From the NCBI GenBank assembly GCA_947184155.2, contig CAMXCT020001025.1:1-64000 (forward strand): a stretch of 64,000 nt of DNA. The letters are read 5' to 3'. Every line of letters starts with the position of its first letter. Position 1 is the first letter of the stretch. Positions 1 to 64,000 of this stretch are shown here, piece by piece. The DNA is from Cladocopium goreaui. Taxonomy: Eukaryota; Sar; Dinophyceae; Suessiales; Symbiodiniaceae. Made by a program: the position numbers and the translations under genes. The notes below the pieces were generated by a model. The model saw only the letters and a program-made list of their open reading frames with translations, made no database searches and was not told the DNA's origin.

Positions 1-436
1 ATCACCATCTCCGATAACAGGGTCAGTTGAAGCGTTGTTCCAGGTGGGGAGCAGGTGCAGGTGCCCGGCCGGGGCAGTTTCACTGGCGCCAAAAATGGGT
101 TGAACGGGGTGGAGGAAGAAGGAAAAGTGTGGAAAAGTGATGAAAAGTGTGGAGAGGAGGTGTCAATTGACATAATTTAAGGCATAAAACTTCTGGTCGT
201 TGGATCAGTTTTGCCATGAGTTTTGCCATGTTTTTTTGTCATGTGTTTCCCCAGTTACTCGTAGTAAGTTAACCGGTTTACCCTTAAAGCCTGCCATGGA
301 CCTCAAAGGTGATCATCGCAGCCGTTTTAGAAACGCGCCCGGATGGCGGGTGAGCAGGATCCTACTGCAGCCACCACTTGTTGGATTCACAGGTGGGGTT
401 GCAGAAAGTCGCTTGATGTCGCTTGCAGAAAGCTGG
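1..436. other. Unassigned left flank
   Basis: No gene could be supported here. The stretch has short open frames on both strands but no recognisable motif and no clear exon. It ends at the left breakpoint of the 2.42-kb tandem duplication, where the sequence gctgggaaacg resembles the internal junction actggggaacg. Confidence 0.4.
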
Positions 437-544
437 GAAACGTATGAGCAAAACTGAGCAAAACCAAGAAAAATTGAGCGCCAGTCGAGGAAAGTCCATC
501 TCAGCACGCCAATGGTGAACTATTGAAGGTTGGGTCAACTTGGG

Positions 545-556
545 TTTTGGCTCAAG
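545..556 (+). other. Relict dinoflagellate spliced leader, copy 1
   Basis: TTTTGGCTCAAG is an exact match to the last 12 bases of the conserved 22-base dinoflagellate spliced leader. It lies 51 bases upstream of the ATG of the frameshifted gene copy. Genomic spliced-leader relics are the known signature of mRNAs that were reverse transcribed and reinserted. The intronless state of the gene fits that origin. The bases further 5' match the leader only weakly, as expected for a decayed relic. A 12-mer can occur by chance, but its position makes that less likely. Confidence 0.7.
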
Positions 557-607
557 CGCTCAAAGGAGAGTTTCTTTTCAAATTGGTTCTGCTAGCTAGC
601 TGGAGCC

Positions 608-2348
608 ATGTACTTTCCGATTCGCTTGCATTTGTTGGAGTTGAGGGCCGAGTCCATGGAAGCCATGTCACTCTTTGTCCCTCTTTGCCATGATTTGATG
701 ATCATTTCTATCACTTTGCAGCTGATGCTGATTGCATTGCTGCTACTGTACAAAATGTGGAGAGCCTTTCTCCATTGGCGCAAAGGAGTGGTGTTTTCAT
801 CCACCCTGGTGCCGACTTTGGACCAGCTGGTTCCATTGCCACATCCAAACCCTGTGTTGCTTTGGGCAGTGGAATGGGATTCAGACATTCGAACGATGGT
901 GGAGGACCTGAAGAATGAAGGGCCCTCTGCGGTGGAACGCTACTGTCAGAATGAGGCCTTCATCCTGAAGCTCAGGAAAATTCTGCGCAACGTCGTGTCG
1001 AAGAACGACATGAGGCGTATTACGGAGGAGGTGATGATGAAGGAAGAAGTGGCGAAGTTTCACACGACCTGTCAGAAATCTGCTAAAGAGGAGGATGAAG
1101 ACTTCAGGGCTTGGCAGGCCATGATGCAAAGCCATCGATGGTCAGGGACCAAATGGGACCCAGCCCACTGAAGCCAATGTTGGTGCCGTGCCAGCGGCAC
1201 AGCAGTGGCAACAAAAAACAGCTGCAGCCCTCGAGGAGGATGATGCAGAAGCGTTGCAGGAGATGCTGGCGGTGATGAATCGAAAACCCGGGGATGCCGG
1301 AAATGGCGCACAAGCCGCAACAGTCCTGCCAGTGCCTGCGGCACCGACAAGAGAACCAAACATTCCAGCGTCAGAACTGGAGGAAGAAGATGCAAGAGCC
1401 CTGCAAGAGATGCTGGCAGAGGTAAATGGTGAACCAACACCAGTGCAGGTGCCACCAGTCGCCATGAGTCAACCAGCGATCCCAGAATCAGAACTGGAGG
1501 AAGAAGATGCGAAAGCGTTGCAGGAGATGCTGGCTGTGATGAACCGAAAGCCGTTTGAGGCAAATGGAGCGACAGCACCAGTGCGTCCAGTGACTCCAGT
1601 GCCTCCAGTGCCTCCAGTGCCCACCACAGAATCTGTGAATGCAGCATCAATCCTTGAAGATGATGAAAAGGCGTTGCAGGAAATGATGGCCGTGATGTCC
1701 CGAAAACCATGTGAGGCAAAGAACGTGCCAGAGCCAGAGCCAATGCTCAGTGAACCTGCAAGTGCAGCGTCAGCCTTTGATGGAGATGACGCAAAAGCAT
1801 TGCAGGACATGATGTCCGTGATGAGCCGAAATCCGCTTGAGGTCCAGGAGGAAGCTTTGTCTGAGCAAAGTGACGACACTGCTGATCTTTGGGCTCAGAT
1901 GGAGGAATTGGAAGACCAGGGTGCAACCCTGGAAGAGCAGGCTCGCAAGTTTGTGTCCTTGTGTATGCCCAAAGGAAAGCTTTCATCTCGTGATGAGAAG
2001 AAAACCACCACTCACTTTTTCATTGGTGAGTCATTTGATGCCGAGGAGGAGCAGGAATTCGACAGTTTCTGGCTTGCCCTGGACGAAGATCTCTGCAACG
2101 GTGCTGAGATGATGCCGCAGGTTCAGAAACTGCTGGACTGCTTCGCCAAGCCGAAAGGCGCCAAAAATCCCAAGGGGCCACCCATGAGCGCCCAGTGTTC
2201 ACATTTCTACATTGGTGACGAGGTGGAAGTCACTGAAGTCACTGAAGTCACTGAAGTCTTCAACAGTACCCAAGAGCAAGATCAGCAAGGCACCGTGCAG
2301 CAGTTTTACATTGGAGATGAGGATGTGCCTGAGATGAGCTTGCCTTGA
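608..2348 (+). pseudogene. Frameshifted copy of the acidic repeat protein gene
   Basis: This is copy 1 of the intronless gene at 3032-4762. The frame opens at ATG 608 and is closed at 1171 after an extra A in the run at 1128-1130 (caaagcc here, caagcc in copy 2). The original frame then resumes and stays open to the same stop at 2348. The rest is nearly identical to copy 2, including an extra 9-base unit that adds one more Pro-Val-Pro step. If the base is real, the product is a 187-residue truncated protein keeping the membrane segment but losing the repeats. An assembly or sequencing error is the main alternative. Confidence 0.8.
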
Positions 2349-2600
2349 CATGCCTTGACTCCAACAACTGGAGAAAAAGGATGAAAAAGGTACTTTGCAA
2401 ATCTTTGCAAGACTTTTCATCTCACTTGCAGTGATCATCCATGTTATCATGGATTTTCATGGATTTTCCATGAAATAAACCATCCAGCTACTCGGGTACC
2501 CCCATGGCTATCCATGGCTCTCACTTCTGGCTATTGATATTCCAGTTTCACCATTTTTCACCCACAAATTTGATGTTTTGTTTCCCATTTTCTCCCACAG

Positions 2601-2662
2601 CCACGCGGTGGCACCATGGCCGCGGCAGGTGGCTATGCCGAGGACACAGCATCCTGTCGATG
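2601..2662 (+). other. Possible small exon, unit 1
   Basis: A pyrimidine-rich tract ending in CCCACAG precedes this segment and GTGAGC follows it, so it has good acceptor and donor signals. It is 62 bases long, 8 shorter than its twin at 5016-5085, which would change the frame. No protein family is recognisable. Confidence 0.3.
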
Positions 2663-2968
2663 GTGAGCATCCGGGGGACGGGGGATTTATGGTGAGCCAA
2701 TTGTGTTAGGAATGTATGGTTAGGGCCAAAGGCTAATACTCAAGATGGACGGATCCCCAAACTTGGGTCCTTATATGTCCTTATTCACATCCGCAACAAA
2801 GACTTGTTGATAGGGTTTGAACTTCAATCCATTCCCATGTCCCATCCTTGAAACAACTGGGGAACGTATGAGCAAAACTGAGCAAAACCAAGAAAAATTG
2901 AGCGCCAGTCGAGGAAAGTCCATCTCAGCACGCGAATGGTGAACTATTGAAGGTTGGGTCAACTTGGG

Positions 2969-2980
2969 TTTTGGCTCAAG
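2969..2980 (+). other. Relict dinoflagellate spliced leader, copy 2
   Basis: Same 12-base TTTTGGCTCAAG as at 545-556, placed identically 51 bases upstream of the ATG of the intact gene copy. The relic was therefore present before the tandem duplication. Confidence 0.7.
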
Positions 2981-3031
2981 CGCTCAAAGGAGAGTTTCTT
3001 TTCAAATTGGTTCTGCTAGCTAGCTGGAGCC

Positions 3032-4762
3032 ATGTACTTTCCGATTCGCTTGCATTTGTTGGAGTTGAGGGCCGAGTCCATGGAAGCCATGTCACTCTTT
3101 GTCCCTCTTTGCCATGATTTGATGATCATTTCTATCACTTTGCAGCTGATGCTGATTGCATTGCTGCTACTGTACAAAATGTGGAGAGCCTTTCTCCATT
3201 GGCGCAAAGGAGTGGTGTTTTCATCCACCCTGGTGCCGACTTTGGACCAGCTGGTTCCATTGCCACATCCAAACCCTGTGTTGCTTTGGGCAGTGGAATG
3301 GGATTCAGACATTCGAACGATGGTGGAGGACCTGAAGAATGAAGGGCCCTCTGCGGTGGAACGCTACTGTCAGAATGAGGCCTTCATCCTGAAGCTCAGG
3401 AAAATTCTGCGCAACGTCGTGTCGAAGAACGACATGAGGCGTATTACGGAGGAGGTGATGATGAAGGAAGAAGTGGCGAAGTTTCACACAACCTGTCAGA
3501 AATCTGCTGAAGAGGAGGATGAAGACTTCAGGGCTTGGCAGGCCATGATGCAAGCCATCGATGGTCAGGGACCAAATGAGACCCAGCCCACGGAAGCCAA
3601 TGTTGGTGCCGTGCCAGCGGCACAGCAGTGGCAACAAAAAACAGCTGCAGCCCTCGAGGAGGATGACGCAGAAGCGTTGCAGGAGATGCTGGCGGTGATG
3701 AATCGAAAACCCGGGGACGCCGGAAATGGCGCACAAGCCGCAACAGTCCTGCCAGTGCCTGCGGCACCGACAAGAGAACCAAACATTCCAGCATCAGAAC
3801 TGGAGGAAGAAGATGCAAGAGCCCTGCAAGAGATGCTGGCAGAGGTAAATGGTGAACCAACACCAGTGCAGGTGCCACCAGTCGCCATGAGTCAACCAGC
3901 GATCCCAGAATCAGAACTGGAGGAAGAAGATGCGAAAGCGTTGCAGGAGATGCTGGCTGTGATGAACCGAAAGCCGTTTGAGGCAAATGGAGCGACAGCA
4001 CCAGTGCGTCCAGTGACTCCAGTGCCTCCAGTGCCCACCACAGAATCTGTGAATGCAGCATCAATCCTTGAAGATGATGAAAAGGCGTTGCAGGAAATGA
4101 TGGCCGTGATGTCCCGAAAACCATGTGAGGCAAAGAACGTGCCAGAGCCAGAGCCAATGCTTAGTGAACCTGCAAGTGCAGCGTCAGCCTTTGATGGAGA
4201 TGACGCAAAAGCATTGCAGGACATGATGTCCGTGATGAGCCGAAATCCGCTTGAGGTCCAGGAGGAAGCTTTGTCTGAGCAAAGTGACGACACTGCTGAT
4301 CTTTGGGCTCAGATGGAGGAATTGGAAGACCAGGGTGCAACCCTGGAAGAGCAGGCTCGCAAGTTTGTGTCCTTGTGTATGCCCAAAGGAAAGCTTTCAT
4401 CTCGTGATGAGAAGAAAACCACCACTCACTTTTTCATTGGTGAGTCATTTGATGCCGAGGAGGAGCAGGAATTCGACAGTTTCTGGCTTGCCCTGGACGA
4501 AGATCTCTGCAACGGTGCTGAGATGATGCCGCAGGTTCAGAAACTGCTGGACTGCTTCGCCAAGCCGAAAGGCGCCAAAAATCCCAAGGGGCCACCCATG
4601 AGCGCCCAGTGTTCACATTTCTACATTGGTGACGAGGTGGAAGTCACTGAAGTCACTGAAGTCACTGAAGTCTTCAACAGTACCCAAGAGCAAGATCAGC
4701 AAGGCACCGTGCAGCAGTTTTACATTGGAGATGAGGATGTGCCTGAGATGAGCTTGCCTTGA
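3032..4762 (+). CDS. Intronless acidic repeat protein with N-terminal membrane segment
   Basis: A 576-residue open frame without introns; I do not recognise the family. Residues about 30-55 form a hydrophobic stretch (ITLQLMLIALLLLYKMW), so membrane anchoring is likely. Five acidic repeats of about 20 residues follow, of the form LEEEDAKALQEMLAVMNRKP, separated by Pro/Val/Ala-rich linkers. The C-terminal part has three related short motifs (HFFIGES, HFYIGDE, QFYIGDE) and a small TEVTEVTEV tandem. The repeats look like short amphipathic helices, so a binding or scaffold role is possible but is inference. The start is the first ATG after the spliced-leader relic at 2969-2980, and the stop is TGA. 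A frameshifted twin lies upstream. The 2.5-kb unit probably arose as a retrocopied mRNA and was then duplicated. Confidence 0.82.
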   Translation: MYFPIRLHLLELRAESMEAMSLFVPLCHDLMIISITLQLMLIALLLLYKMWRAFLHWRKGVVFSSTLVPTLDQLVPLPHPNPVLLWAVEWDSDIRTMVEDLKNEGPSAVERYCQNEAFILKLRKILRNVVSKNDMRRITEEVMMKEEVAKFHTTCQKSAEEEDEDFRAWQAMMQAIDGQGPNETQPTEANVGAVPAAQQWQQKTAAALEEDDAEALQEMLAVMNRKPGDAGNGAQAATVLPVPAAPTREPNIPASELEEEDARALQEMLAEVNGEPTPVQVPPVAMSQPAIPESELEEEDAKALQEMLAVMNRKPFEANGATAPVRPVTPVPPVPTTESVNAASILEDDEKALQEMMAVMSRKPCEAKNVPEPEPMLSEPASAASAFDGDDAKALQDMMSVMSRNPLEVQEEALSEQSDDTADLWAQMEELEDQGATLEEQARKFVSLCMPKGKLSSRDEKKTTTHFFIGESFDAEEEQEFDSFWLALDEDLCNGAEMMPQVQKLLDCFAKPKGAKNPKGPPMSAQCSHFYIGDEVEVTEVTEVTEVFNSTQEQDQQGTVQQFYIGDEDVPEMSLP

Positions 4763-5015
4763 CATGCCTTGACTCCAACAACTGGAGAAAAAGGATGAAA
4801 AAGGTACTTTGCAAATCTTTGCAAGACTTTTCATCTCACTTGCAGTGATCATCCATGTTATCATGGATTTTCATGGATTTTCCATGAAATAAACCATCCA
4901 GCTACTCGGGTACCCCCATGGCTATCCATGGCTCTCACTTCTGGCTATTGATATTCCAGTTTCACCATTTTTCACCCACAAATTTGATGTTTTGTTTCCC
5001 ATTTTTCTCCCACAG

Positions 5016-5085
5016 CCACGCGGTGGCACCATGGCCGCGGCAGGTGGCTATGCCGAGGGCAGTGGAACACAGCATCCTGTCGATG
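5016..5085 (+). other. Possible small exon, unit 2
   Basis: Same segment as 2601-2662 but 70 bases long. It is flanked by TTTTCTCCCACAG and GTGAGC. One frame (MAAAGGYAEGSGTQHPVDG) is open through the donor. It could belong to a gene that continues to the right, where 5293-5360 also has a protein-like plus-strand frame (PVMPARSPFMRIAIGGAV) ending at a TGA. Confidence 0.3.
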
Positions 5086-5282
5086 GTGAGCATCCGGGGG
5101 ACGGGGGATTTATGGTGAGCCAATTGTGTTAGGAATGTATGGCTAGGGCCAAAGGCTAATACTCAAGATGGACGGATCCCCAAACTTGGGTCCTTATATG
5201 TCCTTATTCACATCCGCAACAAAGACTTGTTGATAGGGTTTGAACTTCAATCCATTCCCATGTCCCATCCTTGAAACAACTG

Positions 5283-6960
5283 AGTACCCAGTGATGCCAG
5301 CGAGGTCGCCATTTATGCGCATCGCAATTGGTGGAGCTGTCCCAAAAGGGCCGCGCTGAGTAGGAGCCCCTGAAGCAGGGCCTGCCCCTGGAGGAAGAAG
5401 TGAAGGTCGCCAGCCAGTTCGATTCTTGAACAGGAAAGGCAAGAAATGACCCTCAGTCAACAGAGACATGGAGAGACTGATACTCCAGTTCTGCTGCGGA
5501 TTTGATGATATGTGGGGCCTTTATCTCCTAAGTATGATGCTGATTGTACAAAGCTGATTGTTTGATTGTTTGCTTTTGGTTTTTGTGTTTCCGTTGCGGT
5601 TGTTCCTTTTGTTTCCTTTTGTTCTGTTCGCTCGCCTGAGGAACAGCATCTCATTCCAGAGCTGTGGCCGAGCAGCAACACTGTCAAACTCAGCAGGACG
5701 TGGCTGGTATAAGTGGGGATATTTCTGCCAAAAAAAAAAGCACCAGCACAATTGAAACATCAGCCGACCTACTGTTTGTTATCAGAAGAATATCAGGATT
5801 GATTATAATATATCAGGCGATCAATGGTGATCAACAAGTTTGAGAGTCTCTAAGCTGATGGCAGTTGTAATGAAATCTTTCTCAGCAAGTAGCATGACCT
5901 CTACACAATTGATCACAATTCTACCCACTTTTTTCGTGACCAACTTGACCAACTGTCCATGTTATCATCCTCGGTGCATGCTGAGAGCAGCCGTAGGAGT
6001 GCGATCTTCGATTGTCCAGCAGGTTGTCGATAGAAGTGGCCGCTTGGATCCAATATGATACAGTGATATCATGTTATATCAGTCACTATATAGTATATCA
6101 GTTGTCTCAGTCATATCAATGGTTATCTCAGATTATATCAGCTATATTGCTTGTAGACATCAAATTGGTATAAATTGGATTGAGTATAGAGAGTTGAATG
6201 CATTGAATGGAGGAAAGAGGAATCAAATGTATCCATCCAGGTAAGACAGCAAATCCAATCCGGGTAGACCTCCGACAGCTTGTTTCGTACTTTAATTTAA
6301 CTGACTTTAACTGACTTTAATACGGTGTTTTATTTGTTATTTTTCTCGCTGTATGTTTATCTTTTGATCAATACTTTCCTTCTTGCTGATATACTGGTAC
6401 AGTACGTATAACATTGTATAACATGATTTCATCATATTACCACACAAGTATACACTCGTATATACTCGCGTTTCTTATGGTCAGAGTATGCCAGAATGTC
6501 ACAAATCAATCCCGAGGAAAGATCGTCACTGCCACAAGGCCCTCCCAGGGGACAGTCCTTGGATGGTAGACCTCACGTCCTGATGATCTCGTCCTGGTCA
6601 TCAGGACGTGAAGTCTACCAGGTCTACCAGTTGACCTGAACAAGAATCATCTGACATTTGACATCTTGGCCCAGGGGCGGAGTATTGGCTGATCTTCCTT
6701 GCACGTGTCCCAGACACGACGCCATACCGAATCATCGGTGCAGTTCTATCGCCAGGCTGCTGACATGGAGCTTTAGAGCTGTCCTGCGAAAGTGTAGGTC
6801 GAAAGGGGAGCAACCCCCAACAGCACCAGATAGTGAGTTTTTTTCCGAAGATGAGACTATGAGATCTGGCACAGCTTAACAGCTGATGGTACTGCAAAGG
6901 CAGCACCGGTTTCACCCTGGAAAGCTGCTTGGCTTCAATCTGAAAGCACAAGATTGGCCA
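5283..6960. other. Long stretch without a supported gene
   Basis: Mostly AT-rich, with no recognisable protein motif except the short frame near 5293-5360. A short hairpin-forming inverted repeat lies near 6565-6615 (CACGTCCTGATGA and TCATCAGGACGTG). Several open frames of 60-150 codons exist on both strands but lack coding character. Confidence 0.4.
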
Positions 6961-6986
6961 TAGTGACTCCGCTGAGATTATGGCAG

Positions 6987-7031
6987 TTGTTGGGCGGCTC
7001 GGATCATCTCGGATCGCCGCAACAACCCGGG
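6987..7031 (+). CDS. Possible upstream kelch exon
   Basis: The frame reads GSSRIAATTRG and would join in phase, through a GA donor at 7032, to the exon at 7177. That gives the AA..G..YICGG pattern of a kelch blade. The acceptor would be the AG at 6985-6986. The motif match is short, so this exon is tentative. Confidence 0.3.
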
Positions 7032-7176
7032 GAATGGTACGCAAGCGAGAAAAATTCTACGGGTATTCCATAGCATTCCAGCATTTTAAGGAAGTATTGA
7101 CCACTCTGGCAGTTCAGTTTTTTAAAACTTCTTCGAAGATTGCTGGCAGTGAAGGGTGATAAATTGCTAATTGCAG

Positions 7177-10100
7177 GTGTCATCAACAAGCGGCTCTACA
7201 TTTGTGGTGGGTTGGATGAAAGCAGGCACTGGGAAGTCGATTCTGGTCCCCAACCGTTTTTGGCACATCCAACTACTGGCTGCTGGTTTCAAAATGTTTC
7301 ATGTTTTTCATCCACATTATTTTACAACATTTTACAACTATATTTGGGATATTCCCCAAAGACCCTCAATATTTTTTGGCATTTCTTGAAACTGTCAATC
7401 AGCAAATGGATGCAAATTGTGTCTTGAACTTCGGTTTTCAGGATATTTGTGTGGGAAATACAGACAGACATACTCGTTGGGTATTCAACGTATTCAACAT
7501 CATCTTCAACCTCATTGTCGTCGTCATCAGCACCACCATCACCATCACCATCATCATCACCATCACCATCACATCATCATCATCATCATCACCACCATCA
7601 TCACCATCACCATCACCATCATCATTGCCGTCATGTTCAAGAAAGAGGAATCAGGACACGTTTGAAGCATCGGGATGCCATCAGGCAACCTTTGAATTCA
7701 GTGGAGGCCTTCACTCCACCAGGTCCGGGATATCCGGGATCGGCGCTGGGTGAGGGCGACTATAGGGGATATCGCCGGGATATCAATGGATAAATATCAC
7801 ATATATCAATGGATAACAATGGATAACCAAGTTAGGGCAGTCCTCCTTTCTCTTCCAGATTCTTATTGGGATTTCACCCCGCAAACCTTTGACATCCTTA
7901 GACTATGGGGAATGGGGATTGAAACATCAAAACACAGAGTTTAAATCTAAACGCTAGAGTGCAGAGTTGATATCGCAAGAAAATTGAATGCCTCAAAAAG
8001 TTGCGTCCTTGAGACAGAATTCGCTTTTTGACACACCTGACTGGTGGGTCATGTATCAGCGCCCTGCATGGAGGATTCAGTACCACATGTTGTTTGGATC
8101 GTCGACTGGCTCCTTGTTGTCGTGCCTTTTTTTTCTTAATCGTTTCTGCAGGAAACCCTGTTTTTCCCGGACAGCTTGTTTTTAGCATGTGCGATTCAGC
8201 ATAAGTTTTGCAATGGAATGCAAAGACTCAACACGACCAATCGTCCCTTCTGGATATCCAAAACTATTTGCATCTATGAATCATTGTTTGCATCTTTGAA
8301 TCTGAATCTATTTGCCATTGTTTGCATCTCTCCCAGATTTGTCAAAAGTACTTTTACATCTTCCGTTTCGGTCTCGGCCGCCAGGAGTCTCGGTGCAAAT
8401 GCCCCACTGCACTCCACGGGAAAGACAGGCCACAAATGTGATGTCCTGGAATGGCGATCTTTGCGGTCTGAAGTCTGGCATGGCATACCTCTTTGCAGAC
8501 CATGATCAAAACTGGAGGTTTCCATAAATGAGGGTATCCTCAAAATGCTTGGTGTATAAGGGAAAAGCGGAAAATCCTTTATTAAGATGGATGATATAGG
8601 GCTACCCCTATTTCAGGAAACCTCCATTTTAGCTTGATATACGTACCTTGATTATTCAATGTTGGAACTGGAACAGAAATGGAAAGCGCAGTGTCGATGG
8701 AAAGCGCTTGGAATTGGGAAGTCACTTTGGGGATGGGATGGCAACTGGAGAGTTGCTCATCACAGTTGTTGACTGGACCTAGATACAGAGCAACCCCCCA
8801 AAACGACAGGTTTTGTCTGAAATGAGCTAGGAACATACCAAAACCGATGATCAAAACTTGAGTTCCCTCTAAATGACACTCAAACCAAGGCAGTCATTCA
8901 TCAAAAGACTAAGCCATCATCCAATTGCGCCATGAGGCTGCAGCTGGGAACGGCAACTGGCAGGCCCAAGCGGGCCATCCAGGATGGTGTCGATGGTTGG
9001 TCAGATGAGTAAGAAATGCTTTGTATGATGTCACGGACATGTGACATGTTTAATCTTGCAGAGATTTGCTGAGTTTCCTTCCTTTCTTACCCATAGGATC
9101 CATGGTGCTGCTATCTATATATATATATGGTAACATGTACCATCAATATACCCCCAATGTTAGCATATATACCATACATGGATCCTATGGGTTATGTTTT
9201 CCAGAAGCTGAAGAGTCTTAAAGGCCCTTTTGGTGAACAGTCGAGGTTCCTTTTGATGTGAACCTGTGGGAGGTAATGCCTGCCATGGCAGAGAGACGGG
9301 GCTGGCCCGCGGCCGTATCCTTACAAGGCAGGTGGATCAGCGGTTGATGCGGTTGATGCAGGCCTCTATTTTGAAGAACCAAGAGCCAAGTGATGTGGAA
9401 TTGAACCACGCCAGGTCCCGACCATCCTCTGTTTTTGCAATTTTTGGCGAAGGGGACTTTGAAATTGCTTCGTCATCTTTTACAATGATGTTATGATATG
9501 TTCTGATGTTGAACAGTTTAACTACTCGTACCAAAAGTTTAACGACTTCGTGGAGCGGCCAAAATTTTCACCCAGATCGGCGTTGGGAGAAACCCGATGG
9601 ATTCCTAGCCTGGGAACATCCTGACGCCCCAAGAAATGGCCAGCCCCTTCTGTGGCAAGGACTTCTGTATGTTTGTGGTGGAAGAGACGAACAACGTGAA
9701 CCCCTGAGTAGCCTGGATCTCAGGGAAAAACACCGGCTGCTCTCAGTTTTACAATGTTTTACAATGGTTTACCTTGTCCCTTTGTCGTCGCATATGTTCG
9801 AAAAAGCGCTCATGATTGGCTTCTTGTCCTTCAAAAGGCCTTTAAGTATCTTTAAGTTCTCCTTGCCAGTCCAGGCATGATGACTGTCCAAAAACATTCC
9901 ACTCGCTGAGGTGTGGAACGCTTGAATCATTTCCCGAGCATTTGGCTTCCGTTTGCGCCTCAGCTGCCGTCGACAAAAATGAAAATTTGCGGAGTTGCGC
10001 TGATTTCGATCTGAGGCTTCCGGCAATGTCATCCCAACGCGCAGGTGGAGTTGGGAAATGTTGAGAAGAGAGGTTGAACGGTTGTGGTATGTTGTGGTTG

Positions 10101-12047
10101 TTGATCAAGATCTATGATATTCATTTGATATTCTATGATACCATATCAATCCATATCACCATATCCATTTACCAACTAGTTTGGTGTCCAAACCAGGAGA
10201 TTCAAGGGATTTGACCCTATAATATCCATATGGAAATTACTGCCTTTTCATGACATATACGTCATCAATGATCCACTATAGATACTCTTACATACTATTA
10301 TTACATACTATCGTTTAGAGAATGACAACTATGTTATCGACAGTCCAGTGAAAATCACTCCATTTCAGAATGATTCATGATACTTGAGGGTTTTTTTGGC
10401 TACAATGAATGGAACAAAACATGTCCATGTCGCGCCTGAAAAGATGCGACAGGGAGTGGATCAAAGAAACAACGCTGAAGCACCGCCAGTGATTCTGCGT
10501 GTTTGGCTGAAAGATATGTTGAAAGTAGTGTTGGTGACAGCTTTCCCTATCTTTCCCTTGGTTTTTAGGATCACCATTCCCAAAATGTCGGGGATGTTAC
10601 CCAGTCGCCAGGTGCTTCTGCTGCGGCCTGCGGAGGGAGGCTGGGTGGATCAAATGCTTCGGGCTGCAGACAAGGTTGAACACCACTAATGTAAGGTGAG
10701 GTTCAGTCCCTTCAAGGTAGGAAGGTGTAGGACTATCTACTATATTCTACTATCATATAATATATAATAATTATATCTATTCTCCTGTATCACTCAGACC
10801 ATCTCCACCAGTGGATCAACAATTGATCAACGAAAAACAACAGGAAAACTCGGCCATGGAACACCTCAATCTGTGGCTCTGGGTGGAGGCTTTATGTTTG
10901 TGGTGGCGCCTTTGGTGCTCAGATGTTGAATTCGGTCGAGCGCTTCGACCCAAAGGCTGGAATTCCAATGGAGAACCTGGGATGGAAGAGTCGTCAAGCG
11001 CTACATTGGGGAAATGTGTGGAATATGCATGAATATGCGTTTATTTTGTACTATATAATATTAGTATTGAATTAATATAATATATCGATAATTAAATATG
11101 TTTCTTAATCATGGTTACTCTCCCAAATTATCTAAATGTCTTTAGGTACTGTGACACGTGTCAGGTGGCGAATGTATTGAACAGCCAGGTTGGAACTTGG
11201 GAAACGTTACCTCCAATGACGGCACGCCTGGGGCCCAGTCTTGGCAGCATTCCAGGCCTAAGCTGCCAGCGGATGTTTTCAAAACAATGATTTAGCTCTA
11301 TTATTTCAGATGATTTCAGATTCCTTTCACAACCCGAATGATTTTTTAACAGATCGTCCAATAAAGTTTAATAGCTTAATTAAGATGTCTTTCTTCAAAT
11401 TATAAGATAGATTTCCTGCGGAAACAACCTGATGCCTCCTCTTGCTGCCTCTGAATCTCTTGAAGGCCGCGCATACGTGGCTGCGGCAACCATCGCTGGC
11501 ACCATTCACGTCTTTGGCGGCAGTGATGGGGGCCAGGCTTGGACAGTTAGATCATGCATGATCCATTTGGGATTGTTTCAGCCATTGAAGAAAAACCTCT
11601 TAATTGGTGAGGATTTAATCATGAATTCTAGGGATTAGATGAGGTGTTAACTATCAAACATATGTGCTTATTGATAAATGATGGCTCAGGCTTATTTTGC
11701 AATGGGGGATTATGCTAACGCTTGGAGATTATGATCACCTAGAAAGATAACCCGTGATGAGCTACGTCTTCGTTTAAAGACTGGCGCACCTTAATACTAA
11801 GTACCTCTAAATACAAAAAACTCCTCCAGGTGGTGATTATTAGGGGGAGGACCCCGGTTTAGTATTAGGGGGAGAGGACTATATACATACCCCTCATATG
11901 TTCATTGTCTATTACTGTGTATATAAATGGAACCTGTTGCCTTCCACAGCCGGTCTGCGTTGCGGCACGCGGCCAGTGCTTGCTGTCCTCGGAACGTTTT
12001 GATCCGACGCTGAATACCTGGAGCCCCTTACCCGACATGAATGAGAG
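7177..12047 (+). CDS. Multi-exon kelch-repeat protein gene
   Basis: Exons, with phase checked across seven junctions: 7177-7225, 7685-7722, 9241-9327, 9660-9710, 9911 to about 9975, 10844-10955, 11189-11225, 11466-11536, 11977-12047. They spell consecutive kelch blades. Hallmarks are RLYICGGLDES, PLNSVEAF, NLWEVMPAMAERRGW, LLYVCGGRDEQ, SVERLNHF, RLYVCGG, SVERFDP, GTWETLPPM, AAATIAGTIHVFGGSDGG and SSERFDPTLNTW. This is the GG, aromatic and NxVE-FD periodicity of beta-propeller blades, so a protein-binding propeller is expected. Six of the seven checked introns start with GC (7226, 9328, 9711, 10956, 11226, 11537) and one with GT (7723). An exon completing the blade between about 9980 and 10840 is not clear; 10612-10677 (GASAAACGGRLGG) is a candidate but lacks the expected tyrosine step. 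The 5' and 3' ends of the gene were not found. Confidence 0.85.
7520..7625 (+). repeat. CAT/CAC microsatellite in a kelch intron
   Basis: Imperfect (CAT)n and (CAC)n run inside the GC-AG intron 7226-7684 of the kelch gene. Long poly-His or poly-Ser frames read here are artefacts of the repeat. Confidence 0.9.
9088..9193. mobile_element. Foldback element, CCCATAGGATCCATG family, copy 1
   Basis: The ends ACCCATAGGATCCATG and CATGGATCCTATGGGT are inverted repeats about 75 bases apart. The element lies in the kelch intron 7723-9240. A closely related sequence in opposite orientation occurs at 31003-31090. No coding capacity, so it would be a non-autonomous MITE-like element. Confidence 0.7.
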
Positions 12048-12249
12048 GCGGGTGGAGGGTGGTTGGGAAAACATGGGGGTAAGCCCAGAGCGTTGGAGCG
12101 TTGGAGCCTTGGATTAGTATATTGCTTGGATGATCTTCTCGGGTCTGGTCTTCTTTTACTTTCTTTGTTCAGGGCTTGGTGAATGTCCTGTCCTGTGGGA
12201 TTTTGAACATCACTTTGAAGTATTTGTTGGAGATTTCTTCTATCCCCAG

Positions 12250-12420
12250 TAACTATGGGTGATGTTCAATTCAAAGGTTTACATGGTTTACCACCCCCTG
12301 TTGTTGAAACACTTGAACCACCTCAAGCAGCAGTGACTCACGTTTCTCAAACGGTGAGTCGCCAGGAGATCTGGTGCGGCCTCGGTGGCCTTGATGATAT
12401 GAGGATCACCAGCCTGGCTG
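12250..12420 (+). CDS. Possible downstream kelch exon
   Basis: The plus-strand frame contains AAVTHVSQ followed by EIWCGLGGLDDMR, resembling a kelch blade, directly after the last confident kelch exon. A GTGAGT lies inside the stretch and no acceptor gives the required phase, so the boundaries are unknown. Confidence 0.35.
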
Positions 12421-13881
12421 GGTGCCCCTGCATTTCGCTAGCAATAGAGGGGCCGGTTTGGTATTCTATCTATCATCATTTACCTGTTGTTAAAGGGGTA
12501 AACAAACCCTTCTATTAATCAACCAACCAATGGGAAAAGGACATCTATGTTTGTCACATTCCCCATGCTCAAGAAAGAAAGAAAGAAAGAAGTGAAGCTG
12601 AATATGAAGCTTAGATTCTAGTCTCAGTTCCCAGTTATGTGTTGCCTGTTTAAATTCTTGGTCGGTCAAGAATTTCAGAGTGACATACCAGGTCAAAAGT
12701 CAAAAGTGTTGATTTCCAAAAAGGATAGTCGGATAGTCTATAGCTCAAATGACCAACAAATCTGTGTGTGTGCGCAGCAACATTTGGAGTTGTAGGGGTG
12801 TATATTCCCTTGACGTGTTTGATCTCCTTCAAGCAGCTGCTTTCAGAGCTGCAGGCCTTCCCGATTTCTCGACACTGAACGGTTTCACCGAAAGCAACGC
12901 GCCGCGCCGGGCGCTGAAGTTGTATCAATAGGAGACTCTCCACAGACATCAACAAGGAACCATCACCAAAAAAGGGAAGGTAATGTCCAGAACAGCTAAT
13001 AGATTTTGGTAGATTTTTGGTACCCAGGATATCCCAAGAAACTGGTCTATTATCCTAGACTTGTGGTGGATGGTAGTGGATGCTTGGAGGAATGCCAGTA
13101 GATGAAAGAAGATCATAGTGGCACAGTGGTTATTGACAGTGGATGACAGTATAGCATAGTATAGCAAATATGATAATTACTGTAATTAGTAAACATAGGA
13201 TAGTGGCAAAACCAGATAAATAAAACCTCTCCCTCTCCCCCCCTGTCAACAAGCTCCGCACGGTGAGCGCCTTAAAAATGGGCTGCCTTGGGGGCATTTG
13301 GGCCGAGAACTTAGTCATGTAATGTGGATGGATCAATACCTATCGAATGCATTCGAATGCCATGTTTGATGGGGATGATCACCTCAAAATACCGGCTTTT
13401 CGGGGCTTCATCAGAATACCATGCTTTTGACCCACAGTCATATTATGTATGTTAGCCTCAAAAATGGTAGAAATTCCCCCTCCCACATTTCTTGAAGGCC
13501 ACAGTTGTCTTGTCAAATGTCCAAGGAGGAATTCAAGGATGCTGCTAGATGCCTCCCATGTTTGAGGCAGACAATTTTGCGACACGTGAACATAGGATAC
13601 AAGATCCACATTCTTTGATCTACATCCACTATAGTCACTATATCTCAAGTATGTGTGGTCGCGTATGTCTTTTTTTGACATGACTTCGGGTTTGGGATAC
13701 GTGAAACGTCAGGAACCACAGATGTTGGTCCTTTTGCCGATGATTCAGATTTGGGGTATCACTGGCATATGATCCCTTCAAAAAATGGGGAAGAAATTGA
13801 CCCATGCTTGGCTGATTCTTTTTCTGGGTATGTTTTTTTTGTGATGTTCTATCTTGAAGGATTTTCAATGATTTTTCGCAG

Positions 13882-16800
13882 AGATTTCACAACGGAGCCC
13901 CCAAGAGTTCTCCTACCTCGGCCCCGTCGAGCTCAACTGGCCCTGAGCGCACACCGCAACGCGAAACCCGCGCCGCGCCGCCAGGAAGGGGAAGGCTTTG
14001 GGACAGTAGATGGCAAGTCTGGAACAATGTTTCAATGGACAATGATTGGACAATATCTCTCAAAGATTGGAAAATATCTCTCAAAGATTGGAAACTGTGA
14101 AAAGGATTAGACACTCAAAGATCATTTATGGAAACTGATGAGGCTCAAATTCTTGAAACATATATATATATATACAATATATATAAACGCTGTTCTCGAA
14201 ATTCACACCGTTCGAAACATATACACCTTTCTAATCCTTTCTAAACATATACACTCTGAACACAGACACACTTTTTACATCTTTTGACAATCTGAAATAG
14301 AATCCAATAATGAAGATGAAACCAACCAAACAAGGAGGATGTTGTAAAGAGTTTGAATAGTGGTTGATCCCTGGTTTAAAGGCTGTGGAAGTGAGTGACC
14401 CAGCGATTCCAGTGACAACCGTTTCGGTTCATGTTTCCAAGTCCTTGAACCGTTTCAGATAGCTACATCACATAATCCACAACAAATACTACGCATTTAC
14501 ACATTTGATGTGCTTTGCAGTATAGTCACATGTACATGCCAGAATGATAGATGATATAGATTCTGAATCATATTTGTATTATGCTGACATCTCACATCTC
14601 TAACTACCTATCTATACAATCTACCTATATCTTAGTCCTTATGTTTACCTATCAAATCCATCCAAGATCCATCGATCTAAGATCCATCCAATCCCTGTAG
14701 CAATTTTCTGTTTATGTTTACATCCTCTGCGGACTCCTCTCTGCAAAAAATAAATGTCCCAAAATGGCTACATTAATTGGCCCATTTGTCTAGGTGTTGT
14801 TTCATGTGAGATTCATCCAATTTCATAAACCATCCCCAAGTCATCACCATTTTTAATGGGGGTTGGATTTCATTTCAACCATCCCCAGTCATAGATCCGA
14901 TTTCTGGCAGCCGGGTTGCCCACATTACTATTGCTGATCGAATATGATAGGGGGTTGTGTACCTTCAAATAAACCTATCGGGGACTATGAGAAGCCATAT
15001 CATCATCGGGATACACAACCATGAAAATAGGTTAATAATATGCATTTCAAAATGGGATAGTGCATTATCATAGGGATTATTATTAATTCGCCTTCCAGGA
15101 TGGATTTGGCCTTTGCCGTGGGCAACGCTGGAGCGTCGACCGACCTGGGCCTCGCCCGGACGTTGACGGGACGCGGGGAAGCTAAGTCCCCTTGGGTGCT
15201 GGTTTGTTACTGGTTTATAGTACAGTAACCCCCAACCAAAAGGGATGGACAAGTTAAATCCTACAGAATCCTACGCTTCATAGATTGGTGGTACTGGAAA
15301 ATGAGTTGTTATCTCTGTTGGGTGTTAATTACTATGTAATAATGTAATACAATATATATATGATTATATATGTATTTATTGATGATTTACCATTATGATT
15401 TAGCCGCTTTAATCGTTCTGGAAAATGTTTATAAGTAATTATCAGTGTATATATATAATTTTATATATCGGTTTACTTGCAATATACCATTGTTTATCAC
15501 CTTAGTGACAAGTTGATAACTATTTTTTTAAAAAAAAACATAAACTATAAGCCCAATGAGAATGCCCAAGATAATCATACAGGTTTGCCAGTATAATTAT
15601 AATGTATTACTATTTTTTGGACCCCCCAATTCATCAATCTGGGGTTGACATTGTTGGGACCTATATTTCGTAAGTTGGGACCGGGATTTACCACTAATTA
15701 AAATGCTGCTTAAACATGTTGGCAAAGCCCACATATTGGATTATAAGTTGAACCACGTGGATGTTCATCAGCAAAAATTGTGTGCAAAGCCAACGAAAAT
15801 GAGGGGGTATGGGTCAAACCAAAAACCACGCTTTGCTTTTGGAGAAAATCGTCGCAACTTTTGCCAGGAAATGACGGGATGTACAGCAATGCAAGGTACC
15901 CCCTACCAAGACAGTTTCCCCAACTTTGGAACACATTGATTCATTGATGCATCCAACTGCATCCGAGTGTCATGGTTTCAAGGTTTCAACAAGGATATGT
16001 TTGACAAGTTCCGAAGTTCTTTCCATGATGTGTCGATTCCTGGAGTTTGCTGTAAATCAACAATATATTACATTGTATGACAATTTGTTGATCTCTACAG
16101 GAGACAAGTAAACGACGCTAACACTTGTGTCCATGCTTGGGTTTTCCATATCGTTTCATGGGATGTGGTATACCTTCGTCAATCCCGCAGCGCGATCCAG
16201 GCAACAATGGGCTTCAGCGCAACTTGCGCTTAAAGGTCCCTAGTCGATCACTTCCAGGCACAGACCAGGTGGCTTGAAAAACTCTTCTCCCATGGTTCAC
16301 AACGTTTTTGGAACCGAGGAATGCTTTTTTGGGTGAAAAAGGGTCACTGTAATCATCACAATTGAATCATAATAATGCCTGCTCCCAACCTTCCCACGGT
16401 GAAATATAACGTTTCGCACAGGCACTGCCTCGTCAAGCTCCGAATCTCAGCATTCTGGAAAAGGCGGAAGCGAAAAGTGGATGCCGAGAATGGATAGTCA
16501 ACCACAATGATGGCCCGAAATACCAGTGAAAAGTCAGTTATAAGTCACCATTTAATTATGTATAGGAAATGATATGTTTTTCTATGGAATGATAAGCCCA
16601 TTTATAAGCATGTAAACTGCCAATATTCACTTTGTTTGTTAAAGGACTTACTTTGACTGTTTGGATCTCTTTGGCAAACTAGGCAGCAAACGACCATAGT
16701 AGATCATAATAATGCAACATCGCCCAGTTGTTTGATGCTCACCCACTGAAATCACTGCTTTTCCATCTGTACTTTGACCTTTCAGTGTTGCTGAAATCCC

Positions 16801-16926
16801 TTGACGGTAGGGAGTGCTAGCCTGGCTGCAGGAAAAGCGTTGGCTGGCTTTGCAGCTGCTGCGGTGGCTGTAGCACTTCGGCTGATTCTTTGGATATTAC
16901 ATGGAGGGCATGCGGTGAAATGTTAA
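13882..16926 (+). CDS. Unrecognised gene with C-terminal membrane segment
   Basis: Plus-strand exons that look coding: 13882 to about 14006 (Ser/Pro-rich, NGAPKSSPTSAPSSSTG), about 15102-15183 (MDLAFAVGNAGASTDLGLAR), 16191-16235 (RDPGNNGLQRNLRLK, phase 0 at both ends), 16422 to about 16492 (ALPRQAPNLSILEKAEAK) and 16811-16926. The exons at 16191 and 16422 join in phase across AAAG|GTCCC and CACAG|GC. The last exon reads LAAGKALAGFAAAAVAVALR, followed by a hydrophobic run and then HGGHAVKC and a TAA at 16924-16926, giving a tail-anchored single-pass membrane protein. I do not recognise the family. Whether 13882 and 15102 belong to the same gene is uncertain. Confidence 0.5.
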
Positions 16927-17940
16927 TTCAATGTTTCAACACGAGTTTTAGCCAGATTACGTTTCATTCAAATTGTTGTTTCTGGTTTCAGATAACGTTG
17001 ACCTCTGATTAATAACCCACCCACCCCACTGCGTGAAGTTAGGATTACCACTACATTATCGAATGCATGATTGGAACATTTTGGAACTTTGATTATTTTA
17101 TTTAGTAAAGCCCTCCCTCTCCCCTACCTCCCCCCACTTGTTAACAAGGTGAACACATTCTATAGGGTTGAACCCTGTTTTGTTTTTTCTTCCGCATCCA
17201 AAGTGTCAGGCAGCTCTCATTAGATAATTAGTAACTTTATTTAATCATAGATCAACATCACTTGCTATTATTTTCCACCAGGGTACAGACGTGCACCAAT
17301 CCCAGACTTAGGTTTTAATCAAGACTTGCAGCCACCCCCCCCCCCATGTTCAAGAATGAGAACCATATGCTCTTCAGTACAGTTTTCCCCCAAGAATGAA
17401 TCAGTGGCTTGTGGTGTATTCATCCCATTGCTGAAATCCCCAGCATTGCTGGTGAAAACATCATGGTCGGTCGACCATTCTTTCCAGTGAGGTTTTCCCA
17501 AGAATCAATCCATGGAAAAGCATTGTGTTGTGAGGTGTTACATGGTAGAAATTCCATGGCTGAATAAGCTTAGATTGCCTGAAATATGCTTACTTCAATC
17601 CAATAAAACACAGTTGTGGTTCTATAATTTTATAAATTATGATTTTATTACATACAAAAGATGCGCCAATAAATCTAATGCATTTTTTTTATGATGTATA
17701 TGATATTGACAATTGTATTGTGATATATCGTGATAATCAATGGATCTCTAAGACAATGGTGGTTTCTTAAAATGTTGGATCCCCAAAGCTTTCCAATACT
17801 AAAATGGTGAAAAATCTTGGATGATTTGGGGGTACCTCCATTTCAGGAAACCTGCATAGAATTGTAATATATTCTAATAGTTTCTGAATTATCTATGTAC
17901 AAATATGTATATATAATTTGATTTACCCACTGGGGATCCC

Positions 17941-18015
17941 TAACATAGATGTGGAAAACCCATGGTTTTCCTATGAACACACTCTACAAATGGTTGATTT
18001 TCCACATCTATGTTA
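17941..18015. mobile_element. Short foldback element (TAACATAGATGTGGAAAA ends)
   Basis: TAACATAGATGTGGAAAA at the left and its reverse complement at the right enclose about 40 bases. It resembles the inner part of the TACCCTCTGG family but lacks those ends. Confidence 0.6.
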
Positions 18016-18171
18016 CTTTACGATAGGCTATATGATAAAAAAATAAACGTGTTATTAGAAAATAGATTGTATATAAGTTATATATATATATATACTATAT
18101 ATTATATGGTGTATCTATATTTTATTACTATCTATCGATTGGGGTTTGTCCCTTGCTGGGTCCCAGGCGGC

Positions 18172-18252
18172 CCGTGGCCTCCGACGCCTCCGACGGATCC
18201 GGCGCCGGCAGGCGGCAGGGCCTCAGGCGCTTCACCTGGCTCCGGCTGCATG
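18172..18252. other. GC-rich island, possible exon
   Basis: An abrupt GC-rich block in AT-rich surroundings, preceded by GGGTCCCAG on the plus strand. All three plus frames and at least one minus frame (EPGEAPEALPPAGAGSVGG) are open and Pro/Gly/Ala-rich. Strand and product cannot be decided. Confidence 0.3.
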
Positions 18253-18283
18253 AGGGTCATTATTGGTAAATAATAGCGGTCAT

Positions 18284-18392
18284 TACCCTCTGGTTATGTC
18301 AAAATAGCTATTGAAAATGATCATAGAAATAGTGGATTTTCCCATTAATAGCATGGTGATTTTCAATAGCTATGTTAGTTTACCAGAGGGTA
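18284..18392. mobile_element. TACCCTCTGG foldback element, copy 1
   Basis: Begins TACCCTCTGGTTATG, ends CCAGAGGGTA, and the inner arms (ATAGCTATTGAAAATG and its complement) are also inverted. About 109 bases with no coding capacity. Confidence 0.8.
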
Positions 18393-18492
18393 TCACTAAT
18401 GATCATTAATGGTATGGTATGGCAATTAATAGTGGACATGATCATTTGTGATTAATGATGGAATGATGAATGGTGATTAGTGGAATGATCAA

Positions 18493-18610
18493 TACCCTCT
18501 GGTAAACTAACATGATTGTGGAAAATCACTATTTTCAACAGGTAAATCAACTAATTATAACTTATTATAACTGGCCATTTTCAGTAGCTATGTTAGTTTA
18601 CCAGAGGGTA
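18493..18610. mobile_element. TACCCTCTGG foldback element, copy 2
   Basis: Begins TACCCTCTGGTAAACTAACA and ends TTAGTTTACCAGAGGGTA. It lies 100 bases from copy 1, in a cluster of related fragments between 18.28 and 18.81 kb. Confidence 0.8.
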
Positions 18611-18706
18611 CCATCATTTTTGATGGGTAAATCAACTATAGCTATTATGTAGTAATTATAAACTATAGCTATGAAATAACCCCCTATTTTTTAATGGACT
18701 AGAATG

Positions 18707-18812
18707 TATAAACTAACATAGCTATGGAAAATCCACATTTTTGATGGGAAAATCAACGAACTAAATGGGCCATGTTCAATAGCTATGTCAAATTGCCAGT
18801 TGCCAGAGGGTA
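18707..18812. mobile_element. TACCCTCTGG foldback element, truncated copy 3
   Basis: Lacks the first TACCCTCTGG bases, starts inside the arm (AAACTAACATAGCTATGG) and ends GCCAGAGGGTA. Confidence 0.65.
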
Positions 18813-19133
18813 GTCCATGATATCCCATTATATTTCCATTATATCCCATTTGATATTATGATTGATATTTCCCGATATAGTCCATTACCATCGAGTCATT
18901 GTTCATGGTTAATGGCTGTTTAATGGATGCTTAAGCTATTTAATGGCTAGTTTATGGATGGTTCATGGATATTTAATGGACGTTACCAATGGATACACAA
19001 GCGGGAATTCATCCACCAGTCATTGTTCATTCCATGATTCGTCCATTTTTCTAGTGTGTCTGTATTCACAGCCACAATCTAGTTGATTAGTTTTATCATC
19101 CATCCTATTCCATTATAGTCCATTCATATTTTA

Positions 19134-19210
19134 TACCCTCCAGTAATTTAACATAACTATGGAAAATCACCATGTTTAATGGGAAAGCTCACTATAAATG
19201 GCCATTCATA
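19134..19210. mobile_element. TACCCTCTGG foldback element, half copy
   Basis: Left arm only: TACCCTCCAGTAATTTAACA followed by CTATGGAAAATCACCATG. The right arm is not seen. Confidence 0.55.
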
Positions 19211-19905
19211 TTTTATATTTGGTGATTTCTTTAGAGTGGAGGATTCCCAAGTCACCATGGCTGTTGAAAAATACTAAAATTGGACCTATAATTTGGATGA
19301 TTTGGGGTACCTACCTCTCCAATTTAGGACACTTCCATGTATTTAGAATATATGTAGATCTATATATATATATAGATGTATGAGGTATAGGTCTGAAAAA
19401 AATCTTTCACTTGGAAGAATCTAGATTTTAGAAAGTAAGAATTCTGTTGTGACTGGTTCTGGAGGTTTTACCTTCACTTTTGTGGTGTTCATTTGCAAGA
19501 ATGGGTCGTGGCTCACCATGGAGAATGCGTCATTAAAGGAATACAGCTTGCATCGAAAGGATTGGCCCTTTGAATGAAAATCAGTGCCAGGCTAAAAGAT
19601 TTTGGGGAAGTATTGTCAGATGTGGGGTGAAGGCCACTAATCTCCGCCAAAAATATCACTAAGATAACTTAGAATAATATCAGAGTTTATAAATCTAGTG
19701 ATATTTTTAATCCCTAAATATTATCCTTAGTGACAATTGATATTATCCCTAGTGATGAATGGATATCCACTAAATATCCATTGAACATATCTGCAGACCA
19801 TCGACATCGCAGGTGAGCACCAAGTTGAGCCCCGAATCCTTGGGTCGCTGGGCGATTGCGAAGTTGGAGGCAACACTTTCAACAAGACACTTGTAGGGAT
19901 TTAAC

Positions 19906-20110
19906 CAGAAAATGTGGGATTCTAATGGGATTTAATCATGAATCACAGGATGTTCATGGGATTTAATCATGAATCACAGGATTCTAATGGGATTGAACCA
20001 TAAATTATAGGAATTTAATGGGATTTAACCATCAAAGGGTGGTTTTAGTTGGATTTAACCATCAAAGTGGGATTTTAGTGGGATTTAATCATCAATTATA
20101 GGGGCTCAAC
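19906..20110. repeat. Degenerate GGGATTTAAC/T tandem repeat
   Basis: Repeated GGGATTTAA(T/C)CAT with AATCACAGG spacers, units of about 28-36 bases. A similar but shorter run of GGGATTTAGT occurs at 61194-61265. Confidence 0.75.
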
Positions 20111-20432
20111 CATCAAACATATGGGGATAACATTGATAAATGATGATTAGTTGATGGTTGTTTGGCGGTTATTACCCAATAGATATCAATAGATTGTTCA
20201 AACAATCATAATGGGGATCGCAATCAGCCACACTTTGGTAAGGATTTCCCAACAAGTTTTGCACACTGCTCAATTAAGGTGGACGTGCGAGTTGCAATTT
20301 GATCTAGTTGGATCTAGTTGGATTAAAACACAAGTAGTTTCTGTTGCTGATGTCAAATTCTGTTGGTCTGCTGATCTACAAGTTCTAATACCAACTATGA
20401 TAACTATGTAAGAAAAGGTTTTTGTTGTCCAG

Positions 20433-23114
20433 CGCACATCCAACTTGGTGTCGACAACCTTACAGAGCTCGGGCAAGCAGGACTAGAGCCATAATACACA
20501 TGTATGTAATATTATATATTATGTATTATTATATTATTATTTATAATATATATATAATCATATATTTCTAATCACATATATGTAATCATATATATACATA
20601 TAATCTCATATATATATAATGATATATATATATATATATATATATATCATATAAATATAATCATATATATATATAATCATATATATATATATAATCACAT
20701 ATATATATAATCATATATATATAATCATATATATATAATCATATATATATAATCATATATATATATAATCATATAAATATAATCATATCATATATATATA
20801 ATCACATATATATATATAATCATATCACATATATATATAATCATATATATATAATGTATAATCATATATATATATATCATATATATATAATCATATATAT
20901 ATAATCATATATATATATAATCATATATATATAATCATATATATATAATCATATATATATAATCACATCATATATATATATCATATTCAAAATACATACA
21001 TGTATACATATATAATGTGTGTTAGTTTGGTTCAAAATTTGGTACCATGGTACCCTTTGCGAAGCCGGATGGAACACCGAGCTCAGGTTGGAAAGTGGAC
21101 GACGATGCTGTATTGAAGCAACGGCTGGAGTTTGGGACTCAACTTTTGATTCATAGATGGACCTTTCTTGCTGCATTCCCAGAATTGGTATCGGTAATCC
21201 CATGTAATCTCCATATAAAAAACTCTGGTAATCCCATGGGTTTCTGACGATTTTCCCTTGAAACCAACGACTCACCAGGTTGGCTTTGGAGCGCGGAGGC
21301 TTGAGCGGTACTGCTCTGAAGCAAAACAGGTGGGAACCGGATCGATCTCAGGGGACGGAGGGGACGGGTCGATCCTACCGGCTGCACCATTTCCAGATCC
21401 CACCAGTTAAGAATTGCTAGTGCTGTAATCCCATCTCATTGGTAGCTAAACTTAGGTAGCTAAGGAGTGTTTATCAGATCTATCAGATCAATCTTTCTAG
21501 TTCTGTTGCTCATAACTGTAGAGTTACTCCTGTGAACAATTTTTGTCACAGTAAGATCTCATGATCTACCTCTCTTTCGGCGTGAGATGATCCAGATTGG
21601 CCTGTGCTCAGACAGTTTCCCTGGAGATGCTTGTGGAGATGTGGTGAGAGTAGAATTATGACCCCCAGAAAATCCAGAAATGATTTAAATGGACTGTCCA
21701 CATAATTCCCATATTGTTTGCTGGTTAAAACATGTTAAAACCCCTATTGATAAATTATAGTTATTTATTTTAACTATATAAGTAGACTGTTTCTTACTAT
21801 GGAAAAATGGATTCCTATTGGATTTTCTACAGGATTTCGACAATGGACTTCTTGCTGCAGCCGCAGTTTCCAACGGTAGCACACATCAGTGGTTCAGGCA
21901 ATGGCCGAGCAAAGCAGAAGTGCTCCAGGCGATTCCTAAGGACACGGGGATGAGTAGGGTGAGTGAAGCTTACCCTCTGCGAATTTCCAGAATCTGCTTG
22001 GGAAAATGGCCCATTTACATCCATTTACTGTAGATGATTTACCCATTCGAAGTGAATTCGATCTTGAGCTGCAGCTCAATGACCAGCAGGGGATGGGGAC
22101 TCAAACTGGAAATGATTTTCACAGGGGATTCCACAGGGTTTGACCCATCACCGTGTTTCATCTAATGTTGAGCTATATTATACATGAGCGAACATGCTAA
22201 CCAGCCAGAAGGCGTTTTGGCCCTTTAGGGCATCTATTAAATACGTGCGCAGACAATCTAATAAGATATGTTTAGGGCAGGTTTAGGGTATTGAAGATTG
22301 GACATCGATGACCCATGCGAGAATGAGGTGAGGATTGGGGAGTCCTGATGCGAAGTTCAGCCACGAAATTCCCATGGCTCTGTGAATGTACATCGACCAG
22401 TTGTTGATTAGCTCCTTGACAGAAGATTAATTATATACCCTCTGGTTATTTAACATAGCCATGGGAAATGGCCATTTATAGATGGTTTACCGTTCTTAAA
22501 AATGGGTGGATTTTCCATGGCTATGTTAGTCATAACCAGATGGTATTGCCAAATGCTACCTCCCCATGGCCCCACGGTCCATCGTCGTACATCAACTATC
22601 GTTTTCTGGATTCTTGCATCAATGTCAATGTTCAAAGAGGCTCGCCATGGCTCACTTGTCGGTGCCAAGTGGTTAGCCTTGCCATGCCAGGCAAAACACT
22701 CAGAATCCAATCTGGTTAGTGACAAATCCCCCATAGATGATCTTCCCATTTCAGCACTGTATCAGGGATTTTGCAGCCATGTTTGGGGACACCGGAGGGT
22801 ATGTTTCTTACCGGCATTCAGTCGACAAAAAAGATTGCTTTGAATCATGATCCATCACTTATTCGGCAATTCTTGCACCAATCAACCACCAATCAACCAC
22901 CAATCAACCATCAATTAACCGTCAATTAACCATCAATTAGCCACCAATCAACCACCGATTAACCACCGATTAACCAATCATATTCACGATGATCCCAAGT
23001 GACCCACCAAACTGTCAGTGGATCCCAGGACTGCCTGGTGAAGCAGCACGGATCCCCGTTGCGGCACGGGTTTTCCTCCAAGCGGTGAAGAAAAAAATGT
23101 GCAACCTGCATTGA
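20433..23114 (+). CDS. Unrecognised multi-exon gene
   Basis: Plus-strand exons: 20433-20480 (RTSNLVSTTLQSSGKQ, tentative), 21279-21329 (VGFGARRLERYCSEAKQ), 21596-21643 (IGLCSDSFPGDACGDV), 21833-21958 (begins DFDNGLLAAAAVSNGS, ends PKDTGMSR), 22755-22798 (HCIRDFAAMFGDTG) and 23019-23114, which ends EAARIPVAARVFLQAVKK and a TGA at 23112-23114. The exons at 21279, 21596 and 21833 are all phase 0 with AG acceptors and GT donors (AGG|GTGAGT at 21959), so their linkage is strong. The last two are plausible but their phase was not resolved. No catalytic motif or known domain is recognisable. An open frame at 22575-22690 may hide another exon. Confidence 0.55.
20490..21010. repeat. ATATAATCAT-type AT-rich satellite
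   Basis: About 500 bases of (AT)n interrupted by regular AATCATAT units, essentially without G. It separates two candidate exons of the gene at 20433-23114. Confidence 0.9.
22436..22545. mobile_element. TACCCTCTGG foldback element, copy 5
   Basis: TACCCTCTGGTTATTTAACA at the left and CCAGATGGTA at the right, with inner arms around CCATGGGAAAT and ATTTTCCATGG. It lies inside the gene at 20433-23114, between exons. Confidence 0.75.
22876..22979. repeat. AATCAACCACC decamer tandem
   Basis: About ten imperfect copies of a 10-11 base unit (AATCAACCAC, AATTAACCAT), all purine/pyrimidine-similar. Intronic. Confidence 0.8.
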
Positions 23115-24079
23115 AGCAACTATCTACTTGGAACCCTGATAGAATTTCCCGCTTTCAATCTTAGTCTTATCGTCCATCTTCGCAATGGTGACTCCGATTG
23201 CCGAGACTTGAAATTGTCTAGATTGGCTGCAACCATCAAAATCAGAGAATCAGATTGCTCCGATGACGGGGGGAGCTTTCAAATTTTGGAAAGCACATGA
23301 AAAAAAAACACAAACATAGCTGCCCTGGACACTAGCTACCACTAAGGACAGGACGATCATTGGCCCATGCAGCGGCTTCCACCCTGCAGGTGCAAATTGA
23401 TGAAGTCATGGCAGAGGTTGATGTTTAGAGATGATTTTTCTTGATGAACTTTACAAAAGTTATGGTGAAACCCTCCCAGTTTGGGTGAAATGAAAAATCT
23501 TTGGAGCTTTCTTGAATGGCTTCTGGGTATCATATTTTTGGGAAAAGCACGGCTTCAAAATGGGTTTTGACCCATAGTAGGCAGCTCAGAGTTGTGTCAA
23601 TTGTTTCAGGCTTAAAAGATGTGGGAAAACCAAAGGGGATAGCTTTTTCATACCTGGTTGGTGATACTGATTTTTGACCAATCAGGTGAGTTTTTTTTAG
23701 CATCTCATACACAGTTTCACAGCTTGCTGGTTTCAATTATTTGGGAGACAGACAACCCCGAGGATAGATGATGATCAGATGATCTTTCATAGTTTTTCTG
23801 CTTGGTGACACCACCGTTTGCAGTTGCACTTGCCCTTGGGATTTTGGGGTAAGAAATATCTGTGACATGTCAGCGCGTTCACTTCATTGGCTTGCGTGCC
23901 ACTTACAATATAGGTTGCCTCCGAGTTCTGACACTCACGCATGTGAGAAACAGAAAGTCCAGCTTGCAAGCTATGACAGCAGCTATGCATTTTGTATCGA
24001 GTCGTACCGAGATGTTCCAGATACTGCGAAGCTATGCATTTTGTATCATGGTGTCATGTTTTTTTTTTTGTGGCAAGGT

Positions 24080-24183
24080 TACCCTCCGGTAAACTAACAT
24101 AACTATGGAAAATCACCATTTTTAATGGGAAAATCCACTATAAATGGTCATTTTCAATAGCTATGTTAAATTACCAGAGGGTA
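24080..24183. mobile_element. TACCCTCTGG foldback element, copy 6
   Basis: TACCCTCCGGTAAACTAACA at the left and ATTACCAGAGGGTA at the right; 104 bases. Confidence 0.8.
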
Positions 24184-24843
24184 ATGTCGGTTTTTGCCAC
24201 GCATCATCCCGAAGATTCATGGTGGATGACCCGAAAGATTCTCTGCACGGAATCAGTTGATCCCTCATGGCAGGTGCTTTTTTGTGGCTATCTTGCGTGG
24301 AAGTACATTCCAATGTGCGCGGCTCATTGAATGTCTCAGGATTTCATATGGATGACAGTTCATGAAAGTTCATTCTTTTGTTTAAAGCCAGGCAATTTTC
24401 AGACATATCAGTTGATATTCTTCCCAACAAGACGCATCATGAAACTGTCAGATTGAAAGTCAAGACTCTGGAAAGAGTTGGTGCCGAGTTTATATGAATA
24501 TATATATATAATATTATATAATTATATATATGTCCATTTAATGATGTTGAATAGAATGGTGATGGGTCTGAATTGCCAAGAGAACCCAAGCATTTAACGA
24601 TGGTGTTTTCAGCATTTCTAATCCATCCATATACTGTGGGGTCCCCAATATTGACCTTCAAATACTCGAAGAGCTATAGAAGCATTATAAAATATATAGA
24701 TCATGTTCATTATTGACAAGTTAACTCTAGAAATCTCTAGATCCATTCAAGTTAAGTGTAGAACCTATTCAAGTTTCTGTCTAGAACCTATTTCAGGTAT
24801 ATCCAATGACAAATGACTATTGATTTCCACATTCCCAACTCAG

Positions 24844-24949
24844 CACGTGCTGAGGACAACAGCGGCCATTCCGCTGTGGATTATCTATGCAGTCGTCCAA
24901 GGGACGCTGGCAACTGGACCCTGGGTCATTGGTTCCTTGGACTTCAAGG
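24844..24949 (+). CDS. Candidate exon with hydrophobic segment
   Basis: After ACTCAG (AG 24842-24843) the frame reads HVLRTTAAIPLWIIYAVVQG and continues to WVIGSLDFK, ending near a possible GC donor. The hydrophobic run suggests part of a membrane protein. The gene it belongs to is not identified. Confidence 0.45.
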
Positions 24950-24999
24950 GCTTGCGATGCAGGAAACCCATGGAAACCCATGGGTTTTTACTGATGAAA

Positions 25000-25116
25000 C
25001 ATATGGGGATGGGTCAAAACCCTTGTACCCCTGTAGTTCACATCAAAATAGCTGGGATTTATGGATGTTCATCCCACTAAAAATGGTGTTAATAGGTATT
25101 GACCCATACCCATATT
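25000..25116. mobile_element. Foldback element, ATGGGTCAA family, copy 1
   Basis: CATATGGGGATGGGTCAAAA at the left and ATTGACCCATACCCATAT at the right. A relative in the opposite orientation is at 29878-29986; both share the core with GGGATGAACATCCA or its complement. Confidence 0.75.
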
Positions 25117-25558
25117 CCAATAACAAGAGCTGAGTCTTATCATCAAGATCGAGGGCGTGTTGGGATAGTTGTACAGATGTGTGCCTTTCTTCGAGGATTT
25201 ATCCCGGTTTGATGCCCATTTGAATATGGGACAGCAAGGTTTTAAGCCACTGACCGTTGTTTCCCCCACAAAAGAATATGTGCAAGGCCATATTATACAA
25301 TGGTCCCGGCTCAAAACATCATATTATACTGGGTCCTTGGTCAAGCTTGGGCACTTCCTCCATCAACAAGTTTATGGCTTCAAACCGTGCTTTCAAAAGT
25401 CCGCAAAAATTGTGAAGCGTTGAATAAATCATGTAACTTCGACAACTTTGGTGATAATATGGAAATCAATTGTAATCAATTTAATTAAAATCAATAATAA
25501 ACTATCCCCGATTGGTCAACAAAAATCACCAGCATCTTGAAAGCTCTGAGCTCTAAGG

Positions 25559-25690
25559 CCACGAATGTGGCCACAGCGCCTTCTGCGATGAGAAGTGGCT
25601 GCAAACGACGGTGGGCTACGTACCTGCGCCCAGTTTTTCCCATGGTTTTCTACAAGCAGATCATTTGTGGGTTGCATTGGATATAGTGAA
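25559..25690 (+). CDS. Candidate Cys/His-containing exon
   Basis: Plus-strand frame HECGHSAFCDEKWLQTTVGY continuing to SFSHGFLQADHLWVALDIVK. The spacing of C and H residues could bind metal but no family is recognisable. Acceptor probably CTCTAAG; the right end is uncertain. Confidence 0.4.
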
Positions 25691-26670
25691 AGTGTAATGG
25701 GCTATATATAAAATTAGGAGATTAACCTGCAGTGGTAATGGGAAATCCCCAGATGATGTTCTCATGAATGGTCACTCACTAAAAGTGATGTATGCATGCA
25801 TCCTTTCATGATGGTGATGATGGGTCATGAAAATCGCAGTAAGAACCAGTATCATCATCAATATTGAAACAGCATCATGATGCGAAACCGATTTTGGTAA
25901 ATACGATATCAAGGTATATCAAGATATACCAAGATATCCCTGCTGTTTGTTGATGATGCTTTAAAATTTTAAAAAACAAAATCCCATACTCTTCGTTTAT
26001 TTTGCTGATTAGTTTTCCTTTTGAAACTTGCCACGCTTGTTGGCACCATCTTCAAAACTCCGTCTTGGTTTTGTTTGAAAATAGTCGACCCCTACACTTG
26101 TTGGCAAACACTTATTTTCCATATTAGATGTGCATAGAATGGCACAGATTTGGGCTAAAATGGTGCTAAACCCACGATTTGGTACTTGCTGAAACCGATT
26201 GCAGGTGAATCGTAGACAGAAGGGGGGTGGGGAAATTGGTCATGTTATTTCATGTTATTTCATGATTCATTTGCCAGTCTGACTCAGTCTTTGCAAATGG
26301 AACTCTGTTTGGCCATTGAATTCCTCCGTTTTTTTCAACGGGAAAAAAGGTCCTGCACACCGCTTTGATGGCTCGGAGACTCAGGGGATGGGGAATCAAC
26401 GGAATCCAAAGATGGTTCAGTTGACTTCATCAGTCATGGGTTTTGGAGGTACTTGAAACATCTTGAAACGGTAAAACGGCCATAGATCAGTTTACATGCG
26501 GGAATGACCATGGTGTTTAGAGCATCCCAAAGATCCACTTCATCATCAGCTTCCATCATTTTTCCCAGTTGTTCCCTATCATTTGATGGCCATTGGGGGC
26601 ATCTCAATCTCACATTTCGCCCTGAACAGCCACGACGCAAGCGGCCGAGGTTCCATATTTTTCCTGGCAG

Positions 26671-26716
26671 CGCTCCCATGCGGTGCACCACGCTAAGACT
26701 AACCACATGACCGAGG
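26671..26716 (+). CDS. Possible short exon
   Basis: Flanked by TTCCTGGCAG and GAGG|GTGAGAC and open as RSHAVHHAKTNHMTE. The opposite strand also has an open frame over this region (KMMEADDEVDLWDALNT at about 26495-26575), so strand is uncertain. Confidence 0.3.
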
Positions 26717-27022
26717 GTGAGACACACGTTCCCAGGTGACACAGTTGATCCGGGGCTGCGGGCTGGGTGGATCGCAAATAGATGTTGCAGGTCGCTTGGA
26801 GATATATGAGATATGAGTTTTAAAGCTGTTTGATGATGTTTGATGCATCGGAAAGTTGCACAGGGTGACGGATCACCAATCCTCCAATATAAGCCAGTGA
26901 CTCATGTGAATCGTCGCGGCAGACATTCACTTCCACTATCTTCAATTCTATCTTCCACTCGGACTCTATATCGTTTGGTGATAAATTGGTTTTCCGAGAT
27001 TCAGCACTAAAATTTGTTTCAG

Positions 27023-27115
27023 GAAATCAGCCGCAGCGGGCAGGTTGCAGAAGGGCGAGAAGAACAAGTACAAGACGATTGCTGGTTTGCTGGGTCAGAT
27101 CCTGAGAGTTGGATC
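27023..27115 (+). CDS. Candidate exon
   Basis: Strong acceptor (AAATTTGTTTCAG). Two frames are open: KSAAAGRLQKGEKNKYKTIA, reaching a TAA near 27119, and an acidic alternative EISRSGQVAEGREEQ. The first has more typical composition. It may connect to the exon at 27654. Confidence 0.4.
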
Positions 27116-27653
27116 GTAATTTGCCGGTGTTTTTTTCTTCTCGATTTGGTGAGGGGCAAGTCCCAAAAAAGATGTGTGTTAGTAGAATCCTACTAAAATA
27201 GTGATCATATAATATAATATAATATAGACATATAACTTATAACATATATAGATATATAATTATATATAATCATGTTATATCCTTTTATCTATTTGCGGGT
27301 TTACTATCGAGGTTTCCAGGACTCTCTATTTCCAAGATGACCTGATTTTTTGGCCAGTCGTGGGTATGGTGGTTCCATGGCCACTGTCCATCGGTCTTGG
27401 CTGGTCCAAGGTCAAAATTTTGTGGCCTGCACTCGCCTCCTCACCCACTTGGTCATGGGCTGGCCAGCGTGTCTCGACAGAGACTTTACCACGGCTGGTG
27501 GATGCTGGTGGTCTTTGAGTGTTTTTTGGGAAGTGTCCAATCTGTCCAATGTTGTGTTTTTTTTCTCGACCCGTATTTGGAATGAGGATGACGATGACGA
27601 TGATGATATGATTGATGATTATTGATGATGATTGATGGATTTGAATTCGGCAG

Positions 27654-27777
27654 GAACCCAAGCCGCCTCATTTTCAGGGAGGAGACCTTGAAGGGTCATG
27701 ATTCTTTACCAAGGGGCATTTTGGAAGTCTTTGTGGAGTTCAGAGGGCAACCGGACTTGTTCTTGTTGCCTGGGTAA
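27654..27777 (+). CDS. Candidate 3' exon of an unrecognised gene
   Basis: After ATTCGGCAG the frame reads RNPSRLIFREETLKGHDSLP, continuing to EVFVEFRGQPDLFLLPG and a TAA at 27775-27777. Composition is convincingly coding, but no family is recognised. The acceptor leaves one base of a split codon, so an upstream exon must end in phase 2. Confidence 0.5.
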
Positions 27778-28019
27778 CTTTTTAAAGAGCATGTTAGACC
27801 CCACTGATAGCATATGATTCTTTACAGATGAGATGTTATGGTCTAACAGCTGGTGATCCTGGGTGTCAAAAACTGTCGGTGGTTAAGCGGCGTCCTTCGG
27901 TGGTTACTTGATGTTACTTGTATTTCTTGACTTCTTTGATTTCACGTGATACGTTCATCAACAAATCCCGCAATGTTTTGAGATGTTGCATAGGTCTGCA
28001 AGTAGTTACACATCCTTTC

Positions 28020-28200
28020 ATGGTGAAAACCAGGTGAGCAATCGCGCAGTCCAATGGTGTCCCGCCTCTCCAAGGGGATTCCTAGCCCCAAAAATGGGGC
28101 GGCCAGGTACATCGTTGGTGGAGCCACTGGTGGCCCTGCTTATGGAAAGACCAACCACATGTGGTGGGAGCCCTGCTGGGATCCAATGGCTTCCACATGG
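28020..28200 (+). other. Open stretch, possible exon
   Basis: Two overlapping plus frames are open here (AARYIVGGATGGPAYGKTNH and a second). No clear splice signals frame it and no family is recognised. Confidence 0.25.
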
Positions 28201-28208
28201 GATCCACA

Positions 28209-28314
28209 TACCCTCTGGTTATGTCAAAATAGCTATTGAAAATGGCCTATTTATAGTTGATTTTCCCATTAAACATGGTGATTTTCCATAGCTATGTTAG
28301 TTTACCAGAGGGTA
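28209..28314. mobile_element. TACCCTCTGG foldback element with 8-bp target duplication
   Basis: TACCCTCTGGTTATG to TTTACCAGAGGGTA, 106 bases. It is flanked by GATCCACA on the left (28201-28208) and GATCCAAT on the right, which match at 6 of 8 bases. This marks the exact element ends. Confidence 0.88.
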
Positions 28315-29149
28315 GATCCAATCATAGAAATCGGGACAAGTTGGATGGGCAATGTTCCTCTATATTTAGCCAATTTAGCCAAAGAAAACCCCCCCTTGAG
28401 CAACCTTGAGCAACCGGTTGCAGCGGGCAGTTGATGATCTAAGATCATGATTTTGCAGTGTTCTGGGGGCTTCAAGACCCTGATTGATTGAAGCTAGTTC
28501 AGTCCTACAGCACGCAATTTCCATGGCCCAACACTTCAATTTCTGATCCGAAACCATCTATTTGTCATTGCTGGATCCACATTCCTGCATACCTCAAGGC
28601 CTTTCGCGCCTTTCAGCAACGGAGAAAAGGACCTCTTTCCTGGCATGTGGAAGAAAAAGGCCTGGGAAGTGGGATGGTCTTCGAAAAAGGAAGGGCGTCC
28701 TATCAGGCATGAAAAAGTGTGACAGCTGTCCCTTGCTTCTCGAGACATCTATGAGCTGTAGCATTTGTAGCATTCTCCGATCACTGTATTCCTTGTTTTG
28801 GAGGCAAGAACCCTATGCTTGATCATCAGAATCAGAACGAATCTCCAAATGATATATGTTCCGTATAGTTTCACCTGCAGGTGAACTCAAATTTCTCCAT
28901 AAATTCTGCAGTGATTTTCACTCAACGAATTTCTGCCATATTCTTCATGATAATTTCCATATAGTTTGCAGGCCAATTTTTTTAGGTTCCGGTGGTTCCA
29001 TGTTTTTCGCCAGGTCTTAATGTCGGACGTGGGAATCCTTGGCATGGCTGGCCTCTTGTTCTGGTGGGCCCAAAGCTCAGCCGGTGGCTCAACCATGAGT
29101 TATGAGTTAGATAAGTTGACTATGTTCAACCATAAATAGATGGTTCGTT

Positions 29150-29400
29150 AATATGTCATTAGTAGAAGATGGTTAGTTATGGTTGGTTAATATATATATA
29201 TATTAATATATATGTTAATATTACGCTATTAATAGAGTTAACGTATCTAATGGTGAAGCATGAATGGTTGAAATAGATATAATTAATCATAATTATATAT
29301 ATATGTAAAAGTTTGTAATGGTTAATCCATTAATATAGATGGTTAGTTAATACTATGCTATTAATAGATTAACCATTAGAAAAGTTGAGAAAGGTCAACA
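29150..29400. repeat. AT-rich repeats with TTAATA/GGTTAGTTAAT motifs
   Basis: GGTTAGTTA(T/A) and ATTAATAGA motifs recur irregularly. No gene is seen. Confidence 0.6.
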
Positions 29401-29694
29401 ATTCATCCCATTCTTCAACCAAATCAGGTTACGGTCCTGTCCAAGAAATATCCATAGGTCATTGACGGTCAAATTCGTCCACTGTTCTCAACCTGTGCCT
29501 CCTGATTTTGTCCACGTTATCTTCAAAAATCCTAAAATCATTTGACGTCACTAAAGTCATCTAGTCATCTGATGATGATATTACTGACTGATGCTTTTTC
29601 CGAAGTAATATCCTGGAATATCAGTAAGTATCAGTAAGTGATATCACTGAAAAAGTCATCTAAAATGCCACTAAAAATCATCCAAAATTCCTGA

Positions 29695-29826
29695 TCGATC
29701 CCCTGACTCCGTTCACGTTCGACGTTCGTTCTCCGATTCGAGGCCAAACATGCCGGCTTCGCCAGCGTTTTCGCGTTATACCTGGCGCCTTTGATGGTTC
29801 GGGATCCTGGCGATCCCATTTGTGGT
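29695..29826. other. GC-richer open stretch, possible exon
   Basis: Plus frame reads TPFTFDVRSPIRGQTCRLRQ and stays open to TGGTGAG; the minus strand is also open. Neither resembles a known family. Confidence 0.3.
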
Positions 29827-29877
29827 GAGTGATGGTCCAACTGGATATGGGGATGGGTTAAGTAACCATAAGTAACC

Positions 29878-29986
29878 ATATGGGTATGGGTCAATACCTA
29901 TAGATACATTTTTAGTGGGATGAACATCCATTTACCAGCTATTTTGGGGTTCACGAGGTACCAGGGTTTTGACCCATCCCCATATG
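29878..29986. mobile_element. Foldback element, ATGGGTCAA family, copy 2
   Basis: CATATGGGTATGGGTCAATA at the left and TTTTGACCCATCCCCATATG at the right, inverted relative to 25000-25116. Confidence 0.75.
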
Positions 29987-30290
29987 AATCATATATGAAT
30001 GGATAGACAGCTATGACTTAGGGTACCGTTTGGGTGCCGTTTTGACGAAACCATAGGGTATTGGACAGTTACTTGCTGATTATCACATGAATTCTTGGAG
30101 TTTTTTGTGATAGTCCGGTAATATGACTTTATGATATCAACTGGGATAGTTATTGAATGATGATTCATGAAGTGATCAGTTTTACCCTTTCCAAGATTGG
30201 GACTGGGGTAGATGTTGATCCATAGCTGCCATAGCTAGTGTAGTTCTTGAAGGAAAACTGTTGTTTCATGTTGTTTCTACAAAGTAAATC

Positions 30291-30569
30291 TTAAAGTAAA
30301 GCTGCTAAAGCTACATGAAACTCATCCCATGAAAGTTTCACACGCAGTTGGGAGGCTATTGCTGTCATACATTCCAACCTGGGATGAGATGACCATGCCA
30401 GGTCACAAACTGCTGGCTGGTCTTGTACACCTGGTTGCAGCATACTGACGTTGACATCCCACACTACGACAAGGCCGTGGCCGATACCGACCGACATGGC
30501 CGAACACCCGAACACGACACACAGCAGAACTCCCAATTTCATCCAATTTCTATGAAGCTGCCATGGCAT
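30291..30569 (-). CDS. Small open frame with signal-peptide-like start
   Basis: A 92-residue minus-strand frame. From an internal Met it starts MKLGVLLCVVFGCSAMSVG, which has the charge, hydrophobic core and small-residue pattern of a signal peptide. The rest has no recognised motif. It lies in a block where the other coding evidence is on the plus strand, which lowers confidence. Confidence 0.25.
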   Translation of the reverse strand: MPWQLHRNWMKLGVLLCVVFGCSAMSVGIGHGLVVVWDVNVSMLQPGVQDQPAVCDLAWSSHPRLECMTAIASQLRVKLSWDEFHVALAALL

Positions 30570-30643
30570 TTTCTGGTTGCCATTAATGTGATGATTCCAA
30601 TGTGATTCCCATCCATTTATAGCATGCGATCATTTGTTTTCGG

Positions 30644-30740
30644 GACCCTCCGGTGTCATCATGGCCGTGGCAAGCTGGAGAATCCCCATCCAAAAAAGGT
30701 GGATTGGACCCAGCCACGTGACTGATGACACCGGAGGGTA
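30644..30740. mobile_element. Foldback element with ACCCTCCGGTGTCATCA ends
   Basis: The ends ACCCTCCGGTGTCATCA and TGATGACACCGGAGGGT are perfect inverted repeats. The outer bases match the TACCCTCTGG family, but the inner arms differ, so this is a subfamily. A half site (GACACCGGAGGGTATG) is at 22788-22803. Confidence 0.7.
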
Positions 30741-30883
30741 TTGATGGTAGGTTCATGTTGATTTGATTAGTTACATCATGTTACATCCCATAAAAATCTC
30801 CCATTGACCATTGAATCCCATTGGAAGCTAGTTTTATGACAGTTTCGTTGACATTTTTCCCTCCATGGCATGGTTCAGGAGAA

Positions 30884-30996
30884 CTGGACCTGGGTGAAGG
30901 GCGCATTCCACACAGTGGACCGGCCCTATGGCCACTTGGCGATGTCGATGCCATCCATGTGGTGCCGGATGCCATTTTTCATGTTTGTTGATGAAT
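30884..30996 (+). CDS. Candidate exon
   Basis: After GGTTCAG one frame reads GELDLGEGRIPHSGPALWPL and then DVDAIHVVPDAIFHVC to a TGA. A second frame (ENWTWVKGAFHTVDRPYGHL) is also open. The first is in the frame of no known family. Confidence 0.35.
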
Positions 30997-31002
30997 GTTG
31001 AT

Positions 31003-31090
31003 CCCATAGGATCCATGTATGGCATATATGCTAACATTTGGGGTATACGGTATATTGATGGTAAATGTCACCATATATAGCATGGGATGA
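31003..31090. mobile_element. Foldback-family relative of 9088-9193
   Basis: Reads CCCATAGGATCCATGTATGG, then GCTAACATTTGGGGTATAC, closely matching the reverse complement of 9088-9193. The right terminal repeat is degenerate (GCATGGGATG). Confidence 0.7.
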
Positions 31091-31151
31091 GTTGTTTTGT
31101 TGAATCTCTTCCGGAAAACGGTCCGGCTAAATGCCAATGTTCCTTGCACTC

Positions 31152-31233
31152 CAGGCCCAGTTTTGGATTACGTCCACCACAGGCGCTGGAAACGATTCTT
31201 TGTGTTTTGTGGAAAGACTGGAAAGACCAATGA
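31152..31233 (+). CDS. Candidate exon
   Basis: After GCACTCCAG the frame reads GPVLDYVHHRRWKRFFVFCG, then KTGKTND and a TGA. Coding-like composition; family unknown. Confidence 0.35.
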
Positions 31234-31495
31234 CTGAAGACACTATTGTCCTGACTCATCATACACAATTGATTCTTGCCAGCTTATTTTCTAGCAACAT
31301 GGACTGCTCAGACCCTGATGTAAAAGCTAGCAGCTAGATCACTACAAGTCCCCAATCCCATTTCTATTCTTGTTTGAATCACCATGACATGAACGATGCA
31401 CCAATTTCTTCAACTTATCCCGAACTCAATGGAGGTCTCAATGGGAAAATCATCGGTCCGTACATGGTGAATTCTCCGAATCCATGTTTGATCTA

Positions 31496-31620
31496 AGCCA
31501 TAATAAGCCATTATAATACATATATATATATTATATTAAAGCCATTACAAGATATTATAATAAGCCATAATAAGCCATAATAAGCCATCAATCTGACAAT
31601 TTGTTTAATAAGCCATTATA
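31496..31620. repeat. ATAAGCCAT tandem repeat
   Basis: Repeated ATAAGCCATT/A units mixed with AT-rich spacers. Confidence 0.7.
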
Positions 31621-31671
31621 ATTATATATTATTAAACAACTTATCATATTGAAGGACTGTAACCTGTTTCA

Positions 31672-31782
31672 GGCACTGTAACCTGCCACTGAAAGCTTCA
31701 CGCCGCCAGGATAGGCTCCACACACGTGGCACATCATGTGTGCGCAGCCATCCCCTTCTACAAGGCGCCAACCGGTGCAAAT
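31672..31782 (+). CDS. Candidate exon
   Basis: After TGTTTCAG the frame reads HCNLPLKASRRQDRLHTRGT, then SCVRSHPLLQGANR. Basic, Cys-containing, family unknown. It may be part of the gene at 32444-33890. Confidence 0.35.
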
Positions 31783-32443
31783 GAAAAAGGTGTAGTTGCG
31801 GGCAACTCGATGGTTTTTCCAATGTTGTTCATGTTCTTTCCATATTGTTCCCCAGGTTTTCTATGGTTTTCTCCATGGGAAACCCATGTTTTCAATTGTT
31901 CTATATCTTTTCCCAACATGTTCCACACCTTTCCCTACGTTTTCTCTATGGTTCCCCAATGTTTTTTCCCTCTTCCCTCTGGGGAGAAATAGATTGAAGC
32001 TCACGAACATCACCTTGGCACACCGAGGCTAGAAAAGCTACTGAAGCGCTGAAGGTATGGGAGGGCTTCTCAACCATCCCTGATTTTTTCATGGCCTTTT
32101 ATTTAGGTAGATAGATAGATAATTAGGCATATAGATAGACATACAGATATATAGAAATATAATATATATATATATATACATATAAAGATAGATGTTTTAT
32201 TGCTAAATAGATGGGACAGATTGGGATTTTGTTTTCACATTTAAATTATCTCTGATATTCCCATGAAATTTTAGGGGTGTCCTATTTCTAGTCAAGGTCA
32301 CCTGGCCACTTTCTATCGCATCCTGCAGCGATGTATTGTGTTTTGTCACTGGAACTCCATTAAATTCAACAAAATCACAATGGCATGTTAGCGATGAAAA
32401 GGTGACAGGTTGCTGATGGTGAGAGCAATGGAACATTGGACAG

Positions 32444-33890
32444 GAGAAGTTCCCGGATCTCTACCTGTATGACCCCACGCCGATCCACAAGGCTGCGGGC
32501 AGTATGGCACATGGTAGTATCATGGTAGCCCTGTAGGTCTGTCATGGTTTGTATAGGTGTGTTGCAACATGGGGTTGCAGACAAGGAAAGTGGACATTTG
32601 GATACAGTTGGAGTGGATCATACTAAACCCATGACATGTGACTGACACATTCTCAAGCCTTATGAAAGCTACCCAGACTTGCGGATTTATCTCAACTGTG
32701 GCCGATTGGGTGACTCCAAGCTGGCCCCTGAAGGCCTTGTGGCGAGTTGCTTCTCGGTGCACCGCTGTCCAGAAGGCAGTTGATATCAATTGATGGTTTC
32801 TGGGTTTCCATGGGTTCCCCAAACCTTTACTCAATCAGATAGAACTGATATAACATGATATAACTCAATTTGCAGAAATCTTCACCGCAAGGGTGAAACG
32901 GAAAAAAAACAGAGTATCTTAAATTCACCAGCAAGGAACTTGGCCATGGGAGGCCCGGGATTTTGCACATCCAAGGATACATCGAGATGATCGTATTAAG
33001 AAGGTATTGGTGAATGTCAAACAATAATGGAGTTGGTTTCGATGTTTCATTTTTGTTGATACTTTTCCGGACACCTCCATTTTAGGAAAGGAACATCCGA
33101 ATAGCGTGGGAATCCACAAAGCGGGAGAAACAATGAGAAACATGGATGGAGATACCAAAAAAGTCACCAGCTAAGTCAGCGGTGGCACCTCTCGCGCCCT
33201 TCGTCAGGCCAAGGGCGGTGAAAAGGGCACGTACATTTTTACCTGAGTTCCGCAGGAGAATTTTTGTGAGGTCGGATGTGCACCCCTGATCTGCTTGATC
33301 AAAGACTAGCAATTGCCGAAGGGCGGTGCCAGAGCTATTGTCAGCTGCCCGACCCGAATGGTTTTCCAAAGGTTTCCGAGAACCAAGAATGTCGCTACCG
33401 TCGACTGGATGGTTCAATTCAACTATACAGTTTTCTCCATCTGCCAATTTGTGCTTTTGAGATGGTATTTACTCAGCGCTGCCGGTCCGAAACCCCGCTT
33501 GATCACAGAGCTTTCGCTTTTCCTGATGTCATTGTGATGTGTTTCGCTTCGCCTTTTTCTTGGGAAATCAAAATTGGCATGCGCAGGAGGACATACCGAG
33601 TTATTCCATTTTCACGGCACATGACTTCGAGTTCGAAGGGGTGTCACTCTGGCCATGTTGCCCATGGACACATCAAGATGATCATGGAAGGATTCCCGTA
33701 TTTGTCCTTGCAATAGGTCTTCAATATTTATTTGAATCCTAGGAGCAATGTCTTTCTCGTGCTGGTTTTAATTGTTTTTTTGCAAAAATCTATAGGTTAG
33801 CCAGTCATACAGATTCACTCCGGTTGTTGTGTTTGAAGGTCACATCCCTCCGGCGGCCAGTCCAAAACGGCTGCGCTACGTTTTCGCCAT
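32444..33890 (+). CDS. Unrecognised multi-exon gene
   Basis: Four strongly coding plus-strand exons: 32444 to about 32506 (EKFPDLYLYDPTPIHKAAGS), 32658 to about 32778 (PYESYPDLRIYLNCGRLGDS, then LVASCFSVHRCPEG), 32932-33003 (SKELGHGRPGILHIQGYIEM) and 33801 to about 33890 (QSYRFTPVVVFEGHIPPAAS, then PKRLRYVFAM). The first two join in phase if the donor is the GC at 32507. The last two join through AAG|GTATTGG and GGTTAG|C, completing a Ser codon. The second and third were not reconciled in phase, so an exon may be missing. The strings of aromatic, Pro and hydrophobic residues suggest a folded enzyme-like domain, but I cannot name it. Confidence 0.6.
33082..33447 (-). CDS. Uncertain 121-codon open frame
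   Basis: Minus-strand frame with protein-like composition (SDLTKILLRNSGKNVRALFT). It overlaps a plus-strand frame of 146 codons at 33276-33716 and lies in an intron of the plus-strand gene at 32444-33890. Either could be chance, or a decayed insertion. Confidence 0.25.
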   Translation of the reverse strand: MADGENCIVELNHPVDGSDILGSRKPLENHSGRAADNSSGTALRQLLVFDQADQGCTSDLTKILLRNSGKNVRALFTALGLTKGARGATADLAGDFFGISIHVSHCFSRFVDSHAIRMFLS

Positions 33891-34094
33891 GTGCAATTTC
33901 AGTTCCATTTCTTGGACGTTCTTTGATACCTTCCTAAACAGGGAGGAATTATCAAATATTCAAGAGAAATGGAATTACTCAAAATCAACTAGCGATCAAA
34001 ACATATCTAATATGAATATAAAAAGAAAATAAAAGAAAAATATATAGAAAATTAAATAAATTATAATTCCCTACCTGCCAGGTGAGGGTTGTTA

Positions 34095-34195
34095 GATTTT
34101 ATCAGAATTGTTCTTCTCCTCCTTTTTTTCCTCCTCCTCCTCCTTTTCCTCCTCCTCCTCGTCCTCCTCTTTTTCCTCCACCACCTCTGCCTCCA
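34095..34195 (+). repeat. CTCCTC pyrimidine-rich tract
   Basis: Almost pure pyrimidine run (TCCTCCTC). The minus strand would read as poly-Glu/Lys; treated as low complexity. Confidence 0.8.
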
Positions 34196-34238
34196 TTTCC
34201 ATGTTCACTTCCACTTCGCCAACTTCCGCACGCAGTGG

Positions 34239-34420
34239 GCACTGCTGGACCTCAACTGAGAGGGTCTGAGCGCACTGGGCACTGCTGGACCTCAACCTGG
34301 GACCTTCCGAGCTCAGTGAGCACCGCTGGACCTCAACCTGGGACCATCCGAACTTGGTGAGCACCGCTGGACCTCAACCTGGGACCCTCCGAGCTCAGTG
34401 AGCACCACTGGACCTCAACG
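34239..34420. repeat. 41-bp tandem repeat
   Basis: Five copies of a unit containing GCACCGCTGGACCTCAACC. Starts of CACYGCTGG are at 34240, 34280, 34321, 34362 and 34403, so the period is 41 (one unit is 40). It ends about 110 bases before the assembly gap. Confidence 0.9.
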
Positions 34421-34529
34421 GCCAGATAGAATCCCAGAAAATATATCAGATAGAATATCAGAAAGAATACCAGAAGATATGCCAGATAATATAATATAAT
34501 ATAATATGTATATATATATATATAATTTT

Positions 34530-34971
34530 NNNNNNNNNNNNNNNNNNNNNNNNNNNNNNNNNNNNNNNNNNNNNNNNNNNNNNNNNNNNNNNNNNNNNNN
34601 NNNNNNNNNNNNNNNNNNNNNNNNNNNNNNNNNNNNNNNNNNNNNNNNNNNNNNNNNNNNNNNNNNNNNNNNNNNNNNNNNNNNNNNNNNNNNNNNNNNN
34701 NNNNNNNNNNNNNNNNNNNNNNNNNNNNNNNNNNNNNNNNNNNNNNNNNNNNNNNNNNNNNNNNNNNNNNNNNNNNNNNNNNNNNNNNNNNNNNNNNNNN
34801 NNNNNNNNNNNNNNNNNNNNNNNNNNNNNNNNNNNNNNNNNNNNNNNNNNNNNNNNNNNNNNNNNNNNNNNNNNNNNNNNNNNNNNNNNNNNNNNNNNNN
34901 NNNNNNNNNNNNNNNNNNNNNNNNNNNNNNNNNNNNNNNNNNNNNNNNNNNNNNNNNNNNNNNNNNNNNNN
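34530..34971. other. Assembly gap (442 N)
   Basis: Run of N from 34530 to 34971, bordered on the left by (TA)n. The true length and content are unknown. Confidence 1.
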
Positions 34972-35660
34972 TATAACAAATAAATTCCCAAACCACTCAA
35001 ATTCCCCCCAAAACTTGTTTCTAAAAACTACTTCCCAAAATTATTTCCTAATACTACTACCCAAAATTATCTTCTTCAAACCAATCGTTCGTCAATACTT
35101 GCTCCCCATAATTATTCCCAAGTTGTTTTTCAAAATTACTACCAAAAGCCACCTCCCAAAAAAAAACCACATTATTTCAAATTCAATTTAAAAACCTACC
35201 AATCGACAATAAATCTAGTAAAACATCAAACCCCCGACCATTCATAACCAACCGTAATACATGGGTCCAATAATACACTAATTAAGAAAAAAACATAATA
35301 AATTCCAAAACAATATTTTTTTAAAATTACAAAAATATAATTTCCAAAAAATAATAAATGTTTAATTTCCATATAGGGAATTCAGGAATATATTATATAT
35401 ATATATATTATATTTAAATAAATATATTAATATTTAAAAAATATTATCGGCCTTCCAATAAATATATAATAAATAAATAAATATATATATATATTTTTAT
35501 ATGTTTTTTCCTGACCATAAATTGAAATTAAAAAAATTGTTATTTTCCCCATATGAGATCATAGGGCCTTCAAATTTTTAGATGCAAAAATAAACAACAA
35601 ATTTAATGAGTAATTTATCAGGTAATCAAGTATATGGTAATAGATGGTAATAGAATATTC
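34972..35660. other. Very AT-rich region without genes
   Basis: Low-GC sequence rich in A-runs on the plus strand and TATATA. No exon or element could be recognised. It lies between the last plus-strand and first minus-strand coding evidence. Confidence 0.6.
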
Positions 35661-35689
35661 CCATCACATAAAATTTGTGTTTATAAGAA

Positions 35690-36420
35690 ATTTTCGAGAC
35701 CCTTTGTACATGGAAATGATCTCCGGCAAAAATCACAGACATCTGCCGTCTGCGATCTGTGCGCTAGCAGCTTTGCTGAGGCACAGCTGAGAAAGGGAAT
35801 CCAACAACTCCCCAGACTGGCCAGGTTGCTTCCTGTCCTGCAAATAACTTGAGGATATAACAAAAAGATACAAAAAGGTATGACCTCAGCCTCCCCAAAA
35901 GGAGGTGCTTTGAACCTTTCGCCAACAAAATCATTGCCGCTTCAGCCATAGCTTGGTAGCTGAAACACACCTGGTGGGTCTGAATTAAACAAGTTCACCG
36001 TCTCGACTCAACGGACCGCCCCAGTGCTGCCAATGCGTGGCAGGCGTGGCAGCAGGAGCTATGTACAGCTGCGTGTCAGGCTGGCTCGACTTGGTCAATC
36101 CTTCAGTTTCGTCTCTTTCTTCTTCGACCTCGGAAATTCATCAGAAATGGATCAGACTGATGCAATCTTGGAGAGCTGTTGGTGTTTTTTCGGCTGAGAG
36201 CAGAAGAATCTTCCCTGGCTGATGGCTTGCTGTTAAGGCTTCCTACAACGTTCCGGGCCGTTCCGGGCCAACCATGTCTCATAAATCTGAAAGACACCTC
36301 TTGGGGTTTGTTCCCCACACCATCTTTGACAGAAAGGTCATTGTCAGTCGGTCATACTCTTGTCCAGGACTTTCCCCGGCAACAAGAAACAGGCAGCGAA
36401 GAAATCTGAGTGCCCATGCA
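35690..36420. other. Open frames of uncertain value
   Basis: Plus-strand frames CDLCASSFAEAQLRKGIQQL (about 35755) and QPCLINLKDTSWGLFPTPSL (about 36270) have protein-like composition. No splice signals or family support them. Confidence 0.25.
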
Positions 36421-37427
36421 GCATGCCCATTAAGACCTCAGTGAATGAACCCAGTCACGCCATTTCGGGAGCACCCTGTCGAAGAACCCCAATCTGCCCA
36501 AAATTGAGATTGTCTGATCCCCAGTATGGTATGAATATAAACTGACATGAAATGACATGAAATGGTATGAAATGATATGGATAAAGGGGATCATGAAAAC
36601 TTAATCTTAAGGAAACCATTCCCATTTTGTGTCAAATATATTCCTTTCAGTATAGCCAGCCCTCTCTAGGCGGGCAATTGACGGTAGGATCATAACAGTT
36701 CATAACATGGCAAACGATGTGTATAGCCCACTTGGAGTGGTAGCAGTGATGACCACAGAAATTTTAAATCATGCGGTTTCCCACTTGTATAAGTATAGAT
36801 ATACGTATGGGTTTGTCTGAGCATAGGGAACCCCAAATAGCATGGTTTATCATCATTTTCCCTATTTAAAGATTGCCATCTTGGTGTTTACCGACTTTTT
36901 TTAACAAACCAACATGAACAATATCAAACAAAATCAAACATATGGTTGGCTGTGGTCCCTAGATCTCACCCACCATCCGCCAAAGATTTCATCAAAGTTG
37001 CCTCGAAAGTCCAGTAAAAGTTCAGTCCACACAGGATTACCTGTGAACCAACCTCGGCCACCGTCATGGGCAGTGCTCTTGCCCAAAGCAGGGGTAAATA
37101 TTAGCGTAGGTTTTTTTTAACATTAGAAACTTATTTTCTCCAACAGTGAAATTTTGGGTATCCATGGGTAATTATCCCATATCCAACATTTTGTGGAACC
37201 CAACTGCTCTTGTGAATCGCTGGTGGCCCCGGAATCCCAACCTGCACACGACATGGCAGAAACCCATTTGAGTCTTGACGTGACAAGGGGAACTTCTTGT
37301 TATCCACCTTCAACAACTTTGAAAATTGCTGACTTCATGATCTTCATCTTCATCCTCATCCCAACCTCTTACCTTTCATACTTTCCACCAATGAGTGCCC
37401 CAAGATGCAGCGCTGCACAGCCGTGGC

Positions 37428-40226
37428 CTTTTTCCAATTCCACACCCAGCTCCAACAGCTTCCGCTTCCGCTGGCTGGGCAACGTGCCCTTGCAAGCCTT
37501 CAGCTTCTGGGAGTACAACCAACGTCCAAGGTGGCCCGGGATCTGCCTCGTCGTGTGGGGAGAGATACAGTAGGACTCAACAAAAAAAGGCGCCCTTGAA
37601 CACATGGCTTTTCTGAAAGAGGCCATCAAATTGTATGCTTGATCGCAATTCCAAGAACGAACTTTCTGAATTGACAATGAAGCCATCGCAGCCACAAAAC
37701 CTGGTAATGGCCCAAACACCAAACCTCTTAAAGACTCCTCTATCATATTCTCACTGCTGACCCGTAGAGGGAGTTCAATCATACAGAGTGATATTATGAT
37801 TATTATGACAGACCCCAAAAACTTATGGTATGTATGGTGGCAATAGAGACCAACATGTTAAAAAACAGGTTGGTTAAACATCATGGTGTCGTCTTTCCAA
37901 CTCCCAACAGCCCCAACAGACACGATGATCATAGTGCCATATCTGGGGGCCAAGCTGCTGAGAGCCCTGAAAAGTCGCAGCTACCTCGACATGTCCTTCC
38001 AGCTCCTTGAAGCGACTCAGGGCTCTGAAGTGGCACTGCCAGTTGGCCTGCGACAGGAGGTGGGGTTGATGCTGTTGGTTATGGGGAAAAGACCACCAGC
38101 AAATGGCAATCTTGCAGGGGAATATGAGGTTGTAACCATTTGGAAACCAGTGGATGAAATGTCATGAATGTGGTTTTCTCAAAATTCTCCAACACACCCA
38201 AGTATGCTTTTCCAGGCTTGTCCTCCATGTCTTTCCTGGTGAACTATCCGCAGTTTCTTGTCGCTCGCTAGACAAGCTACACAAATTGCCTCGTTCTCAG
38301 ACCGTCATGGGTGGTGAATGGGTAACCTCCTCCTGACTCTTGCTGAAAACTTGTAGAATGGGTGATCTGAGTTTGACAGCCTGACAGCCCACAAAATGGG
38401 ATGGTGGATACCAAAAATGCACAAACAATATCAAACCACATTTTTTCTGGGTCATATTCTTGGTTGCATAGACTGCTCATTATCAGTCTGATTATCAGTG
38501 AACGTCTTCCCCGAGTCCTACCCGCTGGTAAACTAACATAGCTATACAAATGGACCATTTACGATTGATTTACCTATAGAAAATGATAATTTTCCATAGT
38601 TATGTTACATTGTTATGTTAATGTCATAATGTACCAGAGGGTACCAGTCCCCAATGGCCTCCTCCTCTTCCATCTCGACTCCCATCCGAAGCAGCTGCTG
38701 CTTCTGCTTTGGCAGCAGCCCTCCATGCAGCGCACGGCGGCGTTGGGAGTTCAACCAGGAGCCCAACGCCAGAGCTCCTTCCACGTGATCTGCGGGCACC
38801 TGGCTCCAATCATGGCAGGATGGCTATCTTCATCACCCAACTGTCAAGCTGAAGCACCGGGACAAAATATCGCTTTTCCAAGAGTATATTCCATAATTCT
38901 GCGGAAAAAACACCCAGACCTTCAAAAAAAAATAGCGGCACATAACATCAGAAAATAACCAGACATAACATGTTAGATATCATTAGATACCCTACAATGT
39001 GGGGCCCCCCAGTTATAAATTGGTTTATAAACCCCATTAAGTATAGTTACAAATATCATAAACCATAGTTATTGGAGTTATAAACAAACTTAGCTATCTA
39101 GGGGGCCCACACTGTAAGATATCCATAGATCCTAAGATCATTGATCCCACCCCCAGCCCCTTTTTTTTCGCATCCCAGGAACATCTGTATGACCTTCGCG
39201 CCCTACGAAGCGCTGCAAGGCTTCAACGTAGTCATCCCACTGCGCACTACGCTGCTGCAAGGAGACGCCCAGGGCCTGGAGTTGCTCTACACCTGGGATG
39301 GAAAGATGATCAACCGTGGAGTATATGTGACATATCTCATTATTAGAGATGGCATTATAATAAATATTATTATTAAATTATTATTATTATTATTATTAGT
39401 AGTAGTAGTAGTAGTATTGTGTGTGTTAATATTATTGCCTATGATTTATTATCATTGTGATGATTATTATCATTGTTATAATGTTGATGGAGATGTCGGT
39501 AAAAAAACAAAGTGATAGAAATGATGATAATACAGCACTAAAAAATGACGATCGTAGATTAATACTTTGAACATAGTATATTTTTAAAATCATAATACGT
39601 GCAAAAATATATAATATCATGATTCTCGATGGTAAAATTGTGATTTATCATAATGATATGATGGTAGCAAAAATAAATACCAATAACTACCAGGTATATA
39701 CGTGCTTGCTGATTATTGCAAAAACACCTTTACTACATTTTACTACTACATGTTTACTAGCACCATCACGATCATCATTGTCATGATGATGATGATGACG
39801 ACGATGATGATGATGATGATATTCTTATCAGCAATAGTGACCATCATTACTGCTACCATTGCCATGCTACCATGATTATTAGATTGTTGTAATGATCGTT
39901 CTCATCATCATGAAAGTTCTCTGATGTGTTTTTCTTCCTTTAAAAAGAAAGCAACTCCCAGTAACCATCATGATAGTGATGTGCCCAGGCATATTGTGCA
40001 AAATGTTACGTATACGGTTCATTCGAAATAGTTGCGACATGCTATATTAATATATATATATATATTCGTCAATGTAAGACAAACACAAATTCATCTGCAG
40101 AGTGCTATACCACTACAATGGAAGGACTTCTTGTGCTTGTCCAGCTGCAATCAAACGTCTCACAGTGCGACGTGTATGTCACTATTTGCGGATGTACATA
40201 TATACTAATATATGTATACACTAATA

Positions 40227-40257
<31 letters not shown>

Positions 40258-43226
40258 TTATATATGTATGTATATATATATATCAGTATGTATGTATAGT
40301 ACATATGTCTATATAATATAGTATATATTTATCAATTTTCAAGAGCAATGCTCTAATGGCTACCTTTTTCAGGTACGGTTTGGACAAAACTACAGGTACG
40401 GTGAACAGGGTACGCATGGTACGGGACATGGGTGCGTAGGTGCGGCACATGGGTACGTAAGTATGGTACTGGGTACAATACCCATGTACCGTACCCACCG
40501 TACCCACCATACGTACCCAGTTAGCGACCGATCTAGCAACCGATTTTTAAAGAAAAAGCATGTTTTTTTAAAGTTTTTGTTAATAATAATGTTCAAAAGA
40601 TATATTAAAAAAATCGCTTGCTAGATCGGTCGCTAACTGGGTACGTATGGTGGGTACGGTGGGTACGGTACATGGGTACGGTACATGGGTACGATGGGTA
40701 CGGTGGGACGGTAGATTTGTGCTGTACATGGGTACGGTGGCACGGTACATGGGCACGGTACATGGGTACGGTACAATAGGTACGGTGCCCGCACCCAAAC
40801 ATTTACCCAACACCCGTACCCGCACCCAACAACGGTACCCAATACCAATTCCTGTAACCGTACCCAACAATACCCAACACCCGTACCCGTACCCAACACC
40901 CGCACCCAACACCCGTACCCAACACCCGTACCCGTACCCAACACCCGTACCGAACATCCGTACCCGTACCCGTACCTATAGAAATGACCCCCCGTACCCT
41001 CCGTAATAGACTCAATAGAGAAGCATGGTTTCATTGCTTTCAAAAATTGATAAGTATATATAGTATAGTATTAGTATGGGCTATCTAATCCATTTTTGCA
41101 ATACAGTATCCATTGCTGAATGACAGGGTTTTACATGAGTCGAATACCGATTTATGCATCTCAAACTGGTTGTCCAACGACCAGTTCCAAGACTTACTTC
41201 AACTAACGTTCCCATCTGGGATTTGGCTAAAACTTGTGACAACTCACACGTGGATCAGCGAAAACCAGCCCCCAAAATCCTGATTTCGGGGTCCTAATCC
41301 AAAAAAACTATAACCCCATTGATCAAAATCACAGATTTTCAATGATTTTGCAGATAGATTCGGTTTTTTGTCACCATCTCCACAGGTGGCCGATGGTTTT
41401 TCCATCACCGAGGCACGTTCTGGCGCCAGCTTCCCCAACTTCCAGCGCGAGCGCTGCGCGTCCAACCAGCTCCCCAGGAGCTCATCGCCTTCCACGCAAC
41501 GTCCGGGAACGTCACTGTGACCTGACCATGGCGCACAATGGCGCGGGATGCGATGCGCCCGTCAAACTTCAATGAATTCAGCTGGGATCACTTTGCAAGT
41601 ACGTCATTTTGCACAATTTTTCCATAGGCTTTGGAGAAAAAAAAACTCGTGTACAAACGTCAAAGAACACGCACACATCGAAATTCCCACTCTATCATTG
41701 GTTCAACGTTCCTTCATGTTCACCGTATTTTTGCCCCACCTTCCCGTTGAATGAAGGTTTGCAGTGCGAGCACTTTTCCTTGCCATCTCTCCTCAAGACT
41801 CTTCCCAGGTTCCAGGTTGACTCCAAGCTTCTCCAGTAACTGCTGGTGGCTTTTAGGCAGCTTACCCTGCTTGCATTTGACGCGTTGTCTCTTCAACCAA
41901 GTGCTGGAAGCCTCATGTCAGCAGCTGCGGAGATGGCTATACTGAGATCCAAAAAGGTTCAAAAAAGAACATATCTGAACGATTTGGGATCTATATATAT
42001 ATATTCGATAAAAATAGTATGGGTCGTTGTTTGATGACTATACCGACCGTACCATACTATACCGACATTTGGACCTATAGGCTGGGAATCTGATTTCATC
42101 CTATATCAAGCTGCGTTTCGCTACAGCGCACCTCAACGTCAGCCCCTCTCTCGCGGGAATAGAACGCTAGCAGCTGTTTGTAGTTCTTTCTGAAGTCCTC
42201 TGGGATGCTTGGGGCGACTGGAGCCGCAATAGGGAAATCCTTTCAGTGTAGGATTCAACAAAGACTAGAGTCTCCATCACACGCCTTTTTTTCAATCACA
42301 TGTTGTTTGATATTTTGTGATATTTAAATTATTTATATAGTATAATAATGTATAATATAGGATATCGCCACATATCAATTGATATCTCAATCTATCGACA
42401 CCGGATCTGCCCGGTCCTCATCTTTCTCCAGCAACTTGCCATCCAAAGTTTCTTCGAAGGAAACCCCCAACTCCGCCAACCGGTCAAAGCGTTCCGCCTC
42501 CAAGCGGCCTTGTTGGGCATCGTCCACCTGATCTCATACCCAGTCCCTGTTGATGGGGGGGATTCGTATGGTTTTCCTATGATGTTGACCTTGCACAGTC
42601 CCTGCTGATTTTCCGGATTTCATCATGATTTCGCTTCAATGATCCTTGGGGGATTCCCAGCATGCCCACCTGTCTGTGCAGCCACGCTCCCAGTGCCACT
42701 CCCGCTTCCACGTGGTTGGATGGAATCGCCAGATGGCCGTCACGGAGCTTGACGGCTGAGAGAAGGTCGGCCGTGAAAGTCCAATCCGAGAAAGTGGACG
42801 ACACACCTGAGACACTCAGAAACTGATGGCCACTGGGAATATCATAAAACTACGAAGATGGTGTATATATGCATGCCTGTATGTGTATGTATAAGAATAT
42901 ATACATATTATAAATTATATACACACATGTGTATATATATATAATCATGGTTATATTTAACTCGGTGATTATATATCTATCTATCTATCTATAAAGAATT
43001 CTATAGATATTTATAGACGGATATCAATGCAATATGGGAAACCTCTCAAGCAACAAAAACCCTGTCAAATTGATTGAAACGCCATTCTTGTTCTCTTCCA
43101 CGCTTCAAGATTTTGCCTAAATATTGTAGGATCTTGCAGGTGATGTCTACATTACACAAATCATGATCGAAAGTTACTTTTCCCAATCTCCCTCCAGCTC
43201 AAGGGCACGCGTCTCCTTCAAGAAAA
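37428..43226 (-). CDS. Multi-exon gene of helicase-associated (HA) repeats
   Basis: Minus-strand exons in transcription order: 43191-43226, 42670-42806, 42417-42527, 42108-42239, 41740-41911, 41417-41521, 39183-39292, 38659-38799, about 37967-38047, 37428-37542. All joins up to the ninth are in phase. They encode repeated units of the form W..-..L..F-..EGH..V....-LG.WL..QR...K.G.L..ER...L..LG. Examples are LGAWLHRQ, GRLEAERFDRLAELGVSF, NYKQLLAFYSRERGADVEV, TWLKRQRVKCKQGKLPKSHQ, LLGSWLDAQRSRWKLGKL, LQALGVSLQQRSAQWDDYVE, LALGSWLNSQRRRALHGGLL and LGRWLYSQKLKACKGTLPSQ. This matches the helicase-associated domain, a short helical module often found in tandem. No DEAD/H motor motif is visible, so the window may hold only part of a larger gene or a motor-less HA protein. 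Donors are GT (4), GA (3) and GC (1). Confidence 0.88.
38519..38643. mobile_element. TACCCTCTGG foldback element inside an HA-gene intron
   Basis: TACCCGCTGGTAAACTAACA at the left, GTACCAGAGGGTA at the right, 125 bases. Flanks CCGAGTCC and CCAGTCCC resemble a decayed 8-bp target duplication. It lies 15 bases inside the intron that follows the HA exon 38659-38799. Confidence 0.8.
38993..39116. mobile_element. Foldback element with TACA(A)TGTGGGGCCCCC ends
   Basis: TACAATGTGGGGCCCCCC at the left and GGGGGCCCACACTGTA at the right are inverted; the inner part has TTATAAAC motifs on both arms. It lies in an HA-gene intron (38800-39182). Confidence 0.75.
39330..39420. repeat. ATT/AGT trinucleotide run
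   Basis: (ATT)n followed by (AGT)n, inside the long HA-gene intron 39293-41416. Confidence 0.85.
39783..39830. repeat. GAT trinucleotide run
   Basis: (GATGAT)n with GAC variants, same intron. Confidence 0.85.
40466..40695. repeat. Large palindrome with GTACGG/CCGTAC arms
   Basis: Arms of about 85 bases (40466-40551 and 40606-40695) are near-perfect inverted repeats that include CAGTTAGCGACCGATCTAGC and its complement. The loop is about 55 bases and T-rich. Outer parts consist of the GGGTACGGTACAT minisatellite. Confidence 0.85.
40640..41005. repeat. GTACGG / CCGTACCCAACAC minisatellite
   Basis: Up to about 40790 the repeat reads GGTACGGTACATG. From about 40790 it switches strand sense to CCGTACCCAACACC units. 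The whole lies in the HA-gene intron 39293-41416. Confidence 0.9.
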
Positions 43227-43429
43227 CTGGTGTTGCTTCAGATTGACCATAATTATACGGTTGGGGTTATATATGTATACATATGTATAGACTGCCAGTC
43301 TTCTATTTTATCTCATATTGTGCCAGAATTAATCAATCATTTGATTTGTTGGAACTGCAAAGGCTGCATCGGAAAATCCATCGGTCCCGTACAGTACAGA
43401 TTCACCATTCCCTCGTTGCTGGCTCAGTG

Positions 43430-43550
43430 CCACGTGCCACGTAGCTGGCTCAATGCCTCGTTGCTGGCTCAGCGCCTCGTAGCTGGCTCAATTTTTTGAA
43501 AAAAAAACGAAAAAAAACAAAACGCGGAAAAAATTGAGCCAGCTACATGC
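43430..43550. repeat. GCTGGCTCAA repeats forming an inverted repeat
   Basis: TAGCTGGCTCAATTTTTT and AAAAAATTGAGCCAGCTAC face each other across about 25 A-rich bases. Direct copies of CTGGCTCAGTGCC lie to the left. Further TTGAGCCAGCT copies are at 43677-43687 and 43928-43938. Confidence 0.7.
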
Positions 43551-43979
43551 CCTTGAGCCAGCTCGGTATGCCGTCATCATCCCGGCCAATACATATTATG
43601 TATTCGTTTTTAGCTTTCACATTCGTTCGCCAGTCAGCGTGACGTTTTTCGAGCTTTTTTTTTCGGACGAAAAAATTGAGCCAGCTCGATGCCATCGAGC
43701 TAGAGCGATGTGTTTGAGCTAGCGCGTTGTTGCTGAGGTAGCTCGTTCCACTTGAGCGAGCCCGCAAATTCTCCCCAATGTGTTCAATTGCCAGGTTCAG
43801 TCCCAAATGATTCTTTTAATAGAGATGGTCCCCCTGTTGCAGCCCAGCAATTTAGGAGCCACGTTTTGGGCCAAATCTGCTTAGACAGCGGCACAACATT
43901 CAAGTCAAACACATGACCCCTTCTGAAATTGAGCCAGCTACATGTTTTGAGCTAACTCGAAAATGAGGAAGATTGTGGA

Positions 43980-44190
43980 TTGTTACATTCAACATGAAAC
44001 ATCATCCGCCGACCCCGGCCTTGGCCAAGGCAGGGGCGGCGCCTGGGACCACCGCAGGTGTGGAACTTCTCCTTCTTCGCTTTCCAAGGTCAAACCCATC
44101 TCGCAGCCAGCAAGCTGCCCCAAGGCCACATCGCGTAAACATTTTCCTGGCATGCTTCGTCCTCCAGGTAAGACTTCCAGGCATTTGGAC
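43980..44190. other. Coding-like single-copy precursor of the satellite
   Basis: Both strands have open frames (plus: GAWDHRRCGTSPSSLSKV; minus: GKCLRDVALGQLAGCEMGLT). CTCCAG|GTAAGA at about 44170 would be a good plus-strand donor. The segment AAGGCCACATC to GGCATGCTTCGTCCTCCAG is a diverged match to the satellite unit next to it, so the array may have grown from this sequence. Confidence 0.35.
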
Positions 44191-44205
44191 ACCCCAGCCA
44201 ACAGC

Positions 44206-46010
44206 CACCCCGAGGCCACACATCAATGGCTTCTTATGGGCCGCTTAAACAATCCCTTGGCATGCTTCATCCTGCAGCCAACAGGCACCCCAAGGCCACA
44301 CATCAATGGCTTCTTATGGGCGTCCAAGCCTGCCGTTTGCCAGCCCTTAAACCCTTAAAACCCTCCAAACCCTCCAAACGCTTAAAAACCTTAAAACCCT
44401 TAAAACGCTGACTTGGCATGCTTCATCCTGCAGCCAACAGCCACCCCGAGGCCACACATCAATGGCTTCTTCTGGGCCGCTTAAACAATCCCTTGGCATG
44501 CTTCATCCTGCAGCCAACAGGCACCCCAAGGCCACACATCAATGGCTTCTTATGGGCGTCCAAGCCTGCCGTTTGCCAGCCCTTCAACCCTTAAAACCCT
44601 CCAAACCCTCCAAACCCTTTAAAAACCTTAAAACCCTTCAAACGCTGACTTGGCATGAACAGGCACCCCAAGCCCACACATCAATGGCTTCTTATGGGCC
44701 GCTTAAACAATCCCTTGGCATGCTTCATCCTGCAGCCAACAGGCACCCCAAGGCCACACATCAATGGCTTCTTATGGGCGTCCAAGCCTGCCGTTTGCCA
44801 GCCCTTAAAACCCTCCAAACCCTCCAAACCCTTAAAAACCTTAAAACCCTTAAAACGCTGACTTGGCATGCTTCATCCTGCAGCCAACAGCCACCCCGAG
44901 GCCACACATCAATGGCTTCTTCTGGGCCGCTTAACAATCCCTTGGCATGCTTCATCCTGCAGCCAACAGGCACCCCAAGGCCACACATCAATGGCTTCTT
45001 ATGGGCGTCCAAGCCTGCCGTTTGCCAGCCCTTAAACCCTTAAAACCCTCCAACCCCTCCAAACCCTTAAAAACCTTAAAACCCTTAAAACGCTGACTTG
45101 GCATGCTTCATCCTGCAGCCAACAGCCACCCCGAGGCCACACATCAATGGCTTCTTATGGGCCGCTTAAACAATCCTTTTGGCATTCTTCATCCTGCAGC
45201 CAACAGGCACCCCAAGGCCACACATCAATGGCTTCTTATGGGCGTCCAAGCCTGCCGTTTGCCAGCCCTTAAACCCTCCAAACCCTCCAAACCCTCCAAA
45301 CCCTTAAAAACCTTAAAACGCTGACTTGGCATGCTTCATCCTGCAGCCAACAGCCACCCCGAGGCCACACATCAATGGCTTCTTATGGGCCGCTTAAACA
45401 ATCCCTTGGCATGCTTCATCCTGCAGCCAACAGGCACCCACACATCAATGGCTTCTTATGGGCGTCCAAGCCTGCCGCTTGCCAGCCCTTAAACCCTTAA
45501 AACCCTCCAAACGCTTAAAACCCTTAAAACCCTTAAAACGCTTACTTGGCATGCTTCATCCTGCAGCCAACAGCCACCCCAAGGCCACACATCAATGGCT
45601 TCTTATGGGCCGCTTAAACAATGGCTTCTTATGGGCGTCCAAGCCTGCCGTTTGCCAGCCCTTAGACCCTTAAAACCCTCCAAACCCTCCAAACGCTTCA
45701 AAGCCTTAAAACCCTGAAAACGCTGACTTGGCATGAACAGGCACCCCAAGGCCACACATCAATGGCTTCTTATGGGCTGCTTAAACAATCCCTTGGCATG
45801 CTTCATCCTGCAGCCAACAGCCACCCCGAGGCCACACATCAATGGCTTCTTATGGGCGTCCAAGCCTGCCGCTTGCCAGCCCTTAAACCCTTAAAACCCT
45901 CCAAACGCTTAAAACCTTTAAAACCCTTAAAACCCTTAAAACGCTTACTTGGCATGCTTCATCCTGCAGCCAACAGCCACCCCAAGGCCACACATCAATT
46001 CTCTTAGGCG
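44206..46010. repeat. Satellite-like array, about 180-236 bp units
   Basis: Eight units start with CTTGGCATG near 44411, 44648, 44861, 45096, 45324, 45544, 45726 and 45947. Each contains one or two copies of GCCACACATCAATGGCTTCT with GGCATGCTTCATCCTGCAGC, then CCTTAAAACCCTCCAAACCC runs and ACGCTGA. Two units lost the first sub-block (GGCATGAACAGG). Long frames such as the 193-codon one at 44462-45043 exist because the repeat has few stops; I do not call them genes. Confidence 0.92.
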
Positions 46011-46066
46011 TCCAAGGTTGCCGTTTGCCAGCATTTACACAATTCAAACGATACCCCAAAGCCAGA

Positions 46067-46810
46067 TCAATAGCTTCTTCTCGGCGTTCCAGCTTGCCGT
46101 TTACCACCTTTCTCTTTCACAACGCCGTCCTTGACAGAAAACTGCTTCCCACAGACCCTTCGATGGTCTATTTGCCCTGTCTTGACATCACTGGCCACAT
46201 TCCCTTTGCAAGCGGGGCAAATGTAAACATACGCTTTTTCCTGCACAACGCCGTCCTTGACTGAAAATTGATTCCCACAGACCGTTCAGTGGTTTATTTT
46301 CCCTGTCTTGACGTCACTGGCCGCATTCCCTTTGCAAGCGGTGCAAATGTAAACATACGCTTTTTCCTGCACAACGCCGTCCTTGACTGAAAACTGGTTC
46401 CCACAGACCGTTCGATGGTCTATTTTCCCTGTCTTGACGTCACTGGCCACATTCCCTTTGCAAGCGGGGCAAATGTAAACATACGCTTTTTCCTGCACAA
46501 CGCCGTCCTTGACTGAAAACTGGTTCCCACAGACCGTTCGATGGTCTATTTTCCCTGTCTTGACGTCACTGGCCACATTCCCTTTGCAAGCGGGGCAAAT
46601 GTAAGCATACGCTTTTTCCTGCACAACGCCGTCCTTTACAGAAAACTGGTTCCCACAGACCGTTCGATGGTCTATTTTCCCTGTCTTGACGTCACTGGCC
46701 ACATTCCCTTTGCAAGCGGGGCAAATGTAAACATACACTTTTTCCTGCACAACGCCGTCCTTGACAGAAAACTGCTTCCCACAGACCGTTCGATGGTCTA
46801 TTTGCCCTGT
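46067..46810 (-). CDS. Exon of 42-residue CCHC-type zinc-binding-like repeats
   Basis: Minus strand. A 126-base unit is repeated about 5.6 times (same phase points at 46121, 46247, 46373, 46499, 46625, 46751). Each encodes 42 residues with YICPACKGNVASDVKTGKID then HRTVCG. The pattern C-x2-C-x14-H-x3-C looks like a small zinc-binding module. The acceptor is ACTCAAG at about 46811. The fifth unit in reading order has TGA instead of CGA (46286-46288), after which the frame continues intact for one more repeat to a TGA at 46067-46069. The protein may therefore end early, or the copy is recently damaged. Tandem identity between units is very high, so the array was recently homogenised. No upstream exon was found. 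Confidence 0.72.
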
Positions 46811-46839
46811 CTTGAGTGGCTATACTTCTTCCTCCACCC

Positions 46840-47790
46840 TTGAAAAGGGGTCGGCGGCACCAGGGCGTTAGCCCATTCTATAATGAGGATTGGAGCCAAG
46901 TTGGCGTACAAGTAGGTGAACTAGGAGTCTAGGGCCCACCACTTTTTGGAAATGGGGAGGTGAGCCACAAGAAGTTGATGCTTTTGGCAAGAAGAATGGT
47001 GATTTCAAATGCTTCCTTCAATTGGATACAAGCACCAAACATTGGTACCTTAAAGAAAAACATCTTGAGTTTAATCGACAAATATTCTAACCCGCCTTAT
47101 GCGTTGGTCAACCAACATGAGGATGTTGGCCAGCGAAGATAAAGCCGTGAGCAAACAGATATAGGGTGTGTTACCGATATATATAATATAATATACATGA
47201 TACATGTTTGGGACTGACTATTTTGGATTTCGCACGTTTGGGGAAAATAAGCAACGAATATGGTGATATGGACCGACAAAAAGCGTGGAACTCTGTTACA
47301 ACATGTGGTGGCATCATCAAATTGTCCAAATCCAACAAGACTTGGGCATTTAATCATTTCACCTGGCCAAATCACCAAATCCACCCTGATTCATGGACAT
47401 CTTCCGACCTGGAAATCACCGGCATCGCACAAGTGCGTCAGAGACTCGGCGCCTGTTCTCTCCGTGACCCGGTTCCTGGAAGGACCGTTCTGGCGGGAAA
47501 CCACCATAAAATACGCATGAAAATGCTATGAAATACTCATGATATGTGACCTTTCCTGTGGGATCATTCATGAGCTCTGGATTTTTTCAGAAAGTAAGGC
47601 GGCGATTTTCAGGTCGTGCATATAGGTCAACGAGATTTTTGCTTGCTGGGATGTTGTGGGTGATTTTTGCTGCATGGTTTCCACGTGTCCAACTTTTCTA
47701 TCCATTTTGTGTTGCGATATCATTGGTGGCCGGCCACCGGTTCACCAACCTTCCACAGAATAAGATTTGGATGTGTTTCAAGATGTTTCA
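46840..47790. other. Stretch without a supported gene
   Basis: Contains a plus-strand frame with some coding character (SSDLEITGIAQVRQRLGACS, about 47397-47456) but no supporting splice signals. The orientation is opposite to the neighbouring genes. Confidence 0.3.
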
Positions 47791-47799
47791 AGGTTTGGA

Positions 47800-49490
47800 G
47801 GCCGTCATGCAGCCGGCAGCACACCGACCCGGCCTGGTTCCCTTGCCGCTGTCCATCGCTCGCGCGCCACGCAGCAGCACCTCTCGAGCCGTTTTGAGGA
47901 GCCGCTGACCCAAGAGCCCTGCGAAGTTCCAGGCCCAAACGATGCCAAGAACGGCGTCCGCAAAGGCCACGGGGTCCTTGGGGCTGAGAAGGAGATGAGC
48001 CGTAAAAGGATGGATCTGATCAAGAAAGATGGGGACAACAACCATCTTCATTGTTTGGGGCTTTGAACACCGAAACATAACCGAATATTTGGCAAAATGG
48101 GCTGGTTTCACAAAATTCACGAAATATAGGAGTACGTCAAGCTCAGCGGTAGTGGGAGCGCTACGATCACCCTATATACTACAAGTACAGCATTTTCTCC
48201 ATACCATAACCAGAAATATCCCTCCAAGAATTTGAATTGTGTTGTATGATGTATAATAATATATCATACAACACATTCCCCACCAACCCAGTTTCACCCC
48301 CCACCATTCACTTCAAACACTCCTCTCCTGATGCGAGAGTTGGGATCTTCCCATCTCCACCACCGCAGCCCTCTGCACCTCTTGCGCCAGCTCCCAGCCA
48401 CCACCCGTGAGCCCCCAGGACATCAACGACAGGTCCTGCACCCCGCAGCTGCCAAGAGCCCCAGCAATTTCGCGCCGAAAGGTGCCGTGGCCCGCGGGCT
48501 CTACCCCCAGCATGGCGAAGGCCCAGCTCAGCAGCGCCAAGCGCTTGGGGGAGATGTTGGAGGAAGGAAGTCGTTGCGCCACATCCCGGAAGACCGACTG
48601 CACGAAGCTGCTGTCGTGGCAATGCAGCCTCCAAGGCTTCACTTAGAAGATCCCATGTGCAGCTGCTTGGTGATTTCAACCCATCGTGGGATCGTCCCTT
48701 TTTGACGGACGGAGGAGGGAAAAACAAAGTGCTAACCAGCTCTCATCTGACTGAATTCAAACCAAATGATTGGGTGATATACCTATCGTTTGTATGGTTA
48801 TTCCACACGTTGAATCCTTTCAGGGGGCGATATGTTGCCATATCATACTGTGGAATGGTATGAGCCCGCGTGTACATGTACATATGGCTTGCATATAATT
48901 ATATAAATTAATATTTATATAATTATATTCATATCTATATTTATATTTATATATACATAATACATGCATACATGCGCACATGCATATTTACATTACATAT
49001 TGTTATACATTGTACAGACAGATGTTCCATACACACACTCATGTGGATAGGATGGGATGGGATGGGATGGGATGGGGGTACCCCTGAAATCATCCATGTC
49101 CATAGGATTTTCTGTTAGCCATCCGTTTTGGGTGACCCTATGTCACTGGAATGATGCTTAGTAAGGGGTAACTATCCCAAAATAATTTCTCCTTATTTCA
49201 GGTCAGTGAAATCTTAACCCGGCATGATGTATGATATATATATATAATATTATCTATATATATATATACATATACATCTCTCTCTCTCTCTCTGTCTCTC
49301 TCTCTCTCTCTCATCTGGTCACTCCCTATCCCCCCATCCCGCCGTGCCATGCCCCGTGGCCTCGCCAAGGCCCACGGCAGCGACGAAACGTCCCGCGCGC
49401 CGCGCGGAATGCCCTCGGCCAGGCGCAGCAGCCGCCAGCCCTGCGACGTCTCGCCGGCGCTGGCGCAGGCGTCGATGGCGGCGTTCAGGC
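47800..49490 (-). CDS. Gene with WAF-type organellar RNA-binding helical repeats
   Basis: Minus-strand exons: about 49330-49490, 48335-48641 and about 47800-47983. The first reads NAAIDACASAGE then DVSSLPWALARPRG; the second FRDVAQRLPSSNISPKRLAL, then SWAFAMLGV and LSLMSWGL; the third PKDPVAFADAVLGIVWAWNF. The recurring hydrophobic WA(F/L) helix matches the helical repeats that accompany RAP-domain and FASTK-like organellar RNA-binding proteins in alveolates. The 48335 and 47983 exons join in phase through a GC donor (CTCTC|GCATCAG) and CTCAG|C. The first exon also has a PPR-like helix (NAAIDAC), so it may be the 3' part of the PPR gene upstream. A RAP domain itself is not visible. Confidence 0.6.
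49020..49080. repeat. GGATGGGAT pentamer tandem
   Basis: GATGG repeated several times (49047-49075), followed by GGGGTACCCC. Confidence 0.7.
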
Positions 49491-50496
49491 CTTGACCACC
49501 ACGGAGGTGGCCAAAATGGTGGAAAACTGGTGGAAAACTGGTGGAAAATGATGGGAAAATGTTGGGAAAAACGATGGAAAAACGATGGGAACGTGAAAAT
49601 TGGGACAGAAGTGAGGAAAATGATCGGAAAATTGGACAAATTTTGGTACGTAAGAGCCGTGGAAAAAACCGAATGTGAGATCATGTCTGAAGAAATTAAC
49701 ATCCGTGAAGTTAGGAACGGATGGAAGTGGTTCGTCGGAGGGTTGTGACCCTGTATCTGTAGAACTGGAGGGCATCGGGTCATCTGGATATAACCGGATA
49801 TAACCCAGCTGCAAACCGTTTACAAAGGTCGCAGCTCCAAATGTGTAGGAGAAGTGGTGGGTAGCGATGGTGAAGATGATCAGGAAGTCCAGTGGAGGAA
49901 TCTCCCTCTAACCACTAGGTTCCACAAATTCTCAAAGTTTACTTTCTACTGGATGAAATCCAACTGGACTTCTCGATGGATCCAATGGCAGCAAAGGAGC
50001 ACACGTCATCAGGCGTCACCTGGCAGTCAAACATTCGGCCCAGGTTTACTACTGATTTTCGGCTTGGCATATGAGGGGTTGGTCCCTTAGATCCATGTTT
50101 GATGGTCAGATCCACGTGTTTTTCATTCGAGTCCCAATCTTGCAGTTCAAATCCCCGTTTTGCTGCTCAAATCCTTATTTTTTACCATTTAAAGTTGTCG
50201 AAACCATCCAACTTCGGTGGGCAAGACTTGGAAGATCAAAAGTTCCACTTGGCATCTGGAAAGCCTGGTGAATGAGCGTGTAAGTGGGGTGATCTTCCAA
50301 GTAATCCAGCAAGAATGTGGGATTCGCCACCCAAAGTCGGGGTATACGATGTACAGCATATGACCGACCCAAAAACCTAAGGTGAAACCAGTGAAATCAT
50401 CTCCAGAAAAAAGGAGAACAACCAGTTCTGCTGAAAATCCACATTGATTCAGAGTTTTGCCGCATTTTGCCCCCATGGGCCCATCCGCAGCCCCAC

Positions 50497-51420
50497 CTGT
50501 CTTCTGGTCATCTGCGGCAAAAAATCCACCGCAGAACGCCACTGGCTGCTCTTCTCACAGGCTGCGATGGCAGCAGTGAAACTGATGACCTGTGGAGCTG
50601 TGGCAGCCCATGATAAACAGTAACGTTTGTTATGCATCTATGTGCATGTATAAATATATGTATATATATATATATTTATTTATTTGTTTATTTATTTATC
50701 TATTTATTTATTCATATTTATTTATTTATTTATTTACTTATTCATAATATTCATTCATTTATTTATATCTATATACATATGCGCATATCTATATATATAT
50801 ACGTATATGAGCTCAAACACTCTCCAGTCTCATCAAACATAGCTGGCTGGGATATGCCCGAACTTAATGGGCATTTAAATGGGAAATCATCTGCCAAGTT
50901 CTGCACCACTCACCACAGCAATGGGTGCCTACCAGCCTGAACCAGTTTCTTTGACCAGATTTCACTCTCACATAACCCATTGTTTACGATATACATATAC
51001 TTGAGAGGGGGAACACGAAAGGTAGGTAAGCAAGAAAGGAACCGAAGAAAAAATGAAGGGGAGAGGGCAGGGAAAAAAACATAAAGTGGAGTCTGGTAAA
51101 AGCGACGCGGCCATTTTCTTTCCAAAAATATGAAGGGGAGTCTGGTAAAAGCGACTGAAAGGCTTCGGCGATGTGGTTGGGGTTAGTGGTGGTTGTGGTG
51201 TTGGTGGTGTTGGTGGTGCTGGTGGTGTTGGTGTTGTTGGTGTTGTTGGTATTGGTGTTGTTGGTGTTGTTGGTGGTGGTAGTGTTTCTGGTGTTGTTAG
51301 TGTTGTTAGTGTGGTTGGGTTTGTTGGTGGTGTTGGTGTTGTTGGTCGTGTTGTTGGTGTTGGTATTGTTTGTGTTCGTGTTGTTGTTGCTGCTGCTGTT
51401 GTTGCTGCTGCTAATGGTGC

Positions 51421-51489
<69 letters not shown>

Positions 51490-51530
51490 GTGTTGTTGTG
51501 TGTTGTTGTGTGTTGTTGTGTGTTGTTGTG

Positions 51531-51582
<52 letters not shown>

Positions 51583-54500
51583 GCTGTTGTTGTTGTTGTT
51601 ATTGTTGTCATTCGTTGTTGTTGTAGTTGTTGTGGTTGTTGTGGTTGTTGTGGTTGTTGTGGTTGTTGTGGTTGTTGTGTGTTGTTGTGTGTTGTTGTGT
51701 GTTGTGGTGTGTTGTTGTGTGTTGTTGTGTGTTGTTGTGTGTTGTTGTGTGTTGTTGTGTGTTGTTGTGTGTTGTTGTGTGTTGTTGTGTGTTGTTGTGT
51801 GTTGTTGTGTGTTGTTGTGTGTTGTTGTGTGTTGTTGTGTGGTGTTGTGTGTTGTTGTGTGGTGTTGTGTGTTGTTGTGTGTTGTTGTGTGTTGTTGTGT
51901 GTTGTTGTGTGTTGTTGTGTGTTGTTGTGTGTTGTTGTGTGTTGTTGTGTGTTGTTGTGTGTTGTTGTGTGTTGTTGTGTGTTGTTGTGTGTTGTTGTGT
52001 GTTGTTGTGTTGTTGTTGTGTTGTTGTGTTGTTGTGTGTTGTTGTGTGTTGTTGTGTGTTGTTGTGTGTTGTTGTGTGTTGTTGTGTGTTGTTGTGTGTT
52101 GTTGTGTGTTGTTGTGGTTGTGTGTTGTTGTGTGTTGTTGTGTGTTGTTGTGTGTTGTTGTGTGTTGTTGTGTGTTGTTGTGTGTTGTTGTGTGTTGTTG
52201 TGTGTTGTTGTGTGTTGTTGTGTGTTGGTGTGTGTTGTTGTGTGTTGTTGTGTGTTGTTGTGTGTTGTTGTGTGTTGTGGTGTGTTGTGGTGTGTTGTGG
52301 TGTGTTGTGGTGTGTGTGTTGTGTGTGTTGTATGTGTTTTGTGTGTTTTGTGTGTTGTGTGATGTGCGTTGTGCGTTGTGCGTTGTGCGTTGTGCGTTGT
52401 GCTTTGTGCGTTGTGCGTTGTGCGTTGTGTGTTGGTGTTGTTGTTGTTGTTGTTGTCGTCGTTGTTGTTGTTGCTGTTGCTGTTGGTGTTGTTCTTGTTG
52501 GTGTTGGTGTTACCCCTGCAGCGTTTTTGCTCGGTTCCGTAGTGGCCGAAAATCGTCAAATCGGTGGTGTTTTCGCGTGTTTTTGCATCGCTCGGAGCAA
52601 AAAACACCGTAAATACCAATGTTTTTGGCGGGTCGGAAGCCCAAAACCACGGTATTTACGATGTTTTTTGCCTCTGGTAGTAAAAAGCACGGTATTTACA
52701 GTGTTTATTGGCCAGCACCTAGCAAAAACACTGGTATTTACGGAGGTTTCACCATGTAGCAAAATGTGGTTTCTTGATCCGAAAAGAACAAAAATACTGT
52801 AAATTACAATGTTTTGAGTCTGCTCTTAGGGTGCGTGGGAGGTGTGGAGGGGGGGGGTACTAAAATGACTAGCAATCTCCTGAAGAATCAGGTAACGGGG
52901 CTGGCCGCCCTCCCCTTTACTTCGTAAAGTAAAACTCAAGGTAGCCCCTCTGGAGCTACCTTTCGTGATATATATATATATATGTATATACCGTACAAAT
53001 CCAATGTTTATGATTGTTTATGTCATTGTCGTTGAAGGCCCATCCCTAAAACTAAAGCTACAATTTCACATATCTTCACAATCCCAAACGAAATCAATGC
53101 TTTTGGATGCCAGCTACCACGCCAGGCCACATCCCAGTGCGCCCGCTGATCGTCGATATCGAAACGCGTCAAGATGTGCAGCGCCAGGTCCCAGCGGTGC
53201 GCGCGGTCACAGCAGTCCAGAAAGCTGTTGCACATCACCAAGTCGTGCTGCAAACGCTGCAAGGACACACCTCAAAGAGCTTGGGATTTCACCAAGGTCT
53301 GGGGATTTCAATGGGGATATGATGGTGTTTAACTTGGAAATTGTGGATAATTGGGATCTAAAAAATCTGTGAGGAGACACACTTGAAATCTCTGTTATCC
53401 CATTCTGTGGTCCCGAAAAAAGTGTTTTGATCCCCTACTAAACCATGGTTTCTGGGATATGTTTAATATTGGGGAGAAGGGATTACTGTCCATGTCTATG
53501 TGGGAATAGTGGGGTGTCGATAGATCTATCTATCCATCGCCCATCCATCCATGCAATGTGTTTGCCTACTTTTTCGGATATATGCATGCGTCGTTAACCC
53601 AAATAAACAGCAACCCCGGAGTAGAGAGAACATCCCGAAACACAAGGCATTACAATGGTACGAGGTATCTAGACTCAGTTGATGGTTTTGGACGTCGAAG
53701 GTATGGGACGTTCAGCTTAATCCCTCTGTGCTGCGTTCCGCCTACCTAGATGGTGTGACAGGCAGTCTGCTTTTGTCATCTAAAAACACGCTTCTGACAT
53801 ACGTGCCGCTCAAACTGATTGAGAATACGAGAGTCCACCTAACCCGTGGCCAAGAATCATTTCAAAATGTCACCCCAAAAAAAAACAATGATTTTCCAGC
53901 TATAAACCTTCATGTGCAGGAAAAAAATCACCCATTTGGTTCGATGATTTTCCCATTACAGCCCATTCTTCATGTGGATTTCCTCATTAACACCGTGTTT
54001 GATGATACTTGAGGGTATATGTGGTCATCTGATGTTCCCAAATTTTCCCAATAAACCCTGTATTTAGAAAATTTCCCTGCCACGTTTGATCACGTCCATT
54101 TTGGGTTTCAGCCAGGTGTCGCTGCATCAACTCCTGCGCACTCTCCCAGCTGCTCCCACAGCAGCCAAGGGCAGTGCCGAAGGTCACGTGGTTCGGACGT
54201 ATCTGGGCCAAGGCACCCATGGAACCCGCCTGGGTTTCACATTCATCCGCCCTAAATGTGGTGCTTCATAGGTTTTTTTGATCACGACATCTTAAAATCA
54301 GTTTCGCAATGTTCAGCATCATTCTTGGGCGGCTTCTCTCAAGAAATAATTGTCAAATATTGTCAATCTGCCCCCCCAACCCAAAAAAACAGGACTGCCT
54401 TGGTGCTGCCAGTGCTTCTCAGGAATTCGTTGGCTTCGCGCCAGGCAGATCCACCTGATGGCAACGCTGAGAAGGGCAGGGATAGGTTCCCTGGTGTTGG

Positions 54501-57500
54501 AATGGATGTCAACTGGCCAACAACTCTGCGCCATGATTGTTGGCTTTGGTTGTAGTGTCGTTGATGTTAGTACTAGCAATGTGTCATTATTCGGTTCTTC
54601 ATCTATACCCTTGGAAGCACCCATGAGACCATCAAGTCACCACCGGTGGACCCTCCCCAGCCCAAGCTGAACCATGTCACCACGTTCCGTGAGGACCCCG
54701 AGAGCTGTGGTGCAACTGAAGACGTCAGCTTCCAGCTGGATGATGGCCTTGGGCTTCCATGGGATCCCTTCGACTTCATTAAGCCATCCATTTGTCAATG
54801 GCCATTTCAGGTACTGATTGGAGGTGCCTACCATAAATAAGGCCTAAGGGCTAAATTTCAGGCAATATCCCCAGAAAATATAACTATATGCTAGAGTACC
54901 TCCATTTTGGGTCCTGAAATCAATGAATTTGGAGGTGGTAATTTTGACCCATAACCTGATGATCAGTCTTGTGATGATGGCAATGGCCCTTCTGCCACCA
55001 TCTTGACTATTTATAAATGCACCCGTCTCTGGTCGCCCTCTTGCATCCTTATTATCTTATTTTTATTTGATTCCAACAAATGCTAAGAAAAAATGTGAAG
55101 TGTCTTGAATTCTGTCCAGTAACCATGTTCCGCAGCAAGGCCAGCGTCAGCGCCCACTGGCCAGTTCGTGCGCAGGCATTGATCACAGTGTTCATGGCCA
55201 CCGTGTCCGGAGGTAACCTCCTGCCATGCCATGCTGCGAAAAATGCGAGGTTGAAAGGCCCGTGTTGGCCCATATGATGTCGAAATGCAACGACAATTTA
55301 TGAGTCTATGAGATTACTATTGGTTGCTTATGATTTATGATTATATAGCCATGACGATTTAATGATTACTAGTGATTGCTCATGATTCTCCAGGTATTGT
55401 TCATGTGGCCATTTCTGGTGATTTCTTTATGATTTGTGGTGTTTTTTTCTGGTGATGATCACCAGGGTGCCGCCAAGTTCAGAAGGTCCAAACCCACGTC
55501 AGATTCTGAAAACAACTCCAGCGGCAAAGCCCCCGACCTGACAAAGCATGACAAATCCATAACTAGTATGTTTAGCATGTATATATATATATATATGTGT
55601 GTGTGTGCGTGTGTGTAATCTAAATAGATATACAACTATATATATATATATAATCTAAATAGATATACAACATATATATATATATATGTGTGTGTATAAT
55701 ACAGTATTATGTTATGTTTATCTATTTATTATACCATCTCAACGTCTGGCCGGCGCGGTCCTGGCCAGATGTGTGGCACGCTGCCATTGCGACTTGATGC
55801 TGTGCAGCTCGGAGTTATAGCTGCTCCGATCCGCTGAGATCCTCCAAGTTCCGGGGAAGTCATGGAAAAGCCATGAGAAAAACCTGGTTTAATGATGTCT
55901 AATGGTTTATGATTGGTTTATTACCCTCTGGTAAACTAACATAGCTATTGAAAATGGCCAGTTTTAGAGCTTATCTACTTATATAAAAGGGCGATTTTCC
56001 GTAGCTATGTTAGTTTACCGAAGCGTAATGGTTTATTATTGGCTTTACCACATTAGAACGGAGGCAAGAAGTTCAGTGGTGGAGTTGTACCTCATATGTT
56101 TCCGAAGTTTGGGAGACATGGAGAAAGGATTCTTGAAAGGTCCAGGAAACATCTGAAGCTCAAATGACTTGACTACACAAGTCCTTCCCCAGAAGCAACT
56201 TTCCAGAAATGGTTGGTCAATCCAAAAAAAAACACGCTAAGTCTCCACAAAAGGCTTCCATGATTCCACCTCGAGGAAAAAAAGTAACAAAACCACTGTG
56301 TTAAGCCGTTATGGTGCATTGTGGGGTCCAAGGTGTCCTTGTTTGTCTGTCTGTTTGGAGTGCTTCCCTCTGGATCTACACTGACTCCTAGTAGGTCCTA
56401 GCAATCATGGAGAATTTCCCCGTCAGGACTTCGCTGTCGGGATTTCCCCGCCATGTTTCACGACACCGGAGGCTATCCCCATGAATATCCCCATGATATT
56501 CTAGTTATGGTTGATTTAAAATCCCAATTATCCATCATGATTCCAGTATTTCGGGGTATTGTTGGTGAACCATCTCTCTACATATATATATATATATATA
56601 TCCAGAATATCGTAATATCCAAGTGCGTCCCATTAAATCACCATCAAATCACCATGTTTATTGGTTAAATCCCATTAAATCACCATCTTTGTTGCTTAAA
56701 TCACCATTAGATCACCATTTTGCTTGGTTAAATCCAATGAAATCACCATAAAAATCATCATCCAATCATCCAATCAGGTCCCTACCTCTGCCACATCATC
56801 CACTGGAGCAGCTGCAGTGCGTCTCGCCAGCGTCCGGGTCCGGCCGCACGGATGGCGGCGCTGCATCCCATCGTGCCCTCGGTTAACCATCAAATGGGAT
56901 TTCAATACTCATGCTATGATGGAATACCATGAACATGTTAATATGATTGTTGTTGAGGGTATATAAAATAGTTATAGCGGTTAATCTAGTGGCTATTGAT
57001 AGTTAAGATGATTTAATGTGAGGGATGTGCTTTCCGCTCCCCAAGTTGCCCCCGCAGCAGCGCCAGATGGAAACCAAAGCTGGACGATCTACGTGTTAAA
57101 CGGTTAAAATTTGGGTTTGTCTGAAAATAGGGTATATTACCAATTATAGCCATTTAGTAGGGATAATGATCATTAACCATTGGGTTTAGGGGTACACTAT
57201 TTTCAGACACACCCATTTTGAGTTACATATGCATGTGGAGTTTCAATGTTTCTAACCTCAGGTTGGCGTTTTCCATAGAAGGTGCTCCGCCGTTGGTTTT
57301 TGATTTGAACATGTCCGTGCTAAGAAAGCTCAATTTGACACCCAAGCGCCCTACTGGGCCAGACCACGCGTGTGCTTGCAGCCTTTGATGGCTTTGCGCC
57401 AGTCTGGCTGGCATAATTGTAAATAATGGTTAATATCATGGTGGTTAATGGTTACTTATGGTTAATATAGTGGTTAATAATGGTTATTAAATAGTTGTTA

Positions 57501-58622
57501 TTAATTTATAGTTATTAATTATATAATTCATGAAAACGATGATGAATGGCTAAAATATCAAAACCATTTGAATGCCAGGGCGAGGTTGCAGGAAATGGCA
57601 GGAAACACGAAGCTCATGGAAACCCCTTTGTATGCCAAAACCCACAGATCATCCTTGTTGAGGGATACTTTAGAGGAAGCCATGATTTCCTGCAATTTTT
57701 GTTCCAATCAAAAGGTGCTGTCGTTACAAAAAGAGATGAACAGTGCGCATTGAAGTAGTCCCTGCAGTCATTCAAAATCCCCAATCAACACCCCGGCCCT
57801 CGATAGATCCACCACATTCCATCATCAGGGTTTCAATGGTGTTCTTTTCTTGGGAGAATGGATTAGTCAACAAGCCGAGATGATCACCAACAACAATGGT
57901 CAAGAATTCTCCTATAAATATCTCACCTGGAAATTTGCGTGTTCGAAGATTGCTGCTTCGAGGGCGCTTTTTGACTCCAGGGCCGTTGCATCAGCACTCC
58001 TCCTAGTCCATCCTTCCCACCCCAAAACGGAGAACTTGGCAGCTATCTGATATTACGACTACTATGTCTTACTGACAATTCAATGCTATTCACATGCATA
58101 GGCCATATCTCTTCTCTATCTCGGGGAGTTGGCGTAGCCACCAGATGGGGATGTGCAAACCCCAGTCACTTGATCAATGGGATGTGTCGAGAGGCTGTGT
58201 GGAGCGCCACTCTGCGGGATTCCAGCCTTTTGGGCCAAGGCAATTTTGGATGGAACAATGGTTGCGCAGAAACGAGATTAGATAGGTTATCCTGGAGTAA
58301 ATTGACATATGGAAAATCCAGCACCACTGTAGATCATGTCCTAAACCCATGGATTTCCATCGTTTTTTCCATCGTTTTTGGTATCCCTAAGTGGGGTTAT
58401 CAGCTAGTCAGCTAGTCCAGTTTGTTCACCCCTGGGAGCTGGGAGCTCAATCTGCAGCTGGGGCACAACATGTGAAAGGTCATCTTCCAAAGGCTCCTCG
58501 GATGCGAAGCCCTTCCATTGGAAACCGCTCAAGTCTGCTGATGGATTATGGCTGTGAAAAATATAGAGATTATTTGCAGTGTATATATCTGTGTGTGTGT
58601 GCTCATTAACATACACACACAC

Positions 58623-58656
<34 letters not shown>

Positions 58657-59808
58657 GTGTGTGTGTATGTATGTATATATATATATATATCTGTGTATAT
58701 ATAGAAACACATGTGTGTAGGGCATAAAAATAGTGAGTGAGTGAGACCTGCATCCCGCATGGCCAGCCCCTTTGAAGAAAAAACGTATTTCAGTGCCTGA
58801 TTCAGCTGCAGCCGCTGCCAAGTTTCTGATCCACGTTCAGCAGGGTGCTGTAACCAATGGCGCTTAACTGGATCCCCAGCACCGGAGCCTTGCCTGGGCT
58901 CGAAACTATTCGGTAATAGTCACAATATGACACATAAATGGTATCCCCCCCAATTACTGGTGCTTAGGGAATGGGGGAATGGGATGATTATTCATAGTTA
59001 GATATAGTTAGATCATTCCCGAATTCCCTACTAAGCACCAGTAAGATTGGATCCTTACGAAAAAAATCGTACCGAATTCTGCAGTCCCCAATCGTCCCTT
59101 CGACCCACATGCTCATCCAATCCTTGGCCATGGCACGAAGCAAAGCAAGGGCACCGGACCAGTGGGAGGCTTTCTCCAGGACGTTGATGGCACCGTTGAA
59201 GCCTCAGCAAAGATCTGGAAGGATGAAGGTGATGGGAAAATATGGGAAACATCAGCAAGCCAACCTGTTTTTGGATGAAGCATATTCTGTGACCCTGCCT
59301 ATCTCTCTGTTTGTCTATTTGTATATCCATCTGTCTGTCTATCCTTTTGTCAGTAGTTCGAAATGAAAGGCTGTGATGCCGAATGCCGAAATATCGAAAT
59401 CACCAAAACTCTGTGTGGGAGACAAGAAGTGTCATTACCAACGTAGGTGATCATTTGCTCCCGCAAATGTAGAGCATTAGCCGTAAGGTTGCAACTCTAG
59501 CTTAGCTTGGGCTTTCCACGCTAGCTTCGTTGGTCTTCCATGAGAGTGTGGTTCAAAATGGTCAAAATTGGGTGTGCGAAACTTGCTAGTTAGTTGAGTA
59601 CCGAAAACAACTAAAATCTTGAAATCTTGGCCCATACACCATAGCCATGTTGCTGTGGGTAGCCCATGGCATGACTCCATCGTTCTCCCAGGAACTCACC
59701 ACATCGCGCTGCACGGCGGTCTCGCCCGACCCAAAGGTCTCCAGCAAGTGCAAGGCATGGCGCCAGTCCCCGACATGGCAAGCTCCAAGGATCGCATTGC
59801 CGTGAAAC
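50497..59808 (-). CDS. Multi-exon pentatricopeptide repeat (PPR) protein gene
   Basis: Minus-strand exons: about 59708-59808, 59123-59202, 58835-58888, then a gap, then 56786-56877, 55755-55841, 55124-55220, 54681-54735, 54399-54454, 54113-54229, 53131-53256, 50497-50589. From 56877 to 50497 every join is in phase and rebuilds canonical 35-residue PPR motifs. Examples are FHGNAILGACHVGDWRHALH, FNGAINVLEKASHWSGALAL, GCSAAIRAAGPGRWRDALQL, SYNSELHSIKSQWQRATHL, AMNTVINACARTGQWALTLA, VTFGTALGCCGSSWESAQEL, VMCNSFLDCCDRAHRWDLAL and ISFTAAIAACEKSSQWRSAV. PPR proteins bind single-stranded RNA, usually in mitochondria or plastids. Donors are GT (4), GC (3) and GA (1). The intron 50590-53130 holds a 1.3-kb GT-only repeat. 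Ends of the gene were not found; the exon near 49490 may continue it. Confidence 0.9.
50660..50790. repeat. TATT/TTAT run
   Basis: (TATT)n microsatellite inside the PPR intron 50590-53130. Confidence 0.85.
51086..51153. repeat. 48-bp direct duplication
   Basis: GGAGTCTGGTAAAAGCGAC occurs at about 51088 and again at about 51136, immediately before the GT-only repeat. Confidence 0.75.
51171..52510 (+). repeat. GT-only mega-repeat: (GTT)n and (TGTTGTTGTG)n
   Basis: The left part (51171-51480) is irregular GTT/GGT with some GCT. From about 51482 to 52340 the unit is the decamer TGTTGTTGTG in dozens of near-perfect copies. It then degrades through GTGTTGTG, TGCGTTG and back to GTT. Almost no A or C occurs on the plus strand for about 1.3 kb. 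Frames of 290-480 codons here are composed only of Val/Cys/Leu or, on the other strand, Gln/Thr/His/Asn, and are artefacts. It lies in the PPR intron 50590-53130. Confidence 0.95.
52600..52815. repeat. Spaced GGTATTTACGG / CCGTAAATACC motif array
   Basis: CGGTATTTAC or its complement recurs at about 52608, 52649, 52691, 52733 and 52796, roughly every 42 bases, with AAAACAC or TGTTTTT next to it. It looks like an old tandem repeat with alternating orientation. Confidence 0.65.
55570..55690. repeat. TATA/TGTG microsatellite
   Basis: (TA)n and (TG)n runs with a duplicated ATCTAAATAGATATACAAC. Intronic in the PPR gene. Confidence 0.85.
55922..56027. mobile_element. TACCCTCTGG foldback element with target duplication
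   Basis: TACCCTCTGGTAAACTAACA to TAGTTTACCGAAGCGTA, 106 bases. TGGTTTAT occurs directly on both sides (55914-55921 and 56029-56036), supporting an 8-bp target duplication. Confidence 0.87.
56630..56765. repeat. AAATCACCAT tandem repeat
   Basis: Irregular copies of AAATCACCAT with TTGGTTAAATCC spacers. Confidence 0.7.
57010..57080 (-). CDS. Possible PPR-gene exon
   Basis: GC-richer stretch in which the minus strand is open as FGFHLALLRGQLGERK, resembling the second helix of a PPR motif. It lies in the unresolved interval 56878-58834 of the PPR gene. A second candidate is PDWRKAIKGCKHTRG at about 57354-57398. Confidence 0.3.
57113..57215. mobile_element. Foldback element, GGGTTTGTCTGAAAATAG family, copy 1
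   Basis: GGGTTTGTCTGAAAATAGGG at the left and CTATTTTCAGACACACCC at the right; about 103 bases. Intronic in the PPR gene. Confidence 0.8.
58590..58710. repeat. (AC)n/(TA)n microsatellite
   Basis: ACACAC, TATATA and TGTGTG runs. Intronic. Confidence 0.9.
58956..59042. mobile_element. Foldback element with ACTGGTGCTTAG ends
   Basis: ACTGGTGCTTAGGGAATGGG at the left and CCCTACTAAGCACCAGT at the right; GGGAATG and CATTCCC inner arms also pair. 87 bases, between PPR exons. Confidence 0.75.
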
Positions 59809-60284
59809 CTCGTTGTTGCAACTCAGTTGCCATAGCATAAAAATGCCATGGGCATCAACGGGGTTGCTGATTTCACGTGGTTTGCTATCATGTGATTGGG
59901 AAACTCTATTCGTAGCTCCTTGGTTTTTCTATTTATATAATCGGAATATGGATGCCCATACCTCACAGTAGCTCCACCCTTGGCACTCCAGTGGTTCAAT
60001 TTTTCGGGGTGGCCGGGGTGGTTCATGATTTGGAGCCATACTCATATCCACATCATTGATGGAGTTCCATACGTCCCTAGTCCAACCTCCCCCGCAGGAT
60101 CTGAGCATCTCATATCTAGACCACCCTGACCACCCTGCTAACTGCGAACAACGATCCTCCGGCAATAAATCCCCAAGTGGGACCCCAAAAAAGAACCAGC
60201 CCACCGCTGGACCTTAGGCCCTAGGCGAAAAGGGCCGTCTCATGGCAGGTCAAATTCCAAGCGCAGCCAAGTCACACATTGACC

Positions 60285-60345
60285 TGCATGCTGTTCTCCG
60301 CTAGCTGCCTCAGTACCTGCTGGCAAGCTCGTGGTATAACTCATT
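60285..60345 (-). CDS. Possible exon upstream of the PPR exons
   Basis: Minus strand after CTTGCCAG reads QVLRQLAENSMQVN before a GT. Short and tentative. Confidence 0.25.
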
Positions 60346-60699
60346 TTGCTGTGGCTTAAAAACACTTATAATTAATCAACTAGAACTCCCCCCCAAGTTT
60401 CCTGGTCTGTTGGGAGAGGTTGAAATCACCAACAAGTTGGGGTGTCCACCAAATCACCAAGAATTTGTATACTGAGGTGATTGACAAGGAAACCTTTTGT
60501 GAACGTGTATGTGCATTACAATTTGTAGATGACGCATGTGATTGAACATAGATATATAACTACTGAACAAGAACATATGCGAACATGAATACGAATGCAA
60601 ATATAACCGTGTATATATATATTTATATATATATGTGTGTGTATCTGTATATGTGCATGTTCATATAAATATGTATGCGTATGTAACTGCAAATGATGG

Positions 60700-60995
60700 A
60701 TGGAGAGAGAGAGAGAGAGAAGAGAGAAGAGAGAAGAGAGAAGAGAGAAGAGAGAAGAGAGAAGAGAGAAGAGAGAAGAGAGAAGAGAGAAGAGAGAAGA
60801 GAAGAGACAGAGACAGAGAAAGAGAGAGAAAGAGAAAGAGACAGAGAGAGAGAGAGAGAGATATATATATATATACAGATGTATAGAGATGTAGATATAT
60901 AGATATATAGAGATATAGAGATATATAGAGATATAGAGATATGGAGATATAATTGACTGATAGATGGATGGATGGATGGATGGATGGATGGATGG
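60700..60995. repeat. AGAGAAG, AGATATAG and GGAT microsatellites
   Basis: (GA)n and AGAGAAG tandem to about 60860, then TAGAGATATA repeats, then (GGAT)n at 60963-60995. Confidence 0.95.
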
Positions 60996-61193
60996 ATTAC
61001 CACCAGCGCACCAGCCAGACAGGTAATATCACCTCATAGTCGCGCCTCGTGTGCGACCTTGGCTCCATTTTGTCGAGTGCAGCTGGCGAGGTAGGCCGAC
61101 GCCAATTTGGGATTCCTCGGAGCGTCGTGGTGAGAAGCATGGGGATACTACAGTAGTGGGGTATTAATGGAATATTGATTCATGAGATTCAAT

Positions 61194-61265
61194 GGGATCT
61201 AATGGGATTTAGTGGGATTTAATGGGATTTAGTGGGATTGAATGGGATTCAGTGGCATATAGTAG
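61194..61265. repeat. GGGATTTAGT tandem repeat
   Basis: About six copies of TGGGATTTA(A/G), similar in sequence to the array at 19906-20110. Confidence 0.75.
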
Positions 61266-61291
61266 GATTTATCATCAACAATCTGATATCT

Positions 61292-61406
61292 GGGTTTGTC
61301 TGAAAATAGGGTACGCCCACAAATAGCCGTCAAAAAATAAGTATATAGTAAAATGAGGTCTTAATCTATTATCGGAATTGGGTGCACCTTATTTTCAGAC
61401 AAACCA
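61292..61406. mobile_element. Foldback element, GGGTTTGTCTGAAAATAG family, copy 2
   Basis: GGGTTTGTCTGAAAATAGGG at the left and TTATTTTCAGACAAACC at the right. A left half (GGGTTTGTCTGAGCATAGGG) is at 36809-36828. Confidence 0.8.
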
Positions 61407-61655
61407 ACATGTGCACGATTGTGCACGTATCTGTCAATACATCCCAGTTATTTTATATCTTGGATAATGGATTCCATTCGTTGCCATTCAGTTGGGCTTT
61501 ATAGAATCCACTTGCAACCTTTGAGTCCGAGAATTCTCACACAAGGCCAACACGCTGGCCCTAAACATGAAGTCTTGGGCAGGATGCTCAAGCCATGGTT
61601 CAAGCAGGCATCGGAAATCCAACTTTATGCGGCAATCCCGCAAGAAAATGCTTGC

Positions 61656-61780
61656 CCTCCGGTAATCAAACATTGCAATGGGAAATATATCATATAAATA
61701 GGCATTTCAATGGGAAAATCATCTATAAAATCTATAAATGGGAGATGCTCCATTGCCATGTTTGATTGCTGGAAGGTAAT
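61656..61780. mobile_element. Diverged foldback element related to the TACCCTCTGG family
   Basis: CCCTCCGGTAATCAAACATT at the left and CATGTTTGATTGCTGGAAGG at the right, with GCAATGGGAAA and CCATTGC inner arms. Confidence 0.55.
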
Positions 61781-61829
61781 GCAGGCATCCTTTGCTACAT
61801 GAGGAAAACATGAAAACTGCCGCCCAGGT

Positions 61830-62189
61830 ACACCAGCAACCTCTCCAGCGAGATCTTTTCCTGCGAGCGGAACATCTCAAGGACTCTTGACATCCTCTGG
61901 GTCATCACTAGGTGCTGGGAAAATGAAGACATGCCGCAGGATTGCTTTCGCCATCTTTAAATTGAAATTAGCGGTACATAAACAGAAAGATCTCAGAGCT
62001 GTTCATCTCACAAGTGGATATCTTTGGGACCCACCTAGCTACCTGATGTTGCAACATGATACCTGCGCCATGACAGGAAGCACTCCATCCAGAAACGTCC
62101 CACCTCTTCGAGATACCGCATGGGTGCCACCAACATGGCAGACGGGCGCAGAACATCGCCCCACGCTTCAGGGGCCCAGATGGGACCAC
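61830..62189 (-). CDS. Two candidate exons of an unrecognised minus-strand gene
   Basis: Exon 62063-62189 lies between CCAAAAG and GCGCAG|GTATCA and reads GPIWAPEAWGDVLRPSAMLV, then RYLEEVGRFWMECFLSW. Exon about 61830-61914 follows the excellent acceptor TCTTCATTTTCCCAG and reads HLVMTQRMSRVLEMFRSQEK, then SLERLLVYLGG. Both have coding composition. Their phases do not join directly, so an exon between them or a different boundary is likely. The orientation matches the PPR gene downstream and they could be its 5' part, but no PPR motif is seen. Confidence 0.45.
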
Positions 62190-62492
62190 CTTTTGGCTGA
62201 TGGCAGCTGCAGTGGAAGACGTACCTCTGAAATCCTGAATTGACAAAGTCAGGTTTGAGTCGGTTTGAGATTACAAATGATCACATGTTTGAGGGGAGTA
62301 GGAGATCATCCATCTCGGGCCCATGGCGAAAATCGTATCTGGAAATGGCTTGGGCAAGACGTGTTTGTAGCCACCAGGGATGGCTCTACCCCGCACACTG
62401 AGGCCAGGAACAGCTGCTTACGGTCCTTCTCGTGAAACCTCGCTGCGGTGCTTGAGAAAACCAATGCGGTTTTGGCCTTTTAAGGGCGAAAG

Positions 62493-63326
62493 CTAGTTGG
62501 GCAGGGAGCTGGGCATGAAAACACGCAGGGCATTACACATGATGAGCTGTGAGGGATGTTCATCCTCCCAAAGATAGTACAGTAATGTATTGACGATGCC
62601 AATGATGCAGAGGATGCGGATGCTGAAAAAATGTTGCTTCCGGTGGCGACATGCTGACGGTGTCCACCGGGCGGGTTGAGCCACGGCCAAACTTCTTGTG
62701 AACCAGCCAAAGCGGGGGGTAGTTAACTGTGAAGTTTCACGCGATTGGAGATTCCAGCCCCGCCAATACCTTGCTGAAGCAAGAGGGACTTCAGCTAGCA
62801 GAAGCTGGCTTTCGCGATTACTCAAACGCAAATCCGGCTGAAATATGCCAAGAAGATCCGGGCAAATGTAAGGGCCACACCTATTCCCAACAGCTTCCCT
62901 GAGCATCGGACCACTCAGCTGCTGTTTGGAAGGTCTTCTTCTCCTTGGTGCAGGCGATCTAAAAATCACCGGTCACCCTGGATCCAACACCACTGGCCCA
63001 AGTCCTTGGACCTCTATGGCCACCCAGGCAGGACACATTACCGGGTCACCGTACGAAGATTCCCACCGTGAACTCGGGCAGTTGTCTATCGTTGCCTTCC
63101 TGGCAAGGTCAGTTCTAGGGGCACACAGCCACGGGTCCGAACCGTTGGCCCCAGCAAAATGCGGATAATGTAGTGCATAGCCCAGCAGAGCCAGATCCAA
63201 CAGTGGGATTGGGTCAATCAAAAGGGCACCAAAATTTGGTAAAGCCAGTGAGGTTGTGTAGATTTGGAATGTGTTAAAGCCAGTGAACAAAAGTGTCTTG
63301 TGCCTCTTGGTCACTGTCCTTACCAC
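62493..63326 (-). other. Long minus frame interrupted by one stop
   Basis: A single minus-strand frame is open from 63326 to 62493 except for one TGA at 62973-62975. It holds a hydrophobic stretch (FFSIRILCIIGIVNTLLYYL) near its end. Composition is not clearly coding and the other strand is partly open. It could be a decayed gene or chance in GC-balanced DNA. Confidence 0.3.
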
Positions 63327-63706
63327 GTTCCCACACGTGATGAAATGATGTGGATTGATTCTGGTTCATCATGACCTCTATCAAGGTCCGGCAACGGATG
63401 GATTTTTGGATCTTCGCTGGAATGCCTCAGTCGACCATTTGGCCCTAGAAAACCACTGGGCGTAACACGCCCAAGGCACGTGTCCCTTTTAGGGATCGAG
63501 TGCCATTTCCACGAGTGCGGGAGCTGCGAAAGGTTCCCGATTGCCCATTGTGGCAGCATGGCGCGCCCCAATTCGCACCGCCATCAGCTCAAATGCCTCG
63601 GAGCAAACGGATGATGTGGGAAACTCAATGCCCAAAATCACCGTTTTTATGGGTGGGATTACAACCATCGTCAAATGGTAGTTTTATTCTCGAGTTGCCC
63701 ACATGA

Positions 63707-64000
63707 ATGATAACTCTGATTAACTCTGGCTTGTTGATAACGACACAATCAGGGGATAACCACCAGTTGGAGAAGCAGTTGGAGAAAGACATATTAAATA
63801 GAAAAGTGCTGAAGTTCACCGCTTGGACAGCAAATGCACGAGCTGAACACGCTTCGCTGGTAACGTTGGCACTAAATGTCATAGCTGAGTTGATTCAGTG
63901 TCTATATTTCTCCGGGCCCGGGGCTGTTGACTTGGAAGGAACCTCAGTCATCCATTTCACACTGCCACGGAAGGCGCATGCAGATACAGGAGCCCACAGC
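63707..64000 (+). other. Open frame running off the window edge
   Basis: From ATG 63707 the plus-strand frame stays open for 98 codons to the end of the window (HQLEKQLEKDILNRKVLKF, then ARAEHASLVTLALNVIAELI). It has helical, protein-like composition. The minus strand is also open over 63625-63882, so strand and reality are uncertain. Confidence 0.3.

Follow-up and report, generated by a model that had tools for sequence, protein, structure and literature searches.

Intron-bearing relatives and a spliced-leader remnant point to a reinserted mRNA as the origin of a tandem intronless gene pair in Cladocopium goreaui

The 64-kb stretch of Cladocopium goreaui DNA analysed here (the window) contains a tandem pair of intronless genes that, with a probability of about 0.94, arose by reinsertion of a trans-spliced mRNA at an unrelated site, followed by head-to-tail duplication. 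A sequence-only reading had proposed this order of events, and the proposal is supported by an intron-bearing relative in the same genome, by a remnant of the dinoflagellate spliced leader (DinoSL) at the start of the homology with that relative, and by the order of the synonymous distances. The features of the locus are as follows.

433..2856, + strand: tandem unit 1, 2,424 bp, compared with unit 2
545..556, + strand: relict DinoSL of unit 1, last 12 of the 22 leader bases
557..607, + strand: 5′ UTR of unit 1, without a single difference from unit 2
608..2348, + strand: retrogene copy 1, with an extra A at 1128 that breaks the frame on this contig
2374..2390, + strand: two AAAAAGG runs of copy 1, 26-42 nt past the stop, a candidate 3′-end motif
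2857..5282, + strand: tandem unit 2, 2,426 bp, with CTG junction microhomology at 2857-2859
2969..2980, + strand: relict DinoSL of unit 2, last 12 of 22 bases, ending where homology with the intron-bearing relative starts
2981..3031, + strand: 5′ UTR of unit 2; the alignment to exon 1 of the relative on contig C3891 covers 2981-3042 (49 of 58 columns identical)
3032..4762, + strand: retrogene copy 2, an intact 576-codon ORF
4788..4804, + strand: two AAAAAGG runs of copy 2, the same pair as in copy 1, also candidate
4843..4925, + strand: dispersed repeat downstream of the retrogene, with 220 candidate matches, of which 40 were scored and 36 of these are off-locus

The two units of about 2.42 kb that had been claimed at 437-5282 are present as a head-to-tail pair; the end at 5282 stands, and the start is moved to 433. 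The units meet at a 3-bp microhomology, and their pairwise alignment shows 11 substitutions and 4 indels. The two same-strand single-exon copies in succession constitute a tandem single-exon block. In copy 1, the additional A leads to a stop at 1169-1171. The ORF of copy 2 is far longer than the longest stop-free run (246 codons) in 200 simulated 64-kb sequences with the composition of the rest of the window. A null drawn from the composition of the gene itself, in which the longest runs averaged 378 codons and reached 655, was circular and was replaced. Elsewhere in the window, stop-free runs above 246 codons occur only in copy 1 and in low-complexity frames at 51.0-52.8 kb. The predicted product of copy 2 has a single N-terminal hydrophobic segment and repeats, seen by eye, around ALQEML and FYIGDE, and is probably a membrane-anchored repeat protein. 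Domain and solved-structure searches with the 576-residue protein gave no match above the cut-off, and a scan of viral and prokaryote contigs with six short query peptides gave no relative.

The sequence TTTTGGCTCAAG is identical to the 3′-terminal 12 bases of DinoSL and lies 51 bases before the ATG in each unit (ATG at 608 and 3032), exactly as the sequence-only reading had stated. Both strands of the window contain no further copy with up to one mismatch, and the expected number by chance on the + strand is 0.0079. A separate, internal 13-base leader word is present elsewhere in the window. The three bases preceding TTTTGGCTCAAG are GGG, versus CCA in DinoSL, and the 15-base DinoRL CCATTTTGGCTCAAG, which serves as the transcript criterion for DinoSL retrogenes in the excerpted text of PMC12014239, is absent before the gene. 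The gene is thus missed by the 15-base transcript rule, yet it fits the genomic definition of a DinoSL retrogene, with 12 exact bases that include the 3′ end of the leader 51 nt upstream of the start codon. For comparison, the leader search described in the excerpted part of PMC8045281 scanned the 500 bp upstream of genes with a 9-base word.

The sequence-only reading had suggested looking in the same genome for an intron-containing parent, and a relative with 20 inferred introns is found on contig C3891. A protein search of the genome yielded 18 matches, which fall on the window copies (three), the copies on contig C1913 (four), C3891 (eight), C1046 (two) and C594 (one). Spliced alignment to C3891:283866-296722 gives 21 collinear blocks over window positions 2979-4558, in which 1,320 of 1,541 aligned bases are identical (85.7%), with 39 inserted and 20 deleted bases. 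All 20 inferred introns are missing from the retrogene, as are those of C594, a second paralog. An AG closes 17 of the 20 introns, under a scoring scheme that favoured AG and GT/GC/GA, and the ends of three introns in the repeat-rich middle are imprecise. Read straight through, the joined C3891 blocks lose the frame in the third block owing to inexact block ends. The C3891 protein appears shorter at its 3′ end than that of the retrogene; the two 3′ ends differ, and no alignment is found between the 3′ UTRs. Given the earlier end of its protein, C3891 may be not the direct parent but a sister gene of it, with the parent itself lost or unseen.

The start of the homology coincides with the end of the leader remnant. 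In C3891, CCAACAG is followed by CACTCAAG, and in the retrogene TTTTGGCTCAAG is followed by CGCTCAAA, such that homology begins at the AG that closes both the leader and the putative acceptor of C3891. The leader is therefore joined at what, judged from the C3891 sequence, would be the trans-splice acceptor position of the parent. At this position C594 lacks the AG (CAACCAT, then CACTCG). Upstream, the DNA of the retrogene is dissimilar: over 120 nt, no similarity to C3891 is detectable (183 of 1000 shuffles score as high), whereas C3891 and C594 agree in 90 of 114 aligned columns, a score that none of 1000 shuffles reaches. Across window positions 2980-3530, four of eight C3891 introns occupy exact C594 positions. 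The intronless form looks derived, since C3891 and C594 share these four positions as well as their upstream sequence.

Coding constraint has acted over the history of the retrogene-C3891 pair, with dN/dS of 0.29 over 484 codons and no stop among the compared codons. The dS of this pair is 0.384 overall (0.25 and 0.35 in two sub-regions), and the tandem copies show six synonymous differences; the duplication is thus much younger than the retrocopying. Over 129 codons, 12 nonsynonymous and seven synonymous changes are assigned to the retrogene lineage and two and five to C3891, with nine unresolved. The relatively greater number of amino-acid changes in the retrogene lineage suggests that constraint may be relaxed there.

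In the proposed scenario, an ancestor of the intron-rich C3891 gene would have been transcribed, trans-spliced with the leader at its putative first-exon acceptor and cis-spliced. The mature mRNA would then have been reverse transcribed, presumably by a retroelement, with the last 12 leader bases left through truncation or later change, and the cDNA would have been inserted at an unrelated site, upstream of an apparent Kelch-type gene. Much later, the 2.42-kb segment with the retrogene was duplicated head to tail, presumably as DNA, and a 3-bp microhomology lies at the junction. The retrogene is presumed to be expressed at present. Insertion hallmarks were sought at the locus, with no poly(A) tract and no convincing target-site duplication found. 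The 8-bp direct repeat AACTTGGG (537-544 and 2760-2767) was not accepted as a target-site duplication; it is located beyond what may be an exon of the next gene, and chance could account for it. The AAAAAGG runs resemble a motif of dinoflagellate genes, the “mini poly(A)” AAAAG/C, described in the excerpted text of PMC2488372. An empty site was sought with both flanks. The 5′ flank (1-544), in a search that skips simple repeats and very common words, gave four matches, all to this locus and C1913; matches of the 3′ flank were to the same two places and to the dispersed repeat.

By itself, the 12-mer is weak evidence because it occurs 2,945 times in the 1.166-Gb genome, 1,485 of them on the forward strand. 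Six of the first ten places fetched lie in paired direct repeats, and 84 of 2000 shuffled leaders match at least 12 bases somewhere in the window on either strand. It is nevertheless exceedingly unlikely that the gene is an ordinary single-exon gene beside a chance or repeat-borne match. The 12-mer sits exactly at the breakpoint of homology with an intron-bearing relative, a placement that contradicts chance (about 1 in 800,000 for one given position, from the forward-strand frequency), and the remnant does not look repeat-borne, since the flank beside it matched only this locus and C1913 in the search that skips simple repeats and very common words. The intron-bearing relative, rather than the leader motif alone, settles the retrogene origin. 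Recombination of a cDNA into a resident gene, stripping its introns in place, is possible in principle and would likewise yield an intronless gene, with the intron-bearing relatives elsewhere as paralogs of the converted gene. Such conversion would be expected to keep the upstream DNA common to C3891 and C594, to which the upstream DNA of the locus shows no similarity, and this reading is very unlikely. That the single-exon gene is ancestral and that C3891 and C594 gained introns by introner-type insertions is barely credible, even with possible introner-like elements common in the window. Of 429 columns, the retrogene and C3891 share 388, C3891 and C594 share 365, and the retrogene and C594 share 358. 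These distances group the retrogene with C3891 and leave C594 outside, in a comparison of three sequences that leans on similar rates; together with the four exact intron positions of C3891 and C594, this grouping indicates that the common ancestor already bore introns. The leader scar would require an RNA step under intron gain as well.

The duplication itself could be an assembly artefact, with two haplotypes placed end to end. Only 11 aligned bases distinguish the copies, the window begins at a contig end, and the assembly holds the locus twice (on the window contig, C1025, and on C1913). On C1913, however, the locus is internal and carries both copies in the same order, and an artefact is very unlikely. 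Over about the first 5.9 kb, four indels (in homopolymers and a 9-bp minisatellite) but not one substitution separate C1913 from the window, and the copy-specific substitutions are therefore reproduced, although the two contigs may share reads and so are not fully independent. Copy 1 was considered as a pseudogene, a candidate dropped on finding that C1913 lacks the extra A of position 1128. Both C1913 copies have other frameshifting indels, in the 9-bp minisatellite; with copy 1 in the window, frameshifting indels thus affect three of the four copies in the assembly.

The claim that all other genes in the window consist of small exons received only a loose check. The 7-11 kb region has scattered Kelch-like segments; of three Kelch_1 matches, the best has E=1.7e-4 and the remaining two have 0.043 and 0.083. 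An Rfam scan of the window gave no family at the gathering threshold. Judged by eye and from matches, the window has many short inverted-repeat elements that may be introner-like MITEs.

Leader words also occur in repeats of this genome. Among 30 fetched loci with a 15-base leader word, 19 lie in repeated elements, several of them DIRS-like, and DIRS-like retroelements carry a 15-base leader relict inside their terminal A repeats. An unlikely, speculative extension is that such elements supply reverse transcriptase and capture trans-spliced mRNAs through the shared leader, by pairing or template switching. If true, this would account for the heavy mRNA recycling in dinoflagellates, with the retrogene as a capture product. 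The locus lends it no support, as the flank beside the leader matched nothing elsewhere in the genome.

DinoSL retrogenes and tandem single-exon genes are already known, and the locus adds a clean example of a known process. The comparisons that follow draw on excerpts of the cited papers. As in the DinoSL retrogenes of PMC6050394 and PMC12014239, a relict lies upstream of the coding sequence and an intron-bearing relative is present in the same genome; the distance of 51 bases falls inside the zone of -50 to -100 before the ATG in which PMC6050394 describes relict leaders. In contrast to those retrogenes, the relict is 12 nt rather than the 15-nt DinoRL (PMC12014239), all 20 inferred introns are lost, the junction is mapped to the base, and a tandem duplication followed (PMC6050394, PMC12014239). 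Most dinoflagellate retrogenes are orphans, known by a leader match without a parent, and in two species no more than 6.4% and 9.8% of the retrogenes are assigned a parent (PMC6050394). Polarella glacialis, in which transcripts carry relict DinoSLs, likewise has unidirectional, head-to-tail single-exon genes with highly similar spacers, but its highlighted blocks encode peridinin-chlorophyll proteins, rhodopsins and ice-binding proteins, whereas here there are two copies only, of a gene without a known domain (PMC7245778). In Amphidinium carterae, tandem, intron-poor genes are highly expressed, and the excerpted text uses no intron-bearing parent to demonstrate an RNA step (PMC2488372). A 12-base leader remnant can thus be genuine, but without a relative it proves little because repeated elements of this genome often contain these words, which calls for caution with retrogene counts from short-word leader searches. 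Because leader scar, intron loss and the putative acceptor of the relative can be compared directly here, the locus is suitable as a reference.

The proposal from the sequence-only reading, that a processed, leader-tagged mRNA was reinserted into the genome and then duplicated, is supported here, with corrections to the frame of copy 1 and to the weight of the leader match, which is weak when taken alone. The gene lies near one end of contig C1025 (CAMXCT020001025.1), whose first 64 kb form the window, in a genome of 1.166 Gb in 6,202 contigs. The two tandem units claimed for the locus are seen as follows.

433-2856, forward strand: tandem unit 1, head-to-tail with unit 2, near the start of the contig
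2857-5282, forward strand: tandem unit 2, head-to-tail with unit 1

The units differ at 11 aligned bases and by four indels (1, 9, 1 and 8 nt), and CTG is common to their junction and both outer ends. Copy 2 is an open reading frame of 576 codons, and the frame of copy 1 on C1025 is shifted by one extra A at 1128. The pair is also present on a second contig, C1913, where 228,118-247,628 (minus strand; loci L029, L030 and L078) matches window 1-19,486, both units included, at 98.6%, with 80 mismatches and 185 gap positions. Over the first ~5.9 kb, the two contigs show 0 substitutions and four indels: the A at 1128, missing from C1913, one indel per copy in the CCAGTGCCT minisatellite, and one in an A-run. 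The tandem pair and its copy-specific substitutions are thus reproduced on a second contig, and the locus is present twice in the assembly, as a haplotig or an unmerged overlap. Frameshifts occur once on C1025 and once in each C1913 copy and may be errors; as the A at 1128 is also absent from C1913, the reading of copy 1 as a pseudogene was not accepted.

In the 3′ part of each unit, a putative first exon of the next gene was read by eye (2601-2662 and 5016-5085), with a pyrimidine-rich acceptor, an ATG and a GTGAGC donor. Its two copies differ by an internal 8-bp indel, so that at most one is in frame; the gene downstream is possibly that of Kelch type at 7-11 kb.

As claimed, the last 12 bases of the dinoflagellate spliced leader (DinoSL), TTTTGGCTCAAG, stand in each unit with the ATG 51 bases downstream. 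By chance, 0.0079 exact occurrences of the 12-mer would be expected on the forward strand of the window, and 84 of 2000 shuffled leaders match at least 12 bases somewhere in the window on either strand. An internal 13-base leader word, GTAGCCATTTTGG, at 14,759-14,771 on the minus strand, with no recognised gene adjoining, is a reminder of this chance level. Genome-wide, the exact 21-base leader has 172 copies versus 0 for its reversed control, the 15-mer CCATTTTGGCTCAAG has 1,191 versus 2, and the 12-mer has 2,945 versus 113; six of the ten 12-mer places fetched first sit in three paired repeats. Taken alone, the leader match would be only moderately beyond chance, so an independent test of the motif was needed.

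An intron-containing relative was sought in the same genome and found on contig C3891. A six-frame protein search gave 18 matches: three in the window copies, four in the C1913 copies, eight on C3891, two on C1046 and one on C594. Spliced alignment, with scoring that favoured GT, GC or GA donors and AG acceptors, placed window 2979-4558 on C3891:283866-296722 in 21 collinear blocks, with identity at 1,320 of the 1,541 aligned bases, plus 39 inserted and 20 deleted bases. Between the blocks lie 20 inferred introns, none of which is present in the window gene. One measures 7.1 kb and the other nineteen 57-525 bp. Across all 20, the donors are GT, GC or GA; the acceptors are AG in 17, the remaining three being imprecise and located in the repeat-rich middle. 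Joined and read straight, the blocks lose frame within the third, because block ends are inexact. Past 296,722, reading by eye suggests one more intron and a stop codon. As its protein appears to end earlier, the putative C3891 gene may not be the parent itself but a sister of that gene.

The leader remnant ends in AG, and it is there that the homology between the two genes starts (in the retrogene, ..TTTTGGCTCAAG|CGCTCAAAGGAGAG..; in C3891, ..TGCTGCCAACAG|CACTCAAGCGAGAC..). In the 120 nt upstream of this junction, similarity between the retrogene and C3891 is no better than shuffled sequence (183 of 1000 shuffles as good); C3891 and C594 are alike there in 90 of 114 aligned columns, with 0 of 1000 shuffles as good. 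C594 reads ..CAACCAT|CACTCG at this position, without AG, so its acceptor, if used, sits elsewhere. The chance of the 12-mer at a single pre-specified position is ~1.3e-6, from a forward-strand rate of 1,485 in 1.166 Gb. A junction of this kind would be expected if a trans-spliced mRNA had been copied.

Across window 2980-3530, eight introns are inferred in C3891 and eight in C594, and four positions are exactly common (after bases 3110, 3289, 3399 and 3454, window coordinates). Among 429 columns present in all three sequences, the retrogene and C3891 are alike in 388, C3891 and C594 in 365, and the retrogene and C594 in 358. Three sequences cannot root a tree; given roughly equal rates, C594 would be the outgroup, which would make the introns ancestral and lost by the window gene. 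A further family member is possibly an older retrocopy.

C1046 ~56,154-56,847, minus strand (L033): degraded intronless fragment with deletions, ~76-83% identical in four blocks

The leader word TGGCTCAAG was not found on the gene's strand in the 16 kb of C1046 examined.

The claimed order of events, retrocopying with tandem duplication afterwards, agrees with the divergences. Between the retrogene and C3891, dS is 0.384 and dN 0.110 (ratio 0.29; 484 codons, no stop among them), and two sub-regions give dS of 0.254 and 0.346 with ratios of 0.28 and 0.22. The tandem copies differ by ~0.016 per synonymous site, so retroposition is older and duplication recent. Six of the eight coding substitutions between the copies are synonymous and two nonsynonymous, an excess with P of 0.002-0.02 under five assumed transition shares; together with the dN/dS values, this argues that the gene has been kept under constraint. 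Lineage-assigned changes, small in number (129 codons, 9 unresolved), are 12 nonsynonymous and 7 synonymous in the retrogene versus 2 and 5 in C3891, a hint that constraint may have relaxed in the N-terminal part of the retrogene.

Two AAAAAGG runs lie 26-42 nt past the stop, resembling the AAAAG/C mini poly(A) reported at polyadenylation sites of dinoflagellate genes in PMC2488372. The 3′ UTRs of the retrogene and C3891 do not align, and 4843-4925 is a dispersed repeat. Searched against the genome, the 5′ flank had matches at this locus and on C1913 alone, leaving no empty site for comparison. An 8-bp repeat (537-544, 2760-2767) was unconvincing as a target-site duplication.

Among 100 listed places of the 1,191 carrying the 15-mer, 44 make 22 same-strand pairs 5-11 kb apart, one of which may belong to an array on contig C191, and none make opposite-strand pairs at that spacing. 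Surroundings are in common with another fetched locus for 19 of 30 fetched 15-mer loci (L037-L066). Eleven pairs were examined.

With the 15-mer (nine): L003/L004, L041/L042, L043/L044, L045/L046, L049/L050, L055/L056, L057/L058, L059/L060, L064/L065
With the 12-mer only (two): L005/L006, L007/L008

In all 11, a direct repeat contains the leader word; its length is 168 bp in L007/L008 and 104-132 bp in the other ten pairs. In nine of the 11, the members are 6-10 kb apart. Of 10 downstream copies (L008 outside the set), 7 have a second repeat on either side of the first, an A..B-A-B layout like that of DIRS elements; it was not seen in L045, L055 and L060. Within interiors covered up to 1.5 kb, two of ten adjacent open stretches match RVT_1 (reverse transcriptase; E=3.1e-6 and 4.6e-5) and one matches Phage_integrase (tyrosine recombinase; E=0.0022), all under Pfam's curated cut-off; seven have no match at E 0.01. 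These weak matches and the layout point to putative DIRS-like retroelements with a spliced leader in their terminal repeats, and a large part of the genome's leader words may come from them. DIRS elements of this layout, with a reverse transcriptase that fits Pfam poorly, are described in Symbiodinium in PMC5890265, in the main text of which "spliced leader" was not found; no literature title found reports a spliced leader with DIRS or with a long terminal repeat. On a single strand of C191:445133-449917, the 15-base leader word is repeated at intervals of 999, 629, 633, 630, 630 and 1,263 bp; this is probably an array of spliced-leader RNA genes.

An element of ~95-115 bp, possibly a MITE or introner, recurs across the window, in most copies with inverted termini resembling TACCCTCTGGT..ACCAGAGGGTA, and has further matches around the C1046 and C1913 loci.

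Window copies: ~18,284-18,392, 22,430-22,545, 24,080-24,183, 28,209-28,314, 38,519-38,611, 55,922-56,019

Relict DinoSLs are well-described tags of recycled mRNAs (PMC6050394, PMC12014239), tandem single-exon genes have been described in a genome of related kind (PMC7245778), and tandem genes that have few introns and carry leader-like motifs are likewise known (PMC2488372). The locus is therefore a further case of an already known phenomenon, which a specialist would regard as a textbook case and no surprise. It is an unusually well-documented one; in two Symbiodinium genomes, just 6.4% and 9.8% of retrogenes have an identified parent (PMC6050394).
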